Of a DNA stretch of 64,000 nucleotides, positions 1 through 64,000 are shown one piece after another. The stretch's first letter is position 1. Each line of letters opens with the position of its first letter. The DNA is taken from positions 2,728,001-2,792,000 of the forward strand of contig OY751485.1 of the NCBI GenBank assembly GCA_963565915.1. Direction: 5' to 3'. The notes under the pieces are model-generated. The model was not told the DNA's origin and did not search any database. It worked only from the letters and a program-made list of their open reading frames with translations. Position numbers and translations under genes: made by a program. The stretch is from Entoloma clypeatum (taxonomy: Eukaryota > Basidiomycota > Agaricomycetes > Agaricales > Entolomataceae).

Positions 1-195
1 TTGATCGGGGCAATGTAAAAACATCAGGAAAAGGTCAAAGGTACTTAAACAAACTTAAAGAGAAAGTTAAGTGGTTTAAGTTATTTAAGCTAAGTCAGCA
101 TCTTAAAACTACTTAAAATCATGTTTTTTCTTGGATTTTCTAGTGGTAGTTTAAGTGTGTTTAAGAATGTATAAGTAGGCTTAAGTTGTTATTTC
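1..195. repeat. AT-rich TTAAG-motif repeat (left arm)
   Basis: No coding potential is visible. The stretch is AT-rich and carries many copies of CTTAAG/TTTAAGT-like words. The same texture resumes at 741-905 on the other side of the M1 MITE, so the MITE seems to have landed in an older TTAAG-rich repeat. No terminal repeats were found for that older repeat. Confidence 0.35.
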
Positions 196-732
196 TAGTG
201 TTTGAGGGTTCAGTCCAGTCTGGTTTTTTGACCAAAAAATTGATGAACTGGAGACTGGCAGTTCTTTTTTTTTTCTCAAAGTCTGAAAAACCTGGACTGG
301 ACTGGTAAAGACTGGTTTAAACCAGTTTGAACTGGTAAAATTCTCAACCATTTATAAACCTACCAAAAGCCTGTTTTTTCAATCAAAAACTTGAAAATAA
401 ACTCAATTTGTTATCAATAACATGTTTCTCAAGCATTTTGGATATAAACTCTGTAAAAATGATTGAAATCTGTATAAAAGAACATCTTTGCCCATAAAAG
501 TACAGTTTTTGAATGAATATATGGTCAAAAACTGGAACCAGTTCATATTTTTCAGACCCAAAACTAGAACTGGGGGTGAACCAGTCCAATTTTTTTTTCC
601 AAATTTGGAGAGACTGGAGACTGGTTGAGCCCAAAATCAGTGAGACCTGAACTGCCAGTTCAGGTCTCTTCCAGTCCAGTCCAGTCCAGTTGAGTCATTT
701 TCCAGTTCATAAGACGGAACCCTTGAACACTA
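196..732. mobile_element. hAT-like MITE, family M1, with perfect 8-bp TSD
   Basis: The element starts TAGTGTTTGAGGGTTC and ends, read from the other strand, TAGTGTTCAAGGGTTC, so it has near-perfect terminal inverted repeats. It is flanked on both sides by the 8-bp duplication GTTATTTC (188-195 and 733-740). An 8-bp TSD and TAGTG-type ends are usual for the hAT superfamily. No transposase frame is present, so it is non-autonomous. Both halves carry arrays of CCAGTC/ACTGG words. A second copy in reverse orientation lies at 59289-59819. Confidence 0.85.
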
Positions 733-740
733 GTTATTTC

Positions 741-986
741 TATTCATGTCTTGAGGTGTCTTACAGGGCTTGGACAATCTTTAAACATACTTAAAAAATT
801 AAAAGCTGGCACAATATTTGGTTTAGTAGTTTAAGTAGTTTAAGTGATTTAAGTAATGTTTAATGTGGTTGAGTGATGCTAATTTGAGTTGTCTAAGTAG
901 TTGTTTAATAGTATGAAAGTGCAATGTGCCGTCGACGAGACGTTGCTTTGTGGTTGACATTTTGAAATGAAAAAATAAATGTTTCA
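741..986. other. AT-rich TTAAG repeat (right arm) and downstream spacer
   Basis: The TTTAAGT-rich texture of the left arm continues to about 905. The remainder is spacer just beyond the 3' end of the broken F-box-like gene. No ORF of note and no RNA gene were seen. Confidence 0.3.
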
Positions 987-1763
987 TTAATAAGCATGGC
1001 CCAAGCTATGATAAGGGCATGCTGGGTTTGTACACGTAAGGAAGTAATTGCGACCCAACCTCCATTTACACAGGGTTGTTGCCCATTGATCACCTCCCCA
1101 AGTGCTTATCAATCTCCCTCCTGTTGGTAGGAGTCCAAAATCCTCCCCAACCGAAATTCCCAATATCCAGTAGTCCATGGGTGTAACAATATAGAAGTGG
1201 GCAAACAATTCCACATGGTGCAATTTCTTGGTCATCCACAACAAATCTGATGCTGTCTTCTTTGATAGATTTTATTGGATGTAACAAATACATGAAATTC
1301 CCGGCAGTGACCCCAAGGTTGAGGAGTGTCGGATAAAAGCACAGAATGTGTTTCAATGTGATGATATTCATTTGGCAGATCAAGGGCTTGGATAACGTGA
1401 CAGGAAGAATGGATGATGAGTTGCTCTTGAATATGACAATTCGGCACTGGGATGGTCTTCAGTTTAATTGGTATGACCTCAAAGAATTGTTTTAATTCAC
1501 CTCAGTTGTTGTCAACTTGTAGGCTTTTATTGCAATCATGCACTTTTGTGTTGCATCCAGGGAGAGGATGATTCTGTGGTCTTGCTTATACATAGCGATT
1601 TGTTCACCTCATGAAATCATGGAGATCATCTGTTTTTCTTTTGGGTGTCATGATCCAGAAATCGTTTGGCAGGTCAGACGTCGCCACTTGATATCTCAGC
1701 AACAAAATGTTCCATACAAAAGGACCAAATATTCCTGCATCAATCTTGTCCATACGTCGCAAC
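987..1763 (-). pseudogene. C-terminal part of a bisected F-box-like host gene
   Basis: The minus strand reads as consecutive protein-like blocks separated by frameshifts and stops. The first begins right at the MITE border with RRMDKIDAGIFGPFVWN, and the last ends near 987 after the Cys-containing text CTNPACPYH. The blocks look like one protein rather than random ORFs because each resumes close to where the previous frame breaks. The first block is the direct in-frame continuation of the F-box ORF at 23438-23187: if the 21.4-kb insertion is removed, ..HKLL joins RRMDK.. without a stop. The family of this C-terminal region is not recognised. The assignment to an F-box gene depends on that join. 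Confidence 0.5.
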
Positions 1764-2482
1764 TAGTGTTTTGAAGTCACATTACTTAACTGCAAGTTAA
1801 TGTTAACTTAACATGACTAAACTCAAATTAGCTTAACCCTATGGTTAAGGTTAACAACTTTGATGTACCATTAACTGAAGTTTAACCTCTGAGAAAGATT
1901 TTCATTAACTTTTCTTAACTGGTTTTAACCAGTTTTAACCAGTTAATCATGGCAGGAATTCATGTTGTCACCACAGTTCATCATAGCTTCAAAACATGTT
2001 ACAAACACACTGCAACTCCTTAATTCATCTACAGGAATTCTATCATGGTTATATAGTGTTTAAGACAGCAAAATGATGGATCAATTCCACTGTAAATTAT
2101 GGTGAACAGTGTATCATGGGTTTTCTCAAGCACCAAAAAACATCACTTTCTTACTTTCTCCCTTTCACAAAATTAGTACTCTATATATACTGTATGTATG
2201 TATACTATTGAAACATTGTATGTAAACTTATTGAGAGTATTCAAATGAAGCTCAAAGTCTGAATAAGATGAATATGAGTTAAATAAGTTGATAATTTGTC
2301 CAAAATTTTCTATTCCAGCTTTGGATTCTCCACATTCAGGGGATCTCAGGACACCTTCATTTTTCTAATTTGGATCATTCATTAGGGAGATATAACATTT
2401 TTCCTGAAGTCTGCACATTTGATTATTTCTATCTTATCTGGACTTCTAAAGATTATACAAGGTGTTTCAGAAGGTGAATACA
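1764..2482. mobile_element. hAT-like MITE, family M2 (left piece, split by CopA)
   Basis: It starts TAGTGTTTTGAAGTCAC and is the reverse complement of the right part of the intact M2 copy at 33656-34661, including its TTAACC-word arrays and the non-repetitive core. The copy is interrupted at 2482 by the CopA LTR and resumes at 22892 after the duplication ATACA. The MITE TSD is degenerate: GTCGCAAC on the left (1756-1763) against CTCACAAC on the right (23186-23193), six of eight matching. Confidence 0.8.
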
Positions 2483-2827
2483 TGTTGAGGCGACATGTGA
2501 GTCTGACGACTACATCCACAGGCCTGAACATAAAACATGCAAGGAGAGATGATACACATCAAGACAAAGGAGCAATGCTAACTATTGACCCACATGGGAT
2601 CTCAAGAGAACAAGCTACAGAATACAAAGGAAAGTAGGCTACTTATATATGTAAATACCATGAGGCATAAATGTTCTAGAATAACATGTGTCTAACATGA
2701 GGTAGGATAAGATAAAGGTTCCAGATAAGATAGGATAAGATCAAGAGATAGGATAAGATGAGATAAGATAAAGAGATAAGATAAAGATGAGATTAGATGA
2801 TAGAATAAGATAAGAGCGATCATAACA
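2483..2827 (-). repeat. CopA 3' LTR
   Basis: Ends are TG...CA, and it matches the right LTR (22539-22891) with substitutions and small indels. In element orientation the U3 begins with a run of TTATC/GATAA words (about ten in 2700-2815). The left outer flank ATACA (2478-2482) equals the right outer flank of the other LTR. Confidence 0.85.
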
Positions 2828-3751
2828 TTATCCCCTTTCTAGGTTTTGACTTCCAGGCAAAACCAGTGTCCATTCGAGAATAATAAAGAGAAATTTTTTT
2901 TTTGATGTTCCTTTCAGGTTCCACCTTCCAGTACTAGTCTCTGCTGCGCTCCGTCTATACTTCCAGGTTCCACCTTTCAGTCTCTTGTATAGGCCTTTAG
3001 ACGTCCGCGGCTCTTGTTATCACTGCGCGACCCCTCAGGCTCATTACACAAGTACTCCATTCTATACCTATACTATCCCCTTTCTAGAGTTTGATGTCCT
3101 CAGCAAACCATCTTTAGATGTGAAGTGTCAGTGTCTAGCAGACAACATTGCGAGTGTCCCAATAAAAAATTTTCCCAGAAAATCATCCATATGTTAAGTG
3201 GTTTATCCCCTTTCTAGGGTTTCCCTTCAATTTTTATTGCAGGTGTCCAAGATTAAATGATCCAGTCCTGAGCCAAATGTTCCAAGTATCAAGCAACTTT
3301 TAATTATCCAGAGTGCTAACTGGTTCCGAGCTGCTACACAGCGATTCCAAAATATGCATATCCCAGCGCCCAATGCCTTTTTTCCTTGGAGGCATAACCA
3401 GCAATGTGCATGACAGCGCCCTGTTGAAACAGCATATGATCTCATCAACACTGGAGGTGATCACAGTGGATGGGTCGTTGGGCAGTCCAGTAGTACTCTA
3501 TGCTACGCGCTACAGATCTTGTATCTACAATAGAGAGGGAACCTTACTACTAACCTTGTGAGGTGTTTGCAAGATGGGGGTTACTTGGTAAGAGTGTTAT
3601 ATTGCACAGAGAATAAGGACAGTCTTATATACTAGTCTACTTATTTGTACATTATTTGTACATCATGGGATTGGGCACAGGACACTATAGATGAAATATC
3701 TATAGGAGTGGAATTTGTTCAACACTCCCCCTTGATGTGTATATATCGGAT
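2828..3751 (-). other. CopA 3' non-coding region with three polypurine-tract copies
   Basis: On the minus strand the box AGAAAGGGGATA directly abuts the 3' LTR (about 2828-2841), where the plus-strand primer tract should be. Near-identical boxes recur at about 3074-3087 and 3204-3217, each followed by related sequence, so the 3' UTR contains a diverged direct repeat that includes the tract. No gene is seen here. Confidence 0.6.
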
Positions 3752-5578
3752 TTATGAAAATATCAAGCCTAAATGTTGGCAACATCTTTCAAAGAGTTCC
3801 CGACTAAGAATTTTAGTTAGCATATCCGCAGGATTGGATGTGCCTTCAATGTACTCTACAGTGATCAATCCACGAGAGATGTATTCTCGGATGACGTGAT
3901 GTCTTAGATCGATATGTTTAGTAAGGCGTTCCTGCACAGGGTTGTTCCCAATAAAGATTGAGCCATGATTGTCGGCATAGATTGGGACATTCCACATTAG
4001 GAAGCCAATCTCCTGGAAGAGTTGGATTATCCATTTTACTTGGCGGCCGCAGTCAGACATCACCATGTACTCTGCTTCAGTAGATGAGTGAGCAATGGTT
4101 TTTTGTAGACGACAAGTCCAGCCTACAGAAGCACCTGCAAGCTTCAGGAAAAAGCCGGTGCAGCTTCAACACTTTATTTTGTCGGATGCCCAGTCAGAAT
4201 CTGTGTAGGCATGTAAGCCCACATTTTGATCACCGGAATATGTCAGTCGGTAATCAGAAGTGCCCACGAGGTAGCGGATTATATACTTCACTTTATCAAT
4301 GTGTTTCTGGGTAGGATTTGCCGAGAACTGTGATAATGTGATCACGGCAAAGGCAATGTCGGGTCGTGTACCGATCATTAAATATAGCAGAGACCCTATG
4401 ATCTGCTGAAATTGTGATCAAAGCGCAGCAGTGGCAATGCCAGCATTTGCTGTCAGCTTGTATCCAGTAGGTAGAGGAGTCTTGGTGATCGTTGCATTTG
4501 TCATGCCGAATCTCTCTACTACTTTCTGTAAATAAGCACATTGATTGATCATGATCGTGTTCTTGGTATGTGTGATGCGCATTCTCAAGAATTCAGTGGG
4601 TTCACCTAGATCATGAGATTCCCAAATAGCCATGAATTTGGCTCTTTTAACGGTTGTAAGCTTAGCGTCTGGTCCCATGAACATTGCATCATTGACATAG
4701 ATAATTCTAGTATGATGGTTCCATTCAGGGAATGGAAAACAAAGATTCCAGCATCAAATATGACTCTTCGGAAACCTACTTTCTTCATGGATTTTTCCAT
4801 GGCATGCCACCATGCAAGTCCAGCCTGCTTTAAACCGTAAATAGCATTATGCAGGTGCCAAACAAGAAGTTCTTTGCCTTTTACTTTGAAGCCTTCGGGT
4901 TGCATCATGTATAACTCTTCCTGGAGTTTTCCATAAAGGAAAGCAGCAGTTACATCTAGCGCGAGAATCACCCAACTCTCAAGCGCGGCGGTAGCGAGCA
5001 TGAGACATACTGTCTCAAATCAAACTACAGGAGAGAATACCTTATCAAAATTGATTCCCTCGATTTGTGAGAACCCTTGTGCAACAAGCCGAGCCTTTTT
5101 ATGGCTGTCAGTCTTTATGTTGAAGACCCATCGTGATCCGATGGCCTTCCGTCCAGTTGGTAAAGGTGTTAGATCATAGACATCACGCCGCTTGATGCTA
5201 TCAAGTTCCTTATGGCATGCATCCAACCACTCATCCTGGAGGCTTTTCAGCATTTTGGCAATGTCGCAAAACTTCATCTCCCGGATATCACGGAACTGTG
5301 AGAGATTAGATTCAGAGTGAGGAACGGCTGATGCAAGTAGCGCGTTCAACTCAGCAATCTGTTTCGTGTCTTTCCCTCATTTCCGAACTAATCGTTCTAG
5401 GTACAAATTAAATGCTTTTGGACCTAGCTCCACATCATTCATCATTTCGTGCAGTAAGCTCTCCACATCCGTATCTTCCAAGGTTTGTCATCAGGAACTT
5501 TGGGGTCATTGGGAGGAGTACCAGAAGATCCACTAGGCCCTGTGTCAGGTGGGGCTAAGGGGGAACTAGGTTCCACTT
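3752..5578 (-). pseudogene. CopA reverse transcriptase-RNase H (decayed)
   Basis: Copia RT_2 text is clear on the minus strand: GRKAIGSRWVFNIKTD, ARLVAQGFSQIEGI, IYGLKQAG, then FLRMRI, GTRPDIAF, TDSDWAS and the RNase H tail with ADNHGSIFIGNNP and NPADMLTK. Stops and frameshifts separate these blocks. At about 4690 the catalytic YVDD box reads YVND, through a G-to-A change inside a former CpG (GTCGAT to GTCAAT). The element cannot make an active RT from this copy. The RT frame continues upstream of the MITE at 5587-5890 into the integrase. Confidence 0.85.
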
Positions 5579-5586
5579 CTTCCTGT

Positions 5587-5890
5587 TAGTGTTTAAAAGT
5601 CCGGTCCAGTTCTTGGTTTTTTGCGGTTTATCCTTTTAAAAAAATGGCTTCAGAAATCCAGATAAAATCACTAAAATTACCGAAATATTTGGGCAGATGG
5701 AGGACATAGAAAACCGGGGGGTCTTCTCTTGGATGAAAAGATTCTGCCCAGCCATTGTTGAGATATTTCAACATGTCATAAAAGCAAATGGCAGCTAAAA
5801 TAAATGGGGGTCATCTCTTGGATGATGAAATTCCGTCCAGTAGTTGTTGAGATATTCACAAAAACAAAAAAACCGGACCTTTAAACACTA
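5587..5890. mobile_element. hAT-like MITE, family M3-type, 304 bp, perfect TSD
   Basis: Starts TAGTGTTTAAAAGTCCGG and ends with CCGGACCTTTAAACACTA, so the terminal inverted repeat is about 18 bp. It is flanked by the 8-bp duplication CTTCCTGT (5579-5586 and 5891-5898). There is no ORF. It interrupts the CopA pol linker between integrase and RT. Internally a segment beginning GGGGGTC..TCTTGGATGA occurs twice. Confidence 0.85.
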
Positions 5891-7655
5891 CTTCCTGTTG
5901 TGATCATGGAACATTGTGGAGCCAGGAAGGCTCTTGCTGCTGTTTCTCTCGATTCATGGCTTCATGCCAAGAGCATGTGAAATTGATGTCGTGTTGTTGT
6001 TGCGTGGGGTGCTGCTGCTCCCCATAGATGTTGCCTTCCCGTCAAGGCAGGTTAGCATTCCTTTGTGGTTGAGGGACATCAGCAGGCGGAGGATTTGCCA
6101 GCTGGTTCTGGACCTCAGGGTCATCCTGATTCGAAGGTGGTACATCAGCGCCGTTGCGCTGGTTTCCATTTGGAGCGGAAGGGGGATCGGAGGATTCATC
6201 TCCGCTCGGCTGATTATGCCAGTGGGAATGATAATGAACATCTCCATCTCCGAAGTGGTGATCAACATCGTCATCAGGGTTTCCATCATCCTGAGACTCA
6301 TCATGGGAAGGCTCATTTCCCATGGGTGTGTGTTGTGGCACTTTGATATCCGGACATCTCGGAAAGAGTGTTTCATTGAATACTGCAGTAGTATCAATAA
6401 AGATACTGTTTTTATCAGTCATAAACTGATATGCTTTCATTCCTGGTTTAAAACCCATAAAGGTCATAAGCTCAGCATGTGGATTTAATTTATTCACACG
6501 GCGTTCTTCAGGAATATAAACATAGGCAGCGCAGCCTAAAACATGGAGATTAGAAACATCCAGTTTTTCCCCTTTTAGAGATTCAAAAGGTGTTTTCCAA
6601 TATAGTCATTTAATTGGTGTGTGATTGTAAACATGCACGGCATGTAAAACACAAAACTCCCACCATGATTGTGGTAAGCAGGCGGCAAATTGCATTGCCT
6701 GTGCTTTCTCTACAATGGTGCGGTTAATCCTTTCGGCTCAACCATTTTGTTGGGGTGTATTAGGAGCTGAAATTTCCATGGCAATTCCAAGATCCTCGAG
6801 GTATTTTACTACCCCAGTTTCCTTTTTGAATTCTCCCCCTCCATCAAAATGCCATCGGCAAAATTGGGCATTAAACTGGGTTTTCATAAGCATTGTCCAC
6901 TTTTTGAATGCATCAGAGGTATCGGATTTGAGTTTCAACAATACCATCCAAGCATGTCCAGAAAAGTCATCCAAGAAACTGATGTAGTACTTAAATTTGT
7001 GATAGGAGGTGATTGGAAACTCTTTGAGGTCTGAATGGAGCAACTCAAAGGGTCTGGAAGCACATAAAGATGAAGGAGGGAAGCTTTTCAACCTCAACTT
7101 TGCTTCTGTGCAGGGACGGCATGGCTTATCCTTAAGGGGAAATTGGATGTCCCTTGGGAATCCATCACATGCATTGGGCGCCTTTTTCAGGACATCTTTA
7201 CCAGGGTGTGCAAACTGCTGATGCCAAATGCTGTAATCAGCTTTATAGACATCGATATTTCTAGCATTTAGCTGCGTGATTTGTTCAACGCATGTATTTA
7301 TCCAGTATATTGTCAAACCGGAAAAATGAGGTTCACATCTTAGTACACACTTTCCATCTTTGAAGAAACCAAGATTGTCAGTTGAGCCAGCGACATTTAA
7401 TCCAGATTCTTGAAGAATTTTGCCCATCGACAAGAGGCAAGTGGAAAGCTCTGGGATGTGTAAAACCGGATAAAGCCAAGTCATTAGACTTCTTGGCTTT
7501 CCTTGATGCGATGGTATCATGTGAGTGATAAACATGGTCCCTCTTCCTTTTATAGAGATTTTTGCTTTGCCCACAGTTTGGGCAGTACAGATCAATTTCT
7601 CTTCTTCATACGTTGCAAAGTCACTCATCTCTGCGGTCTGGAATCCATGATCCAC
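5891..7655 (-). pseudogene. CopA integrase region (decayed)
   Basis: The minus strand shows the copia GAG-pre-integrase and integrase text: WHQQFAHPG, then CRPCTEAK, LLHSDLKEF, ISFLDDFSGHAW, RWHFDGGGEF and APNTPQQNG. The first two Asp of the DDE triad (in HSDLK and FDGGGEF) can be read. Stops occur just after PQQNG and at about 6610. An acidic, low-complexity linker (6042-6497) follows, as in CopB. The block is separated from the RT by the MITE at 5587. Confidence 0.85.
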
Positions 7656-8502
7656 TTGGCATCATTAGTATCTTTGGATTTGTTCTTACATTTTGAACAT
7701 GAGGCAAAATGATCATATATTTCCTCCATGAAGGAGGCAGCAACAACAGGTGATTTAAAATAACTACAACCCGGTTTTAGTGACTCATCATGAATCTGGG
7801 TGTGTTCTTCTGTCATTGTGTGCTCATGTGAAACTTGTGAAAGAATATACCTCGGGTCGTTGCATGACGATCCTCCGAAGAGCTCATCGTCAACGTCATC
7901 CGCCCAACTGAAGCGCGTCCACTTGGATGGTCCAGGTTCATCTTCGTCATACTCATATTCCTCATTGAAGTCCATCACTGTATCGGCATCATAATCTTGG
8001 TGTTCCATCAGGAACAGGGAAGCTTTGTCCATTACCTCATTGTCAGGGGTCGAATATATCCCCAGAATGTCTTCGGGGTATATGACATTATTGACATTCT
8101 GGAGGGTCTGGGATGTTCCCACAACACCAAGAGATGTGACAACATCGTGTGCTGCCTGCATCTCAGGGTACATCAACAGTTGATTTACCGGAGCACCTGT
8201 GAAATGCTGCGCGGATGTGTTTGTCATGTGATTGAGAAGCTCTCTCGCACCTGCAGTCATGATATATTCAGCGGGACTAGATGTCAACCGCGATTCGAGA
8301 GGAGGACGACAACGGAGGTCAGTTGTCGGAGTAGAAGATTGTTGGGGGGGAATAACATGTCCTGAGCCCATGAAAGTGGTGAAGGGAGGTGTCGGCAGAT
8401 TCATAGTCATTGCCGACGAGGCAACATGAGAGCAGCCAGTGGTGTCGCCTGCAGCGGCCTCTTGGGCACGCTGGGCCTTTTTTCAACTCTATGACCCTTC
8501 CT
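7625..8502 (-). pseudogene. CopA Gag C-terminus and damaged protease
   Basis: The frame contains a long acidic spacer (about 8200-7700, with FNEEYEYDEDEPGP) that aligns in position and style with the CopB spacer, followed by CSKCKNKSKD and KWIMDS. In CopB the same place reads NWILDSGAS, the aspartic protease active site. Here the text after WIMDS is frameshifted, and the DSG-A-S box is gone through a small deletion near 7640. The upstream part of gag is separated by the solo LTR at 8508-8883. Confidence 0.75.
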
Positions 8503-8507
8503 TTTTG

Positions 8508-8883
8508 TGTTATGATCGCTCTTATCTTATCCTATTATCTAATCTCATTTTTATCTAATCTCTTTATATTATCTTATCTTATCTTATCTTATCTCTTGAT
8601 CTTATCCTATCTTATCTGAAACCTTTATCTTATCCTACCTCATGTTAGACACATGTTATTCTAGAACAGTCTTATTTACTGTGCACCTCATTTATGCCTC
8701 ATGGTATTTACATATATAAGTAGCCTACTTTCCTTTGTATTCTGTAGCTTGTTCTCTTGAGATCCCATGTGGGTCAATAGTCAGCATCGCTCCTTTGTCT
8801 TGATGGCATTGTATCACCTCTCCTTGCACGTTTTATGTTCGGGCCTGTGGATGTAGTCGTCAGAATCACATGTCGCCTCAACA
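8508..8883 (-). repeat. Solo LTR of the CopA family with TSD TTTTG
   Basis: Plus-strand ends are TGTTATGATCGC and GTCGCCTCAACA, so this LTR lies opposite in plus-strand orientation to the two CopA LTRs. It has the same TTATC-rich end. It is flanked by TTTTG on both sides (8503-8507 and 8884-8888). It inserted into the gag of a related or identical element and then collapsed to one LTR. Confidence 0.85.
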
Positions 8884-9493
8884 TTTTGGGTACAAATGGC
8901 TGCTTCTTATTTTGATCACTGGGATTGTTTGATGGTGTCTCCTTTGCCTTTCCTTTTCCTTTGTTCTGTTGATGAGGTTTGCCGGAATTCTGGTTTGACC
9001 CAGAAGCATCAGCAGGTCCTGGACCATTGCGCCAGCGGGGTTCCTGTCCTTTCCGCTTGACAGCAGAGATCTTGTTGGCAGCCGGAAGTTGTGCTTCGGC
9101 TTGTACGTGTATGTACTCTGTGGTTACAATCTCTTCAACATCTGTAAGTTTGAAAGTATCCAACTTCCATTCTTTGGCCAGATGCGAACCAAGATGTTTC
9201 CACTTGGGAGGTAGACGGTGCACAGCAAGCATCCCTTGCAATTTAGGAGTGAAGGGGATCTTGTGCCCATCAAGGCGTGCCAAGAGATCACGGAATTTAG
9301 AGAATTCCAGATGGGGGGTCACCACCAGACAGGTGCCAATCAAGAGTCAAGGCAAAGTCCTTGAACATCTTGTCCAGGCATTTGTTCTCAAAGAGAGTTT
9401 TCAGCTGATCCCAAACTTCTTTCAAAGTCTGGAATGCTGTAACCTCATGCTTTACAGATTCCACCAGAGATAAGATGATCGCACCACATGCTT
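8884..9493 (-). pseudogene. CopA Gag middle part (UBN2-type)
   Basis: Minus-strand text from the GypA-1 border reads ..LVESVKHEVTAFQTLKEVWD, then LPPKWKHLGSHLAKEW, ISAVKRKG and a Lys/Gln-rich tail, as in copia Gag (UBN2/DUF4219-type) proteins. A frameshift or stop lies near 9345. The missing N-terminus is at 13041-13245 in the opposite orientation: joining 13245 to 9493 across one copy of the GypA TSD gives an uninterrupted frame (..KERDL-KACGAIIL..). Confidence 0.75.
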
Positions 9494-9498
9494 TTAAG

Positions 9499-9910
9499 TG
9501 TTACGGACTCTACGGTATGAGGACCATGTCATATCTTTTACTTATCGGCCTGACTTGGCGCCCTCTTACGAACTTACTATGTCTAATGTCTACCTTCGCA
9601 ACCTTCAATTCCCAGTCTGACTCATTACAGTACATTACTTTGTCATCCCCTTTAGTATACTTCGCTCCCGCGCTGACTTGCTTTCTGCAGTCAGCTTACT
9701 CACTGTACATAGCCTTCCGCAGTCGCCTTACTCATGCGCACTGCCTTCCGCAGTACTGACTCATCCGCTACCGCCTATAGTCAGTACCTATATAAACCTC
9801 TAGTACTGTAGTAGATTCCTTAGATTTACTGTAGCAATCACTTTGCTCTTCGCCTTTCCACTTTCCTGCATACTCTGCCCGAACCTTGGAACGGTTTGTT
9901 AAGCATAACA
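9499..9910 (+). repeat. GypA-1 5' LTR
   Basis: Ends TGTTACGG...CATAACA. It matches the GypA-2 LTRs along its whole length. The outer flank TTAAG (9494-9498) is the TSD. Its partner is the reversed 3' LTR at 13246, whose outer flank is CTTAA. The U3 carries about three diverged 31-bp direct repeats centred on GACTGCGGAAGG. Confidence 0.9.
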
Positions 9911-10012
9911 AGTTGCTAAATCTCGTTAGGTTCGCCCAGAGCGAAGAGAGCAACTACCAGACGAGTCAAGACGTCGCGCTTCTTTGAAGACTTTAACAGT
10001 AACCCATTCAGC

Positions 10013-10576
10013 ATGCCAGAAGCCCGACAGGAGGAGCTAAGTCCTCAAGACAGTATCAATTTTACACTCATCCAGCAGTACATTGAATCGGAGATCCGTC
10101 GCATCCTACAGCAGGTGCTTGATGAAGAACTAGACAACGACGAGCATCGCCCCCACGGCGAGATAGCAGAGAGCATCCATCTTGCTTGGCAACACCAGAT
10201 CGCACGTTACAATGCCCGACAGAACGAACTCGAAAGCTTTCGCGTTCAAAAAGGACCTCAGACAGGTCGGATCACAGAGATCAGAGAGTTTATCGGTGTC
10301 CAGACAACCGTTATCAGAAGATTGATTAGGACGCTCACACCGAGACGTCCCAGAGCCACATCATCATGTCTTACTCGAAGCAGCAGATCTACGCCCACTT
10401 CACCACCGAAGAACAACAAACCGAGTACAACCGCTGGGCACGAAATGAGAGACTTGACCCCTTCTCGAGACCAACAGACACGCAGGAACAGAGATTCCTT
10501 AGAGATTTACAGAGGAAATACTCTGAACGTTTTGCCACCGATTCCGCCAACGAGTCCCCTGATGAATTACTTTTGA
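10013..10576 (+). CDS. GypA ORF1, small helical protein upstream of Gag
   Basis: The frame starts MPEARQEELSP and is rich in Glu, Arg and Gln with heptad-like stretches (IESEIRRILQQVLDEELD), suggesting a coiled coil. In GypA-2 the same ORF (51689-51324) stops 13 nt inside the gag start, in another frame. Here that stop reads CGA, so the frame runs on in the shadow of gag. The likely functional part is about 121 residues. Finding it with the same start in two copies supports its reality. The function is unknown; it could be a Gag N-terminal module reached by frameshifting. Confidence 0.5.
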   Translation: MPEARQEELSPQDSINFTLIQQYIESEIRRILQQVLDEELDNDEHRPHGEIAESIHLAWQHQIARYNARQNELESFRVQKGPQTGRITEIREFIGVQTTVIRRLIRTLTPRRPRATSSCLTRSSRSTPTSPPKNNKPSTTAGHEMRDLTPSRDQQTRRNRDSLEIYRGNTLNVLPPIPPTSPLMNYF

Positions 10577-11567
10577 CTCCGCGCAGTCAGATATCGAACA
10601 GACGCCTAGAACAGGGACTCATTTTCAATCCTTACCTGTATCCCAAACCCCATCTTCATCCCAACAACCCAACCCCTCCTCTCCTCCGCAGACTCTAGAC
10701 ATGGCAGAAGCCCCGGCTGTACAAACAATGGATACATCCAAGACCATCAAAGATCCTGGGATGTTCAAGGACAGATACACCTTTGACGAGTGGTGGAAGG
10801 CCACCAAACTATACATCAGGTTCCAAAAGAGCCTCACAGACGATCAGAAGATTCTTGCGGTGCTATCCCGCATGATGGAAGGGTCCGGCAGACACTGGGC
10901 CAGTAACAAGTTAGACGCTCTTGCCGTTGACAACGAGAACATCACCTGGCTAGGTTTTTCCGATGATATCGCCACACGATTCTCCATCACCAACAAGTCG
11001 GTCACTGCCAAAGCGAGACTCGAAGTCCTGAAACAAGAGAAACGCACTGTTGATGAATTCTTGGATGAATTTGAAGAACTCTTGGGACTGTCAAACCTTG
11101 GTGAAGAAACTGGGAAATACATCCTAGAGAAAAACGTCAACCGCAGAATCTCTGAACAAGTGGCTAGCGATGGCAAGATGTACACCGATTACGCAAAGGA
11201 GATCCGAAACAAGGGACGACAGATGGAAGGACACGCACTGGTCATCTGAGGTGGCGGCGACATGCGCACCGGATTGGGTACCACTTATGGTGGTCAGGGC
11301 AAGGCCATGGAGATCGACAAAGCAGGAGTAGCCCGTTGCTACAACTGTCAACGCTTCGGTCATCTGGCTAAAGACTGTAGCGCTCCAAAGAAGAAAGATG
11401 GTCGCAAGTGTTTTAACTGTGACCAAGAAGGCCATATTGCGCGCAACTGCCGCAAGCCAAAGAAGAACTCCGGAAGGGTTAGGAAGGTGTCTGAGGAAGA
11501 TGCCGAGAATGATGAAACCACAATCTTAGAAGCCGACGAGAAGGATTTTCCTGAAGGGTCCGATTAA
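10366..11567 (+). pseudogene. GypA-1 Gag (broken)
   Basis: The frame begins MSYSKQQIYAHF. After a frameshift near 10566 it continues at 10701 with the retrotransposon Gag domain (FDEWWKATKLYIRFQ..., LGFSDDIATRFS). Two zinc knuckles follow, CYNCQRFGHLAKDC and CFNCDQEGHIARNC, and the tail is acidic. A TGA at 11247-11249 sits where GypA-2 has CGA, a CpG transition. The capsid and nucleocapsid parts are otherwise well kept. Confidence 0.85.
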
Positions 11568-11608
11568 ACGACACTAAGTCGCGACCCTTATCTATTAAAC
11601 GGACTTGC

Positions 11609-12744
11609 TTGCCTTGTATGACTGCAGACAATAGAACCTATGTCATCCCTGCCAAGCGAGCCGCTGCGTCGACTAAGATTGTGAAGGGAGATAAACCTCC
11701 GAAAAGACAAGAAATCAGGCTGTTAGCTCAGCTCAAAACACGACGAGGACCAAAGGTTATCCGACCTGAGGTTGACAGCGGATGTGAACGCACATGCATC
11801 CATCCCAGAATAGTACGCGAACAGAACCTCCCCATGTGAGGAATACCACCCATAGCAATTCTAAATGCGGATGGATCACCAAATTGACAACAGAAAGCGA
11901 GCCAACTTGCCGAAGTCAAACTGGATTTGGGAGCACATCAGGAAACCATGGAAGCAATGGTACTGGACATTGGGAGAACGGACATGCTCTTGGGACATGA
12001 CTGGTTGGTACACCACAACCCCACAATCAATTGGACAACTGGCGCGGTAACATTTAACCGGTGCCCAACAACATGTCGAACCAAACACTCGGATTTCAGG
12101 ATTAACCTTAATGGTCGCAAACACCGGGTTCGCATGGTTGAGGTGCGCGACAAAGATGCACCCAAAAAGTCAGATCAGAAATGGAAGCCTGGAGACCCTA
12201 TTTTGGAAGCTATCACTCCCACACCACCTCCCACAACCAAACGACCCTCATATGTTGAACGATTTGCTCATCTTTTCGAGAAAGAGAACTTTGATAAGAT
12301 CCCAAAGGAGAGGGAATGGGACCATGATATCGAACTTACACCGGACACACCAAAGGAACTAGGGGGAAATACATATCCTATGACACAAAAAGAACAAGAG
12401 GAATTGGACGCATTCATTGACAAGGGTCTAGCAACAGGAAAGATCCGCCCATCCAAATCCCCTTATGCCTCCCCTTGCTTCTTCATCAACAAGAAGGATG
12501 GCTCCAAACAATTGGTACAAGATTACCGCATGGTCAATAAATTCACGGTCAAAGACAAGTTCCCACTCCCACGAATATCCGATCTCTTGGACGTACTGAA
12601 AGATGCGGTCTACTTCAATAAAATGGACATCATGTGGGGCTATAACAACGTCCGGATTAAGGAGGGGATGAATGGAAAGCTGCCTTCCTCACCAGTCGAG
12701 GATTGTTCGAACCATTGGTCATGTTTTTCGGTCTTTGCAACTCC
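11609..12744 (+). pseudogene. GypA-1 protease-RT, truncated in RT
   Basis: The protease region shows VDSGCERTCIHP and LLGHDWLVHHNP. The RT begins with the spacer YASPCFFINKKDG, LVQDYRMVNKFTVKDKFPLP and FNKMDIMWGYNNVRI. Stops and frameshifts are present (a TGA near 11837, a frameshift at about 12666). Similarity to GypA-2 ends abruptly after CTTTGCAACTCC at 12744, before the catalytic YMDD, where the inversion breakpoint lies. Confidence 0.85.
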
Positions 12745-13040
12745 TGTATATACAACATTAATGATTATGTGGATGTTTAATCCCACATCATCGTGTAGTG
12801 CAATGAGCTAGCAGATCTGGGCGATAACACCCCAATGATCGCAATGCCCATCCGCCTCCATACATGTGTCTACCAGTTAACTCTGTGTATGATGTTAAAC
12901 ATGGAATAGGGGTCTGATGGACCCTAGTGGAGCAAAACACATGTTGCTGTGTCCCTGTTTCATCTAAGATCCAGTGATTTGACATGTGACTGATGCATTC
13001 TATTTCCAGTCTTTTGCGCTCTCACCCTTCGCATCAAATC
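12745..13040 (+). other. CopA leader segment in reversed orientation
   Basis: Non-coding stretch between the GypA-1 breakpoint and the flipped CopA gag start. It ends with an acceptor-like CTGATGC...ATTTCCAG about 30 nt before the gag ATG. By position it is the CopA 5' leader; the rest of the leader is at 21622-22538. Confidence 0.5.
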
Positions 13041-13245
13041 ATGTCTTCTTTTGATTACAAATCCACTGTCATCAAGATGACCGGCTCTAACTGGAAGGAG
13101 TGGAGCGATAAGATGACAGGGTTTTTACAGTTTGAAGGGACCTGGATGCTTGTATCCGGGGATTGGCCACAACCCTCCATGTTGAGATCCACTTCTAAAG
13201 TGGAAGACAAGAAAGAGCTCCGCGAGTGGAAAGAGAGAGACTTAA
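13041..13245 (+). pseudogene. CopA Gag N-terminus, flipped by inversion
   Basis: The frame MSSFDYKSTVIKMTGSNWKE..., with WSDKMTGFLQFEG and ELREWKERDL, is the typical start of a copia Gag (compare CopB: TTTNFSVYQEKMSAYLKAAKVW). It is on the plus strand, while the rest of CopA is on the minus strand, and it stops exactly at the CTTAA flank of the reversed GypA LTR. The complementary remainder of the frame begins at 9493 on the minus strand. Confidence 0.8.
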
Positions 13246-13647
13246 TGTTATGCTTAACAAACCGTTCCAAGGTTCGGGCAGAGTATGCAGGAAAGTGGAA
13301 AGGCGAAGAGCAAAGTGATTGCTAAATCTAAGGAATCTACTATAGTACAAGAGGTTTATATAGGTACTGACTATAGGCGGTAGCGGATGAGTCAGTACTG
13401 CGGAAGGCAGTGCGCATGAGTAAGGCAACTGCGGGAAGCTATGTACAGTGAGTAAGCTGACTGCGGAAAGCGAGTCAGCGCAGGAGCGAAGTATACTAAA
13501 GGGGATGACGAAGTAATGTAATGAGTCAGACTGGGAATCGAAGGTTGCGAAAGTAGACATTAGACATAGTGAGTTCGTAAGAGGGCGCCGAGTCAGGCCG
13601 ATAAGTAAAAGATATGATGTGGTCCTCATACCGTAGAGTCCGTAACA
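13246..13647 (-). repeat. GypA-1 3' LTR, reversed
   Basis: Plus-strand start TGTTATGC, end GTCCGTAACA. The left flank CTTAA (13241-13245) is the reverse complement of the TTAAG beside the 5' LTR at 9499. It therefore marks the other end of the same insertion, turned round. The polypurine tract lies directly to its right. Confidence 0.85.
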
Positions 13648-13663
13648 TGTTCCCCTCTCCAAG
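13648..13663 (-). other. GypA-1 polypurine tract
   Basis: On the minus strand CTTGGAGAGGGGAACA directly precedes the 3' LTR. The same sequence is beside the GypA-2 3' LTR (45944-45959). Its last five bases on the plus strand (CCAAG, 13659-13663) are the CopB target duplication. Confidence 0.75.
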
Positions 13664-14005
13664 TGTTGAACATATCGCCAGATATGTCGCACCATGTGCT
13701 TGTCACAGGAAGTGATTATAAGTCACTATTACCATATATGTGAGTTTATGGTACAACCACGGACGCATGACTTGTTTATGTATTGTTTGTACAATGGTCC
13801 GTGCGCATATTGGATTAGTATAAATACCCATGTATTTAGTATGGAAAATCCTAACTCTTGAACACCCCAGTTCTCTGAGACGTTGTAGCTAGTTAGCTTC
13901 TTCATTCCACTAACGTCTCTTAACCAGGTTAGTCTAGCTTCCATATGCCTTCGTACCGCTACGTCTTGAGCGCCCTTTGGGCTGCCTACATCGGATACAT
14001 CATTA
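13664..14005 (+). repeat. CopB 5' LTR
   Basis: Begins TGTTGAACATATCG and ends ATACATCATTA. The end is fixed by the TSD on the far side and by the PBS that starts at the next base. It contains the ATG of the leader ORF (13945) and a possible splice donor CAG|GTTAGT at 13928. Confidence 0.9.
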
Positions 14006-14769
14006 GGTTATGGGCCCCGGCCCTAGCGCCACATGCTCTAAGCATCCTAGCTTTTGCGCTACTATTGGCAGCATCCGCTTTGTATGCTACCCTGGAGACT
14101 GGTTTCCTCAGCATCGAGTACATCGAGCTCGACGGTGAACCTCGCAGCATTCGAGGTATTGAATGTACCTTTCAATGGGCCATTCTTGATCGATTGCTTG
14201 AGAGAATCCCTGTTACAATGATCGTATCACGAGAACAAGTCCATATGGTGCCAACGGCACAGGGCTCAGTCCCTTCAGGTCTTGATGACAATGGACGCAT
14301 CGTTGCACGATGCGGGGTGTGTTGACAGCTTGTTGTTGACAGTCAGCATTGCCCAAGGCATTGCATAGACAACACCACCTTTGACTACTCGTGTACTACG
14401 TGTGATGCAGGATCAGCCAGGACTCGAGTTCTAAACCGCAGACGGCGTAATCGCCGTACTGAGGTACCTGTTGCGGTACCTACCCAAGATGGAGATCCCA
14501 CGGATCCTCCGCCCGTGTATGTTGATGATGGGACCATCCCTGAAGCACACGGGGCACCTCCTCTTTCGCCTCCGGCCCGACAAATTTGGTTGCCGGATAA
14601 TGACCCCTTAATTGAGGCGGCGAACAGAGCGAATGAAGTCATGCTCCCTGTTCAGGGAGGGTCTTGCACCTGTGGGCAACACAGCACTCAGGGCGCACAT
14701 GACGATTGGGTAGAACTAGTGATGGCATTTCATATGCTACCACTAGACCAAACAGAGAACGAAGAATGA
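13945..14769 (+). pseudogene. CopB LTR-leader ORF (membrane-protein-like), one in-frame TGA
   Basis: The ATG lies inside the 5' LTR and the frame reads across the LTR border and the PBS for 126 codons to a TGA at 14323-14325. The same frame then stays open from there to 14769, so only one stop breaks a run of about 274 codons upstream of gag. The N-terminal third is hydrophobic in two blocks (SALWAAYIGYII and ILAFALLLAASALYA), consistent with two membrane segments. Around and after the TGA are Cys pairs (CGVC, HCPRHC, CTTC, CTCG) and a basic patch (NRRRRNRR). The TGA could be a decayed CGA. No homologue is recognised. The codon run could be a chance ORF. Confidence 0.4.
14006..14017 (+). other. 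CopB primer-binding site (half-tRNA-iMet type)
   Basis: GGTTATGGGCCC starts at the base after the 5' LTR. It is complementary to the anticodon stem-loop region of eukaryotic initiator tRNA-Met (GGGCCCAUAACC). Priming by an internal half-tRNA-iMet is established for Drosophila copia and several related elements. The exact host tRNA sequence is not in the window. Confidence 0.65.
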
Positions 14770-14858
14770 TGATCGACAAGGCAGCTCGTCTATTTATTTT
14801 CTGATGCGCTTTTTCGATATTTCATATGCTGATTCTATTTATGTTTCGCAGCATCATC

Positions 14859-16811
14859 ATGTCTTCAAACTCAAAACTCGACCTCGCTTCCTCCGTTCCC
14901 AAGCTCACCACCACCAATTTCTCCGTCTATCAGGAGAAGATGAGCGCCTACCTGAAGGCAGCTAAAGTGTGGAGGATCGTCACCGGCGATAAGAAAATCC
15001 CGGGTGATCCTAAAGAGACAGATTTCCAAGACAAGTTAAACACTTGGCATGAGCAGGACGATCAGGCCCAGGGCCTAATCCAGATGTCCATTTCGGACTC
15101 TCTCGTCCATCACATCAAGGGAGCTAAAACCTCCAAGGAGATGTGGGACCTGATCGCCACTAAACTGTCTACGGTTGGCCCGTCCACCGTTTTTGCTGAT
15201 TTCCAGCAACTCCTCCGCACCTCTCTTTCTCCCGCCGATCCTTTATCTGGCATCGATAAGATGCAGACCCTATTTCAGCGACTCGAGCACAACCACATAG
15301 ATATCCCCAAGTTCGTCCGGATCATGATGATCCTGAATGGACTGCCTCAGGGCTATGATGGTCTAGTGCACAGCATCCTCTTTGATGCGGTACACTATGT
15401 GGCGCCTGGCGGCAATCAGTCCACTGTACTCGAAATCGGGAAAGTAATCGAGCAGGTACGCTCGGAATACTTCCGTAAAAACCCGCACGCTCCACAGTCC
15501 CAAGGAAGCGCTCACGCGAACAAAATCTCTGCAGTAAAACGCGCTCGTCCCAACCCCCCGAAGTACCAGCCTCGCACTGGACCCTCTCAGGGATCTTCGG
15601 AAGGACCGGCTGCTAATCAGCAGCATTCGCATCAGCACTCCAAGCCCTGGAAGGGCAAGGGACGAGGAACTTCTGCCGGGAAGACCAAGGGCAAAGGACC
15701 CTGGAAAGGTAAAGAGAAGGCGCATTTTGCCTCCTCTGCCATGGATAGCGCCCCTGATGGGCAGCTTCCAATCCAGACCTTACCCAACACGGTCATTTAC
15801 GGAAATGGGTCTATCTTCACTCCGCACCCCTCATCATCCACCGACTGGAGGATAAGGAACAACCAATCGCTTGCAATCGGTAATATTCCTGGCCCAGGCC
15901 CTTTCACGGACCTGGATGGAGCGCGCACACTAGCTAACAGCATTGGTGTCCCTCCAACAGCTCAGAATCTAACTCGCCTCGTCGAGGTCCCTGCACTTCA
16001 ACGAAATGAAGCTGCAACGTCAAGGCCGCTCTCAGTGCCTCCGACAATGGACCCCCGGAATCACCGCATTCCGGTTTTCGAAGAAACACCGAGTAGAATC
16101 AGCTGGGCCGATGAGATGGAGACAGAAGACATAGCCCCCACCATAAGGGGCTATTACGATGAAGGATACGTCAACGACTATATGGAGTATGAAGTTTCCC
16201 GTGGTGATGGAAACAACGACGACATGGGGTATGTTTCACATTCGACAGCACGTACAACGCAGTTGACAAATACTTCACAGAAGCCTCTTTGGAGACGAGT
16301 GAGTGGACGGCGGTCCAATGTATTTATATCACCTGCTGTACACGTGCTTATAGCGCAAATAAATTCTCATTATGCGAATTGTGCTGAATGTAAGAAACAG
16401 AATCAATCCAACTGGATTCTTGATTCAGGTGCATCATTGCACTTTACTTATGATATCAATGATTTCATTGAGTATACCCCATTAAAAGATCGTCAATCTG
16501 TGCAAATTGCACAGAAAGGTCACACTATTCAGATCCTTGGACAAGGAACGGTGTTGATTAATCACACCATCAAGAAAAACGGGCGAGAACAAAATAAAAT
16601 AACTCGTCTATCACCCGTTTATTACATACCAGATTTAGACGTTCGTCTTTTATCTGTAGGCGAGATTCTTAAACAAGGAAATGAAATTAGCGGACGATTT
16701 GGTTCGATCGCGCTAAAGACCAATTCAGGTCTTCCTTTGTTTATGTGTTATCCTCATAAGGCAAATGAATCGATTTATTGGCTAAATGCCACAATCATTA
16801 AAGAGGAATGA
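14859..16811 (+). CDS. CopB Gag-protease
   Basis: The start MSSNSKLDLASSVPKL is chosen because it follows an acceptor-like TTCGCAG and matches the Gag start style of CopA; an in-frame ATG at 14826 is also possible. Residues 1-220 are a UBN2-type Gag (WHEQDDQAQGLIQMS, KEMWDLIATKL). A basic Gly/Lys-rich tail (about 225-300) takes the place of a zinc knuckle; no CCHC is visible. An acidic spacer follows, then the aspartic protease with NWILDSGASLHF near residue 523 and the pre-integrase segment. The frame ends in a TGA (16809-16811), inside the GAG-pre-integrase domain, so the stop is probably a nonsense mutation and not a natural end. Confidence 0.85.
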   Translation: MSSNSKLDLASSVPKLTTTNFSVYQEKMSAYLKAAKVWRIVTGDKKIPGDPKETDFQDKLNTWHEQDDQAQGLIQMSISDSLVHHIKGAKTSKEMWDLIATKLSTVGPSTVFADFQQLLRTSLSPADPLSGIDKMQTLFQRLEHNHIDIPKFVRIMMILNGLPQGYDGLVHSILFDAVHYVAPGGNQSTVLEIGKVIEQVRSEYFRKNPHAPQSQGSAHANKISAVKRARPNPPKYQPRTGPSQGSSEGPAANQQHSHQHSKPWKGKGRGTSAGKTKGKGPWKGKEKAHFASSAMDSAPDGQLPIQTLPNTVIYGNGSIFTPHPSSSTDWRIRNNQSLAIGNIPGPGPFTDLDGARTLANSIGVPPTAQNLTRLVEVPALQRNEAATSRPLSVPPTMDPRNHRIPVFEETPSRISWADEMETEDIAPTIRGYYDEGYVNDYMEYEVSRGDGNNDDMGYVSHSTARTTQLTNTSQKPLWRRVSGRRSNVFISPAVHVLIAQINSHYANCAECKKQNQSNWILDSGASLHFTYDINDFIEYTPLKDRQSVQIAQKGHTIQILGQGTVLINHTIKKNGREQNKITRLSPVYYIPDLDVRLLSVGEILKQGNEISGRFGSIALKTNSGLPLFMCYPHKANESIYWLNATIIKEE

Positions 16812-19317
16812 ATACACTTGGTTAGTCTTAGTGTCTCACAATCTGTTGATTATGACACCTGGCACAAGCGATTCGGACACCCTTCACATGAAGTACTACG
16901 ACATGCTTCTAAACATGTCAAAGGTTTCAATGGAGTGGACAAACCGTCCACTGAGCGACCCTGCAAAGGATGCGCTCTTGGAAAGATGCCTTCAAAATCT
17001 TTCCCACCATCTCAGACACGCGCTAAAGCACCTCTTGAGCTAATCCATTCGGATTTAAAGCAATTCAAGAAGGCGACTTATAGCAAATATAATTATTATA
17101 TCAGCTTTGTTGATGACTACACATCACACGCCTGGATCTCTTTATTGAGACTAAAATCCGATGCACACTCTGCACTTCGTGATTTTAATGCCATGGTTAA
17201 AAACCAATTCAATACAACAATTAAAACTTGGCGTTTTGATGGCGGCGGTGAGTTTGTCCCTTTCCAAGCAGATATGCGTGAGATGGGAATCCAGGGTGAA
17301 GTTACTGTGCCGCACCAGCCACAACAAAACGGTCGAGCGGAACGTTTTAACAGAACTTTAATGGATAAAGCACTTGCTATGTTGCATGATGCTTGCCTAT
17401 CCGAAATATGGATTCAATTTGCGGTAGAACATGCACTTCACTTGTATAACCGAACTCCATTGAAAAGACATGGATGGCTTACTCCGTATGAGTCCCTTAA
17501 AAAGGAAAAGCCTGATGTGTCGAACCTACACGTTTTTGGATGTGGAGCTTACGTCTTTCTTCCAAAAGAAATTCGTACTACCACCGCTAAATCCGAGCTG
17601 ATGATCTTCATCGGATTTAAAACTGGAACTAAAGGTTACCGGTTTATGCGGATACCAAACAACGTAGTCTTCATAGGTGTCACAGCAATGTTTGATGAAC
17701 AGCTGTTCCCAAAATGTTCTACAATGAACAAAATACCTTCGATAACACAATACCATGATCCAACATCAGACGATATGGGAAACGATGATGCAAATGGACA
17801 TGATGGCCCGTCTGTTTTACCAACCGACGATTTCCATTCGGAAGATAATGATGCACATGGTCCTGGCGGTTCACATTACCCGTCTAATCCAGGAACCCAT
17901 GATGACAATCATAACCTCCCTGATACAAATAGCGACCAAACTGGTCAGCTTCCCGAAGGTTCCAGTCAGACTTCTGATGGAACAAACAGACAGGACACCG
18001 CTGAGAATCAGCAGTGGGTTCCCCGGACTCGCAATCCAGGGAAACGTGTGCGCATAGATGCACCAAACGATGATCGTACCTTACCAGGCGATTATCGTCC
18101 ACAGACTGATTGTCCTCGTCGTACTCGGGTTATACCCCAGCATCCTGGAAATGTTTACGGGAACAACCCGGCTGAGGCCTTGCGTCAAAATCAGCGTGAT
18201 TGGAGCAGAACCGTTCAGGAGGATTCACGGCGATACGCCTATAATCCCCGATCGGAGACCAGACCCCAGCAATCTGGCGCTGTTCCATCAACTAGCTCCG
18301 CTGATCCTCAGATGTATCAGAACAATTCCAATCCGAATCCGGATATAGATATGGAGGAATTACTCTATATTAGGGAAGGGGGAGGACAGTCACAAATGCT
18401 TGCGCACTTGCTATCTAAAGCAATCCCTGCATATGACGAAATTCCACAAGACCCAAAGTCTTGGCAAATGAAGGACATAAATAAGCTACCTGAAAAGGAA
18501 AAGCTTGAATGGAAAGCAGCATGCCGTGAGGAACTAGAAGCCCTCCGGAAGCGCAATGTCTTTAAGTTGGTTGACCTGCCTAAAGGTCGTAAAACCATCA
18601 GAAATCGATGGGTATTCGACGTCAAAACTGATGGACGAAAGAAGGCACGACTCGTTGCCAAGGGTTTCTCACAGATCGAGGGTATCGATTTTGATGAGAT
18701 CTTCTCACATGTGATACGTTTCGAGACTATCCGAATCCTCTTCGCCGTAGCTGCGCTTGAAGGATGGGTGATTGAAGGAGTAGATGTCAAATCAGCTTTT
18801 CTCTATGGAGAGCTCGATGAGGAAATCTATATGAATCAACCCAAAGGCTTTGTTGTCAAAGGCCAAGAACGGAAGGTCATCCGTTTATTAAAAGCACTCT
18901 ATGGCCTAAAACAGGCTGCGAGAGCGTGGTGGATCGCGCTCAATGCATCAATGGAGAAGCTAGGTTTTACTCGATGTAGAACTGACTCAGGCGTCTTTGT
19001 TTACCACAACAAACAATCAGGTGATTTGATAATCGCTTTGATCTATGTTGATGACAGCCTGTTCATGGGATCAAACCCAGATCTTGTTCGCAAGATAAAA
19101 TCTGACTTTAAAAATAAATGGGAAAGTCGTGATCTTGGTATTGCTAAAGAATTCTTGCGTATGAGAATACGACAAGATTCGGGAAAGCAGATCGTAACAA
19201 TCGATCAGTCAGAATACCTGAAGAAGATCATTAAGCACTTTGGCTTAGAAAATGCAAAGGCTGCTGACACTCCACTCCCAAAGGGTTATTACCCTGCACC
19301 AAATGAGGGGGAGGTGG
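16812..19317 (+). pseudogene. CopB integrase-reverse transcriptase
   Basis: It continues in the same frame as gag-protease after the single TGA, and no ATG is needed, as expected for one copia polyprotein. The integrase zinc-binding residues are in WHKRFGHPSHE and CKGCALGK. The DDE residues are in HSDLKQF, FDGGGEF and GRAERFN. An acidic linker follows. The RT has NRWVFDVKTDGRKKARLVAK, LYGLKQAAR and an intact IYVDDSLFMG. The frame runs to DPTLLS and is then replaced by a TRG LTR. The usual GTRPDI segment (about 45 residues) is missing. Integrase and RT catalytic residues look intact. Confidence 0.85.
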
Positions 19318-20348
19318 ATCCCACACTTTTATCAATAAAAGAATATAATGTTGCTCCCATTAAACACATTCTATTGGAACTGATGGTACTACTGGCTACC
19401 TAGAGAGTCTACATACCACTGGACCACCTTTAGTCATGATCATGGGAACAGTCACATTCTGAGGGCTTAACCATAGACTTGACACAATAATTCTATTCTT
19501 AATGGATAAGACCATTGAGGGGACCCAACATTAATACCAATATTCTATGGTCTATCACCCTATCCATTGACTATTACTATATATGGACAATCGGAGGCAT
19601 GGGGGATTTATTATCTCGAACGCGACGCACTGTACCGAATGCATCACAGAACAAGGCGGCCGATCACTGATGCCGTGATGCCGAGCCATGTGAACTTACC
19701 GGAAATAGAATGCACCCTGGAAACGGGGTCGTTGATCGCTTTTGATGGACAGGATCCGGTCCTGACACTTCGGACCCTTGATCGATGGCAACCGGGGATT
19801 TGATCGTCCCGATCAATATTGATGCGGCGCTCTAGAATGCTCGCGCGTGGACGCATTGACAACACTCCGCTCCGCTAGGGTCCGTAACCCTCTCAACGAA
19901 TGGAAAACTTATGGAAATAACATATACCAAGCTTCGGAAGGCTATTAAATTAGTTACCTATTTGATTTTGGACATTTACTTGTGATAAACTTTATTTATT
20001 TTTGAATGCTCTCTGTGTATAAAGGCCCGTAGTTTCCTGCCATGTACAGTAGATTAGAACGAGGCCCCCTCTTCTGTCTCTTAGCTCCGTGCGCTCAGTG
20101 AACCGTCTCCGTGACAAAAATCCAATTCCTTAATTTTATATTATTGAATTACACTCAGAATATCGACGTGCGCTCGCGAGTTGACATTCTACAAAGGCAA
20201 ACGAACCAAACCTACTTACGAAATAAGTGGTTCTTTCCCACCACCCCTAGAACTATTTGTTGAGAGTGTTGTTGGGTGTTTGAGGTGTTTGTAGAGCTCT
20301 GACCAGAGTCTCTCGCATTTTCGGCGCTCGTCACAAACTCGCTTTTCA
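19318..20348 (+). repeat. TRG LTR inside CopB, left end deleted
   Basis: Nearly identical, in reverse complement on the plus strand, to the two TRG LTRs at 34934-36003 and 41932-43001. The right end GCTTTTCA is complete. The left end starts at ATCCCACAC and lacks about 39 bp. About 135 bp of CopB on the left are missing too, so insertion was followed by a deletion across the border. It carries the same 78-codon frame (19567-19803) as the other LTRs. Confidence 0.85.
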
Positions 20349-20935
20349 ACGCTCTACGGATTATCAGATATCTTGTCGGTACTCAAGACTATTCTATAAT
20401 TTATGATGGTCGATCCAAGGCTTCCTTTGAAGCATGGACAGATTCAGACTGGGCATCAGACCCATCTGATAGAAAATCCCAATCGGGATATTTCCTTAAG
20501 CTTGCAGGAGGACTTGTTCTTTGGAAAAGTCGCAAGCAAAAGACAGTGGCACATTCGTCCACTGAGGCGGAAATGGTTGCTGCCAGTGAATGTTCACGGG
20601 AGTGCGAATGGGTTACTCATCTCTTCAAAGAGCTTGGACTACAGGACATTACCAAAATGCCGTTCCATGTAGATAACCAAGGCGCGATTTTCAATGCGCA
20701 AAACCCAGTCACTGAAGGCAGAACCAAACATATGGCAATCCATCATTTTGCTATACGCGATAGAGTTCAAGATGGATTGATCGAACCACGGTTCGTTCCG
20801 GGAACAGAGAATCCGGCTGATATGTTTACCAAGCCACTTGGTCGCCAGGAATTTGAAAAATTCCGCGCTCTACTCCGAATGGAGTTTAAAGAGCCTTATA
20901 CTCCACTTACGAAACCTACCCGGGATTCTAAGTGA
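20349..20935 (+). pseudogene. CopB RNase H domain
   Basis: The frame resumes directly after the LTR with ALRIIRYLVGTQDY, then TDSDWASDPSDRKS, HSSTEAEMVAASE, HVDNQGAIF and NPADMFTKPL, the full copia RNase H with its D, E and D acidic residues. It ends at TGA 20933-20935. It is cut from the RT by the TRG LTR, so it is not expressed as part of an intact polyprotein. Confidence 0.85.
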
Positions 20936-20942
20936 GGGGGAG
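20930..20942 (+). other. CopB polypurine tract
   Basis: AAGTGAGGGGGAG ends at the base before the 3' LTR. It is the expected plus-strand primer tract and overlaps the pol stop codon. Confidence 0.75.
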
Positions 20943-21284
20943 TGTTGAACATATCGCCAGATATGTCGCACCATGTGCTTGTCACAGGAAGTGACTATAA
21001 GTCACTATTACCATATATGTGAGTTTATGGTACAACCACGGACGCATGACTTGTTTATGTATTGTTTGTACAATGGTCCGTGCGCATATTGGATTAGTAT
21101 AAATACCCATGTATTTAGTACGGAAAATCCTAACTCTTGAACACCCCAGTTCTCTGAGACGTTGTAGCTAGTTAGCTTCTTCATTCCACTAACGTCTCTT
21201 AACCAGGTTAGTCTAGCTTCCATATGCCTTCGTACCGCTACGTCTTGAGCGCCCTTTGGGCTGCCTACATCGGATACATCATTA
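20943..21284 (+). repeat. CopB 3' LTR
   Basis: Same 342 bp as the 5' LTR with about two visible differences (near 21001 and 21121). The following CCAAG is the TSD. Confidence 0.9.
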
Positions 21285-21621
21285 CCAAGTTCTGTGTCCT
21301 CACAGAGTCACTGTCCCCATCCCTCGTTGTTGCCGGGATCAGACCAGTTCGGACTTTCCTTGAGGCTCCAATCATATATCAATTCCTCATTGATGGCTAC
21401 GGCAAGTTCAAGGCCTTTGATGGCCAGCCGAATGCGTCGATTTTCGATGACGAGGGTGCTGGTGTAATTCCCGAGAATTTGTTTCTCTTTGGGAGTCAGG
21501 GCGACGGGGAGATTGGACAGCGAGTGAAGCCGGATATGCATCTGGCGATGGAGGAGGTCAGCAAGGGAAGTTTCGAGGGCATGGATCTGGTCTCTCATGG
21601 AGAGTGCTTCGTTCATGAGGG
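21285..21621 (-). pseudogene. GypA-1 ORF3 (truncated by inversion breakpoint)
   Basis: The minus strand gives NEALSMRDQIHALETSLADL... to the end, nearly the same as GypA-2 ORF3 (46349-45978). The N-terminal part is missing because similarity to GypA stops near 21621. This is the second inversion breakpoint. The 3' end leads into the polypurine tract across the CopB insertion. Confidence 0.75.
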
Positions 21622-22116
21622 TGTGGTCAGAGATGAGGGGTCAGTAAGAAGAATAAGGGTGTAGGTTTCATTAAAACAAGTGTGCGTGTTTAACGTCCCA
21701 TCGGACCATTGCCAAGAATGATCTGTCTACCCAGGCAGTTGTAGTAACCTGAGTTGAGGAAGATCTAGAAACAAATGATGTAGTTCAGGGCAAAAGCCTC
21801 CTTGACACTACAATAATGTAAGGATTGACTAAAGGAATGACGACATAAAAGAAAGTATAGTAACCGAGGTCCAAACAGTTGTCCCAGGGGAATCTCAGCC
21901 CTAGGGCATGCAAGATCATCCCAACTGGCAGCGACAAGTGTCGGGCCTGGCTGGGGACTACGAAACATGTAACTACAGAGTCCAGCCCCTTATCCCTGGG
22001 GTCCAGAAGATTCTCCTTAGCACTGGAGTCCGTGCATAAATATGTACTTTTGACGACAAAGCACAAAACGGCGAAATGGGGAAAGGGAAAGGATGGGCGG
22101 GTGGATAGGAAAAGAG
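21622..22116 (-). other. CopA 5' leader, main part
   Basis: No coding frame is convincing. By the reconstruction it is CopA leader between the 5' LTR (22539) and the inversion breakpoint. The remaining leader bases 22534-22538 lie beyond the solo GypA LTR. Confidence 0.5.
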
Positions 22117-22121
22117 CTTGT

Positions 22122-22528
22122 TGTTACGGACTCTACGGTATGAGGACCACATCATATCTTTTACTTATCGGCCTGACTCGGCGCCCTCTTACGAACTCAC
22201 TATGTCTAATGTCTACTTTCGCAACCTTCGATTCCCAGTCTGACTCATTACATTACTTCGTCATCCCCTTTAGTATACTTCGCTCCTGCGCTGACTCGCT
22301 TTCCACAGTCAGCTTACTCACTGTACATAGCCTTCCGCAGTCGCCTTACTCATGCACACTGCCTTCCGCAGTACTGACTCATCCGCTACCGCCTATAGTC
22401 AGTACCTACTGTATATAAACCTCTAGTACTGTAGTAGATTCCTTAGATTTAGCAATCACTTTGCTCTTCGCTTTTCCACTTTCCTGCATACTCTGCCCGA
22501 ACCTTGGAACGGTTTGTTAAGCATAACA
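22122..22528 (+). repeat. Solo GypA LTR with TSD CTTGT
   Basis: Starts TGTTACGG, ends CATAACA, and is flanked by CTTGT at 22117-22121 and 22529-22533. Full length, 407 bp. No GypA interior is attached. Confidence 0.9.
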
Positions 22529-22538
22529 CTTGTTCTTC

Positions 22539-22891
22539 TGTTGAGGCGACATGTGAGTCTGACGACTACATCCACAGGCCTAAACATAAAACATGCAAGG
22601 AGAGATGATATGATGCTATCAAGACAAAGGAGCGATGCTGACTATTGATCTACATGGGATCTCAAGAGAACAAGCTACAGAATACAAAGGAAAGTAGGCT
22701 ACTTATATATGTAAATACCATGAGGCATAAATGAGGTGCACAGTAAATAAGACTGTTCTAGAATAACATGTGTCTAACATGAGGTAGGATAAGATAAAGG
22801 TTCCAGATAAGATAGAATAAGATAGAATAAGATAAAGAGATAAGATAAAGATGAGATTAGATAATATGATAAGATAAGAGCGATCATAACA
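22539..22891 (-). repeat. CopA 5' LTR
   Basis: Pairs with 2483-2827. The outer flank ATACA (22892-22896) equals 2478-2482. A few substitutions and indels separate the pair, so CopA is older than CopB, in agreement with the nesting order. It contains the same GATAA/TTATC array near its plus-strand right end. Confidence 0.85.
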
Positions 22892-23185
22892 ATACATATC
22901 CCATGTGTAGTTTTATTACTCCAAAACTCGATGTTCCATAGAATGTGTATTTTTTGGCATTAACCTAAGTTAACAAATTTAACTGGTTAGTTTTGTCAAA
23001 TAACCTAGAATAACTGGTTAAAACTGGTTTTAACTATATCTCAACTGTTTGTCTCAAAATTTGACTGGTAAATAAAAGTTTAATTAAGGTTAAGGCCTTC
23101 TAGGATAAATTCTTAACTCAGTCAAGTCAGGTTAATAAATTTTGAGGTCATTAATTTGACTTAATGTGACTTTGAAACACTAGGA
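22892..23185. mobile_element. M2 MITE, right piece
   Basis: Directly continues the MITE broken at 2482: ATACATATCCCATGTG, then the TTAACC arrays and the end GACTTTGAAACACTA at 23182. Three extra bases precede the degenerate TSD CTCACAAC. Confidence 0.8.
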
Positions 23186-23186
23186 C

Positions 23187-23438
23187 TCACAACAATTTGT
23201 GTTGTTCAACGGTGTTGAAAAATAGGGCAAGGATGCAGCCAATGCGCCACCGAACAATGCATTGGACTGTTTCCCTCCAAACAGGATTTACGTGGCTCAA
23301 GCTCATGAGCATCAACCACGAAGTACACTCTTCTGCTATGAGAAGATAGAGGTCAGCATTGAGGCATTTATCAGGAATGATATGTGTAGTATCGTTAGTG
23401 GGTGGGGCTGTCATTTCTGAGGGTTCGGGGGGCAGCAT
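23187..23438 (-). pseudogene. F-box-like N-terminus of the bisected host gene
   Basis: The ATG-initiated frame reads ...PDKCLNADLYLLIAEECTSW, then LSLSHVNPVWRETV, the pattern of a fungal F-box (Leu/Ile-rich helix, then a short-range L-x-x-V-x-x-x-W block). F-box proteins link substrates to SCF ubiquitin ligases through Skp1. The frame is cut after ..EQHKLL by the M2 MITE and continues at 1763 on the minus strand. Removal of the 21.4 kb gives an in-frame junction. The F-box call rests on pattern alone. Confidence 0.5.
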
Positions 23439-23462
23439 TGGGTTTTGTCCATTTGCATACAA

Positions 23463-25117
23463 TGATTATTCTTATGGTGTGCCTTTTATATGAACCCTTC
23501 TGTCTAAAGATGTCATCATATTGATAGCCCTTTTTTTCTTTCTCTCAAACTGTTCAATTTTTCTGTCTGAGGCTCTGTGTGATGAAGAATACATCATTCC
23601 CTTGAGAGTTTCAGAGTATATTTGACTTCTATTGAGATCTTTGGCTTTCCTTGCCCCTTGGCTGTAGTTTGCTGTATGGTCAGGAAGATGTCCATGCTGC
23701 ATGGCAATTTCATCTCATGCAGGTAAGTTTTTTCTGTCCCTTTTTCAGTTTTACTTTCTGTTGACCAGGTGGCCTACAAGTGCACTATCAACCAGCTATC
23801 TGCCTACAGAATACATACCAAAGATCAAGTTATCGTCGGTGCAATAACATTGCCAGTCCGTTTTGATGTTCCTGGCATATTTCCCGGCGCCGTACAAGAG
23901 CATGATGCAGTTTTTCTTCTCTTATAACTATCCAATGATTTGTATGAAAAGAAATACATTGTTTTACATGTGTATAGAGTATTCAACTCTATCTCTTCTT
24001 TTCCGTGGTGATGGGATATGAAAATTTCAAAGACTAGAACTGGAAGTTGAATCAGTTCGAATGGGACTCTACAAAGATACAGTTGTTCAATACCATATGG
24101 TGTCATTTTCTCTTCGAAATTTGTTTAGCTGAGCATGCATGGAACAGTCAACCAACTCACCTATAGTTGGCCTTGTCATTTGTACAAATGTTTCCCAGTT
24201 TTTCTTTATGGGTTTTGCGATTGCTGTAGCATATTCAAATTCTTCTGTATAGTCTGTAGTCTATTGCTTGTAAATGTCTTATTAAGATTTGGAGTTTGGA
24301 TGTCATACCTGTTGGGGAATATATCAGTTGGGGGGCATTGCAGTGCAAATGAGGTGGATGAAGTTAAGGGATGCAAGAAACAGTAAATCTAGGTGGTTCT
24401 GGAAGCAAGTTCGTGGAGATTATGGAGTGACTGTTCTTTGACAATCAGTGTTGACTCAGAATGATGTGTGATGATGGGTAATGTCTTTCATTGCAAGAGG
24501 CATCATGCAAACCAGTGGCAGTTTCATCCAATATTACATAAAACATGATTCATCTTACACATTCAAATACCGCATATGATATTACATTGAAACACATAGG
24601 ACTACACAATGAACCGCTACTACTAGACTCCGATCAATTTTCTCTTGGAATGTACTCATGAGCTATCAATCTAACGGTGTTGTTAGTTTTAGTTTTGGTG
24701 TGACTCTGAAGTAAAAGTGTACCCAATAGTTATTGCAGTTGAGATATTTACGTTGGAAATAGTCAAGTCCATGGGTTGACCATCTCGGAGGTTCTTGATA
24801 ACCAGGACATTACCTCTCCAAAATTTTCCTTTAGTTAAATTGGATATGATGTCGTTGCTTGCGAGGCTAATTGAGTTGCAATCTGAAGTTGTCCTTGTGT
24901 GATAAGTTATACACAAACTATTTTAATCTGTACCAGAAATATTCACCTGGCAATTGTAACAAACCGTGAAAGGTGTTTCCAAAGTTTGTGGGTCCTTGAG
25001 GGGCCATTTGTCAACCTCAAATGAGTAGTTTTCCAGGTTTGTCACCTGATGGTCCCAGACAGATGAAACAAGCCAATGCCTCAGGTCCAGTTCATGGATA
25101 TTCGCAGCAGTTTGACA
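23463..25117. other. Unassigned DNA with possible gene relics
   Basis: No intact gene is recognised. On the minus strand 25141-24689 two short frames (LETLCQTAANIHELDLRHWL and GKFWRGNVLVIKNLRDGQP) look protein-like and could be exons of a decayed host gene upstream of the F-box relic. The rest (23463-24680) is AT-rich with only short frames. No RNA gene was found. Confidence 0.3.
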
Positions 25118-25330
25118 TAGTGTTTCTAAGTCCAGTCTCAAGAACCTAAAACCAGACCAAAACTGGACCCGAACAAACCAGTTTGAGACTGGACCGCAGT
25201 CTCAAGTTTTAAGGTTTTCGATCACAACCAGTCCTCGGTTCTCTCTGAATTTTAAGATTTGAAAGACCAGCCAAAGACTGGTTTGGACTGGTTTAAACCG
25301 GTCTTTTTCACAGGACGCTCCAAGGGCCCA
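25118..25330. mobile_element. Left end of an M3-type hAT-like MITE (other end not found)
   Basis: Starts TAGTGTTTCTAAGTCCAG, followed by GACTGG/ACCGGTC word arrays and a stretch resembling 32050-32100 of the intact M3 element. No matching CACTA end or TSD was found downstream, so the element is truncated or diverged. Confidence 0.5.
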
Positions 25331-25345
25331 GCACCAAGCAAAATT

Positions 25346-25425
25346 TGTGCCATCAGCAAGACTTGAACTCTCAGCCTCTATATATATACTATTATTCTAA
25401 CAACTTAACCAACTAAGCCACAGAA
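25346..25425 (-). other. tRNA-like A/B box pair (SINE-like relic)
   Basis: On the minus strand TGGCTTAGTTGG (A box) and GAGTTCAAGTCTT (B box) are about 40 nt apart with an AT-rich insert, as in pol III tRNA promoters. A T-stem of five pairs can form around the B box. The acceptor arms do not pair, so this is not a functional tRNA. It may be a SINE head or a decayed tRNA. Confidence 0.4.
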
Positions 25426-25633
25426 CCATTGTAATTTCTTGCTCACTCACTCTACATAGCCACTTTTTCACTTCCCAAATAGGCCACTTCCAAAATAGGC
25501 ACAACCAGCCAAAAAAGACAAAAGGTGTGTGTGCACCCCCTCTGCCTCGATCACATGTAGACACAGGCTTCAATAAAATCTATAAATATATTGTAACCTT
25601 TTCAACATGTGTGCCCCTCATTGCAAGGTCAGT

Positions 25634-26031
25634 ACTATCCCTCATCCCAAGGTCAGCATGGCTGTGTCAAAATCCTCAAGGTCGGCAGATTTCTCAGATC
25701 GCCTTCCCAGCTACTTTTACGGCCTGATGGTCAACACAGACAGTATTTATCATTTACTCTGATTGAATTTAACACACAAAACATAGTAGAACTGTGGTGG
25801 ATGTTGAGATCACTCGACATCTGTTGAAACTGCTGAATTTGGGGAGTCACACTGAATGTCACCTGTCGGTCCCTGCCATGTCGGAGTATAAATATGGTAT
25901 CACATGGACATGCTCTTTTCAACGCCACATCGCCAACTTGACAGTGGAGTGCAGAATCCACTTGTGATCTGATGTGACTGACGACCTTGAGGTCTTGACA
26001 CAGCCACACTGACCTTAGGGTGAGGGATAGT
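25634..26031. repeat. Inverted-repeat element, arms about 54 bp
   Basis: Left arm 25634-25687 starts ACTATCCCTCATCCCAAGG and is matched in reverse by 25978-26031, with roughly 85-90 percent identity by eye, and about 290 bp between. It could be a small TIR transposon. The ends and TSD are not clear. Confidence 0.5.
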
Positions 26032-26244
26032 AATGGGTGGATGCATTGTTTCAACATTGGATGACGTGCATCACACGTGCATCAAATGTGTCAAATACAT
26101 GTAAACAAATCCCCAAAAACATCGCACATCTGCTTATTATGTCTACACAGGAACAAGTAAGGGTTTCTACTATATCAATTATGTAGGAGGGGATTATATC
26201 TCACTCAATGTGTATTGTTTTTCTGAATTTCGCCACAGATTTTA

Positions 26245-26948
26245 AGTTATAGAGGTGCCAAGGGCGGTACATGGCTTAAGGATGTGGGTCACTCCCAATC
26301 CCTCACGGCTCAAATGGTCCGCGGCCTCACCAGCCACGCCCCAATTGGCCACTATAGACATAGGTTCAACATTGGCGACAAAGTTGAACAATGCGACTGT
26401 GGTCCGAGGTCCGTCGAGGACTTCGCCCACGTTTACTACAAATGTCTGCACCACCCCACCAGGCCACCAGACATGCCCACCTTCTCGAGGAACTCTCCCA
26501 TCTGGGACGTCTTCGGGAAATTTATCATGGATAACCCAGGGGCATTTGCCTTCCGGGATCGTCCAACGCCCAACACAACCGTTGGCGGTAGTCGCGTGGT
26601 AGCGCGCTGGATTCAAAGGGGTGCAGCCCCCTCTGGCAAGCGAACACGATCGAAGGATAAGAACCGCACAGGTGCTTCTTTGGGGGGTAGGGCACAGACA
26701 CCCCCCAGCGCCGCTAACGGCCAGCCTCGCAAGGTTGGAGTGCTCTTGTATCGCGCGGCCGAATATTCGGGTGCGCATACTAACGCGTTTGTTTATAACA
26801 GACACCCCCGTCCTGGCGCGAGGACTCAACAGCTCGACGGAGCTTTGCGCCGCTTGTTTTTCTTGCATACGTAGGTCCTCGGACCGATGTAGTTCACTCT
26901 ATGTCAAGCGGACTGTACCCTTGGTATACCGCTATATAAATTGTTGAC

Positions 26949-26983
<35 letters not shown>

Positions 26984-26995
26984 ATAGAGGTGCCA
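26245..26995 (+). mobile_element. 5'-truncated LINE with poly-A tail and TSD
   Basis: A 15-16 bp duplication, AGTTATAGAGGTGCCA, stands at 26245-26260 and again after a run of about 30 A at 26980-26995. This is the signature of target-primed reverse transcription. Between them is the 3' end of a LINE ORF2 and a short 3' UTR. The perfect TSD and long pure A run suggest a recent insertion. Confidence 0.9.
26263..26874 (+). pseudogene. LINE ORF2 C-terminus
   Basis: The frame is open from the truncation point: LTAQMVRGLTSHAPIGHYRH, RFNIGD, then CDCGPRSVEDFAHVYYKC, the gag-knuckle-like C-x-C-x..H..C segment found after RT/RNase H in Tad/R1/I-type LINEs. It ends in TAG at about 26872. RT itself is missing because of 5' truncation. 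The remaining C-terminal tail is basic and Pro/Ser-rich. Confidence 0.7.
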
Positions 26996-27098
26996 TGCTC
27001 TACAACAAGTAATAGTAAATATTGCGCAAAATGCATTGCGCAGGTGCGCGTGGTGCCTTCCTCATGGCCTAATAATAGTTTGAAGTGATAGAACTACT

Positions 27099-27415
27099 TA
27101 TGGAATATGTATTCACCTTCTGACACACTTTGTATAATTTTTAGAAGTCTAGATAAGATAGAAATAATGAAATGTGCAGAGTTCAGAAAAAGTGCTATAT
27201 CTCCCCAAGGAATGAACCAAATTTGAAAAACAAATGTGCTATAAGATCCCCTGAATGTGGAGAATCCAAAGCTGGAATAAAATTTTTTGGTCAAATTTTC
27301 GACCTATTTTGCTCATATTCACCTTATTAAGTCCTTGAATTTTACTTGAAGGGTCTGAATAGGTTTACATACAATGTTTCAATAGTATATATACAGTATA
27401 TTTGGAGTACAAGTT
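27099..27415 (+). repeat. M2 MITE core without its TTAACC arms
   Basis: Matches 33935-34253 (ATGTATTCACCTTCTG through TTTCAATAGTATA) in the same orientation with scattered differences, but the TTAACC arrays and TAGTGTT ends are absent on both sides. It is a fragment, or an independent repeat from which M2 was assembled. Confidence 0.7.
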
Positions 27416-27448
27416 GGGCATTGAGGGCGCGAGTATCGACAACATGCA

Positions 27449-28423
27449 TTGCTTGGCACTCACTGCCGAGCATGCTTGGCAATTGCTGAAAAACATTATT
27501 TTCATTTCACAATTCAAGCAATTCTAGAAGAAGTTTTTGGAATAACAGTCAAATCCAACTGGAGTATTCAAAGGAAACAAGGCATTTTTGGGCTTGTTAA
27601 TGGCTATGTTGGAACTGTTGAGGCCCAAGGCCGTGGCTCTCTGCATCTTCTGTTATGGTTCAAAGGCGCACCCACTGCAGGGGAGATGAAGGACAAGTTA
27701 TTATGTCCGCAATTCCATCAAAAAATTACAAATTTTATACAGGCAAACATATGAGCAGACATCAATGGTCTTGATCTACCAGGTATCCATGCTATTCCCA
27801 ATGAAAAGGAGTTGAGCTATTCAAGACCACTGGATCCTCAACAACCTGAATTCAAAAAGAAATTGAAGACAAATGACAGACTAATGGCCCGCGCATTCCA
27901 GCTCCACTCCTGCAAGACGAATACATGTTTGCAAATCATAAAGAATAATTTGATTTGTAAAAGGGGGGCTCCATTTCCATTGTCTGCACAGGATTGGATA
28001 TCTTCAAAAGGGGATTGGGGGCCAAAACACATATGTGGCTTTCTGAACAATTGGTGCCCACTCTTGATGAATATTGTATGATCAAACCATGACATTAAAT
28101 TGATCATGAATGGTGCCGACACAAAAGCACTGTCATACTACATCACTCAATATGCGACAAAGAAACAACAGCGCTCTTTCAACACATCTGCTTTGCTTGA
28201 TTTGCTTTTCATCAAAAAGAATATCATCTCAGCAAGCAAACACCTGATTCAGCGCTGTGCCAACGCACTCAGTTTCCAACATGAGTTCAGCACTCAAGAA
28301 GTCATTAGCTATCTCATGGATTGGAAGGATTGCTATGAATCACATCATTTCGTGACAATATATTGGGATAAAGCCACTGCATATTTAAAAACTGCATATC
28401 CATTCTTACAACAGAAGAAGTAA
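27449..28423 (+). pseudogene. Helitron Rep (Helitron-like N) domain
   Basis: GTVEAQGRGSLHLLLWF is the HUH region of Helitron Rep, but the usual H-x-H pair is shortened to a single His, so the metal site looks damaged. Downstream, SYYITQYATKKQQ supplies the two-Tyr motif (Y-x3-Y) that cleaves DNA in rolling-circle transposition. Three frames separated by stops make up the domain. An Asn/Gln-rich text precedes it. Confidence 0.7.
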
Positions 28424-29313
28424 GTTAAATGCAGAATATTTTGGATGGAGCCAGTTTGACATATTAATTTTCAGTGCATATTTGGAGGTACCTGAGCATG
28501 ACCATGAGCAAGAACCTGACAAGGCACATATAGTAGTTGATGATATCTCGCTGAACATTCGATTGACTCCGTCTCAAGGATAACCATCACACAGTTAGCA
28601 TCAAAGATGGTATACTTCAGATTCATGATCAAATAAAAGATTATCAGTACCGTGGCAACGCACTACAGGATTTCAACTTTTTGGACTTCTGCTCAACACA
28701 TATGAGAAACAAGATCTACCAGAAAATGTTTCTGAAGGTTCTAGTCAACTGCAAAGTATCAGGATACCATATCAAGAAGCTGCGCGGAAAAAGCAATGTC
28801 ATGTTATCAAAGCCACTGGACACGAAACTATGCCACACTTTATTGGAACTTGGTTTTTCCGAAATGATTCAGATGATCCTACCACAAGAGAGTTCTATTG
28901 TGCCAGCATGTTATTATTGTTGAAGCCTTGGAACAACATAAAAGACCTGAAATTAGCCAACAAATCCTTTGAGGATGCCTTCAATGTTTTTATGGCTAGC
29001 GACAAAGCTTGTTCTGCTTCCAAAGCAATCATCGACAACTTTTTTTTCAATATTATTATGACTGTGCAGACAGCACACGACAAAAAGCCCAGATGAGTGA
29101 AGATTTCTTACAAAATGAAGGAGCGACAACAAATGACATTCATGATATTGAGATGTCATGACAAGAGGCGGGCAATCTGCGGGAAAAAATCTTTGGAATA
29201 CAAGCTGTTGACTACACAATCCAAGCAGGAATTTTCAAAGATAACGAATGCATGCAACCTATCGGTGCAATAGCTAGAAAGGCATTATTGCAAGAAATGC
29301 AAACATATCAATT
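28424..29313 (+). pseudogene. Helitron Rep-helicase linker (decayed)
   Basis: Short plus-strand frames (28681-28923, 28830-29096) carry protein-like text such as GTWFFRNDSDDPTTREFYCA and LLLLKPWNNIKDLK, which fits the linker before the Helitron helicase (family text R..E.YC..ML.LFKPWR). Frames are interrupted. Confidence 0.55.
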
Positions 29314-30928
29314 ATGGCAAAAATACCTATGCAGCATAACTTGCACAGGCAAAGGTTCACTGTTCAAAGAAGAAGCTGTTTTAGCACCTGCAAAGGCCAA
29401 AACTATCAATTCGAACCAAGAACAGAACATCCAACCTTTGTCACCATAAACGATATAGATCCATCTTTGTATCATCTTCAATCCCAAATTTCTAGAGAAT
29501 GGCTTTGTATCCTCAACGAGGACCAGATGCGGGCACACAGCATCATCAAAAACCATGTCATTGACTTCCTTGAAGGGAGAATGCCTCCACAGCTATTGAT
29601 GTTAGTTTTAGGACAGGGAGGAACAGGCAAATCTCTTTTTATCCAAGCTATCACGACCATGTTCTGCGAGCTCAGTGTTCAACATCTTCTTGCCAAGACA
29701 GCATCATCAGGGGTCGCAGCAAGTCTTATTGGTGGTGAAACTTTGCATTCTTGGGCCACATTACCTATCTCTACTCCGCAACATGGTTCTGACTGGGCTG
29801 ATCATAGCTCAAAGGCAAGTAGGGCAAAACACGCCCAAAATATCAGCAGAACAGAGTATTTAGCCCATGATGAATGTTCAATGACGACCAAACTTATCCT
29901 TTGTCTGTTGTCTGATGCCTGCATCCAAGTTAGGTGTGGCAAAGGCAAGAGCAATCAAACATCACCTTTCGGTGGTTTGAATGTAATTTTTTTCAGGGAT
30001 TTCCACCAGTTCCCTCCAGTTTCGAATGTTTCGCAGGCTTTATATTGTCAATGCGCAAATGATGTTGCAAGATCCATGTTGGGCCGAGAACTTTTCTTGC
30101 AATTCGACAAAGTTGTTATTCTGAAAGAACAAAATCGGATTTGCAACGATGTATGGAATTCAATATTACAGCGGCTCCGTACTGGAGATTGTCAGGAAGA
30201 TGACTTGTGACATCCCATCTTTTGATGAAGGCCCGTGGTCAGAATCCATTCTTGTCACTTTCAGACATGGCATCAGACAATGGTGGAACACGGCCTCTCT
30301 CAAAAAACATTCATTTATGACAGGCCAGAGAATATATCTGTCACAATCCGAGGACACCTTTGCAAAAACTGGGAGTCAACTTCCACCAACATTGTGATTA
30401 GCCATAGCTGGGATGACCGCTAAACATACCAGAAAATTATCGGAGCAGGTGCAGATTGCAGTTGGAATGAAGGCTATGATGGTAGTTAACATTGCAACAG
30501 AGGCAGAAGTTGCAAATGGAACACATGGCACAATTGTCGACATCATTCTGGACCCGTGAGAAAATCCGAGAAATTTGCCTGAAGATCAAATGTTAGGAAA
30601 TGCATACTTCAAACTCGCATATCCACCAGCCGTTATCCTCTTCAAACCTGATGTTCCAACAAAGATTACCTTCAATGGCCTCCCTTCAGGAATCATATCC
30701 ATTTTACCCAGCGAAGCTGCTTTCACAAAAAAATCTAATGGAGAAAATGTTCAGATAAAGAGACATCAAGTAGCAATGATGGTGGCATATGCTTTCACTG
30801 ATTATAAATCTCAGGGACAGACCATTGGAAAAGTTATTGTTGATTTAGGAAAGCCTCCCGGAGAAACATTGTCCCCCTTCAATGCTTATATCGCACTATC
30901 CAGAAGTAGAGGATGGGATTCAATCTGA
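29314..30928 (+). pseudogene. Helitron PIF1-like helicase
   Basis: Walker A GQGGTGKS, then KTASSGVAASLIGGETLHSW, Walker B with HDECSM, FFRDFHQFPPV (usually GDFxQFPPV), and late motifs YAFTDYKSQGQTI and YIALSRSRGWD. These are superfamily 1B PIF1 motifs, used for 5'-3' unwinding. The frame breaks at about 30210, 30423 and 30560, so it is inactive. The order after the Rep domain confirms the Helitron identity. Confidence 0.85.
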
Positions 30929-31081
30929 TTGTTGCGTGATTTTGACAACAAATTATTGACTACACACCCATCCAAAGATCTGCAACTAGAAGACAATCAT
31001 CTCAAAAAATTAGATCTGAAAACAAAGAAATGGTTCGAACATCAGATGTATGTCCAACATCAATTGACTGTCCAAAAAAAA

Positions 31082-31908
31082 GTGACATACACTGGTTGGT
31101 ACACCACAACCCTATGATCAATTGGACAACCGGTGCTGTAACGTTCAACCGGTGCCCAACAACATGCCGAACCAAACACTCAGATTTCAGGGTTAATCTT
31201 GATGGTCGCAAACACCAGGTTCGCATGGTTGAGGTGCGCGACAAGGATGCACCCAAGAAGTCAGATCAGAAATGGAAGCCTGGAGACCCTATTTTGGAAG
31301 CTGTCACTTCCACACCACCTCCCACAACCAAACAACCTTCATATGTTGATCGGTTTGCTCATCTCTTTGAGAAGGAGAACTTTGATAAGATCCCAAAAGA
31401 GAGGAAATGGGACCATGGTATCAAACTTACACCGGATGCACCAAAGGAACTAGGGGGAAATACATATCCCATGACACAAAAGGAACAAGAGGAATTGGAC
31501 GCATTCATCGATGAGGGTCTAGCAACCGGAAAGATCTGCCCATCCAAATCCCCTTATGCCTCCCCTTGCTTCTTCATCAACAAGAAGGATGGTTCCAAAC
31601 AATTGGTGCAAGATTACCGCATGGTCAACAAATTTATGGTTAAAGACAAGTTCCCACTCCCGCACATCTCCAATCTTTTGGATGTGTTGAAAGATGCAGT
31701 CTACTTCAATAAGATAGACATCATGTGGGGTTACAACAACATCCAGATCAAGGAAGGTGATGAATGGAAGGCCGCCTTCCTCACCAGTTGAGGATTGTTT
31801 GAACCATTGGTCATGTTTTTTGGCCTTTGCAACTCCCCAGGAATGTTCTCTCGGATGATGGCTAGTCTATTCCAGGACCAGATCTGCCGACACATTTGCG
31901 TGATCTAC
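31082..31908 (+). pseudogene. GypA-3 protease end and RT N-terminal part
   Basis: Reads HWLVHHNPMINWTTGAVTFN, DPILEAVTSTPPP and YASPCFFINKKDG, QDYRMVNKFMVKDKFPLP, DIMWGYNNIQIKEGDEW. A TGA follows FLTS at about 31790. The MITE at 31909 cuts the frame at the catalytic Y-x-D-D. Confidence 0.85.
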
Positions 31909-32840
31909 TAGTGTTTCAAGGTTCAGTCTTAGTGAACCAGAACCAGACTGGACTGGACCAAAAATGGGACCAAAAAGGACCGAACTTCGGTCTCAGTCTC
32001 TCACACTCCAAGGCCCCCCCAGTCTTCAGTTTCAATGAAAAATATATATTGAGAGACTGGCCAGACACCGGTTTAAACCAGTCTTTGGCACAGCCCTTTT
32101 GTACTACACTATATACAAAAAAAAGTACTACAGACACGTGCAATGCACGCGTCACTCTTTGCCCCACTCCTGAACAGGGCCATTGGGGGCAAAGGGCGGC
32201 CATTGCAGACAAGAGGCAACTGTTGCAGACGAGAAGAGGTGGCTGGGCATGGACGGGGTCCTGAAAGGCGGCCGTTGCAGACGTGAAGAGGCCATTGGGC
32301 GCAGGTGGGGTCCATTGGGGATGAGAGGCAGCTGTTGGGGGCAAAGGGCAGCCGTTGCAGATGAGAAGACACCATTGGGCATGGGTGGGGTCCATTGGGG
32401 ACGAGAGACGGCTGTTGCAGACAAAAGATAGCCATTGCAGACAAAAGGCGGCCATTGCAGATGAGAGGCGACCGTTGCAGATGAAAAGAGGCGGTTGGGC
32501 ATGGGCAGGGTCCATTGGGGATGAGAGGCAGCTGTTGGGCATGTGAGGAGGCCGTTGGGGGCAAAGGGTGGCCATTGCAGATGAGAGGCAGCTGTTGGGC
32601 AGGCTGGAGAAAATGGCCATTGAGGTGGTGGAAGTGAAGCATGTCAGATCATGACGTGTCATGAAAAAACTGGTTGAGACCAGTTCGGACCAGTTCGGTC
32701 TTTGTGTGGCAGCTGGGAAAGACCGGTTTCACATGGTCCAGTCTGGTTTTTCCAAAATTAGTGGTGCCGAAAGACCGGTCTCAGTTCAGTCTTTTCTTTT
32801 TTGGCCAAAAGACCGGACCAGACCGAACTTTCGAACACTA
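31909..32840. mobile_element. hAT-like MITE, family M3, 932 bp, perfect TSD
   Basis: Starts TAGTGTTTCAAGGTTCAG and ends GAACTTTCGAACACTA. It is flanked by TGATCTAC at 31901-31908 and 32841-32848. The subterminal parts are arrays of GACCGG/CCAGTC words. The middle is a GC-rich minisatellite. There is no transposase. Confidence 0.9.
32165..32605 (+). repeat. Minisatellite inside the M3 MITE
   Basis: Irregular tandem array built from alternating words GCCGTTGCAGA, GAGAGGCAGCTGTTG and CCATTGGGG, unit about 30-60 bp with variants. It produces long but repetitive open frames on both strands that I do not regard as genes. Confidence 0.7.
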
Positions 32841-33655
32841 TGATCTACACGGATGACATCATGGTTATTGGTAAAACCAAGGAAGAACTTGCGTGAAACA
32901 CCGGAGAAATTCTATGGATCCTATTGGACAATGATTTGTTTCTGAAGGAAAAGAAGTGTTTCTGGGAAGTAATGAAATGTCCTATATTGGGATATGTTGT
33001 TGGTGAGGGACATGTCGAGATGTAAACCAAGAAGGTGGATACGATCCGGAACTGGCAAGCACCCACATCAAAAAAGGAAGTCCAGAAGTTCCTTGGGTTT
33101 GCTAACTTCTATCGACGCTTCATTGAAGGGTACTCGAAACATTGCGAAACCTCTCACCGCACTCACAGGTGGCACTATGTTTACTTGGGGACCAACGGAA
33201 CAGAAGGCATTTGAAGGCCTCATACAGGTGATCACATCAGCACCAGTCTTGGCATTACCAAAACCAGATGGGCAGTTCCAGGTCGAAACCGATGCATCGG
33301 GCTATGCAATTGGGGCGGTACTTTCTCAGAAACAGGATGACAAATGGCACCCTATTGTGTTCTTGTCGCGGACCATGTCCGCAGCCAAACAGAACTATGA
33401 GATATATGACAAGGAGCTCTTGGCAGTTATGGAAGCATTGAAAGACTGGAGACACTATCTGCTTGAAGCCAAGGAACACTTTGAGATCTTAACTGATCAC
33501 AAGAACCTGGAGTATTTCCGCCATCCTCAGGACCTAAATCAACGACAAAGGCATTGGAAGATGAAGTTACAAGACTATGACTTCGAATTACGGCACATGC
33601 CTGGCAAGACAAATGTGAAAGCGGACATCCTGTCGCGCTTACCCTGGTATGAAAC
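32841..33655 (+). pseudogene. GypA-3 RT C-terminus and RNase H
   Basis: Resumes with MIYTDDIMVIGKTKEEL, then [37 protein letters not shown] and ILTDHKNLEYFRHPQ (RNase H). The family YMDD reads YTDD here. Stops at about 32895 and 33024 and a frameshift near 33135 inactivate it. It ends at SRLPWYET, where the M2 MITE is inserted. Confidence 0.85.
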
Positions 33656-34661
33656 TAGTGTTTCAAAGTCACATTAAGTCAAATTAATGACCTCAAAATT
33701 CATTAACCTGACTTGACTGAGTTAAGAATTTATCCTAGAAGGCCTTAACCTTAATTAAACTTTTATTAACCAGTCAAATTTTGAGACAAACAGTTGAGAT
33801 ATGGTTAAAACTGGTTTTAACCAGTTATTCTAGGTTATTTGACAAAACTAACCAGTTAAATTTGTTAACTTAGGTTAATGCCAAAAAATACACATTCTAT
33901 GGAACATTGAGTTTTGGAGTAATAAAACTACACATGGGATATGTATTCACCTTCTGAAACACCTTGTATAATCTTTAGAAGTCCAGATAAGATAGAAATA
34001 ATCAAATGTGCAGATTTCAGGAAAAGTGTTATATCTCCCTAATGAATGATCCAAATTAGAAAAATGAAGGTGTCCTGAGATCCCCTGAATGTGGAGAATC
34101 CAAAGCTGGAATAGAAAATTTTGGACAAATTATCAACTTATTTAACTCATATTCATCTTATTCAGACTTTGAGCTTCATTTGAATACTCTCAATAAGTTT
34201 ACATACAATGTTTCAATAGTATACATACATACAGTATATATAGAGTACTAATTTTGTGAAAGGGAGAAAGTAAGAAAGTGATGTTTTTTGGTGCTTGAGA
34301 AAACCCATGATACACTGTTCACCATAATTTACAGTGTGATTTGATCCATCATTTTGCTGTCTTAAACACTATATAACCATGATAGAATTCCTGTAGATGA
34401 ATTAAGGAGTTGCAGTGTGTTTGTAACATGTTTTGAAGCTATGATGAACTGTGGTGACAACATGAATTCCTGCCATGATTAACTGGTTAAAACTGGTTAA
34501 AACCAGTTAAGAAAAGTTGATGAAAATCTTTCTCAGAGGTTAAACTTCAGTTAATGGTACATCAAAGTTGTTAACCTTAACCATAGGGTTAAGTTAATTT
34601 GAGTTTAGTCGTGTTAAGTTAACATTAACTTGCAGTTAAGTAATGTGACTTCAAAACACTA
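33656..34661. mobile_element. hAT-like MITE, family M2, 1006 bp, intact, perfect TSD
   Basis: Starts TAGTGTTTCAAAGTCAC and ends GACTTCAAAACACTA. It is flanked by TATGAAAC (33648-33655 and 34662-34669). Both arms are arrays of TTAACC/GGTTAA words around a unique core (about 33930-34255). No coding capacity. It is the reference copy for the broken M2 in nest 1. Confidence 0.9.
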
Positions 34662-34933
34662 TATGAAACAGAACTCGAACCACAAGACAGTGATCAAATG
34701 CTCAAGGAGGGACTATTCTTGAAATGATTGGAATCAGAAGATGTGGTACAAATGGAGATGTTCATGGAGGAACAATTCTTTGAAGGGGGTAAAACATCTG
34801 ATTCCATCAAGATTGGAAACGTCACAACCATCGAAAACCCATGGATTGCATGCATCAAGGCCTCAAACCGCATGGAGACAGAAGTAGCCCAGGGTCTGAA
34901 GAAGAATCCTCATTGGTACCAACAGGAAAACGG
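34662..34933 (+). pseudogene. GypA-3 RNase H-integrase linker
   Basis: Continues with TELEPQDSDQMLKEGL, a stop, then ESEDVVQMEMFMEEQFFEGG and GLKKNPHWYQQENG, as in GypA-2. It is cut at ACGG, where TRG is inserted. Confidence 0.8.
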
Positions 34934-36003
34934 TGAAAAGCGAGTTTGTGACGAGCGCCGAAAATGCGAGAGACTCTGGTCAGAGCTCTACAAACACCTC
35001 AAACACCCAACAACACTCTCAACAAATAGTTCTAGGGGTGGTGGGAAAGAACCACTTATTTTGTAAGTAGGTTTGGTTCGTTTGCCTTTGTAGAATGTCA
35101 ACTCGCGAGCGCGCGTCGATATTCTGAGTGTAATTCAATAATATAAAATTAAGGAATTGGATTTTTGTCACGGAGACGGTTCACTGAGCGCACAGAGCTA
35201 AGAGACAGAAGAGGGGGCCTCGTTCTAATCTACTGTACATGGCAGGAAACTACGGGCCTTTATACACAGAGAGCATTCAAAAATAAATAAAGTTTATCAC
35301 AAGTAAATGTCCAAAATCAAATAGGTAACTAATTTAATAGCCTTCCGAAGCTTGGTATATGTTATTTCCATAAGTTTTCCATTCGTTGAGAGGGTTACGG
35401 ACCCTAGCGGAGCGGAGTGTTGTCAATGCGTCCACGCGCGAGCATTCTAGAGCGCCGCATCAATATTGATCGGGACGATCAAATCCCCGGTTGCCATCGA
35501 TCAAGGGTCCGAAGTGTCAGGACCGGATCCTGTCCATCAAAAGCGATCAACGACCCCGTTTCCAGGGTGCATTCTATTTCCGGTAAGTTCACATGGCTCG
35601 GCATCACGGCATCAGTGATCGGCCGCCTTGTTCTGTGATGCATTCGGTACAGTGCGTCGCGTTCGAGATAATAAATCCCCCATGCCTCCGATTGTCCATA
35701 TATAGTAATAGTCAATGGATAGGGTGATAGACCATAGAATATTGGTATTAATGTTGGGTCCCCTCAATGGTCTTATCCATTAAGAATAGAATTATTGTGT
35801 CAAGTCTATGGTTAAGCCCTCAGAATGTGACTGTTCCCATGATCATGACTAAAGGTGGTCCAGTGGTATGTAGACTCTCTAGGTAGCCAGTAGTACCATC
35901 AGTTCCAATAGAATGTGTTTAATGGGAGCAACATTATATTCTTTTATTGATAAAAGTGTGGGATTTATGCATTTTCATGCACAGCCGCACAGCGGTCGTA
36001 TCA
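34934..36003 (-). repeat. TRG 3' LTR
   Basis: Identical to 41932-43001 except about two sites (near 35051 and 35385). Each LTR contains, on the element's sense strand, a 78-codon ATG frame (35715-35479) that is also open in the other two copies. The copies are too similar to tell coding constraint from youth. Confidence 0.9.
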
Positions 36004-36015
36004 TCTCCCCCACAC
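36004..36015 (-). other. TRG polypurine tract
   Basis: On the minus strand GTGTGGGGGAGA abuts the 3' LTR, which fixes the orientation of the element. Confidence 0.75.
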
Positions 36016-39000
36016 TAAAAACAGATTGTCCCCAATCATCAGGGTGGACTGTTTTCGGGTCAACAGGTTCATTATTTCGTCAAAATCTTTTAAGTTTATT
36101 TCGCATTTTTCCCTTTTTATTTACTAGTCCGGGTTAATGGACGAGCAAACGGCGGGGTACTCTCTCTTTGCATCCAGTGACAGTGCGGACCATCGGAGAG
36201 CTGCAACAGCTCTGCCTTCAGTCGAGCATGTGTGAGTGGCCCGGTGTTTACTACGCTTGACGCCAGTTCTCACGGTTCCGTTTGTAGCAACTCATTTAAG
36301 TCGTGTGCATCAGGTGATCAATTGGTCATCCGTTGATTCGGTCACGGTATCAACAATGAGCGGTGAGTGCTTCCGTCCTCGTTGCTCACTCCGTCGGGAT
36401 CCGTTCGACATCCTCAGGTGAGTCCTGTTTCATTCTGTTTTATTCCATTTAATTGAAGTCCTCAAGACTTCGACACCGGACGTCAAGTCCATTTCCACTC
36501 AGCATGTTTCATTTCCGAATTCCGAGCCGCCGCGCGAATGCTCTCAATCAACAATGCGCGGTGCGTGGGACTTTGTCCTTGGTCTCTTTTGCTTCCGTCT
36601 CTCACTTCGTCGAGTTTCGTTCGACACAGTGGGTAAGTCGGGTCTTCTTTCATTCTATTCATTTAATTCATTTGAACCTTTCCAGGTCCATGCAGATTTC
36701 GAACAACGGATCGTCAAGACCGTTCGAGCGAGCCGTTTCAGATTCAGGGCCGACGCGCCGGGTAGGGACCAGAGCGTTGGCGTGGGTCAATTTCGGTAGC
36801 CGGTGGGTCTTTGCATTGCATCAATGCAACCTTACGGGTACGCTGGTTTTTTTTGTGCATAGATCGTTTGTTCAACACGATCGTCGGCTTCACCGACCCC
36901 GTCCGGTTTTGGATTCTGGATTCAGGAAAGACATGCTGTCTTTCCTGACGGCCCGACCTGGTGTGGTCGTTCCCGTTTGTTCCGGTACGGTTTCGTTTGT
37001 CCATATCAAGATCAAGAAATTTTCGTCCAGTGCACGCCTGTTACATTGGAACGGTACGATCTTCAACTGTCTCGATGTTGTTCAACACCGTTCGGTCAAA
37101 ATCGCAAAATCTCAGGCCAAGTCCAGCCGTTCGCGAGCCGGCGATAGACCAAAATCGAGCTCAGGCGTTGTCAATCACCAAGTACCCGACAATCGATCCG
37201 GCGGTAAGACTTTGTCAATCTCAGAGGGGCAAGACAGGGCAAGACAAGGTGTGTAATCACACTCCTCCCTCCCCAGGCAAGAAGATCTGACTCTCCGAGT
37301 CATAGCGTTCCAGCACGTCAAGCTCGAACTCCATGCATTTCAAGTCCACGTCTACTGAGCGTCTCCGGTTGCAAGTCCAGCTCGTTCTGCGCGATACGAA
37401 GCACGGCGGACACACGTTTACTGTCTACCAGACGAGGTATGCCGTCCTTTTGTTCACTTGTCGCCCTCCGTTTAATGGCAGCCAATCAAGGTGCGGGGAT
37501 GCTTTCAATAGCAATCCTAGGGTTTTGTTTCGAGGCAGAGAGGCCGGGTAAGCTCCTCTGAATGTTTATCTGACAGGGATGACTCGGCAGAGGCTACCAG
37601 TTCGAGAGGCGCTGCTTGGTACGGGCAGAACCGGGACACCATCAAGTCCTTACGACCAGGTATGTTCATTGTACATGTATCACCGCCTGTCACATTCAAT
37701 TCGGCAAACTGTTTGCTTCGTTTTCGGCCAAACGGCGACAGTACCAAAGTCCTCAAGACCAGGTACGTTGTCCTTACATCCAATCATAGTCATTTTCGGT
37801 TCACAAACAATTTCCAGCATCCTAGGAACGTCAATAAGTACGAACGTCTCATTTCAACTGTGGGGCGGTGGGCGATCCTTTCGGGTCGTTGCAGAAGGTA
37901 GAACAAGCTACGGTCTGCTCGCATATGAGGCGTGTCACCTTCGCGGCAACACGCGGTGTTTTGAGAGGGCGAGTAAGGTACGTCTGCCTTATCGTCCGTT
38001 CCAGAGTCAAATCTAACAGCTCGTTCTCATTCAGGATGGCTGCGTAGGCGTTGTACACTGGAGTAGCCACGGACGTCGTCCTTTTCGCATTCGCTATTTT
38101 ATTTCACAAGACGACCCACTCGGAGTAGTACTCCCGGTGCGGTACGGGTCAGTCAATCCTCGCCGGAGTAGTACTCCCCGCGACGGAACACGTTTGGTGG
38201 ATTCGTAGGTTGACGAGGGCGTCTTCGACTTGGCTAGGTTTCAGTCCTTGCCTCGTTGGTTGAGCAGGTGCGTACTTTCGATCAAATCTCACCCTCATGC
38301 TCATTTTCGTTCCATAGTTCATGTTTACCGTCAATGTTCATTCAAGAACATTGAGGAATGGTCCGTACATGTTAGATCTCCACTCAGATTCGTGAGGTGA
38401 GTCCGTTCCTTCGTTGATAAGCTGTCAAGCTTAGCATAAACGCTAGTCCAGCGTTACCGAATGAAACGAGCGACGTTGAGGGGATTTCCTCTGACAAGCT
38501 GGGGACGTTGGGCTAGTCGCCCTTTTGTGTCAAGTCTTTTGCCATGAGACGAAGGCCTTCAGTGTCACGTCACCGCGTCTTCTAAGGCAATTAGGGTGCG
38601 TCTTTCTCTTTGCCTTTATCATGAAAATGTTCCAATGTTCCATTCTATTTACAGTGGTCAGTAAAGCTGTCTCCGCTGGTCCACATCATAGACTTCGCTT
38701 TTTCGGAGAACCAGGTGCGCAACTCGGTGAAATTACACCTTATTCGTAACTTCTAATTCATAGTTCAGTTCCACAGTCAGTATTCAATCAAGAACAACAC
38801 GACGGGCCCTGTGCGATGTAATTTCAATAATCGCAAGGTGGGTTCAACCCTTTTCTATGCGGCGCTGAAACAATCAAACTGAATTCGTCGCTAGTCCATC
38901 ATCAGAATCAACTGGCGATGTCTTTGGCATTTCAAGACACCAGAGTGTCCCTCTCGTCGTTCCAGCGGGTCAGGCGCGATCGGTCTAGCCTTTCCATCGT

Positions 39001-39727
39001 GAAGGCCTTTACGGTAATGAGTGGGCTTTCGGCGCCACGTCATCAGCACGAACGGTAAGCCTTGTCAAATTTCGTTGACTTTTGAGGCGAAACACTCAAT
39101 CGTTCCTTGCCCCACAGGTCTATTCTTTTGAAGGTTCGGAGTGGAAACATTGGCGATCTATTTCGTAGATAATAGTAGTACCTGTAGTTACAGATATTTC
39201 GTATCCTGTAGTCACAATGTACATTTTCATCCATACGATCTGCGGTGAGCTAAGATCCAGGGCCAGGATGCCAAGGTATGGCTTCCGGTCTACTGCCTTA
39301 TAACTGATTCAAGTCTGGCTCATCGTCGAGGTATGTATCATTATCGTCCAGTTGATCGTGTCTAATGTTCTCAAATTAGATGTCCAGTTGAGGCTTTCCA
39401 GTCCCTTCGGATTCTATGTTCAAATCCTCCGGACTTGGTTGTTCAATTTTCCCTTTAGCGGAGACATCTCGGCTGCAAGTTCGAGATGGTTTGCTTGGTA
39501 TAGGCCGAATCTCAACGCACTACTGAGTCCTCAAGACTAGCTGCGTGGTTCGTGCCTTTGATTTCATTAATTCCGAGTGCCAGTTCAATTGGTTCCTTGA
39601 CGAACCTGTCTAAGTCCGTCTTGGTCCGTTCTTTTCCGATGAGCTTTTTAATTCGATTTTTCTAAGTTTCCTACAGGTACATGTCCAACATCGCCATCCG
39701 ACTCATTTCATAGAGCGCGGGTCGCGA
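36016..39727 (-). other. TRG 3.7-kb non-coding interior of diverged modules
   Basis: No pol-like text on either strand. The region contains related modules: for example CAACAATGAGCGGTG...TTCGACA...GGTGAGTC (about 36353) recurs as CAACAATGCGCGGTG...TTCGACA...GGTAAGTC (about 36550), and GTCCTCAAGAC recurs near 36459, 37749 and 39527. On the plus strand many units look like short fungal introns (for example GTAAGTC...CTTTCCAG at about 36631-36683). The role is unknown: it may be a packaging or dimerisation region, a size filler, or captured sequence. Confidence 0.55.
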
Positions 39728-41581
39728 TTATTGAGATCCTTGTAAGGCCTTCTCGACACTTTCCTGAGTCGAAAGGTTCATCATTCTGGCTAACATTGTC
39801 ATGAACTCCATAGATTTCGAATCAACTGTCATTGGTAGGGGCTGAACAGCCGGTTGAGGTACGCTATGCAGGATTTGTGGGTCGACTGGTACTGACATGT
39901 CCACTTGTCCAGTTGTAGCCACCGCTTTCCACATGTCGCGTTCATCAGCCGCGCGTCTAGTCTTTTCCTGCAACTCCGAGATAAGTTTGTCTTGCTTATC
40001 TTGTACATTTGAATTGAATATTGGCCGCTGAAGGGTAACTATGCCGTCAGGCATAAGATCCACGATGTCATCGTCGGGGGGGTTCTCGATGAAGAACTGG
40101 CCCTGGTTATTCCATTGCCGATCTCGTATATTCCGATTCGATTGAAGTGTGACCAGGCCGTTCGGGGCTAGGTCCACGATTCCATCTTCGGGGAGGTTCT
40201 CGATGAAGAACCCCTCCTGGTGCTGGTCTGGTAAGTTCCGGTTGGATTGCAGCGTGATAATACCGTCATCGGGAAGATTTTCGATGACGAACTGCTTTCG
40301 GTCTTTCCAGAGCCTATCCACACGATCTTTCGGTGACAAGTGGAAAGGTTCCCTTGGAAAACCTTTTTCATCCACGTTTGTTCCTTTGCCGTAAGTCTCG
40401 ATTTTTCCTTCAGCTCTGTCGGCAGCTAGGAATTGACAGTCGGCGACAAAATGTCCAACACTCCAGCAATAGTAGCATTTGCGGACGGATGTTAGACTCG
40501 GTCGGTTGGTCCTAGTACCAGCCTCGTCTTTGTGCCGCGAATTCAACAAGGTATGGATCGTTTCAATTGATCTAACCGTTTCTTCGTGTCGCTGACTATT
40601 TTCCTTAGACATGTTGACAAGTACGTCTGTCATCTTAGCCATCGATTCATTTAGATCCTCGAGGAGCTGCACCACCCGGTCAAAAGAGGTAGCAGACTCC
40701 ATGGGTCTCGGTAAGCTCATTCTATTCAAATTGGTAGACCTAACAGCCATTCCAGAAGTACCAGCCGCGGTAACGGTATGGTAACTATCAGCTGATCGTA
40801 CCAAGTCCTCCGAGACTTTGAGCAAGGTCTCGAAATCAATTGGGTCTGTATGGTGACGCGGATTTCTTTCCGGCTCTTTGCCAGTTGAACTAACGTCCTT
40901 CAAAGACTTCTGCGACATCTGCCACGTCACGGTCCTTTTCAATTCGGGGTCAAGACAGTTCAAAAACTTGGCAACGATTTCTCGATTCGAGATACAGCCT
41001 CCACGTAAGAGCTTTCGTCCCTCAAATTTAAATCCTCTGATGAACTCCAACATTACAGACAGATTCTCATTCGATAACGGAGTCGACTTAGCACACAACC
41101 TGTCAAGGCGCACAATCGATCCCTCGAGACTATCGGTCGCTTCGGGGTAGTGACTGATCAATTCCTCCGTGAAGTCTTCGAAGGAACCACCTTCTGACGG
41201 GTAAGCGTCTAAGACAGTCCATTCATCTGCACTACGCTGATCAGCATAATATCTTAGCCAATCCTTCCTTTCTTGGTCATTCGAGACACTGGCACGTATC
41301 AACTCTTTTGCGACGTCCTCAATATAACGAAGTAATTCCTCGGGCCGATTCCTATCAAAGAACGGCGCCTTGGTATCTCGTCTATTGGGCATGCCTTTCT
41401 TAGAGTCTGGCGACATTTCGACAGTGTCCCTTTCTCGTTCAAGGTCTGGTTCAGGTGTTTCGGGTAATGGAGTAAGCGGGGGCAACGCTGACTTCGAGTT
41501 TGAACTTTCACCAGGTTTATTAGGTGCCAGTTCGGGTGCAAGGGGTATATGGGGCTTGTCAACACGACAGCTTTTGGTCAT
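39728..41581 (-). CDS. TRG Gag, 617 aa
   Basis: An intact ATG-to-stop frame. The N-terminus is Pro/Ser-rich. Residues about 75-240 form a Ty3/gypsy-style capsid domain of the agaricomycete kind (LLRYIEDVAKELIRAS, DQERKDWLRYYADQR, FEDFTEELISHYPEA). A region rich in Met and Asn follows, then one zinc knuckle CYYCWSVGHFVADC near residue 373. After that come three repeats of FFIENLPDDGIV..TLQSNRN type (about 425-530) and a charged helical tail. It binds RNA and would build the particle. No protease is fused. An in-frame knuckle and no stop in 1.85 kb argue for a recent functional state. Confidence 0.85.
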   Translation of the reverse strand: MTKSCRVDKPHIPLAPELAPNKPGESSNSKSALPPLTPLPETPEPDLERERDTVEMSPDSKKGMPNRRDTKAPFFDRNRPEELLRYIEDVAKELIRASVSNDQERKDWLRYYADQRSADEWTVLDAYPSEGGSFEDFTEELISHYPEATDSLEGSIVRLDRLCAKSTPLSNENLSVMLEFIRGFKFEGRKLLRGGCISNREIVAKFLNCLDPELKRTVTWQMSQKSLKDVSSTGKEPERNPRHHTDPIDFETLLKVSEDLVRSADSYHTVTAAGTSGMAVRSTNLNRMSLPRPMESATSFDRVVQLLEDLNESMAKMTDVLVNMSKENSQRHEETVRSIETIHTLLNSRHKDEAGTRTNRPSLTSVRKCYYCWSVGHFVADCQFLAADRAEGKIETYGKGTNVDEKGFPREPFHLSPKDRVDRLWKDRKQFVIENLPDDGIITLQSNRNLPDQHQEGFFIENLPEDGIVDLAPNGLVTLQSNRNIRDRQWNNQGQFFIENPPDDDIVDLMPDGIVTLQRPIFNSNVQDKQDKLISELQEKTRRAADERDMWKAVATTGQVDMSVPVDPQILHSVPQPAVQPLPMTVDSKSMEFMTMLARMMNLSTQESVEKALQGSQ

Positions 41582-41931
41582 GTCGATGAGGGTTTGGTTC
41601 TAAGTCCGCGGAACGAACTCGAAGGGGGGGGGTTTTATTTGTAATTGAACAGGGACTTGGTTCGACGGTGTGGGTTCAGAATATTCCAGATATTCCTTTA
41701 TTTGGGTCAAGGGTGCGTTTCCGGCCTTTGAATCGAGAAGATTCTTGGGCTAAGGTTCCACGTCCTTTAGGCGAAAAATTATGGTCGAGATATCAACCGA
41801 CGGAGGGCACTTCGCGTCTCAAACGACAAAGCACGATTATGGGGCGGGGTGGGCACAACTTCAAGAACGGAAGTCGGGGGGGGCAAACAGTTTGAACTAC
41901 TATGAAACCACCCCTCACGGTGGGCTCCAGA
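41582..41931 (-). other. TRG leader with primer-binding site
   Basis: About 350 bp between the 5' LTR and gag. On the minus strand TGGAGCCCACCGTGAGGGG begins two bases from the LTR (about 41912-41930). TGG matches the CCA end of a tRNA, and the rest would pair with an acceptor/T-stem 3' strand CCCCTCACGGTGGGCTCCA. The tRNA species was not identified. Confidence 0.65.
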
Positions 41932-43001
41932 TGAAAAGCGAGTTTGTGACGAGCGCCGAAAATGCGAGAGACTCTGGTCAGAGCTCTACAAACACCTCAA
42001 ACACCCAACAACACTCTCAACAAATAGTTCTAGGGGTGGTGGGAAAGAACCACTTATTTCGTAAGTAGGTTTGGTTCGTTTGCCTTTGTAGAATGTCAAC
42101 TCGCGAGCGCGCGTCGATATTCTGAGTGTAATTCAATAATATAAAATTAAGGAATTGGATTTTTGTCACGGAGACGGTTCACTGAGCGCACAGAGCTAAG
42201 AGACAGAAGAGGGGGCCTCGTTCTAATCTACTGTACATGGCAGGAAACTACGGGCCTTTATACACAGAGAGCATTCAAAAATAAATAAAGTTTATCACAA
42301 GTAAATGTCCAAAATCAAATAGGTAACTAATTTAATAGCCTTCCGAAGCTTGGTATATGTTATTTCCATAAGTTTTCCATTCGTCGAGAGGGTTACGGAC
42401 CCTAGCGGAGCGGAGTGTTGTCAATGCGTCCACGCGCGAGCATTCTAGAGCGCCGCATCAATATTGATCGGGACGATCAAATCCCCGGTTGCCATCGATC
42501 AAGGGTCCGAAGTGTCAGGACCGGATCCTGTCCATCAAAAGCGATCAACGACCCCGTTTCCAGGGTGCATTCTATTTCCGGTAAGTTCACATGGCTCGGC
42601 ATCACGGCATCAGTGATCGGCCGCCTTGTTCTGTGATGCATTCGGTACAGTGCGTCGCGTTCGAGATAATAAATCCCCCATGCCTCCGATTGTCCATATA
42701 TAGTAATAGTCAATGGATAGGGTGATAGACCATAGAATATTGGTATTAATGTTGGGTCCCCTCAATGGTCTTATCCATTAAGAATAGAATTATTGTGTCA
42801 AGTCTATGGTTAAGCCCTCAGAATGTGACTGTTCCCATGATCATGACTAAAGGTGGTCCAGTGGTATGTAGACTCTCTAGGTAGCCAGTAGTACCATCAG
42901 TTCCAATAGAATGTGTTTAATGGGAGCAACATTATATTCTTTTATTGATAAAAGTGTGGGATTTATGCATTTTCATGCACAGCCGCACAGCGGTCGTATC
43001 A
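41932..43001 (-). repeat. TRG 5' LTR
   Basis: Pairs with 34934-36003. The right border is set by the resumption of GypA-3 integrase sequence after ACGG. The same 78-codon sense frame lies at 42713-42477. Confidence 0.9.
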
Positions 43002-43404
43002 ACGGCATCACCTATGCAGGTGAACGAGTCTATGTTCCACCGGACCCACAACTATGTCAGGAACTGATGTTTGAATCACATGATACACCAGTGGCTGAAC
43101 ATCCAGGACAGTATCGGACGCACAAACTCCTCACTCGTACCTACTGGTGGCCCACCATCCTGCATGATGTGAAGAAATACATGAAGGGTTGTGACACCTG
43201 TCAATGCAACAAGATCAACAGACAGAAATGACATGCTCCGCTACACCCCCATGCAGCACCGAGTCATCCATGGGAAGACATGGAACTAACATCAGGACTG
43301 ACCATCCCTCAAAGAAGCTTGACACACTCCGATATGGACCAGTCAAAGCTCTAGAGAAGAAAGGGGCTAGCGCATACCTTCTTGATCTTCCAAAGACTTG
43401 GAAG
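43002..43404 (+). pseudogene. GypA-3 integrase zinc-binding part, internally deleted
   Basis: Reads VYVPPDPQLCQELMFESHDT, HPGQYRTHKL and CDTCQCNKINRQK (H-H-C-C zinc module), then a stop. After HPWEDM the catalytic core is missing, and the text jumps to GTNIRTDHPSKKLDTLRYGP near the C-terminus. The last five bases GGAAG (43400-43404) are the GypB target site. Confidence 0.8.
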
Positions 43405-43898
43405 TGTTAAGAACTGATTGACAAAAACGTCGGAGCTACGTCGGACGCGTCGGAAGGTCGGAAGGTCGGAGCGCGTGCAATGTAGGGGCAAGGACTTGGC
43501 TTCAACTTGTGTGTTGCGCCCTTGCTAATACGTTGGTGTCCTTATTTCGAAGGATCAGAGGATCAGAGGATCGGAGGTCGGAGGTCGGACTCAAGTTAAG
43601 AGTCGGAAAGAGGACGGGAGGTAAGATGTTGAATCTAAGTTGATATTCAAACTGAAGCTAATACACGATTCTACATAAGTTTAAATACTATGTCGGAGGA
43701 CGTGTGGCTTTGTTGGAGTCGGATAATGAGTGGCTGTCGGAGATTCTTAACATAAGTAAAATGGTCGGATGTAAGTAATGTACATAGTAACGAGATTCAT
43801 AACAGTAAGTATGCATAATAAGTATTAGTCAAAAATGTCAGAGGTGTCGGAGGTGTCGGGATTGGTCGGAAATCGTCGGAATTGGTCGGAATGTAACA
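43405..43898 (-). repeat. GypB 3' LTR with adjoining polypurine tract
   Basis: TG...CA ends. On the minus strand the tract AAGGGGGAAATAC (43899-43911) precedes it. One plus-strand end is a run of GTCGGAATTGG-like units. The ORF start of the antisense gene is 165 bp inside the element from this LTR. Confidence 0.9.
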
Positions 43899-44062
43899 GT
43901 ATTTCCCCCTTAGGGCCGAACCCATGAGGCCTAAGGACCTAGGTGGTCGGTGCGCATGAACTGCGTCATGTGATGCATTGGTTGAAAATACCGTCCGAGT
44001 GGTTCTTTCTTCTTGTTCCCCCATTCTCTTTTTGTTTCAAACTCTTCCGAAAAAACCTCAAT

Positions 44063-45022
44063 ATGTCGGCAACCGATTTTCAAAAGGAGATGGAGGCACT
44101 GCAGGCTAAGCTCACGGAGGTGGAGGCGAAGAAGCGAGCAGCAGAGGAGGAGGCTGTGAGGAAGGCTGAGGAGGAGCGGAGAGCGGAGAAAGAGAGGGCT
44201 GCGGAGGCGGTGCGGTTAGCGGAGGAGATGCATTGGGCGTCGGAGCTGGTGGCTCAGAAGAGGGCTGATGAAGTGGCCGTTGTGCAAGGTGCATCGGGCA
44301 AGGGGTCGGGGGAGCCGCAGGTGGAGAAGAAGAAGAAGAAGGTGATGAAGAAAAGGAAGGTAGAGGAGGTGACGGCGACGGTCGGAGAGGGGTCGGGAGT
44401 CGGGGTCGGGGTCGGCGCCTGTGATAGGTGCATTGTGAAGGGCGTCGAATGCAAACGTGATGAGTGAGTTCCTCTTTGGTTCATCTCTTCTGTTTTAACC
44501 TTTTGTTTTAGGAATAAGTCATCCTGCAAGGGTTGTGTCAAGGACAAGAAGAAGTGCGAGGTCGGAGCGTCGGAGGGAAAGTCAGAGGTGAAGGAGGTGA
44601 AGAAAACAGTGAAGGTGATTAAGGGGAAGAAAAAGGCGTCGGAGATGCCGTCGGAGAGTGGGTCGGAGGACACCGTCTTGGGTGTCCTCAAGATGATACT
44701 GGTGGAGACGAGGCAGGTGAGGCGACTGCTAACAGCAGTCGAAGGCTTGGTGAACACCGAGTATCAACCCGAGTCGCCGGAGGCGTCGGAGGAAGGGTCG
44801 GAGTCGGAGATGGATACAGCGGAGGAGACGCACAAGTTGAGACTGGAGAAGAGGATCGCGAGAAGGATTAGAAAGGATCTTGTGAATAGGAAGAGGTTGG
44901 AGTTGCCGGAGCTGTCGGACAATTCCGACATGTCAATTTCGGAGCCGTTGGAGAAAGCGGAGTCGGAGGAGGAGTCGGACAAGGAGGAGGGTCCATCAAA
45001 CAAGAAACAATGTACTAAGTAG
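44063..45022 (+). CDS. Antisense GypB gene: coiled coil plus Zn2Cys6-like cluster, one intron
   Basis: Two exons, 44063-44463 and 44512-45022, are joined over a 48-nt intron (GTGAGTTCC...TTTTAACC...GTTTTAG), giving 303 residues. The start is MSATDFQKEME; an upstream in-frame ATG at 43943 is possible. Residues 5-75 are a charged heptad helix (Glu/Lys/Ala). Splicing unites CDRCIVKGVEC with CKGCVKDKKKC to give C-x2-C-x6-C-x8-C-x2-C-x6-C, the spacing of the fungal Zn(II)2Cys6 DNA-binding cluster. Unspliced, a stop follows exon 1. Lys-rich segments may be nuclear-localisation signals. The C-terminus is Ser/Glu-acidic. It runs against gag-pol and ends 28 bp from the pol stop. Transcription probably starts near the 3' LTR. 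The function, perhaps control of the element, is inferred. Confidence 0.7.
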
Positions 45023-45049
45023 ATAGAATAGTACTTGTTTTTTCTTGTT

Positions 45050-45536
45050 TCAGAGCGATGTGAGCGGATTCGGTTTGTCGGGATAAGCGGAGTGAAAGTC
45101 GGAGACAAGCTCGGGGGCATTTTCCAATTCATTGGCTGGTAGCCAAGAGAATTCTTCATCAGTGTTTTCATATCCTAACCAACGGATGAAATATAGTAGC
45201 TTGCAGCTACGTTGTCGGTCGATCTTTGAGTTGACTATTTCAGCGATCTCATACTCAAGTTCTCCGTCAATGTCAATCGGAGGAGGCGGAGGTTGGGTCC
45301 GATTCAGAATGGTGTTCGGAGTTGCAGGTTCAAGCATGGAGACGTGGTAGACGGGGTGAACACTGCGGAATGTGTTGGGGAGTTGGAGGGTAAAGGAGTG
45401 TGTGCCGGGTTGTGCAATGATCTCGTATGGTCCCAAGTACTTTTCTGAGAGTTTCTTGGATGGGCGTGTTGTGCGGAAGAACTGTGCTTTGACGAAAACC
45501 TGTTGTCCGACAGAAAATGTTGGAGGTGCGATCCAA
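45050..45536 (-). pseudogene. GypB integrase C-terminus and chromodomain
   Basis: Reads NWIAPPTFSVGQQVFVKAQF, SEKYLGPYEII, FRSVHPVYHVSMLEP and the chromodomain EYEIAEIVNSKID...LYFIRWLGYENTDEEFSWLP. Chromodomains of chromoviruses steer integration to chromatin marks. The frame is complete to its stop at 45050, but it is cut from the rest of integrase by GypA-2 at TTATT. Confidence 0.85.
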
Positions 45537-45541
45537 TTATT

Positions 45542-45943
45542 TGTTATGCTTAACAAACCGTTCCAAGGTTCGGGCAGAGTATGCAGGAAAGTGGAAAGGC
45601 GAAGAGCAAAGTGATTGCTAAATCTAAGGAATCTACTACAGTACTAGACGTTTATATAGGTACTGACTATAGGCGGTAGCGGATGAGTCAGTACTGCGGA
45701 AGGCAGTGCGCATGAGTAAGGCGACTGCGGAAGGCTATGTACAGTGAGTAAGCTGACTGCGGAAAGCAAGTCAGCACGGGAGCGAAGTATACTAAAGGGG
45801 ATGACAAAGTAATGTAATGAGTCAGACTGGGAATCGAAGGTTGCGAAAGTAGACATTAGATATAGTAAGTTCGTAAGAGGGCGCCGAGTCGGGCTGATAA
45901 GTAAAAGATATGACGTGGTCCTCATACCATAGAGTCCGTAACA
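45542..45943 (-). repeat. GypA-2 3' LTR and polypurine tract
   Basis: 402 bp, TG...CA. On the minus strand GCTTGGAGAGGGGAACA (45944-45960) precedes it as the primer tract. It contains three diverged repeats of about 31 bp around GACTGCGGAAGG. Confidence 0.9.
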
Positions 45944-45977
45944 TGTTCCCCTCTCCAAGCTCTGTGTCCTCACAGAG

Positions 45978-46349
45978 TCACTGTCCCCATCCCTCATTGT
46001 TGCCGGGATCGGACCAGTTCGGACTCTCCTTGAGGCTCCAATCATATATCAACTCCTCATTGATGGCTACGGCGAGTTCAAGGCCTTTGATGGCCAGCTG
46101 AATGCGTCGATTTTCGATGACGAGGGTGCTGGTGTAATTCCCGAGAATTTGTTTTTCTTTGGGAGTCGGGGCGACGGGGAGATTGGACAACAAATGAAGT
46201 CGGATATTCATCTGGCGATGAAGGAGATCGGCGAGGGAAGTTTCAAGGGCATGGATTTGGTCTCTCATGGAGAGCGCTTCGTTCATAAGGGCGGCGATGG
46301 CGGGGTTGATGTCAGTGGTGGAGGTGGAGGTGAGGATGGTGTTTGACAT
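45978..46349 (-). CDS. GypA ORF3, small helical protein after pol
   Basis: 123 residues starting MSNTILTSTSTTDINPAIAA. The centre is a predicted helix (MRDQIHALETSLADLLHRQM), and the C-terminus is NWSDPGNNEGWGQ. It lies between the pol stop (46483) and the polypurine tract. The same ORF is recognisable in GypA-1 (21285-21621) and, more diverged, in GypA-3 (57581-57949, ending NGTGWGQ), which suggests selection on the family. No known domain is recognised; an envelope role is unlikely because no membrane segment is seen in this part. Confidence 0.6.
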   Translation of the reverse strand: MSNTILTSTSTTDINPAIAALMNEALSMRDQIHALETSLADLLHRQMNIRLHLLSNLPVAPTPKEKQILGNYTSTLVIENRRIQLAIKGLELAVAINEELIYDWSLKESPNWSDPGNNEGWGQ

Positions 46350-46482
46350 GGCGGTGAGGATGGTTGAGAGGTAAAAGAAGAATGGGGTGGCTATATTGGG
46401 CAGGGAGAAGACTAGAGCGGGGAACTCGGTGTGTGGTTGACTGATGAGGTCGATACTGCCATGGGTTTTGAGAACTCGTCTT

Positions 46483-49400
46483 TTATTGTGGACGAGACGG
46501 GTTCTGCCGATGGAAATCACGGATCAAATCTTGAGCATTCTGAACATTAGTTCGAGGTTCCCATGTGTTCTCTTCTGGACCATATCCTTCCCACTGGACG
46601 AGGTACTGGATCTTTCTGCGGAACTTTCGAGAGTCTAGGATTGTAGACACATGGTACTCTTCTCGTCCTTCAACAATGATCGGATCAGGGGCTGGTTTCT
46701 TTTTCTGGATGGCGTACTTCGGAGTTTCATATGGTGACAACAGGGTCTCGTCGAACACAGGGTGAATCATCTTCCAAGTCTTTGGAAGATCAAGAAGGTA
46801 TGCGCTAGCTCCTTTCTTCTCTAGGACTTTGAATGGTCCATGTTGGAGTGCATCAAGTTTCTTTGAGGGGCGATCGGTCCTGATGTTAGTCCCTTCCAGC
46901 CACACCTTGTCTCCAATGCGGTAGTCCCGAGACGGACTTTGCTGTGTGTCAACTGTCTTCTTCATCTGATCCTGTGCTTGTTTCAGTGCAGCATTGGCTT
47001 CTTCTCGTGCCTGTTTAAGTTTTTTCAAGAAGTCGTTGGCAGCCGGATTAGTATCTTCTAACACGAGCTCTCCCTTCCACGGATGTAAACCGTAGTTGAG
47101 GTAGAATGGGGTGTGCTTCGTTGCCTGATGTTCTTTGTCATTGTACTGGAACTCTGCGATTGTGATCCATTCAGCCCAATCATCCTGTAGATGGTTGACA
47201 AAGTTTTGTAAGAATGCTTCCGTTTCCTGATGCGATCGCTCAGCCTGTCCATCAGTCTGTGGGTGGTATGCGGTGGACAGGTTCCTCTTGATCCCTAACA
47301 TGCGGCAGAGTGTCTCCATGAACTTTGCAGCGAACTGCGGTCCCCTATCACTGATGATCTTCTTGGGAATCCCATGAAGCTTCCATATCTGATCCCGATA
47401 GATCTTGGCTAATCCTTCAGCTGATAGTTCCACGGTTGTTGGAATGAGGTGAAGCATCTTCGAATGTCTATCCGTGATGACCAGAATTGCGTTTTTTTCC
47501 ATCAGATTCTGGTATTGGTCCCACAACGTCGATTCCTATGTCTTCCCATGGGTGACTTGGTGCTGCATGGGGATGTAGCGGAGCATGTCGCTTTTGTCGG
47601 TTAATCTTGTTGCATTGACAAGTGTCGCAACCCTTCACATACTTCTTCACATCATGCAGTATGGTAGGCCACCAGTAGGTGTGAGTGAGGAGTTCATGTG
47701 TCCGGTACTGTCCTGGATGTCCAGCCACTGGTGCATCGTGTGACTCAAACATCAATTCTTGTCGTAATTGTGGATCTGGCGGGACATAGACTCGTTAGCC
47801 TGCATATGTGATGCCGTTTTCCTGTTGATACCAATGAGGATTCTTCTTTAGACCCTGGGCTACTTCTGTCTCCATGCGGTTTGAACCCTTGATGCGTGCG
47901 ATCCACGGATTTTCAATGGTTGTGACGTTTCCAATTTTGATGGAATCAGATGTTTCACCCCCTTCAAAGAATTGTTCCTCCGTGAACATCTCCATTTGTA
48001 CCACATCTTCTGATTCCAACCGTTTCAAGAATAGTCCTTCCTTGAGCATCTGGTCACTGTCCTGTGGTTCGAGTTCCGCTTCATACCAGGGTAAGCGTGA
48101 CAGGATGTCCGCTTTCGCATTGGTCTTGCCGGGCACATGCCGTAATTCGAAGTCATAGTCTTGTAACTTCATTTTCCAGCGTCGCTGTCGTTGATTTAGG
48201 TCCTGAGGACGACGGAAATATTCCAGGTTCTTGTGATCGGTCAAGATCTCGAAACGTTCCCTGGCTTCAAGCAGATAGTGTCTCCAATCTTTCAATGCTT
48301 CCACAACTGCCAGGAGTTCCTTGTCATATATCTCGTAATTCTGTTCAGCCGCGGACATGGTCCGCGACAAGAACACGATGGGGTGCCATTTGTTATCTTG
48401 CTTCTGAGAGAGTACTGCTCCAATTGCATAGCCCAATGCATCGGTTTCAACCCTGAACTGTCCCTCTGGCTTCGGTAATGCCAAGACTGGTGCCGATGTA
48501 ATTGCCTGTATGAGACCTTCAAAAGCTTGCTGCTCCATTGGTCCCCAAGTAAATGCCGTACCGCCTGTGAGCGCGGTGAGAGGTTTCACGATGTTTGAGT
48601 ACCCTTCAATAAATCGTCGATAGAAGTTAGCAAATCCAAGGAACTTCTGAACTTCCTTTTTTGATGTGGGTGCTCGCCAGTTTCGAATTGTATCCACCTT
48701 CTCAGTTTCCATCTCAACGCGTCCCTCACCAACCACATATTCCAATATAGGACATTTCGTTACTTCCCATAAACACTTCTTTTCCTTTAGGAACAAATCA
48801 TTGTCCGATAGGATCTGTAGGATTTCTTCAGTGTTTCGCGCGAGTTCTTCCTTGGTTTTACCGATAACCACGATGTCATCCATGTAGATCATGCAGATAC
48901 GTCGGCGGATCTGGTCCCGGAATAGACTAGCCATCATCCGAGAGAATGTTCCTGGGGAGTTGCAAAGACCAAAAAACATGACCAATGGTTCGAACAATCC
49001 TCGACTGGTGAGGAAGGCAGCTTTCCATTCATCGCCCTCCTTGATCCGGACATTGTTATAGCCCCACATGATGTCCATTTTATTGAAGTAGACCGCATCT
49101 TTCAGTACGTCCAAGAGATCGGATATTTGTGGGAGTGGGAACTTGTCTTTGACCGTGAATTTATTGACCATGCGGTAATCTTGTACCAATCATTTGGAGC
49201 CATCCTTCTTGTTGATGAAGAAGCAAGGGGAGGCATAAGGGGATTTGGACGGGCGGATCTTTCCTGTTGCTAGACCTTTGTCAATGAATGCGTCCAATTC
49301 TTCTTGTTCCTTTTGCGTCATAGGATATGTATTTCCTCCTAGTTCCTTTGGTGCGTCCGGTGTAAGTTCAATACCATGGTCCCATTCCCTCTCCTTTGGG

Positions 49401-50092
49401 ATCTTGTCAAAATTCTCTTTCTCGAAAAGATGAGCAAATCGTTCAACATATGAGGGTCGTTTGGTTGTGGGAGGTGGTGTGGGAGTGACAGCTTCCAAAA
49501 TAGGGTCTCCAGGCTTCCATTTCTGATCCGACTTTTTGGGTGCATCTTTGTCGCGCACCTCAACCATGCGAACCCGATGTTTGCGACCATTAAGGTTAAT
49601 CCTAAAATCCGAGTGTTTGGTTCGACATGTTGTTGGGCACCGGTTAAATGTTACCGCGCCGGTTGTCCAATTGATTGTGGGGTTGTGGTGTACCAGCCAG
49701 TCATGTCCCAAGAGCATGTCCGTTCTCCCAATGTCCAGTACCATTGCTTCCATGGTTTCCTGATGTGCTCCCAAATCCAGTTTGACTTCGGCAAGTTGGC
49801 TCGCTTTCTGTTGTCGATTTGGTGATCCATCCGCATTTAGAATTGCTATGGGTGGTATTCCTCGCGTGGGGAGGTTCTGTTCGCGTACTATTCTGGGATG
49901 GATGCATGTGCGTTCACATCCGCTGTCAACCTCAGGTCGGATAACCTTTGGTCCTCGTCGTGTTTTGAGCTGAGCTAACAGCCTGATTTCTTGTCTTTTC
50001 GGAGGTTTATCTCCCTTCACAATCTTAGTCGACGCAGCGGCTCGCTTGGCAGGGATGACATAGGTTCTATTGTCTGCAGTCATACAAGGCAA
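46483..50092 (-). pseudogene. GypA-2 polyprotein: protease, RT, RNase H, integrase, chromodomain
   Basis: Protease VDSGCERTCIHP; RT with DYRMVNKFTVKDKFPLP and CMIYMDDIVVIG (YMDD intact); RNase H with VETDALGYAIGAVLSQ and TDHKNLEYF; integrase HHCC (HPGQYRTHEL...CDTCQCNK), DDE core (ISDRGPQF, TDGQAERSHQETE) and C-terminal chromodomain YHVSTILDSRKFRRKIQYLV. Defects: TGA after NKKDGSK (about 49189), TAA after GITYAG (about 47795) and a one-base shift in an A7 run at about 47492-47498. Otherwise the length and domain order are those of a complete chromovirus Pol. Confidence 0.9.
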
Positions 50093-50133
50093 GCAAGTCT
50101 GTTTAATAGATAAGGGTCGCGACTTAGCGTCGT

Positions 50134-51336
50134 TTAATCGGACCCTTCAGGAAAATCCTTCTCGTCGGCTTCTAAGATTGTGGTTTCATCATTCTCGGCA
50201 TCTTCCTCGGACACCTTCCTAACCCTTCCGGAGTTCTTCTTCGGCTTGCGGCAGTTGCGCACGATATGGCCTTCTTGGTCACAGTTGAAACACTTGCGAC
50301 CATCTTTCTTCTTTGGAGCGCTACAGTCTTTAGCCAGATGACCGAAGCGCTGACAGTTGTAGCAATGGGCTACTCCTGCTTTGTCGATCTCCATGGCTTT
50401 GCCCTGACCACCATAAGTGGTACCCGATCCGGTGCGCATGTCACTGCCACCTCGGATGACCAGTGCGTGTCCTTCCATCTGTCATCCCTTGTTTCGGATC
50501 TCCTTTGCGTAATCGGTGTACGTCTTGCCATCGCTAGCCACTTGTTCAGAGATTCTGCGGTTGATGTCTTTCTCTAGGATGTATTTCCCAGTTTCTTCGC
50601 CAAGGTTTGACAGTCCCAAGAGTTCTTCAAATTCATCCAAGAACTCATCAACAGTGCGTTTCTCTTGTTTCAGGACTTCGAGTCTCGCTTTGGCAGTGAC
50701 CGACTTGTTGGTGATGGAGAATCGTGTGGCGATATCATCGGAAAAACCTAGCCAGGTGATGTTCTCGTTGTCAACGGCAAGAGCGTCTAACTTGTTACTG
50801 ACCCAGTGTCTGCCGGACCCTTCCATCATGCGGGATAGCACCGCAAGAATCTTCTGATCGTCTGTGAGGCTCTTTTGGAACCTGATGTATAGTTTGGTGG
50901 CCTTCCACCACTCGTCAAAGGTGTATCTGTCCTTGAACATCCCAGGATCTTTGATGATCTTGGATGTATCCATTGTTTGTACAGCCGGGGCTTCTGCCAT
51001 GTCTAGAGTCTGCGGAGGAGAAGAGGGGTTGGGTTGTTGGGATGAAGATGGGGTTCGGGATACAGGTAAGGATTGAAAATGAGTCCCTGTTCTAGGCGTC
51101 TGTTCGATATCTGACTGCGCAGAGTCAAAAGTAAATTCGTCAGGGGACTCGTTGGCGGAATCGGTGGCAAAACGTTCAGAGTATTTCCTCTGTAAATCTC
51201 TAAGGAATCTCTGTTCCTGCGCGTCTGTTGGTCTCGAGAAGGGGTCAAGTCTCTCATTTCGTGCCCAGCGGTTGGACTCGGTCTGTTGTTCTTCGGTGGT
51301 GAAGTGGGCGTAGATCTGCTGCTTCAAGTAAGACAT
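50134..51336 (-). pseudogene. GypA-2 Gag
   Basis: Starts MSYLKQQIYAHFTTEEQQ. The capsid core is MFKDRYTFDEWWKATKLYIR to LEEFEELLGLSNLG-like text, and it is followed by a TGA at 50479-50481 where GypA-1 has CGA. After the stop come two zinc knuckles CYNCQRFGHLAKDC and CFNCDQEGHIVRNC and an acidic tail. A single CpG transition is the only defect noticed. Confidence 0.85.
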
Positions 51337-51689
51337 GATGATGTGGCTCTGGGACGTCTCGGTGTGAGCGTCCTAATCAATCTTCTGATAATGGTTGTCT
51401 GGACACCGATGAACTCTCTGATCTCTGTGATCTGACCTGTCTGAGGTCCTTTTTGAACGCGAAAGCTTTCGAGTTCGTTCTGTCGGGCATTGTAACGTGC
51501 GATCTGGTGTTGCTGAGCAAGATGGATGCTCTCTGCTATCTCGCCATGGGGGCGATGCTCGTCGTTGTCTAGTTCTTCGTCAAGCACCTGCTGTAGGATG
51601 CGACGGATCTCCGATTCGATGTACTGCTGGATAAGCGTAAAATCGATACTGTCTCGAGGACTTAGCTCCTCCTGTCGGGCTTCTGGCAT
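51324..51689 (-). CDS. GypA-2 ORF1
   Basis: MPEARQEELSPRDSIDFTLI... to SSCLT, 121 residues and stop, overlapping the gag start by 13 nt. It is helical, rich in Glu and Arg, and nearly identical to GypA-1 ORF1. An upstream extension is open to 51779. The overlap geometry would allow termination-reinitiation or frameshifting into Gag. Confidence 0.5.
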   Translation of the reverse strand: MPEARQEELSPRDSIDFTLIQQYIESEIRRILQQVLDEELDNDEHRPHGEIAESIHLAQQHQIARYNARQNELESFRVQKGPQTGQITEIREFIGVQTTIIRRLIRTLTPRRPRATSSCLT

Positions 51690-51791
51690 GCTGAATGGGT
51701 TACTGGTGAAGTCTTCAAAGAAGCGCGACGTCTTGACTCGTCTGGTAGTTGCTCTCTTTGCTCTGGGCGAACCTAACAAGATTTAGCAACT

Positions 51792-52192
51792 TGTTATGCT
51801 TAACAAACCGTTCCAAGGTTCGGGCAGAGTATGCAGGAAGTGGAAAGGCGAAGAGCAAAGTGATTGCTAAATCTAAGGAATCTACTACAGTACTAGACAT
51901 TTATATAGGTACTGACTATAGGCGGTAGCGGATGAGTCAGTACTGCGGAAGGCAGTGCGCATGAGTAAGGCGACTGCGGAAGGCTATGTACAGTGAGTAA
52001 GCTGACTGCGGAAAGCGAGTCAGCGCGGGAGCGAAGTATACTAAAGGGGATGACAAAGTAATGTAATGAGTCAGACTGGGAATCGAAGGTTGCGAAAGTA
52101 GACATTAGATATAGTAAGTTCGTAAGAGGGCGCCGAGTCGGGCCAATAAGTAAAAGATATGACGTGGTCCTCATACCGTAGAGTCCGTAACA
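51792..52192 (-). repeat. GypA-2 5' LTR
   Basis: 401 bp, pairs with 45542-45943. The TSD TTATT follows at 52193. The region between this LTR and ORF1 (51690-51791) is a short leader; no PBS could be assigned. Confidence 0.9.
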
Positions 52193-52197
52193 TTATT

Positions 52198-54911
52198 GTC
52201 GGAGGACTTCTGGTAACATCGTTGAGCGTTGGAGATGGTGGCTTTCAGTTCTTGGTGAAGTTCGTTTAAGTCGGTCACGAAGGATCGGGCTCGGGAAGAG
52301 GCGAGGTCTCGTTCTGGGTGAACAGTAATGTTCGGATGGTAACCCTCGTTAGCAAAGAAGGGAGATATGCCAGTGGTAGCACTAGGTGCATTGTTGTACG
52401 CGAACTCCGCAATCGGAAGGAGAGCGGACCAGTTGTCCTGTTGGTAGTTGCAGAATATCCGCAAGTACTGTTCGAGGGTCTGGTTAGTGCGTTCGGTTTG
52501 GCCACCGCCTTTGGGGTGGTAACCGGAGGTGAAGTGGAGGGTCATGTTTAGAGCCTTTCCGAGAGATCGGAAGAATCGGGAGACGAATTTGGGGCTGCAG
52601 TCAGAGGTGACATGTTCGGGGACGCCGTGTTTAGAGAAGACATGCAATACAAAGAGAACGGCAAGGTCTTCGGAGGTGCAGTGAATTGTTGTCGGAATGA
52701 AAATACTTTGTTTCATTAATCGGTCAACGATAACAAGGATTGAATCAAAGTTGTCGGAGGTCGGAAGGGTCTCGATGAAATCCATTGAGATAGAATTCCA
52801 AGGATGTTCGGGGATCGGAAGCTGTTTGAGTAGGCCGTAAGGCTTGTGTCTTTGTGGCTTCAATCGCATGCAAGTGGTACATGACTTGCAATAGTGTTTA
52901 ACAAAATCTCGTATTCTGGGCCAGGTGTAATCACGCTGAATGAGACTGAGTGTCTTGTTCTGACCTGGGTGTCCAGCAAGCATATGATCGTGCTTGTGCT
53001 GTAGGACTCGGAGTTGGAGGTCATCGGAGTCGGGAACATATATCTGATCGTCGTGTCGGAGGAAACCATCGGGGTCGAGAGACCAGTGGGGTTTAGGATC
53101 TTTGGAAAGAGTGTTATAAAGAGTGTCAGATGGGAGTGCTGTGAGTATGTTGTGGTGAAGCTTTTCTATGTCCATGATAATGGTTGCACAGAGGATGGGC
53201 TCAAGGAGTTGAGTCGCGCGAACTGAAGCAGAGAGCTGTTCTTGCAAAAAGACTGGTCGGAGGTTGGTCGGATTGATGTTGATGTAGTCGCTATTTCCCC
53301 CTTTAGGGTAGACATCCCAACATCTGGTTAGAGAGTCAGGTTTAGTTCCCAATCGGCCGGGGCGGAATCGGATGACGAGGTTGAACTGAGAAAGGTATTC
53401 CGACCATCAGACTTGTCGGCGTGAAAGAACTTTGGTGGTGGCAAAATACTCAAGATTTTTGTGGTCGGTAACGACGTCAATCGGAGTACCAGAGCCTTCG
53501 AGGTAATGGCGCCAAATTTTAAATGCTCCGTAGATGGCAAGAAGTTCCTTATCGTGGGTGTCATAGTTTACTTCGGGGGCCGTGAAGGTGTGGGAATGGA
53601 ATGCGACGGGGTGGACTTCATTGTCGGAGGTGACTATTGACAGAATAGCTGCTAGGGCATAGTCAGATGTGTCGGTTTCGACAATTATCGGAGAGTCGGG
53701 GATCCAGTGTGTCAGGATCGGAGCAGTGGTAAATGCCTTTTTCAGGTCATTAAAAGCGGTTCGAGCGTCGTTGGAGAACAGCCAAGTGGCATGTTTCCTG
53801 GTTAAATGAGTGAGTGGAATAGTGATGTTGGAATAGAATGGAATGAAATGTCAGTAAAAGTTTGCAAAACCTAAAAAGGACTGGACGTCCTTCACTCTGC
53901 GTGGTTCAGGCCAATCCTGAATAATCTTGACTTTCGCTTCCGACATTTTGAGTCCGTCGGGAGAAAGGATAAATCCAAGATATTCTACAGTTTCAGCAGA
54001 GAAGTCGCACTTGTTGGCGCAGGCATAAAGACCATGTTGTCGGAGTCGTCGGAGGACTTCTCGGACATGTTTTTTGTGTTCCTCGGGGTTGTCGGAGTAG
54101 ATCAGGATGTCGTTGAGATAAACGGTAATGCAGTTGTCCAGAAGGTCGGAGAAGATGTCGTTCATAAAATGTTGAAAGGCTGCAGATGCGTTAGACAATC
54201 CGAATGGCATGACTAACCATTCAAACGATCCATAGCGAGTGCGGAATGCAGTTTTCCATTCATCACCTTCAGTGATGCGGACTAGGTGGTATGCGTGTCG
54301 GAGGTCTATGGTGGTATAAACACGTGCTTTTCCGGCAGTGGCTAAGAGGTCAGAGATGAGCGGAAGTGGGTATCAGTCCTTCTTCGTGATTTTGTTCAGG
54401 CCTCGGTAGTCGACGCATAGTCGGAGTGATCCATCTTTCTTTCAGACGAAGAGGATCGGAGCGCCATGAGGTGAACTAGAAGGTTTGATGAAACCGATAT
54501 TGAGATGCTTGTCAATGAAGTCTCAGAGGGATCCAAGTTCGGATTGCGAGAGTGAGTACATCGGACCAATTGGAGGGGAAGTACCTTCCTCCAAATTGAT
54601 CTTGAGATCGTACGGTCGGTGGGGTGCAAGGGTGTCGGCTTTTTTCTTACTGAATACATCAGCAAAATTGTGGTATTCCTCGGGTATGCCAGAGAGGTCG
54701 GGAGCGTCGTCGGAGACAGACGCGGAATTGGCGGAGATGTCGGAGAGGTGAACGCGGAAAGCATATGCCTCAGGAGCTTTACAAGCATGGAGATATGTGG
54801 CTGCATTGATCATGGTAATCTGTGGCGGGTCGGAGGTGTTCGAAGTGAGCGGATCGGAGGTGCCCATCGGAGACGGTGGACACTGCAGAGGTGGCGGAGC
54901 TGCCTCAGCAG
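52198..54911 (-). pseudogene. GypB RT, RNase H and integrase core
   Basis: On the minus strand: RT text [41 protein letters not shown], then [10 protein letters not shown], where the catalytic YLDD has become YLND by a CpG transition (CTCGAC to CTCAAC, near 54118). RNase H follows (VETDTSDYALAAILS, TDHKNLEYFATTK), then an integrase zinc module (HDHMLAGHPGQNKT, CKSCTTCMRLK) and a core with MDFIETLP, TSDCSPKFVS and GGGQTERTNQTLEQYL. Several stops are present (about 53346, 53405, 53850, 54375). The frame is cut at 52197 by GypA-2. Confidence 0.9.
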
Positions 54912-55337
54912 TCAACATCGGAGTCGGACTCGGAGTGTTGGGTAACGTAGAATGGAATAAGATACTGCCCAATACAACAGATTGTAGCGGGTGAGCCAGT
55001 TGTGTCCTAGAACCAAATTACAAGACGAATCGAGGGTTGTCACATAAAATGCGATGGTCAGAAGTTCACCGGAAGGAAATCGGAGAGGAAGATCAATAGA
55101 TTGCGTGATATAAGTATTTGAAGAACCGTCAAAAAGTTTCAAAACCATAGGTGAAGGAATCGGAGTCGGAGATAAGTTTAAAGAAGAAATAAATCTGGTA
55201 TCTGCGAAGCAATGTGTAGAACCAGAATCAATAAGAGTCTTTATCGGAAGAGAATCGGAAAAGGTCAGAGATATCAAATCAATACATAGAGAGTTTGGAT
55301 TTGAGAGAGCGGACGCATTGAGTCGGAGGGTTTCCAA
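54912..55337 (-). pseudogene. GypB protease
   Basis: Retropepsin text METLRLNASAL.., TLIDSGSTHCFADTRF (active site D-S-G) and NLVLGHNWLTRYN. A frameshift after this separates it from the RT. It follows Gag with a short gap. Confidence 0.8.
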
Positions 55338-55396
55338 AGGTGCACGAAAGGTGTCAACACAATCCCCAGTACGTGCTGGAATCTGAGGACTGCTTA

Positions 55397-56623
55397 CTAT
55401 TTTTTTGACTTGGTCGTCTTCTCCAATTTGTCCTCAGCTTGGGCCGCGTGGGCCTTTGCTTTGGCATTAGAAGACGATTTCTTCGAGCAGTTGGAAGCCC
55501 AATGACCAACGTTGCCACAAAACATGCATAAATTATTGTCAAATCGTCGTTGGCGTTCTTGGGGAGTTAATTTCCCATCTTTGCCAAGTTTGTCGGAGAG
55601 GGCGGATTTCGGAGAGGTGGATGACAATTTTTGTTGTTGTTGCGAGTTGGGTTTAGATGATGAGGAGTTGTTGTTGGAGGATGATGAAGCGGGGGTCTGT
55701 TTTTTGTCGGATTTGTCAGATTTGTCGGACTTCGGAGTAGATTTGTTGGAGGAGTGCGATTTCTCGCGTTGACATTCCCAGTAGCAAGCATCAATGTTAT
55801 GGGCCATTACTTTCAACTCGGCGAGAGTCTTTGGTTTGGGAAAAGTCCCCAAAACATCCTTGATGTGTTCCGCTAAACCAGTATAGTACCGATATCGGAG
55901 CGCGCCATCATCCCACTGCGTGCGAGCAGAAAGACGTTTGAAGTCCACATTGTAACATAGGATCTTCTGATTGTCGTGCATCCAAAGGTGATCCAGGCTA
56001 TCCTCTGCTTCTCCGGTCAGATCGATAGGTCCGAATTCGGATCGGAGGATGTGCACAAAGGCGGACCAGTCGTCCAACCAGACAGAGTCATCGTCGGACT
56101 CTCCCAAGAGGGTGGGCTCAAACCATTCGAGCGCGGTTCCTCAGAGGTACAACAGAGCGAAACTGACTTTGTTATCATCGTCGTCAAAGGCGGGGTTGTT
56201 TCGGAAATATAGTGTGCATTGTGCGAGGAAACTGGTGAGTTTCCGAGAGTCGGAACCGTCAAAAGTGTCGGGTTCCTTCGACTTCTTTTTCGGAGTTTTC
56301 GGAGTCTCTCTATGTCGGAGCTCCTGCGTCATAAGCATAATTGCTTCAGCAAGGTTTGGAGTTTGCTCGCGACGGAAAGGATTGTTATCGTCAAAAGGAG
56401 AGGTCGGAGATTTAAAAGGACAGAATTCTTCAGGAATCGGAGGTCCTTGTGTCTGAGGTGTTCGGAGACGAGGTGTCGGAGATATGGGGTCAGGTTTGGG
56501 TGCAGATTCTTCTGCGGGAATATCTTGGAACATATGTAGAAATGTCGCCCTGGTGTCCTGCAGGTTTGAAGCTTCTGCTGCGGCTGCTGCTGCATGGGAG
56601 TTCTGAGTGGTGCGGGCTGTCAT
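55397..56623 (-). pseudogene. GypB Gag
   Basis: Starts MTARTTQNSHAAAAAAEASN. The capsid domain runs from KEPDTFDGSDSRKLTSFLAQ through WSAFVHILRSEFGP. A Ser/Asn/Gln-rich stretch and one zinc knuckle CMFCGNVGHWASNC follow. A TGA interrupts after ALLYL at about 56140, where CGA (LYLRGTALEW in related Gags) is likely ancestral. The start is only 46 nt from the 5' LTR. Confidence 0.85.
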
Positions 56624-56669
56624 AACTGGAATTTGAGATACGGATAAGCAAGTGGCAGTTTGAATATAC

Positions 56670-57163
56670 TGTTAAGAACTGATTGACAAAAATGTCGGAG
56701 CTACGTCGGACACGTCAGAAGGTTGGAAGGTCGGAGCGCGTGCAACGTAGGGGCAAGGACTTGGCTTCAACTTGTGTGTTGCGCCCTCGCTAATACATTG
56801 GTGTCCTTATTTCGAAGGATCAGAGGATCAGAGGATCGGAGGTCGGAGGTCGGACTCAAGTTAAGAGTCGGAAAGAGGACGGGAGGTAAGATGTTGAATC
56901 TAAGTTGATATTCAAACTGAAGCTAATACATGATTCTACATAAGTTTAAATACTATGTCGGAGGACGTGTGGCTTTGTTGGAGTCGGATAACGAGTGGCT
57001 GTCGGAGATTCTTAACATAAGTAAAATGGTCGGATGTAAGTAATGTACATAGTAACGAGATTCATAACAGTAAGTATGCATAATAAGTATTAGTCAAAAA
57101 TGTCGGAGGTGTCGGAGGTGTCGGAATTGGTCGGAAATCGTCGGAATTGGTCGGAATGTAACA
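56670..57163 (-). repeat. GypB 5' LTR
   Basis: Same length as the 3' LTR (494 bp). About eleven differences are visible, almost all C/T or G/A at CpG. The TSD GGAAG follows at 57164-57168. Confidence 0.9.
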
Positions 57164-57419
57164 GGAAGATGATTCACCCCATGTTCAATGAGACCCTGTT
57201 GTCACCATACAAAACCCCGAAGTATGCCATCCAGAAGAAGAAACCAGCCCCTGATCCGATCATTGTTGAAGGACAAGAAGAGTACCATGTTTCCATGATC
57301 CTGGACTCTCGGAAATTCCGCGGAAAGACCCAGTACCTCATCCAATGGGAAGGGTATGGGCCAGAAGAAAATACATGGGAACCTCAGATGTCCAGAACGC
57401 TTGAGAACTGATTCATGAT
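57164..57419 (+). pseudogene. GypA-3 integrase C-terminus and chromodomain
   Basis: Continues directly from 43404: KMIHPMFNETLLSPYKTPKY, then YHVSMILDSRKFRGKTQYLI and WEGYGPEENTWEP. The frame ends with a stop after SRTLEN. Confidence 0.85.
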
Positions 57420-57580
57420 TTCCATCGACAAAACCCGTCTCACCCACGATAAAAGCAGCATGTCAAGATCCATCACCACATTGACCAAACCAACCAATCT
57501 ACCAAGTTCCCTGCTCTAGTCACTTGCCCAACATTCCCAATTTGCCATTCTTCTTCTATTTATCAAACATCTTTTCCACC

Positions 57581-57949
57581 ATGTCCAACATCACCACCGC
57601 TGCCGCCTCCACTCCTGACATCAACCCTGTCGTCACCGCTCATGAGCGAAGTTCTCTCTATGAGAAATCAAATCCACATGCTTGAAACGGCCCTTGCCAA
57701 CATCCTTCATCGGCAGATGTACTTACGTCTCCACTCGTTGTCCAATCTTCCCATCACCCCCAACTCCAAGGAAAAACAAATCCTCAAGAACTACACCAAC
57801 ACCCTCACCGTCGAGAACCGGCACATCTGTTTGGCCATTTGAGGCCTCAACCTAGCCGTCGCTGTCAACAAGGAGTTGATACATGATTGGGGTGTCAAGA
57901 CTAACTTCAACTGGACCAACCCCGACAATGGCACTGGATGGGGACAGTG
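57581..57949 (+). pseudogene. GypA-3 ORF3 (diverged)
   Basis: MSNITTAAASTPDINPVVT, a frameshift, then SEVLSMRNQIHMLETALAN and, after a stop, DWGVKTNFNWTNPDNGTGWG. The similarity to GypA-2 ORF3 is clear in residues and layout. It precedes the polypurine tract at about 57971-57984. Confidence 0.7.
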
Positions 57950-57984
57950 ACTCTGTGAGGACACAGAGATTGAGAAGGGGAACA

Positions 57985-58358
57985 TGTTACGGACTATACA
58001 CTATGTTGACGACCTCATCATTCTTTTTACTCATTGGCTTGTCTCAGCGCCCTCTTACTTATTTACTATGACACAGCATCTCCTTTCTCTCACTTTGCTC
58101 CCACATTGACTTGCCTTCCGCAGTAGTATTACGCACTCCGCAGTCAGCTTACTCATTGTACATAGCATTCTGCAGTCACCTTACTCATATGCACTGCTTT
58201 CCATAGTACTGACTTATCCACTATCGCCTATAGTCAGTACCTATATAAACCCCTTGTACTATAGCTAGATTCCTTAGATTTAGCAATCACATTGCTCTTT
58301 GCCTTTCCACTTCCTGCATACTCTGCCCGAACCTTGGAACGGTTTGTTACACATAACA
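57985..58358 (+). repeat. GypA-3 3' LTR
   Basis: Starts TGTTACGGACTATACAC and ends CACATAACA. It is shorter and more diverged than the other GypA LTRs, in line with GypA-3 being the oldest copy. The purine tract GAGAAGGGGAACA abuts it. Confidence 0.85.
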
Positions 58359-59288
58359 CTAGATGTGGCATTGTGGGCCCCAGTGTGGACATTGGGGGTG
58401 GTCAGTCATTGGGGGCTGGCTGTCGTGAGTTGGGCTTACCATGGGGGCCACTTTCCGATGTGTCAGGCATTGGTAGCTGAGGGTGGTGGCGAGGTCAAGA
58501 GGCTGGCAGTGGGGCTTCATGTACAGTGGCAGCTGTGGTCATGGTGGGGCGGATGGTGACGTGTAGGTCAACATGGGTCGTGGTCGGTGTTGGGCATGGA
58601 TAGGGCATAGGGTGGGCTTACTGGGGGTTCCCGTTGTGGCAACACATCGGGGGTGTTGTTACAAGGTGGCAGGAGTGGCGAGGAGTGAGAGGCAGGAGGC
58701 AGGAGATGAGAGGGTGGTGGTGGTGAGGGGAAGAGAGAGATGGTGCACCAGTGGTCAGGATGTGACAGCATTGATCAACACTCGGCAGTTGCCAAGTATC
58801 GGTCAGTGGGCATGCTGGACGTTGAACAGGTTCTGAGCAGAACTCTTGTGGATTCCCTGCAGATTCTGCTCAGAATTTGAGGCAAGTCCAGCCAGAAATT
58901 CTGAGCAGAATGTCATTCCCTGCAGATTCCGCTCAGATTCCGCTGGAGGATGTGGGGAAGTGTAAAGAGCTTGTCAGAGTGATGATTTATACCACCACAT
59001 GCATGATTCTGATTTACACATTCTGTCCCCATCCCTACTCCCGATCACTTTTGTATTTCAACATTCCTCTCTCCATTTCCAATTCATCGTCTATATAGCT
59101 GCCTAGCTTGCATAGAAATCCTCAGAACTCTCTCTTTGGATTTCCCTTGCAAGGTATGCCTTGTATTGTACTTCATAGAGTCTAATTTAACTTTGGATTT
59201 CCCTTGCAAGTCGGAGTCGCTTTGGAGCACTTTGGAGTTGTTGGATTGTAAGGTCACCCTTACAGAATATGGCAACAATGATTGTATC
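58359..59288. other. Unassigned DNA right of GypA-3
   Basis: 58359-58760 is GT/GGG-rich on the plus strand with no believable gene. At 58829-58945 a block holding TTCTGAGCAGAA and CCCTGCAGATTC is present twice. CTTTGGATTTCCCTTGCAAG occurs twice at about 59135 and 59193. Nothing else was identified. Confidence 0.3.
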
Positions 59289-59819
59289 TAGTGTTTGAGG
59301 ATTCAGTCTTATAAACTGGAAAATGAACCTGAACTGAACTGGACTGGACTGGAAGAGACCTGAACTGCCAGTTCAGGTCTCACTGATTTTGAGCTCAACC
59401 AGTCTCCAGTCTCTCCAAATTTGGAAAAAAAAAATTGGACTGGTTCATCCCCAGTTCTAGTTTTGGGTCTGAAAAATATGAACTGGTTCCAGTTTTTGAT
59501 CATATATTCATTCAAAACTGTACTTTTACGGGCAAAGATGTTGTTTTATACAGTTTTCAACAAGAGTTTATATCCAAAATGCTTGAGAAACATGCTATTG
59601 ATAACAAATTGAGTATATTTTCAAGTTTTTGATTGAAAAAACAGGCTTTCAGTAGGTTTATAAATGGTTGAGGATTTTACCAGTTTAAACTGGTTTAAAC
59701 CAGTCTTTACCAGTCCAGTCCAGTTTTTTCAGACTTTGAGAAAAAAAAAAGAACTGCCAGTCTCCAGTTCATCAATTTTTTGATCAAAAAACCAGACTGG
59801 ACTGAACCCTTGAACACTA
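59289..59819. mobile_element. hAT-like MITE, family M1, second copy
   Basis: Reverse complement of 196-732 with scattered differences. The ends are TAGTGTTTGAGGATTC and GAACCCTTGAACACTA. The flanking 8-mers (ATTGTATC and CTCAGGAT) do not match, so the TSD is lost or one flank was exchanged. Confidence 0.85.
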
Positions 59820-60766
59820 CTCAGGATGTGTTTGTTAAAGCAGGGGACACTGAACTATGAAAAAAGAAGCTTTTGGTGTGATATTAGAGTGACACTTCCA
59901 AGTGGCATTTGAATTGTGTAAGGGAACTGTGGATGCCCAACACGTCAACTGGCAGAAAATGCTTGTGGAGACTGAAATATGACCATGACAATTGTTTCAA
60001 ATACCCCAAATTTGCAACTCCCCCTCACTAGGAAGCCTCTGATGACACAAGCACACTATTTCTTCTCAAAGTAAGGTTACAGAATTATAGAAGAGACAAA
60101 TTACAAGCGATCCCAAACAATCCCGGAGGAGGTTTTTGTGGAGAAATATTTTTGCCACCAAAAATGTTTCAAATCAATATATGTGGAACGTTAAGCATTG
60201 TGTCACTGCTGTCGCAACAATGAACAGAGTCGTGATCACATGGACTTTTGGTGATGACCACATTAGGCTGCATTAATTGTGCTGTCAGAAATCTTGCATG
60301 ACCTCTTTTCCTTTACTATTGATTCCCTAGAAATGACCTGTTTCTTGAGACCCTTCGCAGATTTGTGTTTCTTTCCACATCCACTCACCAGAACTAGTTG
60401 CAGTACTTGACAGATTGCGAGCTAACCTCCTGTCCTCCAACTTCACATGTGACAGTGTTCACAGATCTTGGGCTGCGAGAGCACCATAAGGAAGAGAAAC
60501 AAAAGGGTCTCAATTCACTGGGAAACAACCTGATTGTCACAATCAGATCACAACAATGTTGGAGTTCCTGCTCAGCACAGGGTCCAACTGCTGCTGAAAG
60601 CTGGTGATTTTGATGTGATAGAACACCTGGTGGACCTCCCACTTTTGGGCTGATTCAGCGGAGTTGAAAGATTCATTGTTGTCTGATCCCTGGTTGTCAC
60701 GCTCAATGCTTTGCTGCTCGGCCATTCTATCTGCACTATGATATCTTGGCAGAGAAATGTGCTTTA
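59820..60766. other. Unassigned DNA
   Basis: No recognisable gene. Short minus-strand frames (60725-60543, MAEQQSIERDNQGSDNNESF) are the most protein-like part. No repeats shared with other parts of the window were noticed. Confidence 0.25.
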
Positions 60767-60771
60767 GTTTT

Positions 60772-61248
60772 TGTTAAGAACTGATCGACAAAATGTTGGA
60801 GCTACATTGGATGTGTTGGAGGGTTGGAAGGTCGGAGCACGTGCAATGTAGGGACAAGGACTTGGCTTCAACTTGTGTGTTGTGCCCTTGCTAATATGTT
60901 GGTGTCCTTATTTCAGAGGATCAGAGGATCAGAGGATCAGAGGGTTGGACTCAAGTTAAGAGTAGAAAAGAGGACAGGAGGTGTGATGTCGAATCTAAGT
61001 TGATATTCAAACTGAAGCTAATACATGATTCTACATAAGGTTAAATACTATGTTGGAGGATGTGTGGCTTTGTTGGAGTTGGATAATGGGTGGCTGTTGG
61101 AGATGCTTAACATAAGTAAAGTGGTCGGATGTAAGTAATGTACGTAGTAACGAGATTCATAACAGTAAGTATGCATAATAAGTATTTGTCATATTGTCGG
61201 AGGTGTCGGAATTGGTCCGAAATCGTTGGAGCTGATCGGACTGTAACA
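60772..61248 (+). repeat. Old solo GypB LTR, CpG-depleted, TSD GTTTT
   Basis: TGTTAAGAACTGATCGAC...CTGTAACA, flanked by GTTTT (60767-60771 and 61249-61253). Compared with the paired GypB LTRs, most CG positions read TG or CA (for example ACGTCGGACGCG is ACATTGGATGTG here). Confidence 0.9.
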
Positions 61249-61253
61249 GTTTT

Positions 61254-61839
61254 CAACAGTATGTATATGGCCATCACTCAGAGGATCAAGGAATGTTTAG
61301 AGATGTTAGTTTTTCCAAGCCTAAAAATGTTCAAAATTGTTGTATTTGGTGACTGTTTGGCTTCCAACACATTCTTCAAAATATTTACAAACTAAATTGA
61401 GCAACCGAACTACACATCCATGTTCATATGAATGTGATCTCAAGGTCCAAAGGTGTTGATATGTGTTGATGTCTCTAGAAATGTAAAAGATCATTACTGG
61501 GGGGAATAAGTCATTTCTAGGGAATTGATAGTATCCCCAAGAGTGACAATTACTGTAGTATTACAACCATAGGTTCACATAACGCATAACACAGGGTCGT
61601 GAACTGAACCTATATGACCCTCGTAACACATAACATACCTCCATGAATATGTTCCAAAAGTAACATATTATTTATTTTTTCTGACTACCAAATGCCAGAG
61701 GCTCTAGTGATTGGGATTCAGTGTTTCCCTGAGTCTGAATGCCATTTTTTGTTTGAATGGTGACAGGGTGGAATTTTTAAAGCCTTCAGGAGCACAAATT
61801 GAGAAGATTATCTGTTAAAAATGAATGAATTTCTGACTG
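61254..61839. other. Unassigned spacer
   Basis: No gene, RNA or repeat was identified. AT-rich with scattered stops in all frames. Confidence 0.3.
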
Positions 61840-61841
61840 TA

Positions 61842-62518
61842 CTATCGTTAACCCAGTGATGCATCACTCAAAATTTACCCACGTAGTGATGCATCACCCA
61901 CTGATTGACCTCCCCCAGCACAACAATCCACATCGGGGCCTTGGGATGTCAAGATCAAGCATTGTTACACATGGTAGAATATTTGAGACCATTATATTTC
62001 TGTACTCCAGGTTGAGGGCTCGTTCTGTGGCTCAAAAAGTGCTCTGAAAAAGCATATTTCACACTGTTGGTGCTCAGAAAAAAGAAAAAATTGCTGATCC
62101 TTTGAGCACAACCCTGTCCAATTGTATTCCAAGTGAAATATACATTTGTAGAGGCATAGACACGAGACGCAACCATAAAAAGGTGAGGGTAGTCGAGTGT
62201 GACAATCGGGCAGCGGAGACGATGCAGTTTAGAGTTTAAACTCAGGATCCATGTGCGAGCGCGTGATGCATGTCCCCCTGCCGAAGCGGCATGTTTGTGA
62301 CTCAATCGTGACAGGTGATGCATCTCCCCGTAAGTTCGAACCCTTCAAGATTCCATCTCTAGCACTTGTTCTCCCCCACATCCCCTCAAGATCATTACTA
62401 CCATCTTGAAGCAGAGATGACAGGCTTTCGAATGGTGCAGGAATTATAGAATTTGGATATGTCTATGTAAAGCTAGAGGCCCATCTATAAAAGTGATGCA
62501 TAACTGGGTTAACGATAG
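61842..62518. mobile_element. TA-flanked inverted-repeat element (Tc1/mariner-like MITE)
   Basis: Terminal inverted repeats of about 25 bp, CTATCGTTAACCCAGTGATG at the left and its reverse at the right (one mismatch seen), flanked by TA on both sides (61840-61841 and 62519-62520). The perfect palindrome GTGATGCATCAC occurs twice near the left end. A 122-codon minus frame (62323-61955) shows no transposase motifs. Confidence 0.7.
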
Positions 62519-62670
62519 TAACGTGTGATGCGGGCTTGTGAACCCCGTCCTGGTGAACCTATTGCGTTCGTAATTCAAATCACATGTGGCGGGTCAGCTC
62601 ACGTCGTTTGCCGGTCGGAGACTAAAGTTCCGAGTGTGACCAAGCTGTGTAGTATGCAAAGCACTGTAGT

Positions 62671-62686
62671 TATTTAAATAAATATG
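62671..62686 (+). promoter_or_regulatory. Possible TATA-type promoter of the P450 gene
   Basis: TATTTAAATAAATATG lies about 60-70 nt before the ATG at 62743. Position and composition fit a TATA box. No transcript evidence. Confidence 0.35.
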
Positions 62687-62742
62687 TAATTCGTGGACAA
62701 CCGCTTCTTGGTCCCCATTCTCCTCATCCTGAGTTATTTGCG

Positions 62743-64000
62743 ATGGGCACTGTTATGTTGTTGACCCTTTCTATTGGTATCATCTGGGGGCTCCAGAAAT
62801 TTCTAGGTTATTGGAAGGCAGTCAAGGCTATTCAGTTCGTTATGCATTCTTCGTTCTGCCTGGCTCAGTCTCATTTCAATAGGAATCATCCTGGGTATCG
62901 GACGCTGCTGTGCCAACGAAGTGTAATCGCCAATCTCATCTCTGCCATTCCGGGCATTGCTCCTGGAAGAAACCACCTATTCCTCAGTAAACACCGAAGT
63001 ACTCGAACTTTCTCTCCAGTATATCATAAACTGAAGCAAGCACTAGCATTCGATTATTTCGGATGGGATATCATCTCCTTGGTGACTATAACCCGTCGTT
63101 ACCAGCACACATTCACTCATCTACCATAATAGATATCTATCTGGCCACAATCTACCATGTTATCTATCGCAGATGCCACAGCAATCAAGGTTTGCTGATA
63201 CCCTCCGTACAAGTATGTATGTACCCGAATATGGATATACTGAGCCGCCGGTTACAGGAAGTTTCAATGTCGCGCTCCCGTTTTCCAAAACCCGTCGAGC
63301 AGTATACTGTTCTATCTTTCTTCGGTCGGAATATAGTGGCTTCAGAAGGGGAAGAGTGGAAGAAGTACAGAAAAATTTCCGCCCCGGCGTTTTCTGATGT
63401 ATGTCCTTTTCTTGATTCTATGCACGACACCTCCGAATGTCCCTCCAGAGAAACAATAAAATGGTTTGGACTGAGACTGCCAAAATCATGGAGTCTCTAT
63501 TCAAGGACATCTGGGAAAATAAAGCAGTAATCTCCGTGGATCATTGCGTCGACTTGACACTACCAGTGAGAAAGACAACGCTGTGAACTTTTGTCTGACG
63601 TACAAATTTGTTGACCTCTGCCTTTAGATTGCGCTGTTTGTCATCGGGGCCGCAGGTTCGATACAAATTTCCGTATCCTGAGGACGCCAACCTAAGTGAC
63701 ACCTTTAGGCTTTGGACGTAAGATATCTTGGAAAGACGAGGAGATGGTACCCCCGGGTCATCAAATAACGTTCAAAACCGCCCTTCATATAGTCACGACT
63801 GACGTCTTCCTCAAATTGATTGTACCTGACATCGCATTCAGTCTCACGAAGAGACTGCGAGATGTAACGCTCGCCTTTGACGAGCTGGAGGTGCTGTTCT
63901 GTTTTTATCATGTTGTTCGATACTAATTCAGTAAGATAGCGATATATGAAGGAAATGATCGAAGAACGACAAGGTTCATCGAAGCAAGAACAACACGACC
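62743..64000 (+). CDS. Cytochrome P450, 5' part (runs off the window)
   Basis: Exons by splice signals and frame: 62743-62834, 62883-62998, 63047 to about 63080, an unclear stretch, up to 63189, 63258-63398, 63449-63565, 63628-63655, 63709-63890 and 63940 onward. Introns are 48-68 nt with GT-AG ends; the last has TACTAAT. The protein starts with a membrane anchor (residues 3-20, TVMLLTLSIGIIWGLQKFL), then HPGYRTLL, IPGIAPGRNHLFLSKH, FGWDIISL, FPKPVEQYTVLSFFGRNIVA, EGEEWKKYRKISAPAFSD (the P450 C-helix W-x3-R), FVIGAAGFGRKISW and PPGHQ. The heme-Cys region is beyond the window. Between 63080 and 63172 the frame shifts and the expected donor after YLA is missing, so the copy may be damaged. CYP family not assigned. 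Confidence 0.75.

Follow-up and report, generated by a model that had tools for sequence, protein, structure and literature searches.

An intron-containing antisense gene with a six-cysteine core in the GypB retrotransposons of Entoloma clypeatum and GTCGGA, its candidate recognition word

Genes that lie antisense to gag–pol in the interval between pol and the 3′ LTR are known from fungal and plant LTR retrotransposons, which are described here as far as the published texts were covered. In fungi, such a gene, brtn, is found in the Boty-like elements of Botrytis cinerea and Sclerotinia (Zhao et al., 2011, as cited in PMC7264820 and PMC8365987), an arrangement shared by GypB, the element studied here (PMC7264820). 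Fungal Ty3/gypsy elements with a chromodomain, which GypB also resembles, have been reported with an ‘add. ORF’ whose function is given there as unknown (PMC2864245). Several plant families also have an antisense gene at this site (PMC7264820, PMC11963269), among them Grande (gene23), RIRE2 and Retand/TRP28, whose antisense ORFs have the same position and orientation as that of GypB, are kept in most copies and are suspected of a nuclear or DNA-binding role. For plant LTR elements and Boty alike, these two papers describe the role of the antisense gene as unknown, and in the text covered their treatment of the plant antisense ORFs contains neither the word zinc nor the word intron and no element-wide motif. 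An antisense gene at this site is already known, and the element-wide GTCGGA word reported below is new here; in the open-licence PMC literature, as far as its text was covered, neither a spliced antisense gene for a Cys6 core nor an element-wide word maintained through synonymous codons was found.

The closest working analogue of the system proposed for GypB would be VANC21 and its element VANDAL21 of Arabidopsis; VANDALs are DNA transposons. VANC21 binds a short motif that occurs in a single orientation and at high density and has spread in tandem (PMC5735166), and VANCs induce a loss of silent marks (PMC10398659). GypB likewise carries a short motif in same-orientation arrays with tandem expansion, rarely so dense elsewhere (PMC5735166); the VANDAL motifs are mainly non-coding, and VANC is a different protein with demonstrated binding, whereas the pairing of protein and motif in GypB is a proposal. 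Sirevirus LTRs are also crowded with motifs of suspected regulatory function that have a CGG-CCG core (GTCGGACGTCCGAC in Usier); unlike GTCGGA these motifs are palindromic and lie in the LTR and near env, and no element-encoded binder is named in the text covered (PMC2829016).

The window, a stretch of 64,000 nucleotides of E. clypeatum DNA (contig OY751485.1, positions 2,728,001–2,792,000), was compared with the assembly from which it comes (GCA_963565915.1; 60.08 Mb in 20 contigs). It contains GypB, a Ty3/gypsy element that reads on the minus strand and the pol of which is interrupted by another Ty3/gypsy element, GypA (Table 1). The GypA LTR pair is 98.3% identical over 404 nt; this element lies outside the proposed system and serves as a negative control for GTCGGA. 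The chromodomain of GypB pol (Pfam E value of 1.7e-07) ends at a stop at 45050–45052 on the minus strand, and the pol and antisense coding regions converge with 27 nt between them. Within this gap, positions 45023–45046 show 0.003 substitutions per site, with indels present, in the 28 copies that have an intact antisense gene, and perhaps hold shared termination or poly(A) signals. Two further open frames were seen on the minus strand: a sense-strand ORF of GypA (181 amino acids, 45978–46523), which lies between pol and the 3′ LTR and overlaps the end of pol, and a frame of 623 codons (39728–41599) without a Pfam match, which includes an imperfect 79-nt direct repeat (at 40029 and 40143).

Table 1. 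Features of GypB and of the nested GypA, in window positions.
Feature	Positions	Strand	Basis or remark
GypB 3′ LTR	43405–43899	−	484 of 495 positions identical to 56670–57164
GTCGGA words of the 3′ LTR (16, single orientation)	43429–43890	+	Shuffle counts
Putative GypB polypurine tract adjoining the 3′ LTR	43900–43911	−	AAGGGGGAAATA, read from sequence
Candidate promoter/5′ UTR, pyrimidine-rich stretch before the antisense ATG	43960–44062	+	Function predicted from sequence
Antisense gene, exon 1 (long charged helix-like repeat, basic KKKKKxxKKRK, first three Cys)	44063–44463	+	
Cys6 core C-x2-C-x6-C-x8-C-x2-C-x6-C, intron between Cys3 and Cys4	44420–44557	+	
Antisense gene, intron (48 nt)	44464–44511	+	GTGAGT...TTTTAACC...TTTTAG
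Antisense gene, exon 2 (last three Cys, two predicted helices, acidic tail, NKKQ-TK end)	44512–45022	+	
GypB pol C-terminus (SH3-like and chromodomain), convergent with the antisense gene	45050–45540	−	Domain search
GypA, Ty3/gypsy element nested in GypB pol	45541–52193	−	LTR pair, domains
Remainder of GypB gag–pol (RT, RNase H and integrase pieces), broken in this copy	52194–56669	−	Domain search
GTCGGA words of gag–pol (27)	52691–56480	+	27 forward and 2 reverse between 52200 and 56669
GypB 5′ LTR	56670–57164	−	LTR pair comparison
GTCGGA words of the 5′ LTR (16)	56694–57155	+	

On the plus strand, a two-exon gene for 303 amino acids occupies the interval between the chromodomain stop and the 3′ LTR, as the earlier note had described; its start codon (ATG, 44063), donor (GTGAGT, from 44464), acceptor (TTTTAG, ending at 44511), stop codon (TAG, 45020–45022) and frame can all be read directly. 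The predicted protein comprises a long charged helix-like stretch, an NLS-like basic stretch, the Cys6 core and an acidic tail. Splicing completes the cysteine pattern across the 44463/44512 junction, and the claim that this is no chance event stands: none of 300,000 residue shuffles reproduced the pattern and, among the 712 donor–acceptor pairs of the window (GT[AG]NG to [CT]AG, 40–80 nt), the intron of this gene alone yields a junction-spanning Cys6 motif. A structure model of exon 2 alone shows two helices in disorder, with a poor pLDDT of 59.7.

A DNA search with the 1151-bp region of the gene gave 40 scored places (of 204 candidates), of which 35 are nearly full-length and five partial, all 88–100% identical to the query; a protein search found 156 exon 2 matches in the genome, and those listed reach down to about 60% identity. 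The gene keeps its ATG, splice sites, single frame and stop in 28 of the 40 copies and is open without splicing in none of them, which bears out the claim that the frame requires removal of the 48-nt intron. The GT donor is present in 39 copies and the AG acceptor in all 40. Among the 12 copies that are not intact, three have an internal stop, three a frameshift (one of these also lacks the GT) and one an ATA in place of the ATG; three more are truncated at the 3′ end and two at the 5′ end. In 36 copies the intron has 48 nt, and in the other four it has 50, 50, 53 and 54 nt; these lengths vary out of phase, so that the intron tolerates such indels. Of the distinct indels, 20 of 25 in the exons are divisible by three, compared with 4 of 19 in the flanking and intron sequence (Fisher p = 1.7e-4). 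The six motif cysteine codons are kept in 40, 40, 40, 40, 39 and 40 of the 40 copies, with some synonymous changes, Cys5 having been lost in copy L044; at a seventh Cys codon, which lies outside the motif (residue 301), 7 of 37 copies have Cys. A genome search with the junction pattern, allowing up to three mismatches, found no intronless (retro-processed) copy, a result that is uninformative about splicing.

The claimed frame is the sole frame open in nearly all copies: exon 2 contains no stop in 39 copies (36–398 in the other five frames) and exon 1 contains four in 38 copies (51–248 in the others). The dN/dS ratio across the 28 intact copies is 0.30 (0.29 within group A, 0.31 within group B and 0.30 between them), a value below 1 that the earlier note had proposed as a check, together with retention of the frame and of the six cysteines, and no higher than that of pol in the same family (0.33 for RNase H/integrase in 14 of 20 copies; 0.39 for the C-terminus in the 20 of 40 copies that could be aligned). 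Restriction to intact copies is a choice that favours conservation; the gradient over codon positions (0.041, 0.055 and 0.086) holds in all 40 copies too. Ratios in the wrong frames are 0.82–1.38 in four of five; in the remaining one, a reverse frame, the ratio is 0.37, a value probably due to third positions shared with the claimed frame, and all reverse frames carry exon 1 stops in 36 or more of 38 copies. A sense-strand gene, or selection on a wrong frame, was rejected on the six-frame stop counts and these ratios. Variants private to one copy comprise 80 nonsynonymous and 40 synonymous changes, compared with 78 and 86 for shared variants (p = 0.0016); the private variants presumably reflect mostly decay after insertion. 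Fixed changes that separate group A from group B (eight nonsynonymous and four synonymous) go against the trend and, at n = 12, are too few to weigh. In the eight LTR pairs that were measured, identity is 95.5–99.2% in six and complete in two, those of L022 and L024, and in both of these copies the antisense gene is intact. The gene thus has the features of an aORF-3R, both in its placement antisense to gag–pol between pol and the 3′ LTR (also in the second family, L063, described below) and in its conservation, with 28 of 40 copies intact and a dN/dS no higher than that of pol. Judged from these sequence comparisons, the antisense gene of the GypB family is under purifying selection, and it is near certain that the gene is real.

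Nine diverged loci (L049–L057) were also fetched. In L050 a fragment that resembles Ty1/copia pol by eye (positions 2–763) replaces exon 1 of a C-type copy, and this locus was excluded from the comparisons. The remaining eight have the splice-made core, with introns of 48–52 nt and linkers that are 8 or 10 residues long. A diverged subfamily, the C type (L053, L056, L057 and L051, the last with Cys2 lost), is 61–64% alike in exon 2 and repeats the gene layout; its exon 1 is different from that of groups A and B, its core reads CKRCIMKK(V/I)EC...x10...CKGCIKDRKKC and its introns measure 50–52 nt and have a CTAAC branch site. Only L049, L053 and L054 look whole among the eight; exon 1 is interrupted by a stop in L055 and L057 and by a frame break in L056, and L052 lacks the ATG. 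The dN/dS ratios between the eight diverged exon 2 sequences and three A/B copies are 0.25–0.39 (24 pairs, pS of 0.31–0.58). Three of the loci are mosaics: in L054 an A-type exon 1 is followed by an intron end and an exon 2 of C type, with the change of type inside the intron, and in L049 and L055 a C-type tail follows an A/B exon 1. These mosaics imply that the antisense gene recombines as modules.

A second Ty3/gypsy family, L063, whose pol is related to that of GypB (76% at the nucleotide level over 906 nt), has an antisense gene of the same plan between pol and LTR (986–1901, minus strand), with a charged helix, CQACAEAKVEC, an intron, CQRCKDGKRVC, an acidic tail and a KKAKTQ end. Its intron is 52 nt long and leaves a linker of x10; an alternative 43-nt acceptor keeps the frame with a linker of x13. 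BLASTP found no similarity between the L063 and window proteins, and only the six cysteines are invariant in an alignment of their cores. Exon 2 of L063 has 150 matches in the genome, some of them pieces of one copy, and 16 are 100% identical over 103 residues. The intron separates Cys3 from Cys4 in every case seen, be it GypB, C type or L063, and the recurrence of one plan in the diverged subfamilies and in L063 indicates that this plan is an old part of the element group.

The Zn(II)2Cys6 cluster has the spacing C-x2-C-x6-C-x(5-12)-C-x2-C-x(6-8)-C, into which the cores fall with linkers of x8 in the window copy, x10 in the C subfamily and x10 in L063 with its 52-nt intron. The description of the gene as Zn2Cys6-like therefore holds for the spacing, and weak best matches to GAL4, PPR1 and Zn_clus agree with it; membership of the family does not follow, as the cores reach 10.4–17.1 bits where matched and the gathering score of PF00172 is 21 bits. 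In one set of five cores, Zn_clus ranks first among families for every core; in a second set of four it is best for one, second for another and absent in two C-type cores. In several cores it is the first half that matches the latter half of the Pfam profile. The whole window protein has no Zn_clus match up to an E value of 10 and no Pfam family below an E value of 0.39. A PDB search up to an E value of 10 matched the window core to GAL4 and PPR1 only, weakly (best E value of 0.85), as did a profile of 11 core sequences (best E value of 0.19); the L063 core has no PDB match up to the same value, and in Pfam a weak ADD_DNMT3 match precedes Zn_clus, both below the cut-off. In Zn2Cys6 proteins, basic residues between Cys2 and Cys3 contact CGG. 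The usual basic residues after Cys2 are replaced in the window copy (CIVKGVEC, the A type, with one Lys; CIMKK(V/I)EC, the C type, has two), and the second half of the core (CVKDKKKC) is basic. The protein resembles GAL4 and PPR1 in the spacing of six cysteines and differs from them in a core below the Pfam cut-off, in basic contacts that are partly missing and in being encoded by a retrotransposon. The likeness to a Zn2Cys6 protein, as far as the sequence goes, is at most one of spacing, and zinc binding is likely.

No homologue outside this genome was found for the whole protein at E ≤ 0.001 (7993 candidates sharing most words scored) or for the Cys core at E ≤ 1 (two candidates). A GypB pol piece has 3610 matches in the same protein database, and the one named organism among the best 120 is the basidiomycete Meripilus lineatus; fungi are therefore present in this database, from which unannotated transposon genes may be absent.

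The word GTCGGA is abundant in both parts of GypB in the window (43405–45022 and 52198–57164), in LTRs and coding regions and in the same orientation. All 16 words of the 495-bp LTR, where the density is highest, are on the plus strand, compared with a mean of 0.48 and a maximum of five in 500 shuffles. The control element GypA has none in its LTR and 0.5 per kb in its interior, and elsewhere in the window the density is 0.4 per kb (1–14000) and 0.1 per kb (20000–43000). Outside GypB, the segment 57500–64000 has seven forward and no reverse words (1.1 per kb). A 7112-bp copy with identical LTRs, L024, contains 89 forward and four reverse words (z of 31), and its most enriched hexamers are GTCGGA and the overlapping TCGGAG. 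Eight copies with both LTRs, from among 20 long loci, contain 576 forward and 25 reverse words inside their 50.7 kb compared with 3 and 11 in 27.9 kb outside. Genome-wide, triple arrays of the word number 1488 + 1524 = 3012 (overlaps counted), compared with 11 + 9 = 20 for the reversed pattern. The VANC-type arrangement, in which same-orientation words are concentrated in the element, is thus present in GypB, and other array-bearing sequences exist. An array of its own, oriented likewise, is present in the L063 LTR, which aligns well to the GypB LTR in three blocks of 37–41 nt only. Two further arrays that do not belong to GypB (L064, 819–1470; L065, 600–770) are perhaps LTRs of further families, and no antisense gene was seen within the 3 kb of sequence retrieved. 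A recombinant copy, L061, has in its LTR more than ten tandem units of a 9-bp sequence that includes GTCGGA.

The sites themselves are nearly fixed for TCGG, where the commonest one-off change is GGCGGA (12 times); position 1 is G, A or T in decreasing order of preference, position 6 is A and the next base is mostly G. In the uninterrupted pol ORF of L022, 33 words were counted compared with 8.3 ± 2.4 in synonymous shuffles (maximum of 16 in 1000), distributed over the three frames as 9, 8 and 16. Among eight control hexamers, the overlapping CCGACT and ACTCCG are also raised and five are near or below expectation; the reverse complement of GTCGGA occurs three times compared with an expectation of 0.6. 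The excess survives synonymous shuffling, so that the words are not accounted for by the protein sequence. In the antisense gene, 13 words were counted against 5.8, and 11 of them share one frame. CGG is the classic half-site of Zn2Cys6 proteins, which typically read CGG triplets. The words would supply a concrete candidate target for the regulator that the earlier note had envisaged, a step beyond what it claimed.

We propose the following scheme. The accessory gene that GypB carries opposite to gag–pol would be transcribed from a start near the 3′ LTR towards pol, and the antisense mRNA would lose its intron of about 50 nt. The intron would survive transposition because the genomic (sense) RNA carries it backwards and unspliceable. 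The product would be nuclear and rich in helices, and its Cys6 zinc cluster would be of the Zn2Cys6 type. As Zn2Cys6 proteins typically read CGG and the element is full of TCGGA, the product may recognise its own element: it would most likely bind the GTCGGA words, with their CGG core, in its own LTRs and body, and binding would mark element copies either for transcription or for anti-silencing, in the way of VANC and VANDAL. We give recognition of the GTCGGA-marked element by its antisense Cys6 protein a probability of roughly one half. More tentative is the wider version, in which self-recognition operates in at least two deeply diverged Ty3/gypsy families, the spliced antisense Cys6 protein reading GTCGGA at about 90 words per copy and de-silencing or activating only its kin. 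HBZ of HTLV-1, a spliced bZIP protein of a retrovirus, is of a sequence type unrelated to the GypB protein. It too is the product of an antisense gene of its own retroelement and is a nuclear regulator (PMC11963269), the role suggested here for the GypB protein.

If the gene is real and the word acts in RNA instead, as UCCGAC, it might be a packaging, Gag/nucleocapsid-binding or stability signal and the protein might have another job, for example as a nuclear cofactor. Such a reading is the main rival, possible and rather doubtful. The strict strand bias over the eight copies fits it, as does the presence of the words in all three frames of gag–pol and, at 13 to 1 in the same orientation, in the oppositely coding antisense gene; the density peak in the LTR, where transcription is controlled, would point to DNA, the CGG core suits the predicted type of protein, and the VANC21 motifs likewise have a single orientation yet act on DNA (PMC5735166).

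It is unlikely that the words are a by-product of mutation (slippage, tandem duplication or biased repair) without any binder, gene and motif sharing the element by history alone. The clear tandem expansion in L061 speaks for such a process, as do the arrays in other sequences for which no gene is known. The flanks, however, differ between sites at which TCGG stays sharply fixed, and the enrichment in gag–pol survives synonymous shuffling. In the LTR alignment CpG is also kept in 83.5% of cells in 17 motif columns compared with 75.5% in 25 other CpG columns, a modest difference between cells that are not independent.

Capture of a host Zn2Cys6 gene, inserted backwards and carried as a passenger, is very improbable. 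The host has 18 Zn_clus matches, and introns of reverse-inserted genes can survive retrotransposition, but the gene is under long-term selection in the diverged subfamilies and recurs with the same plan in a second family; a host parent may yet be among the genome matches, which were listed down to about 60% identity. Slightly less probable still is that the function lies in antisense transcription itself, by way of interference or double-stranded RNA, with an incidental reading frame: this possibility is known for antisense genes of LTR elements (PMC7264820, in the text covered), yet it sits poorly with a dN/dS of 0.3, with indels that keep the frame and with the contrast between the motif cysteines and the non-motif Cys codon. 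A chance open frame in a G+A-rich stretch, which the biased composition and long E/K/R runs might suggest, was rejected and is left with a negligible probability by every comparative test, namely the copies, the stop counts with the other five frames closed in nearly all of them, and the diverged loci.

Recognition of the element by its own antisense Cys6 protein is thus the reading that we prefer. The antisense gene of GypB is accompanied by a candidate target across the whole element, which makes its function directly testable. If the reading is true, codon usage would have been bent to keep a recognition word, and selection would act on the identity of the transposon DNA itself; sequence-specific anti-silencing, known from DNA transposons of Arabidopsis, would then extend to fungal retrotransposons.
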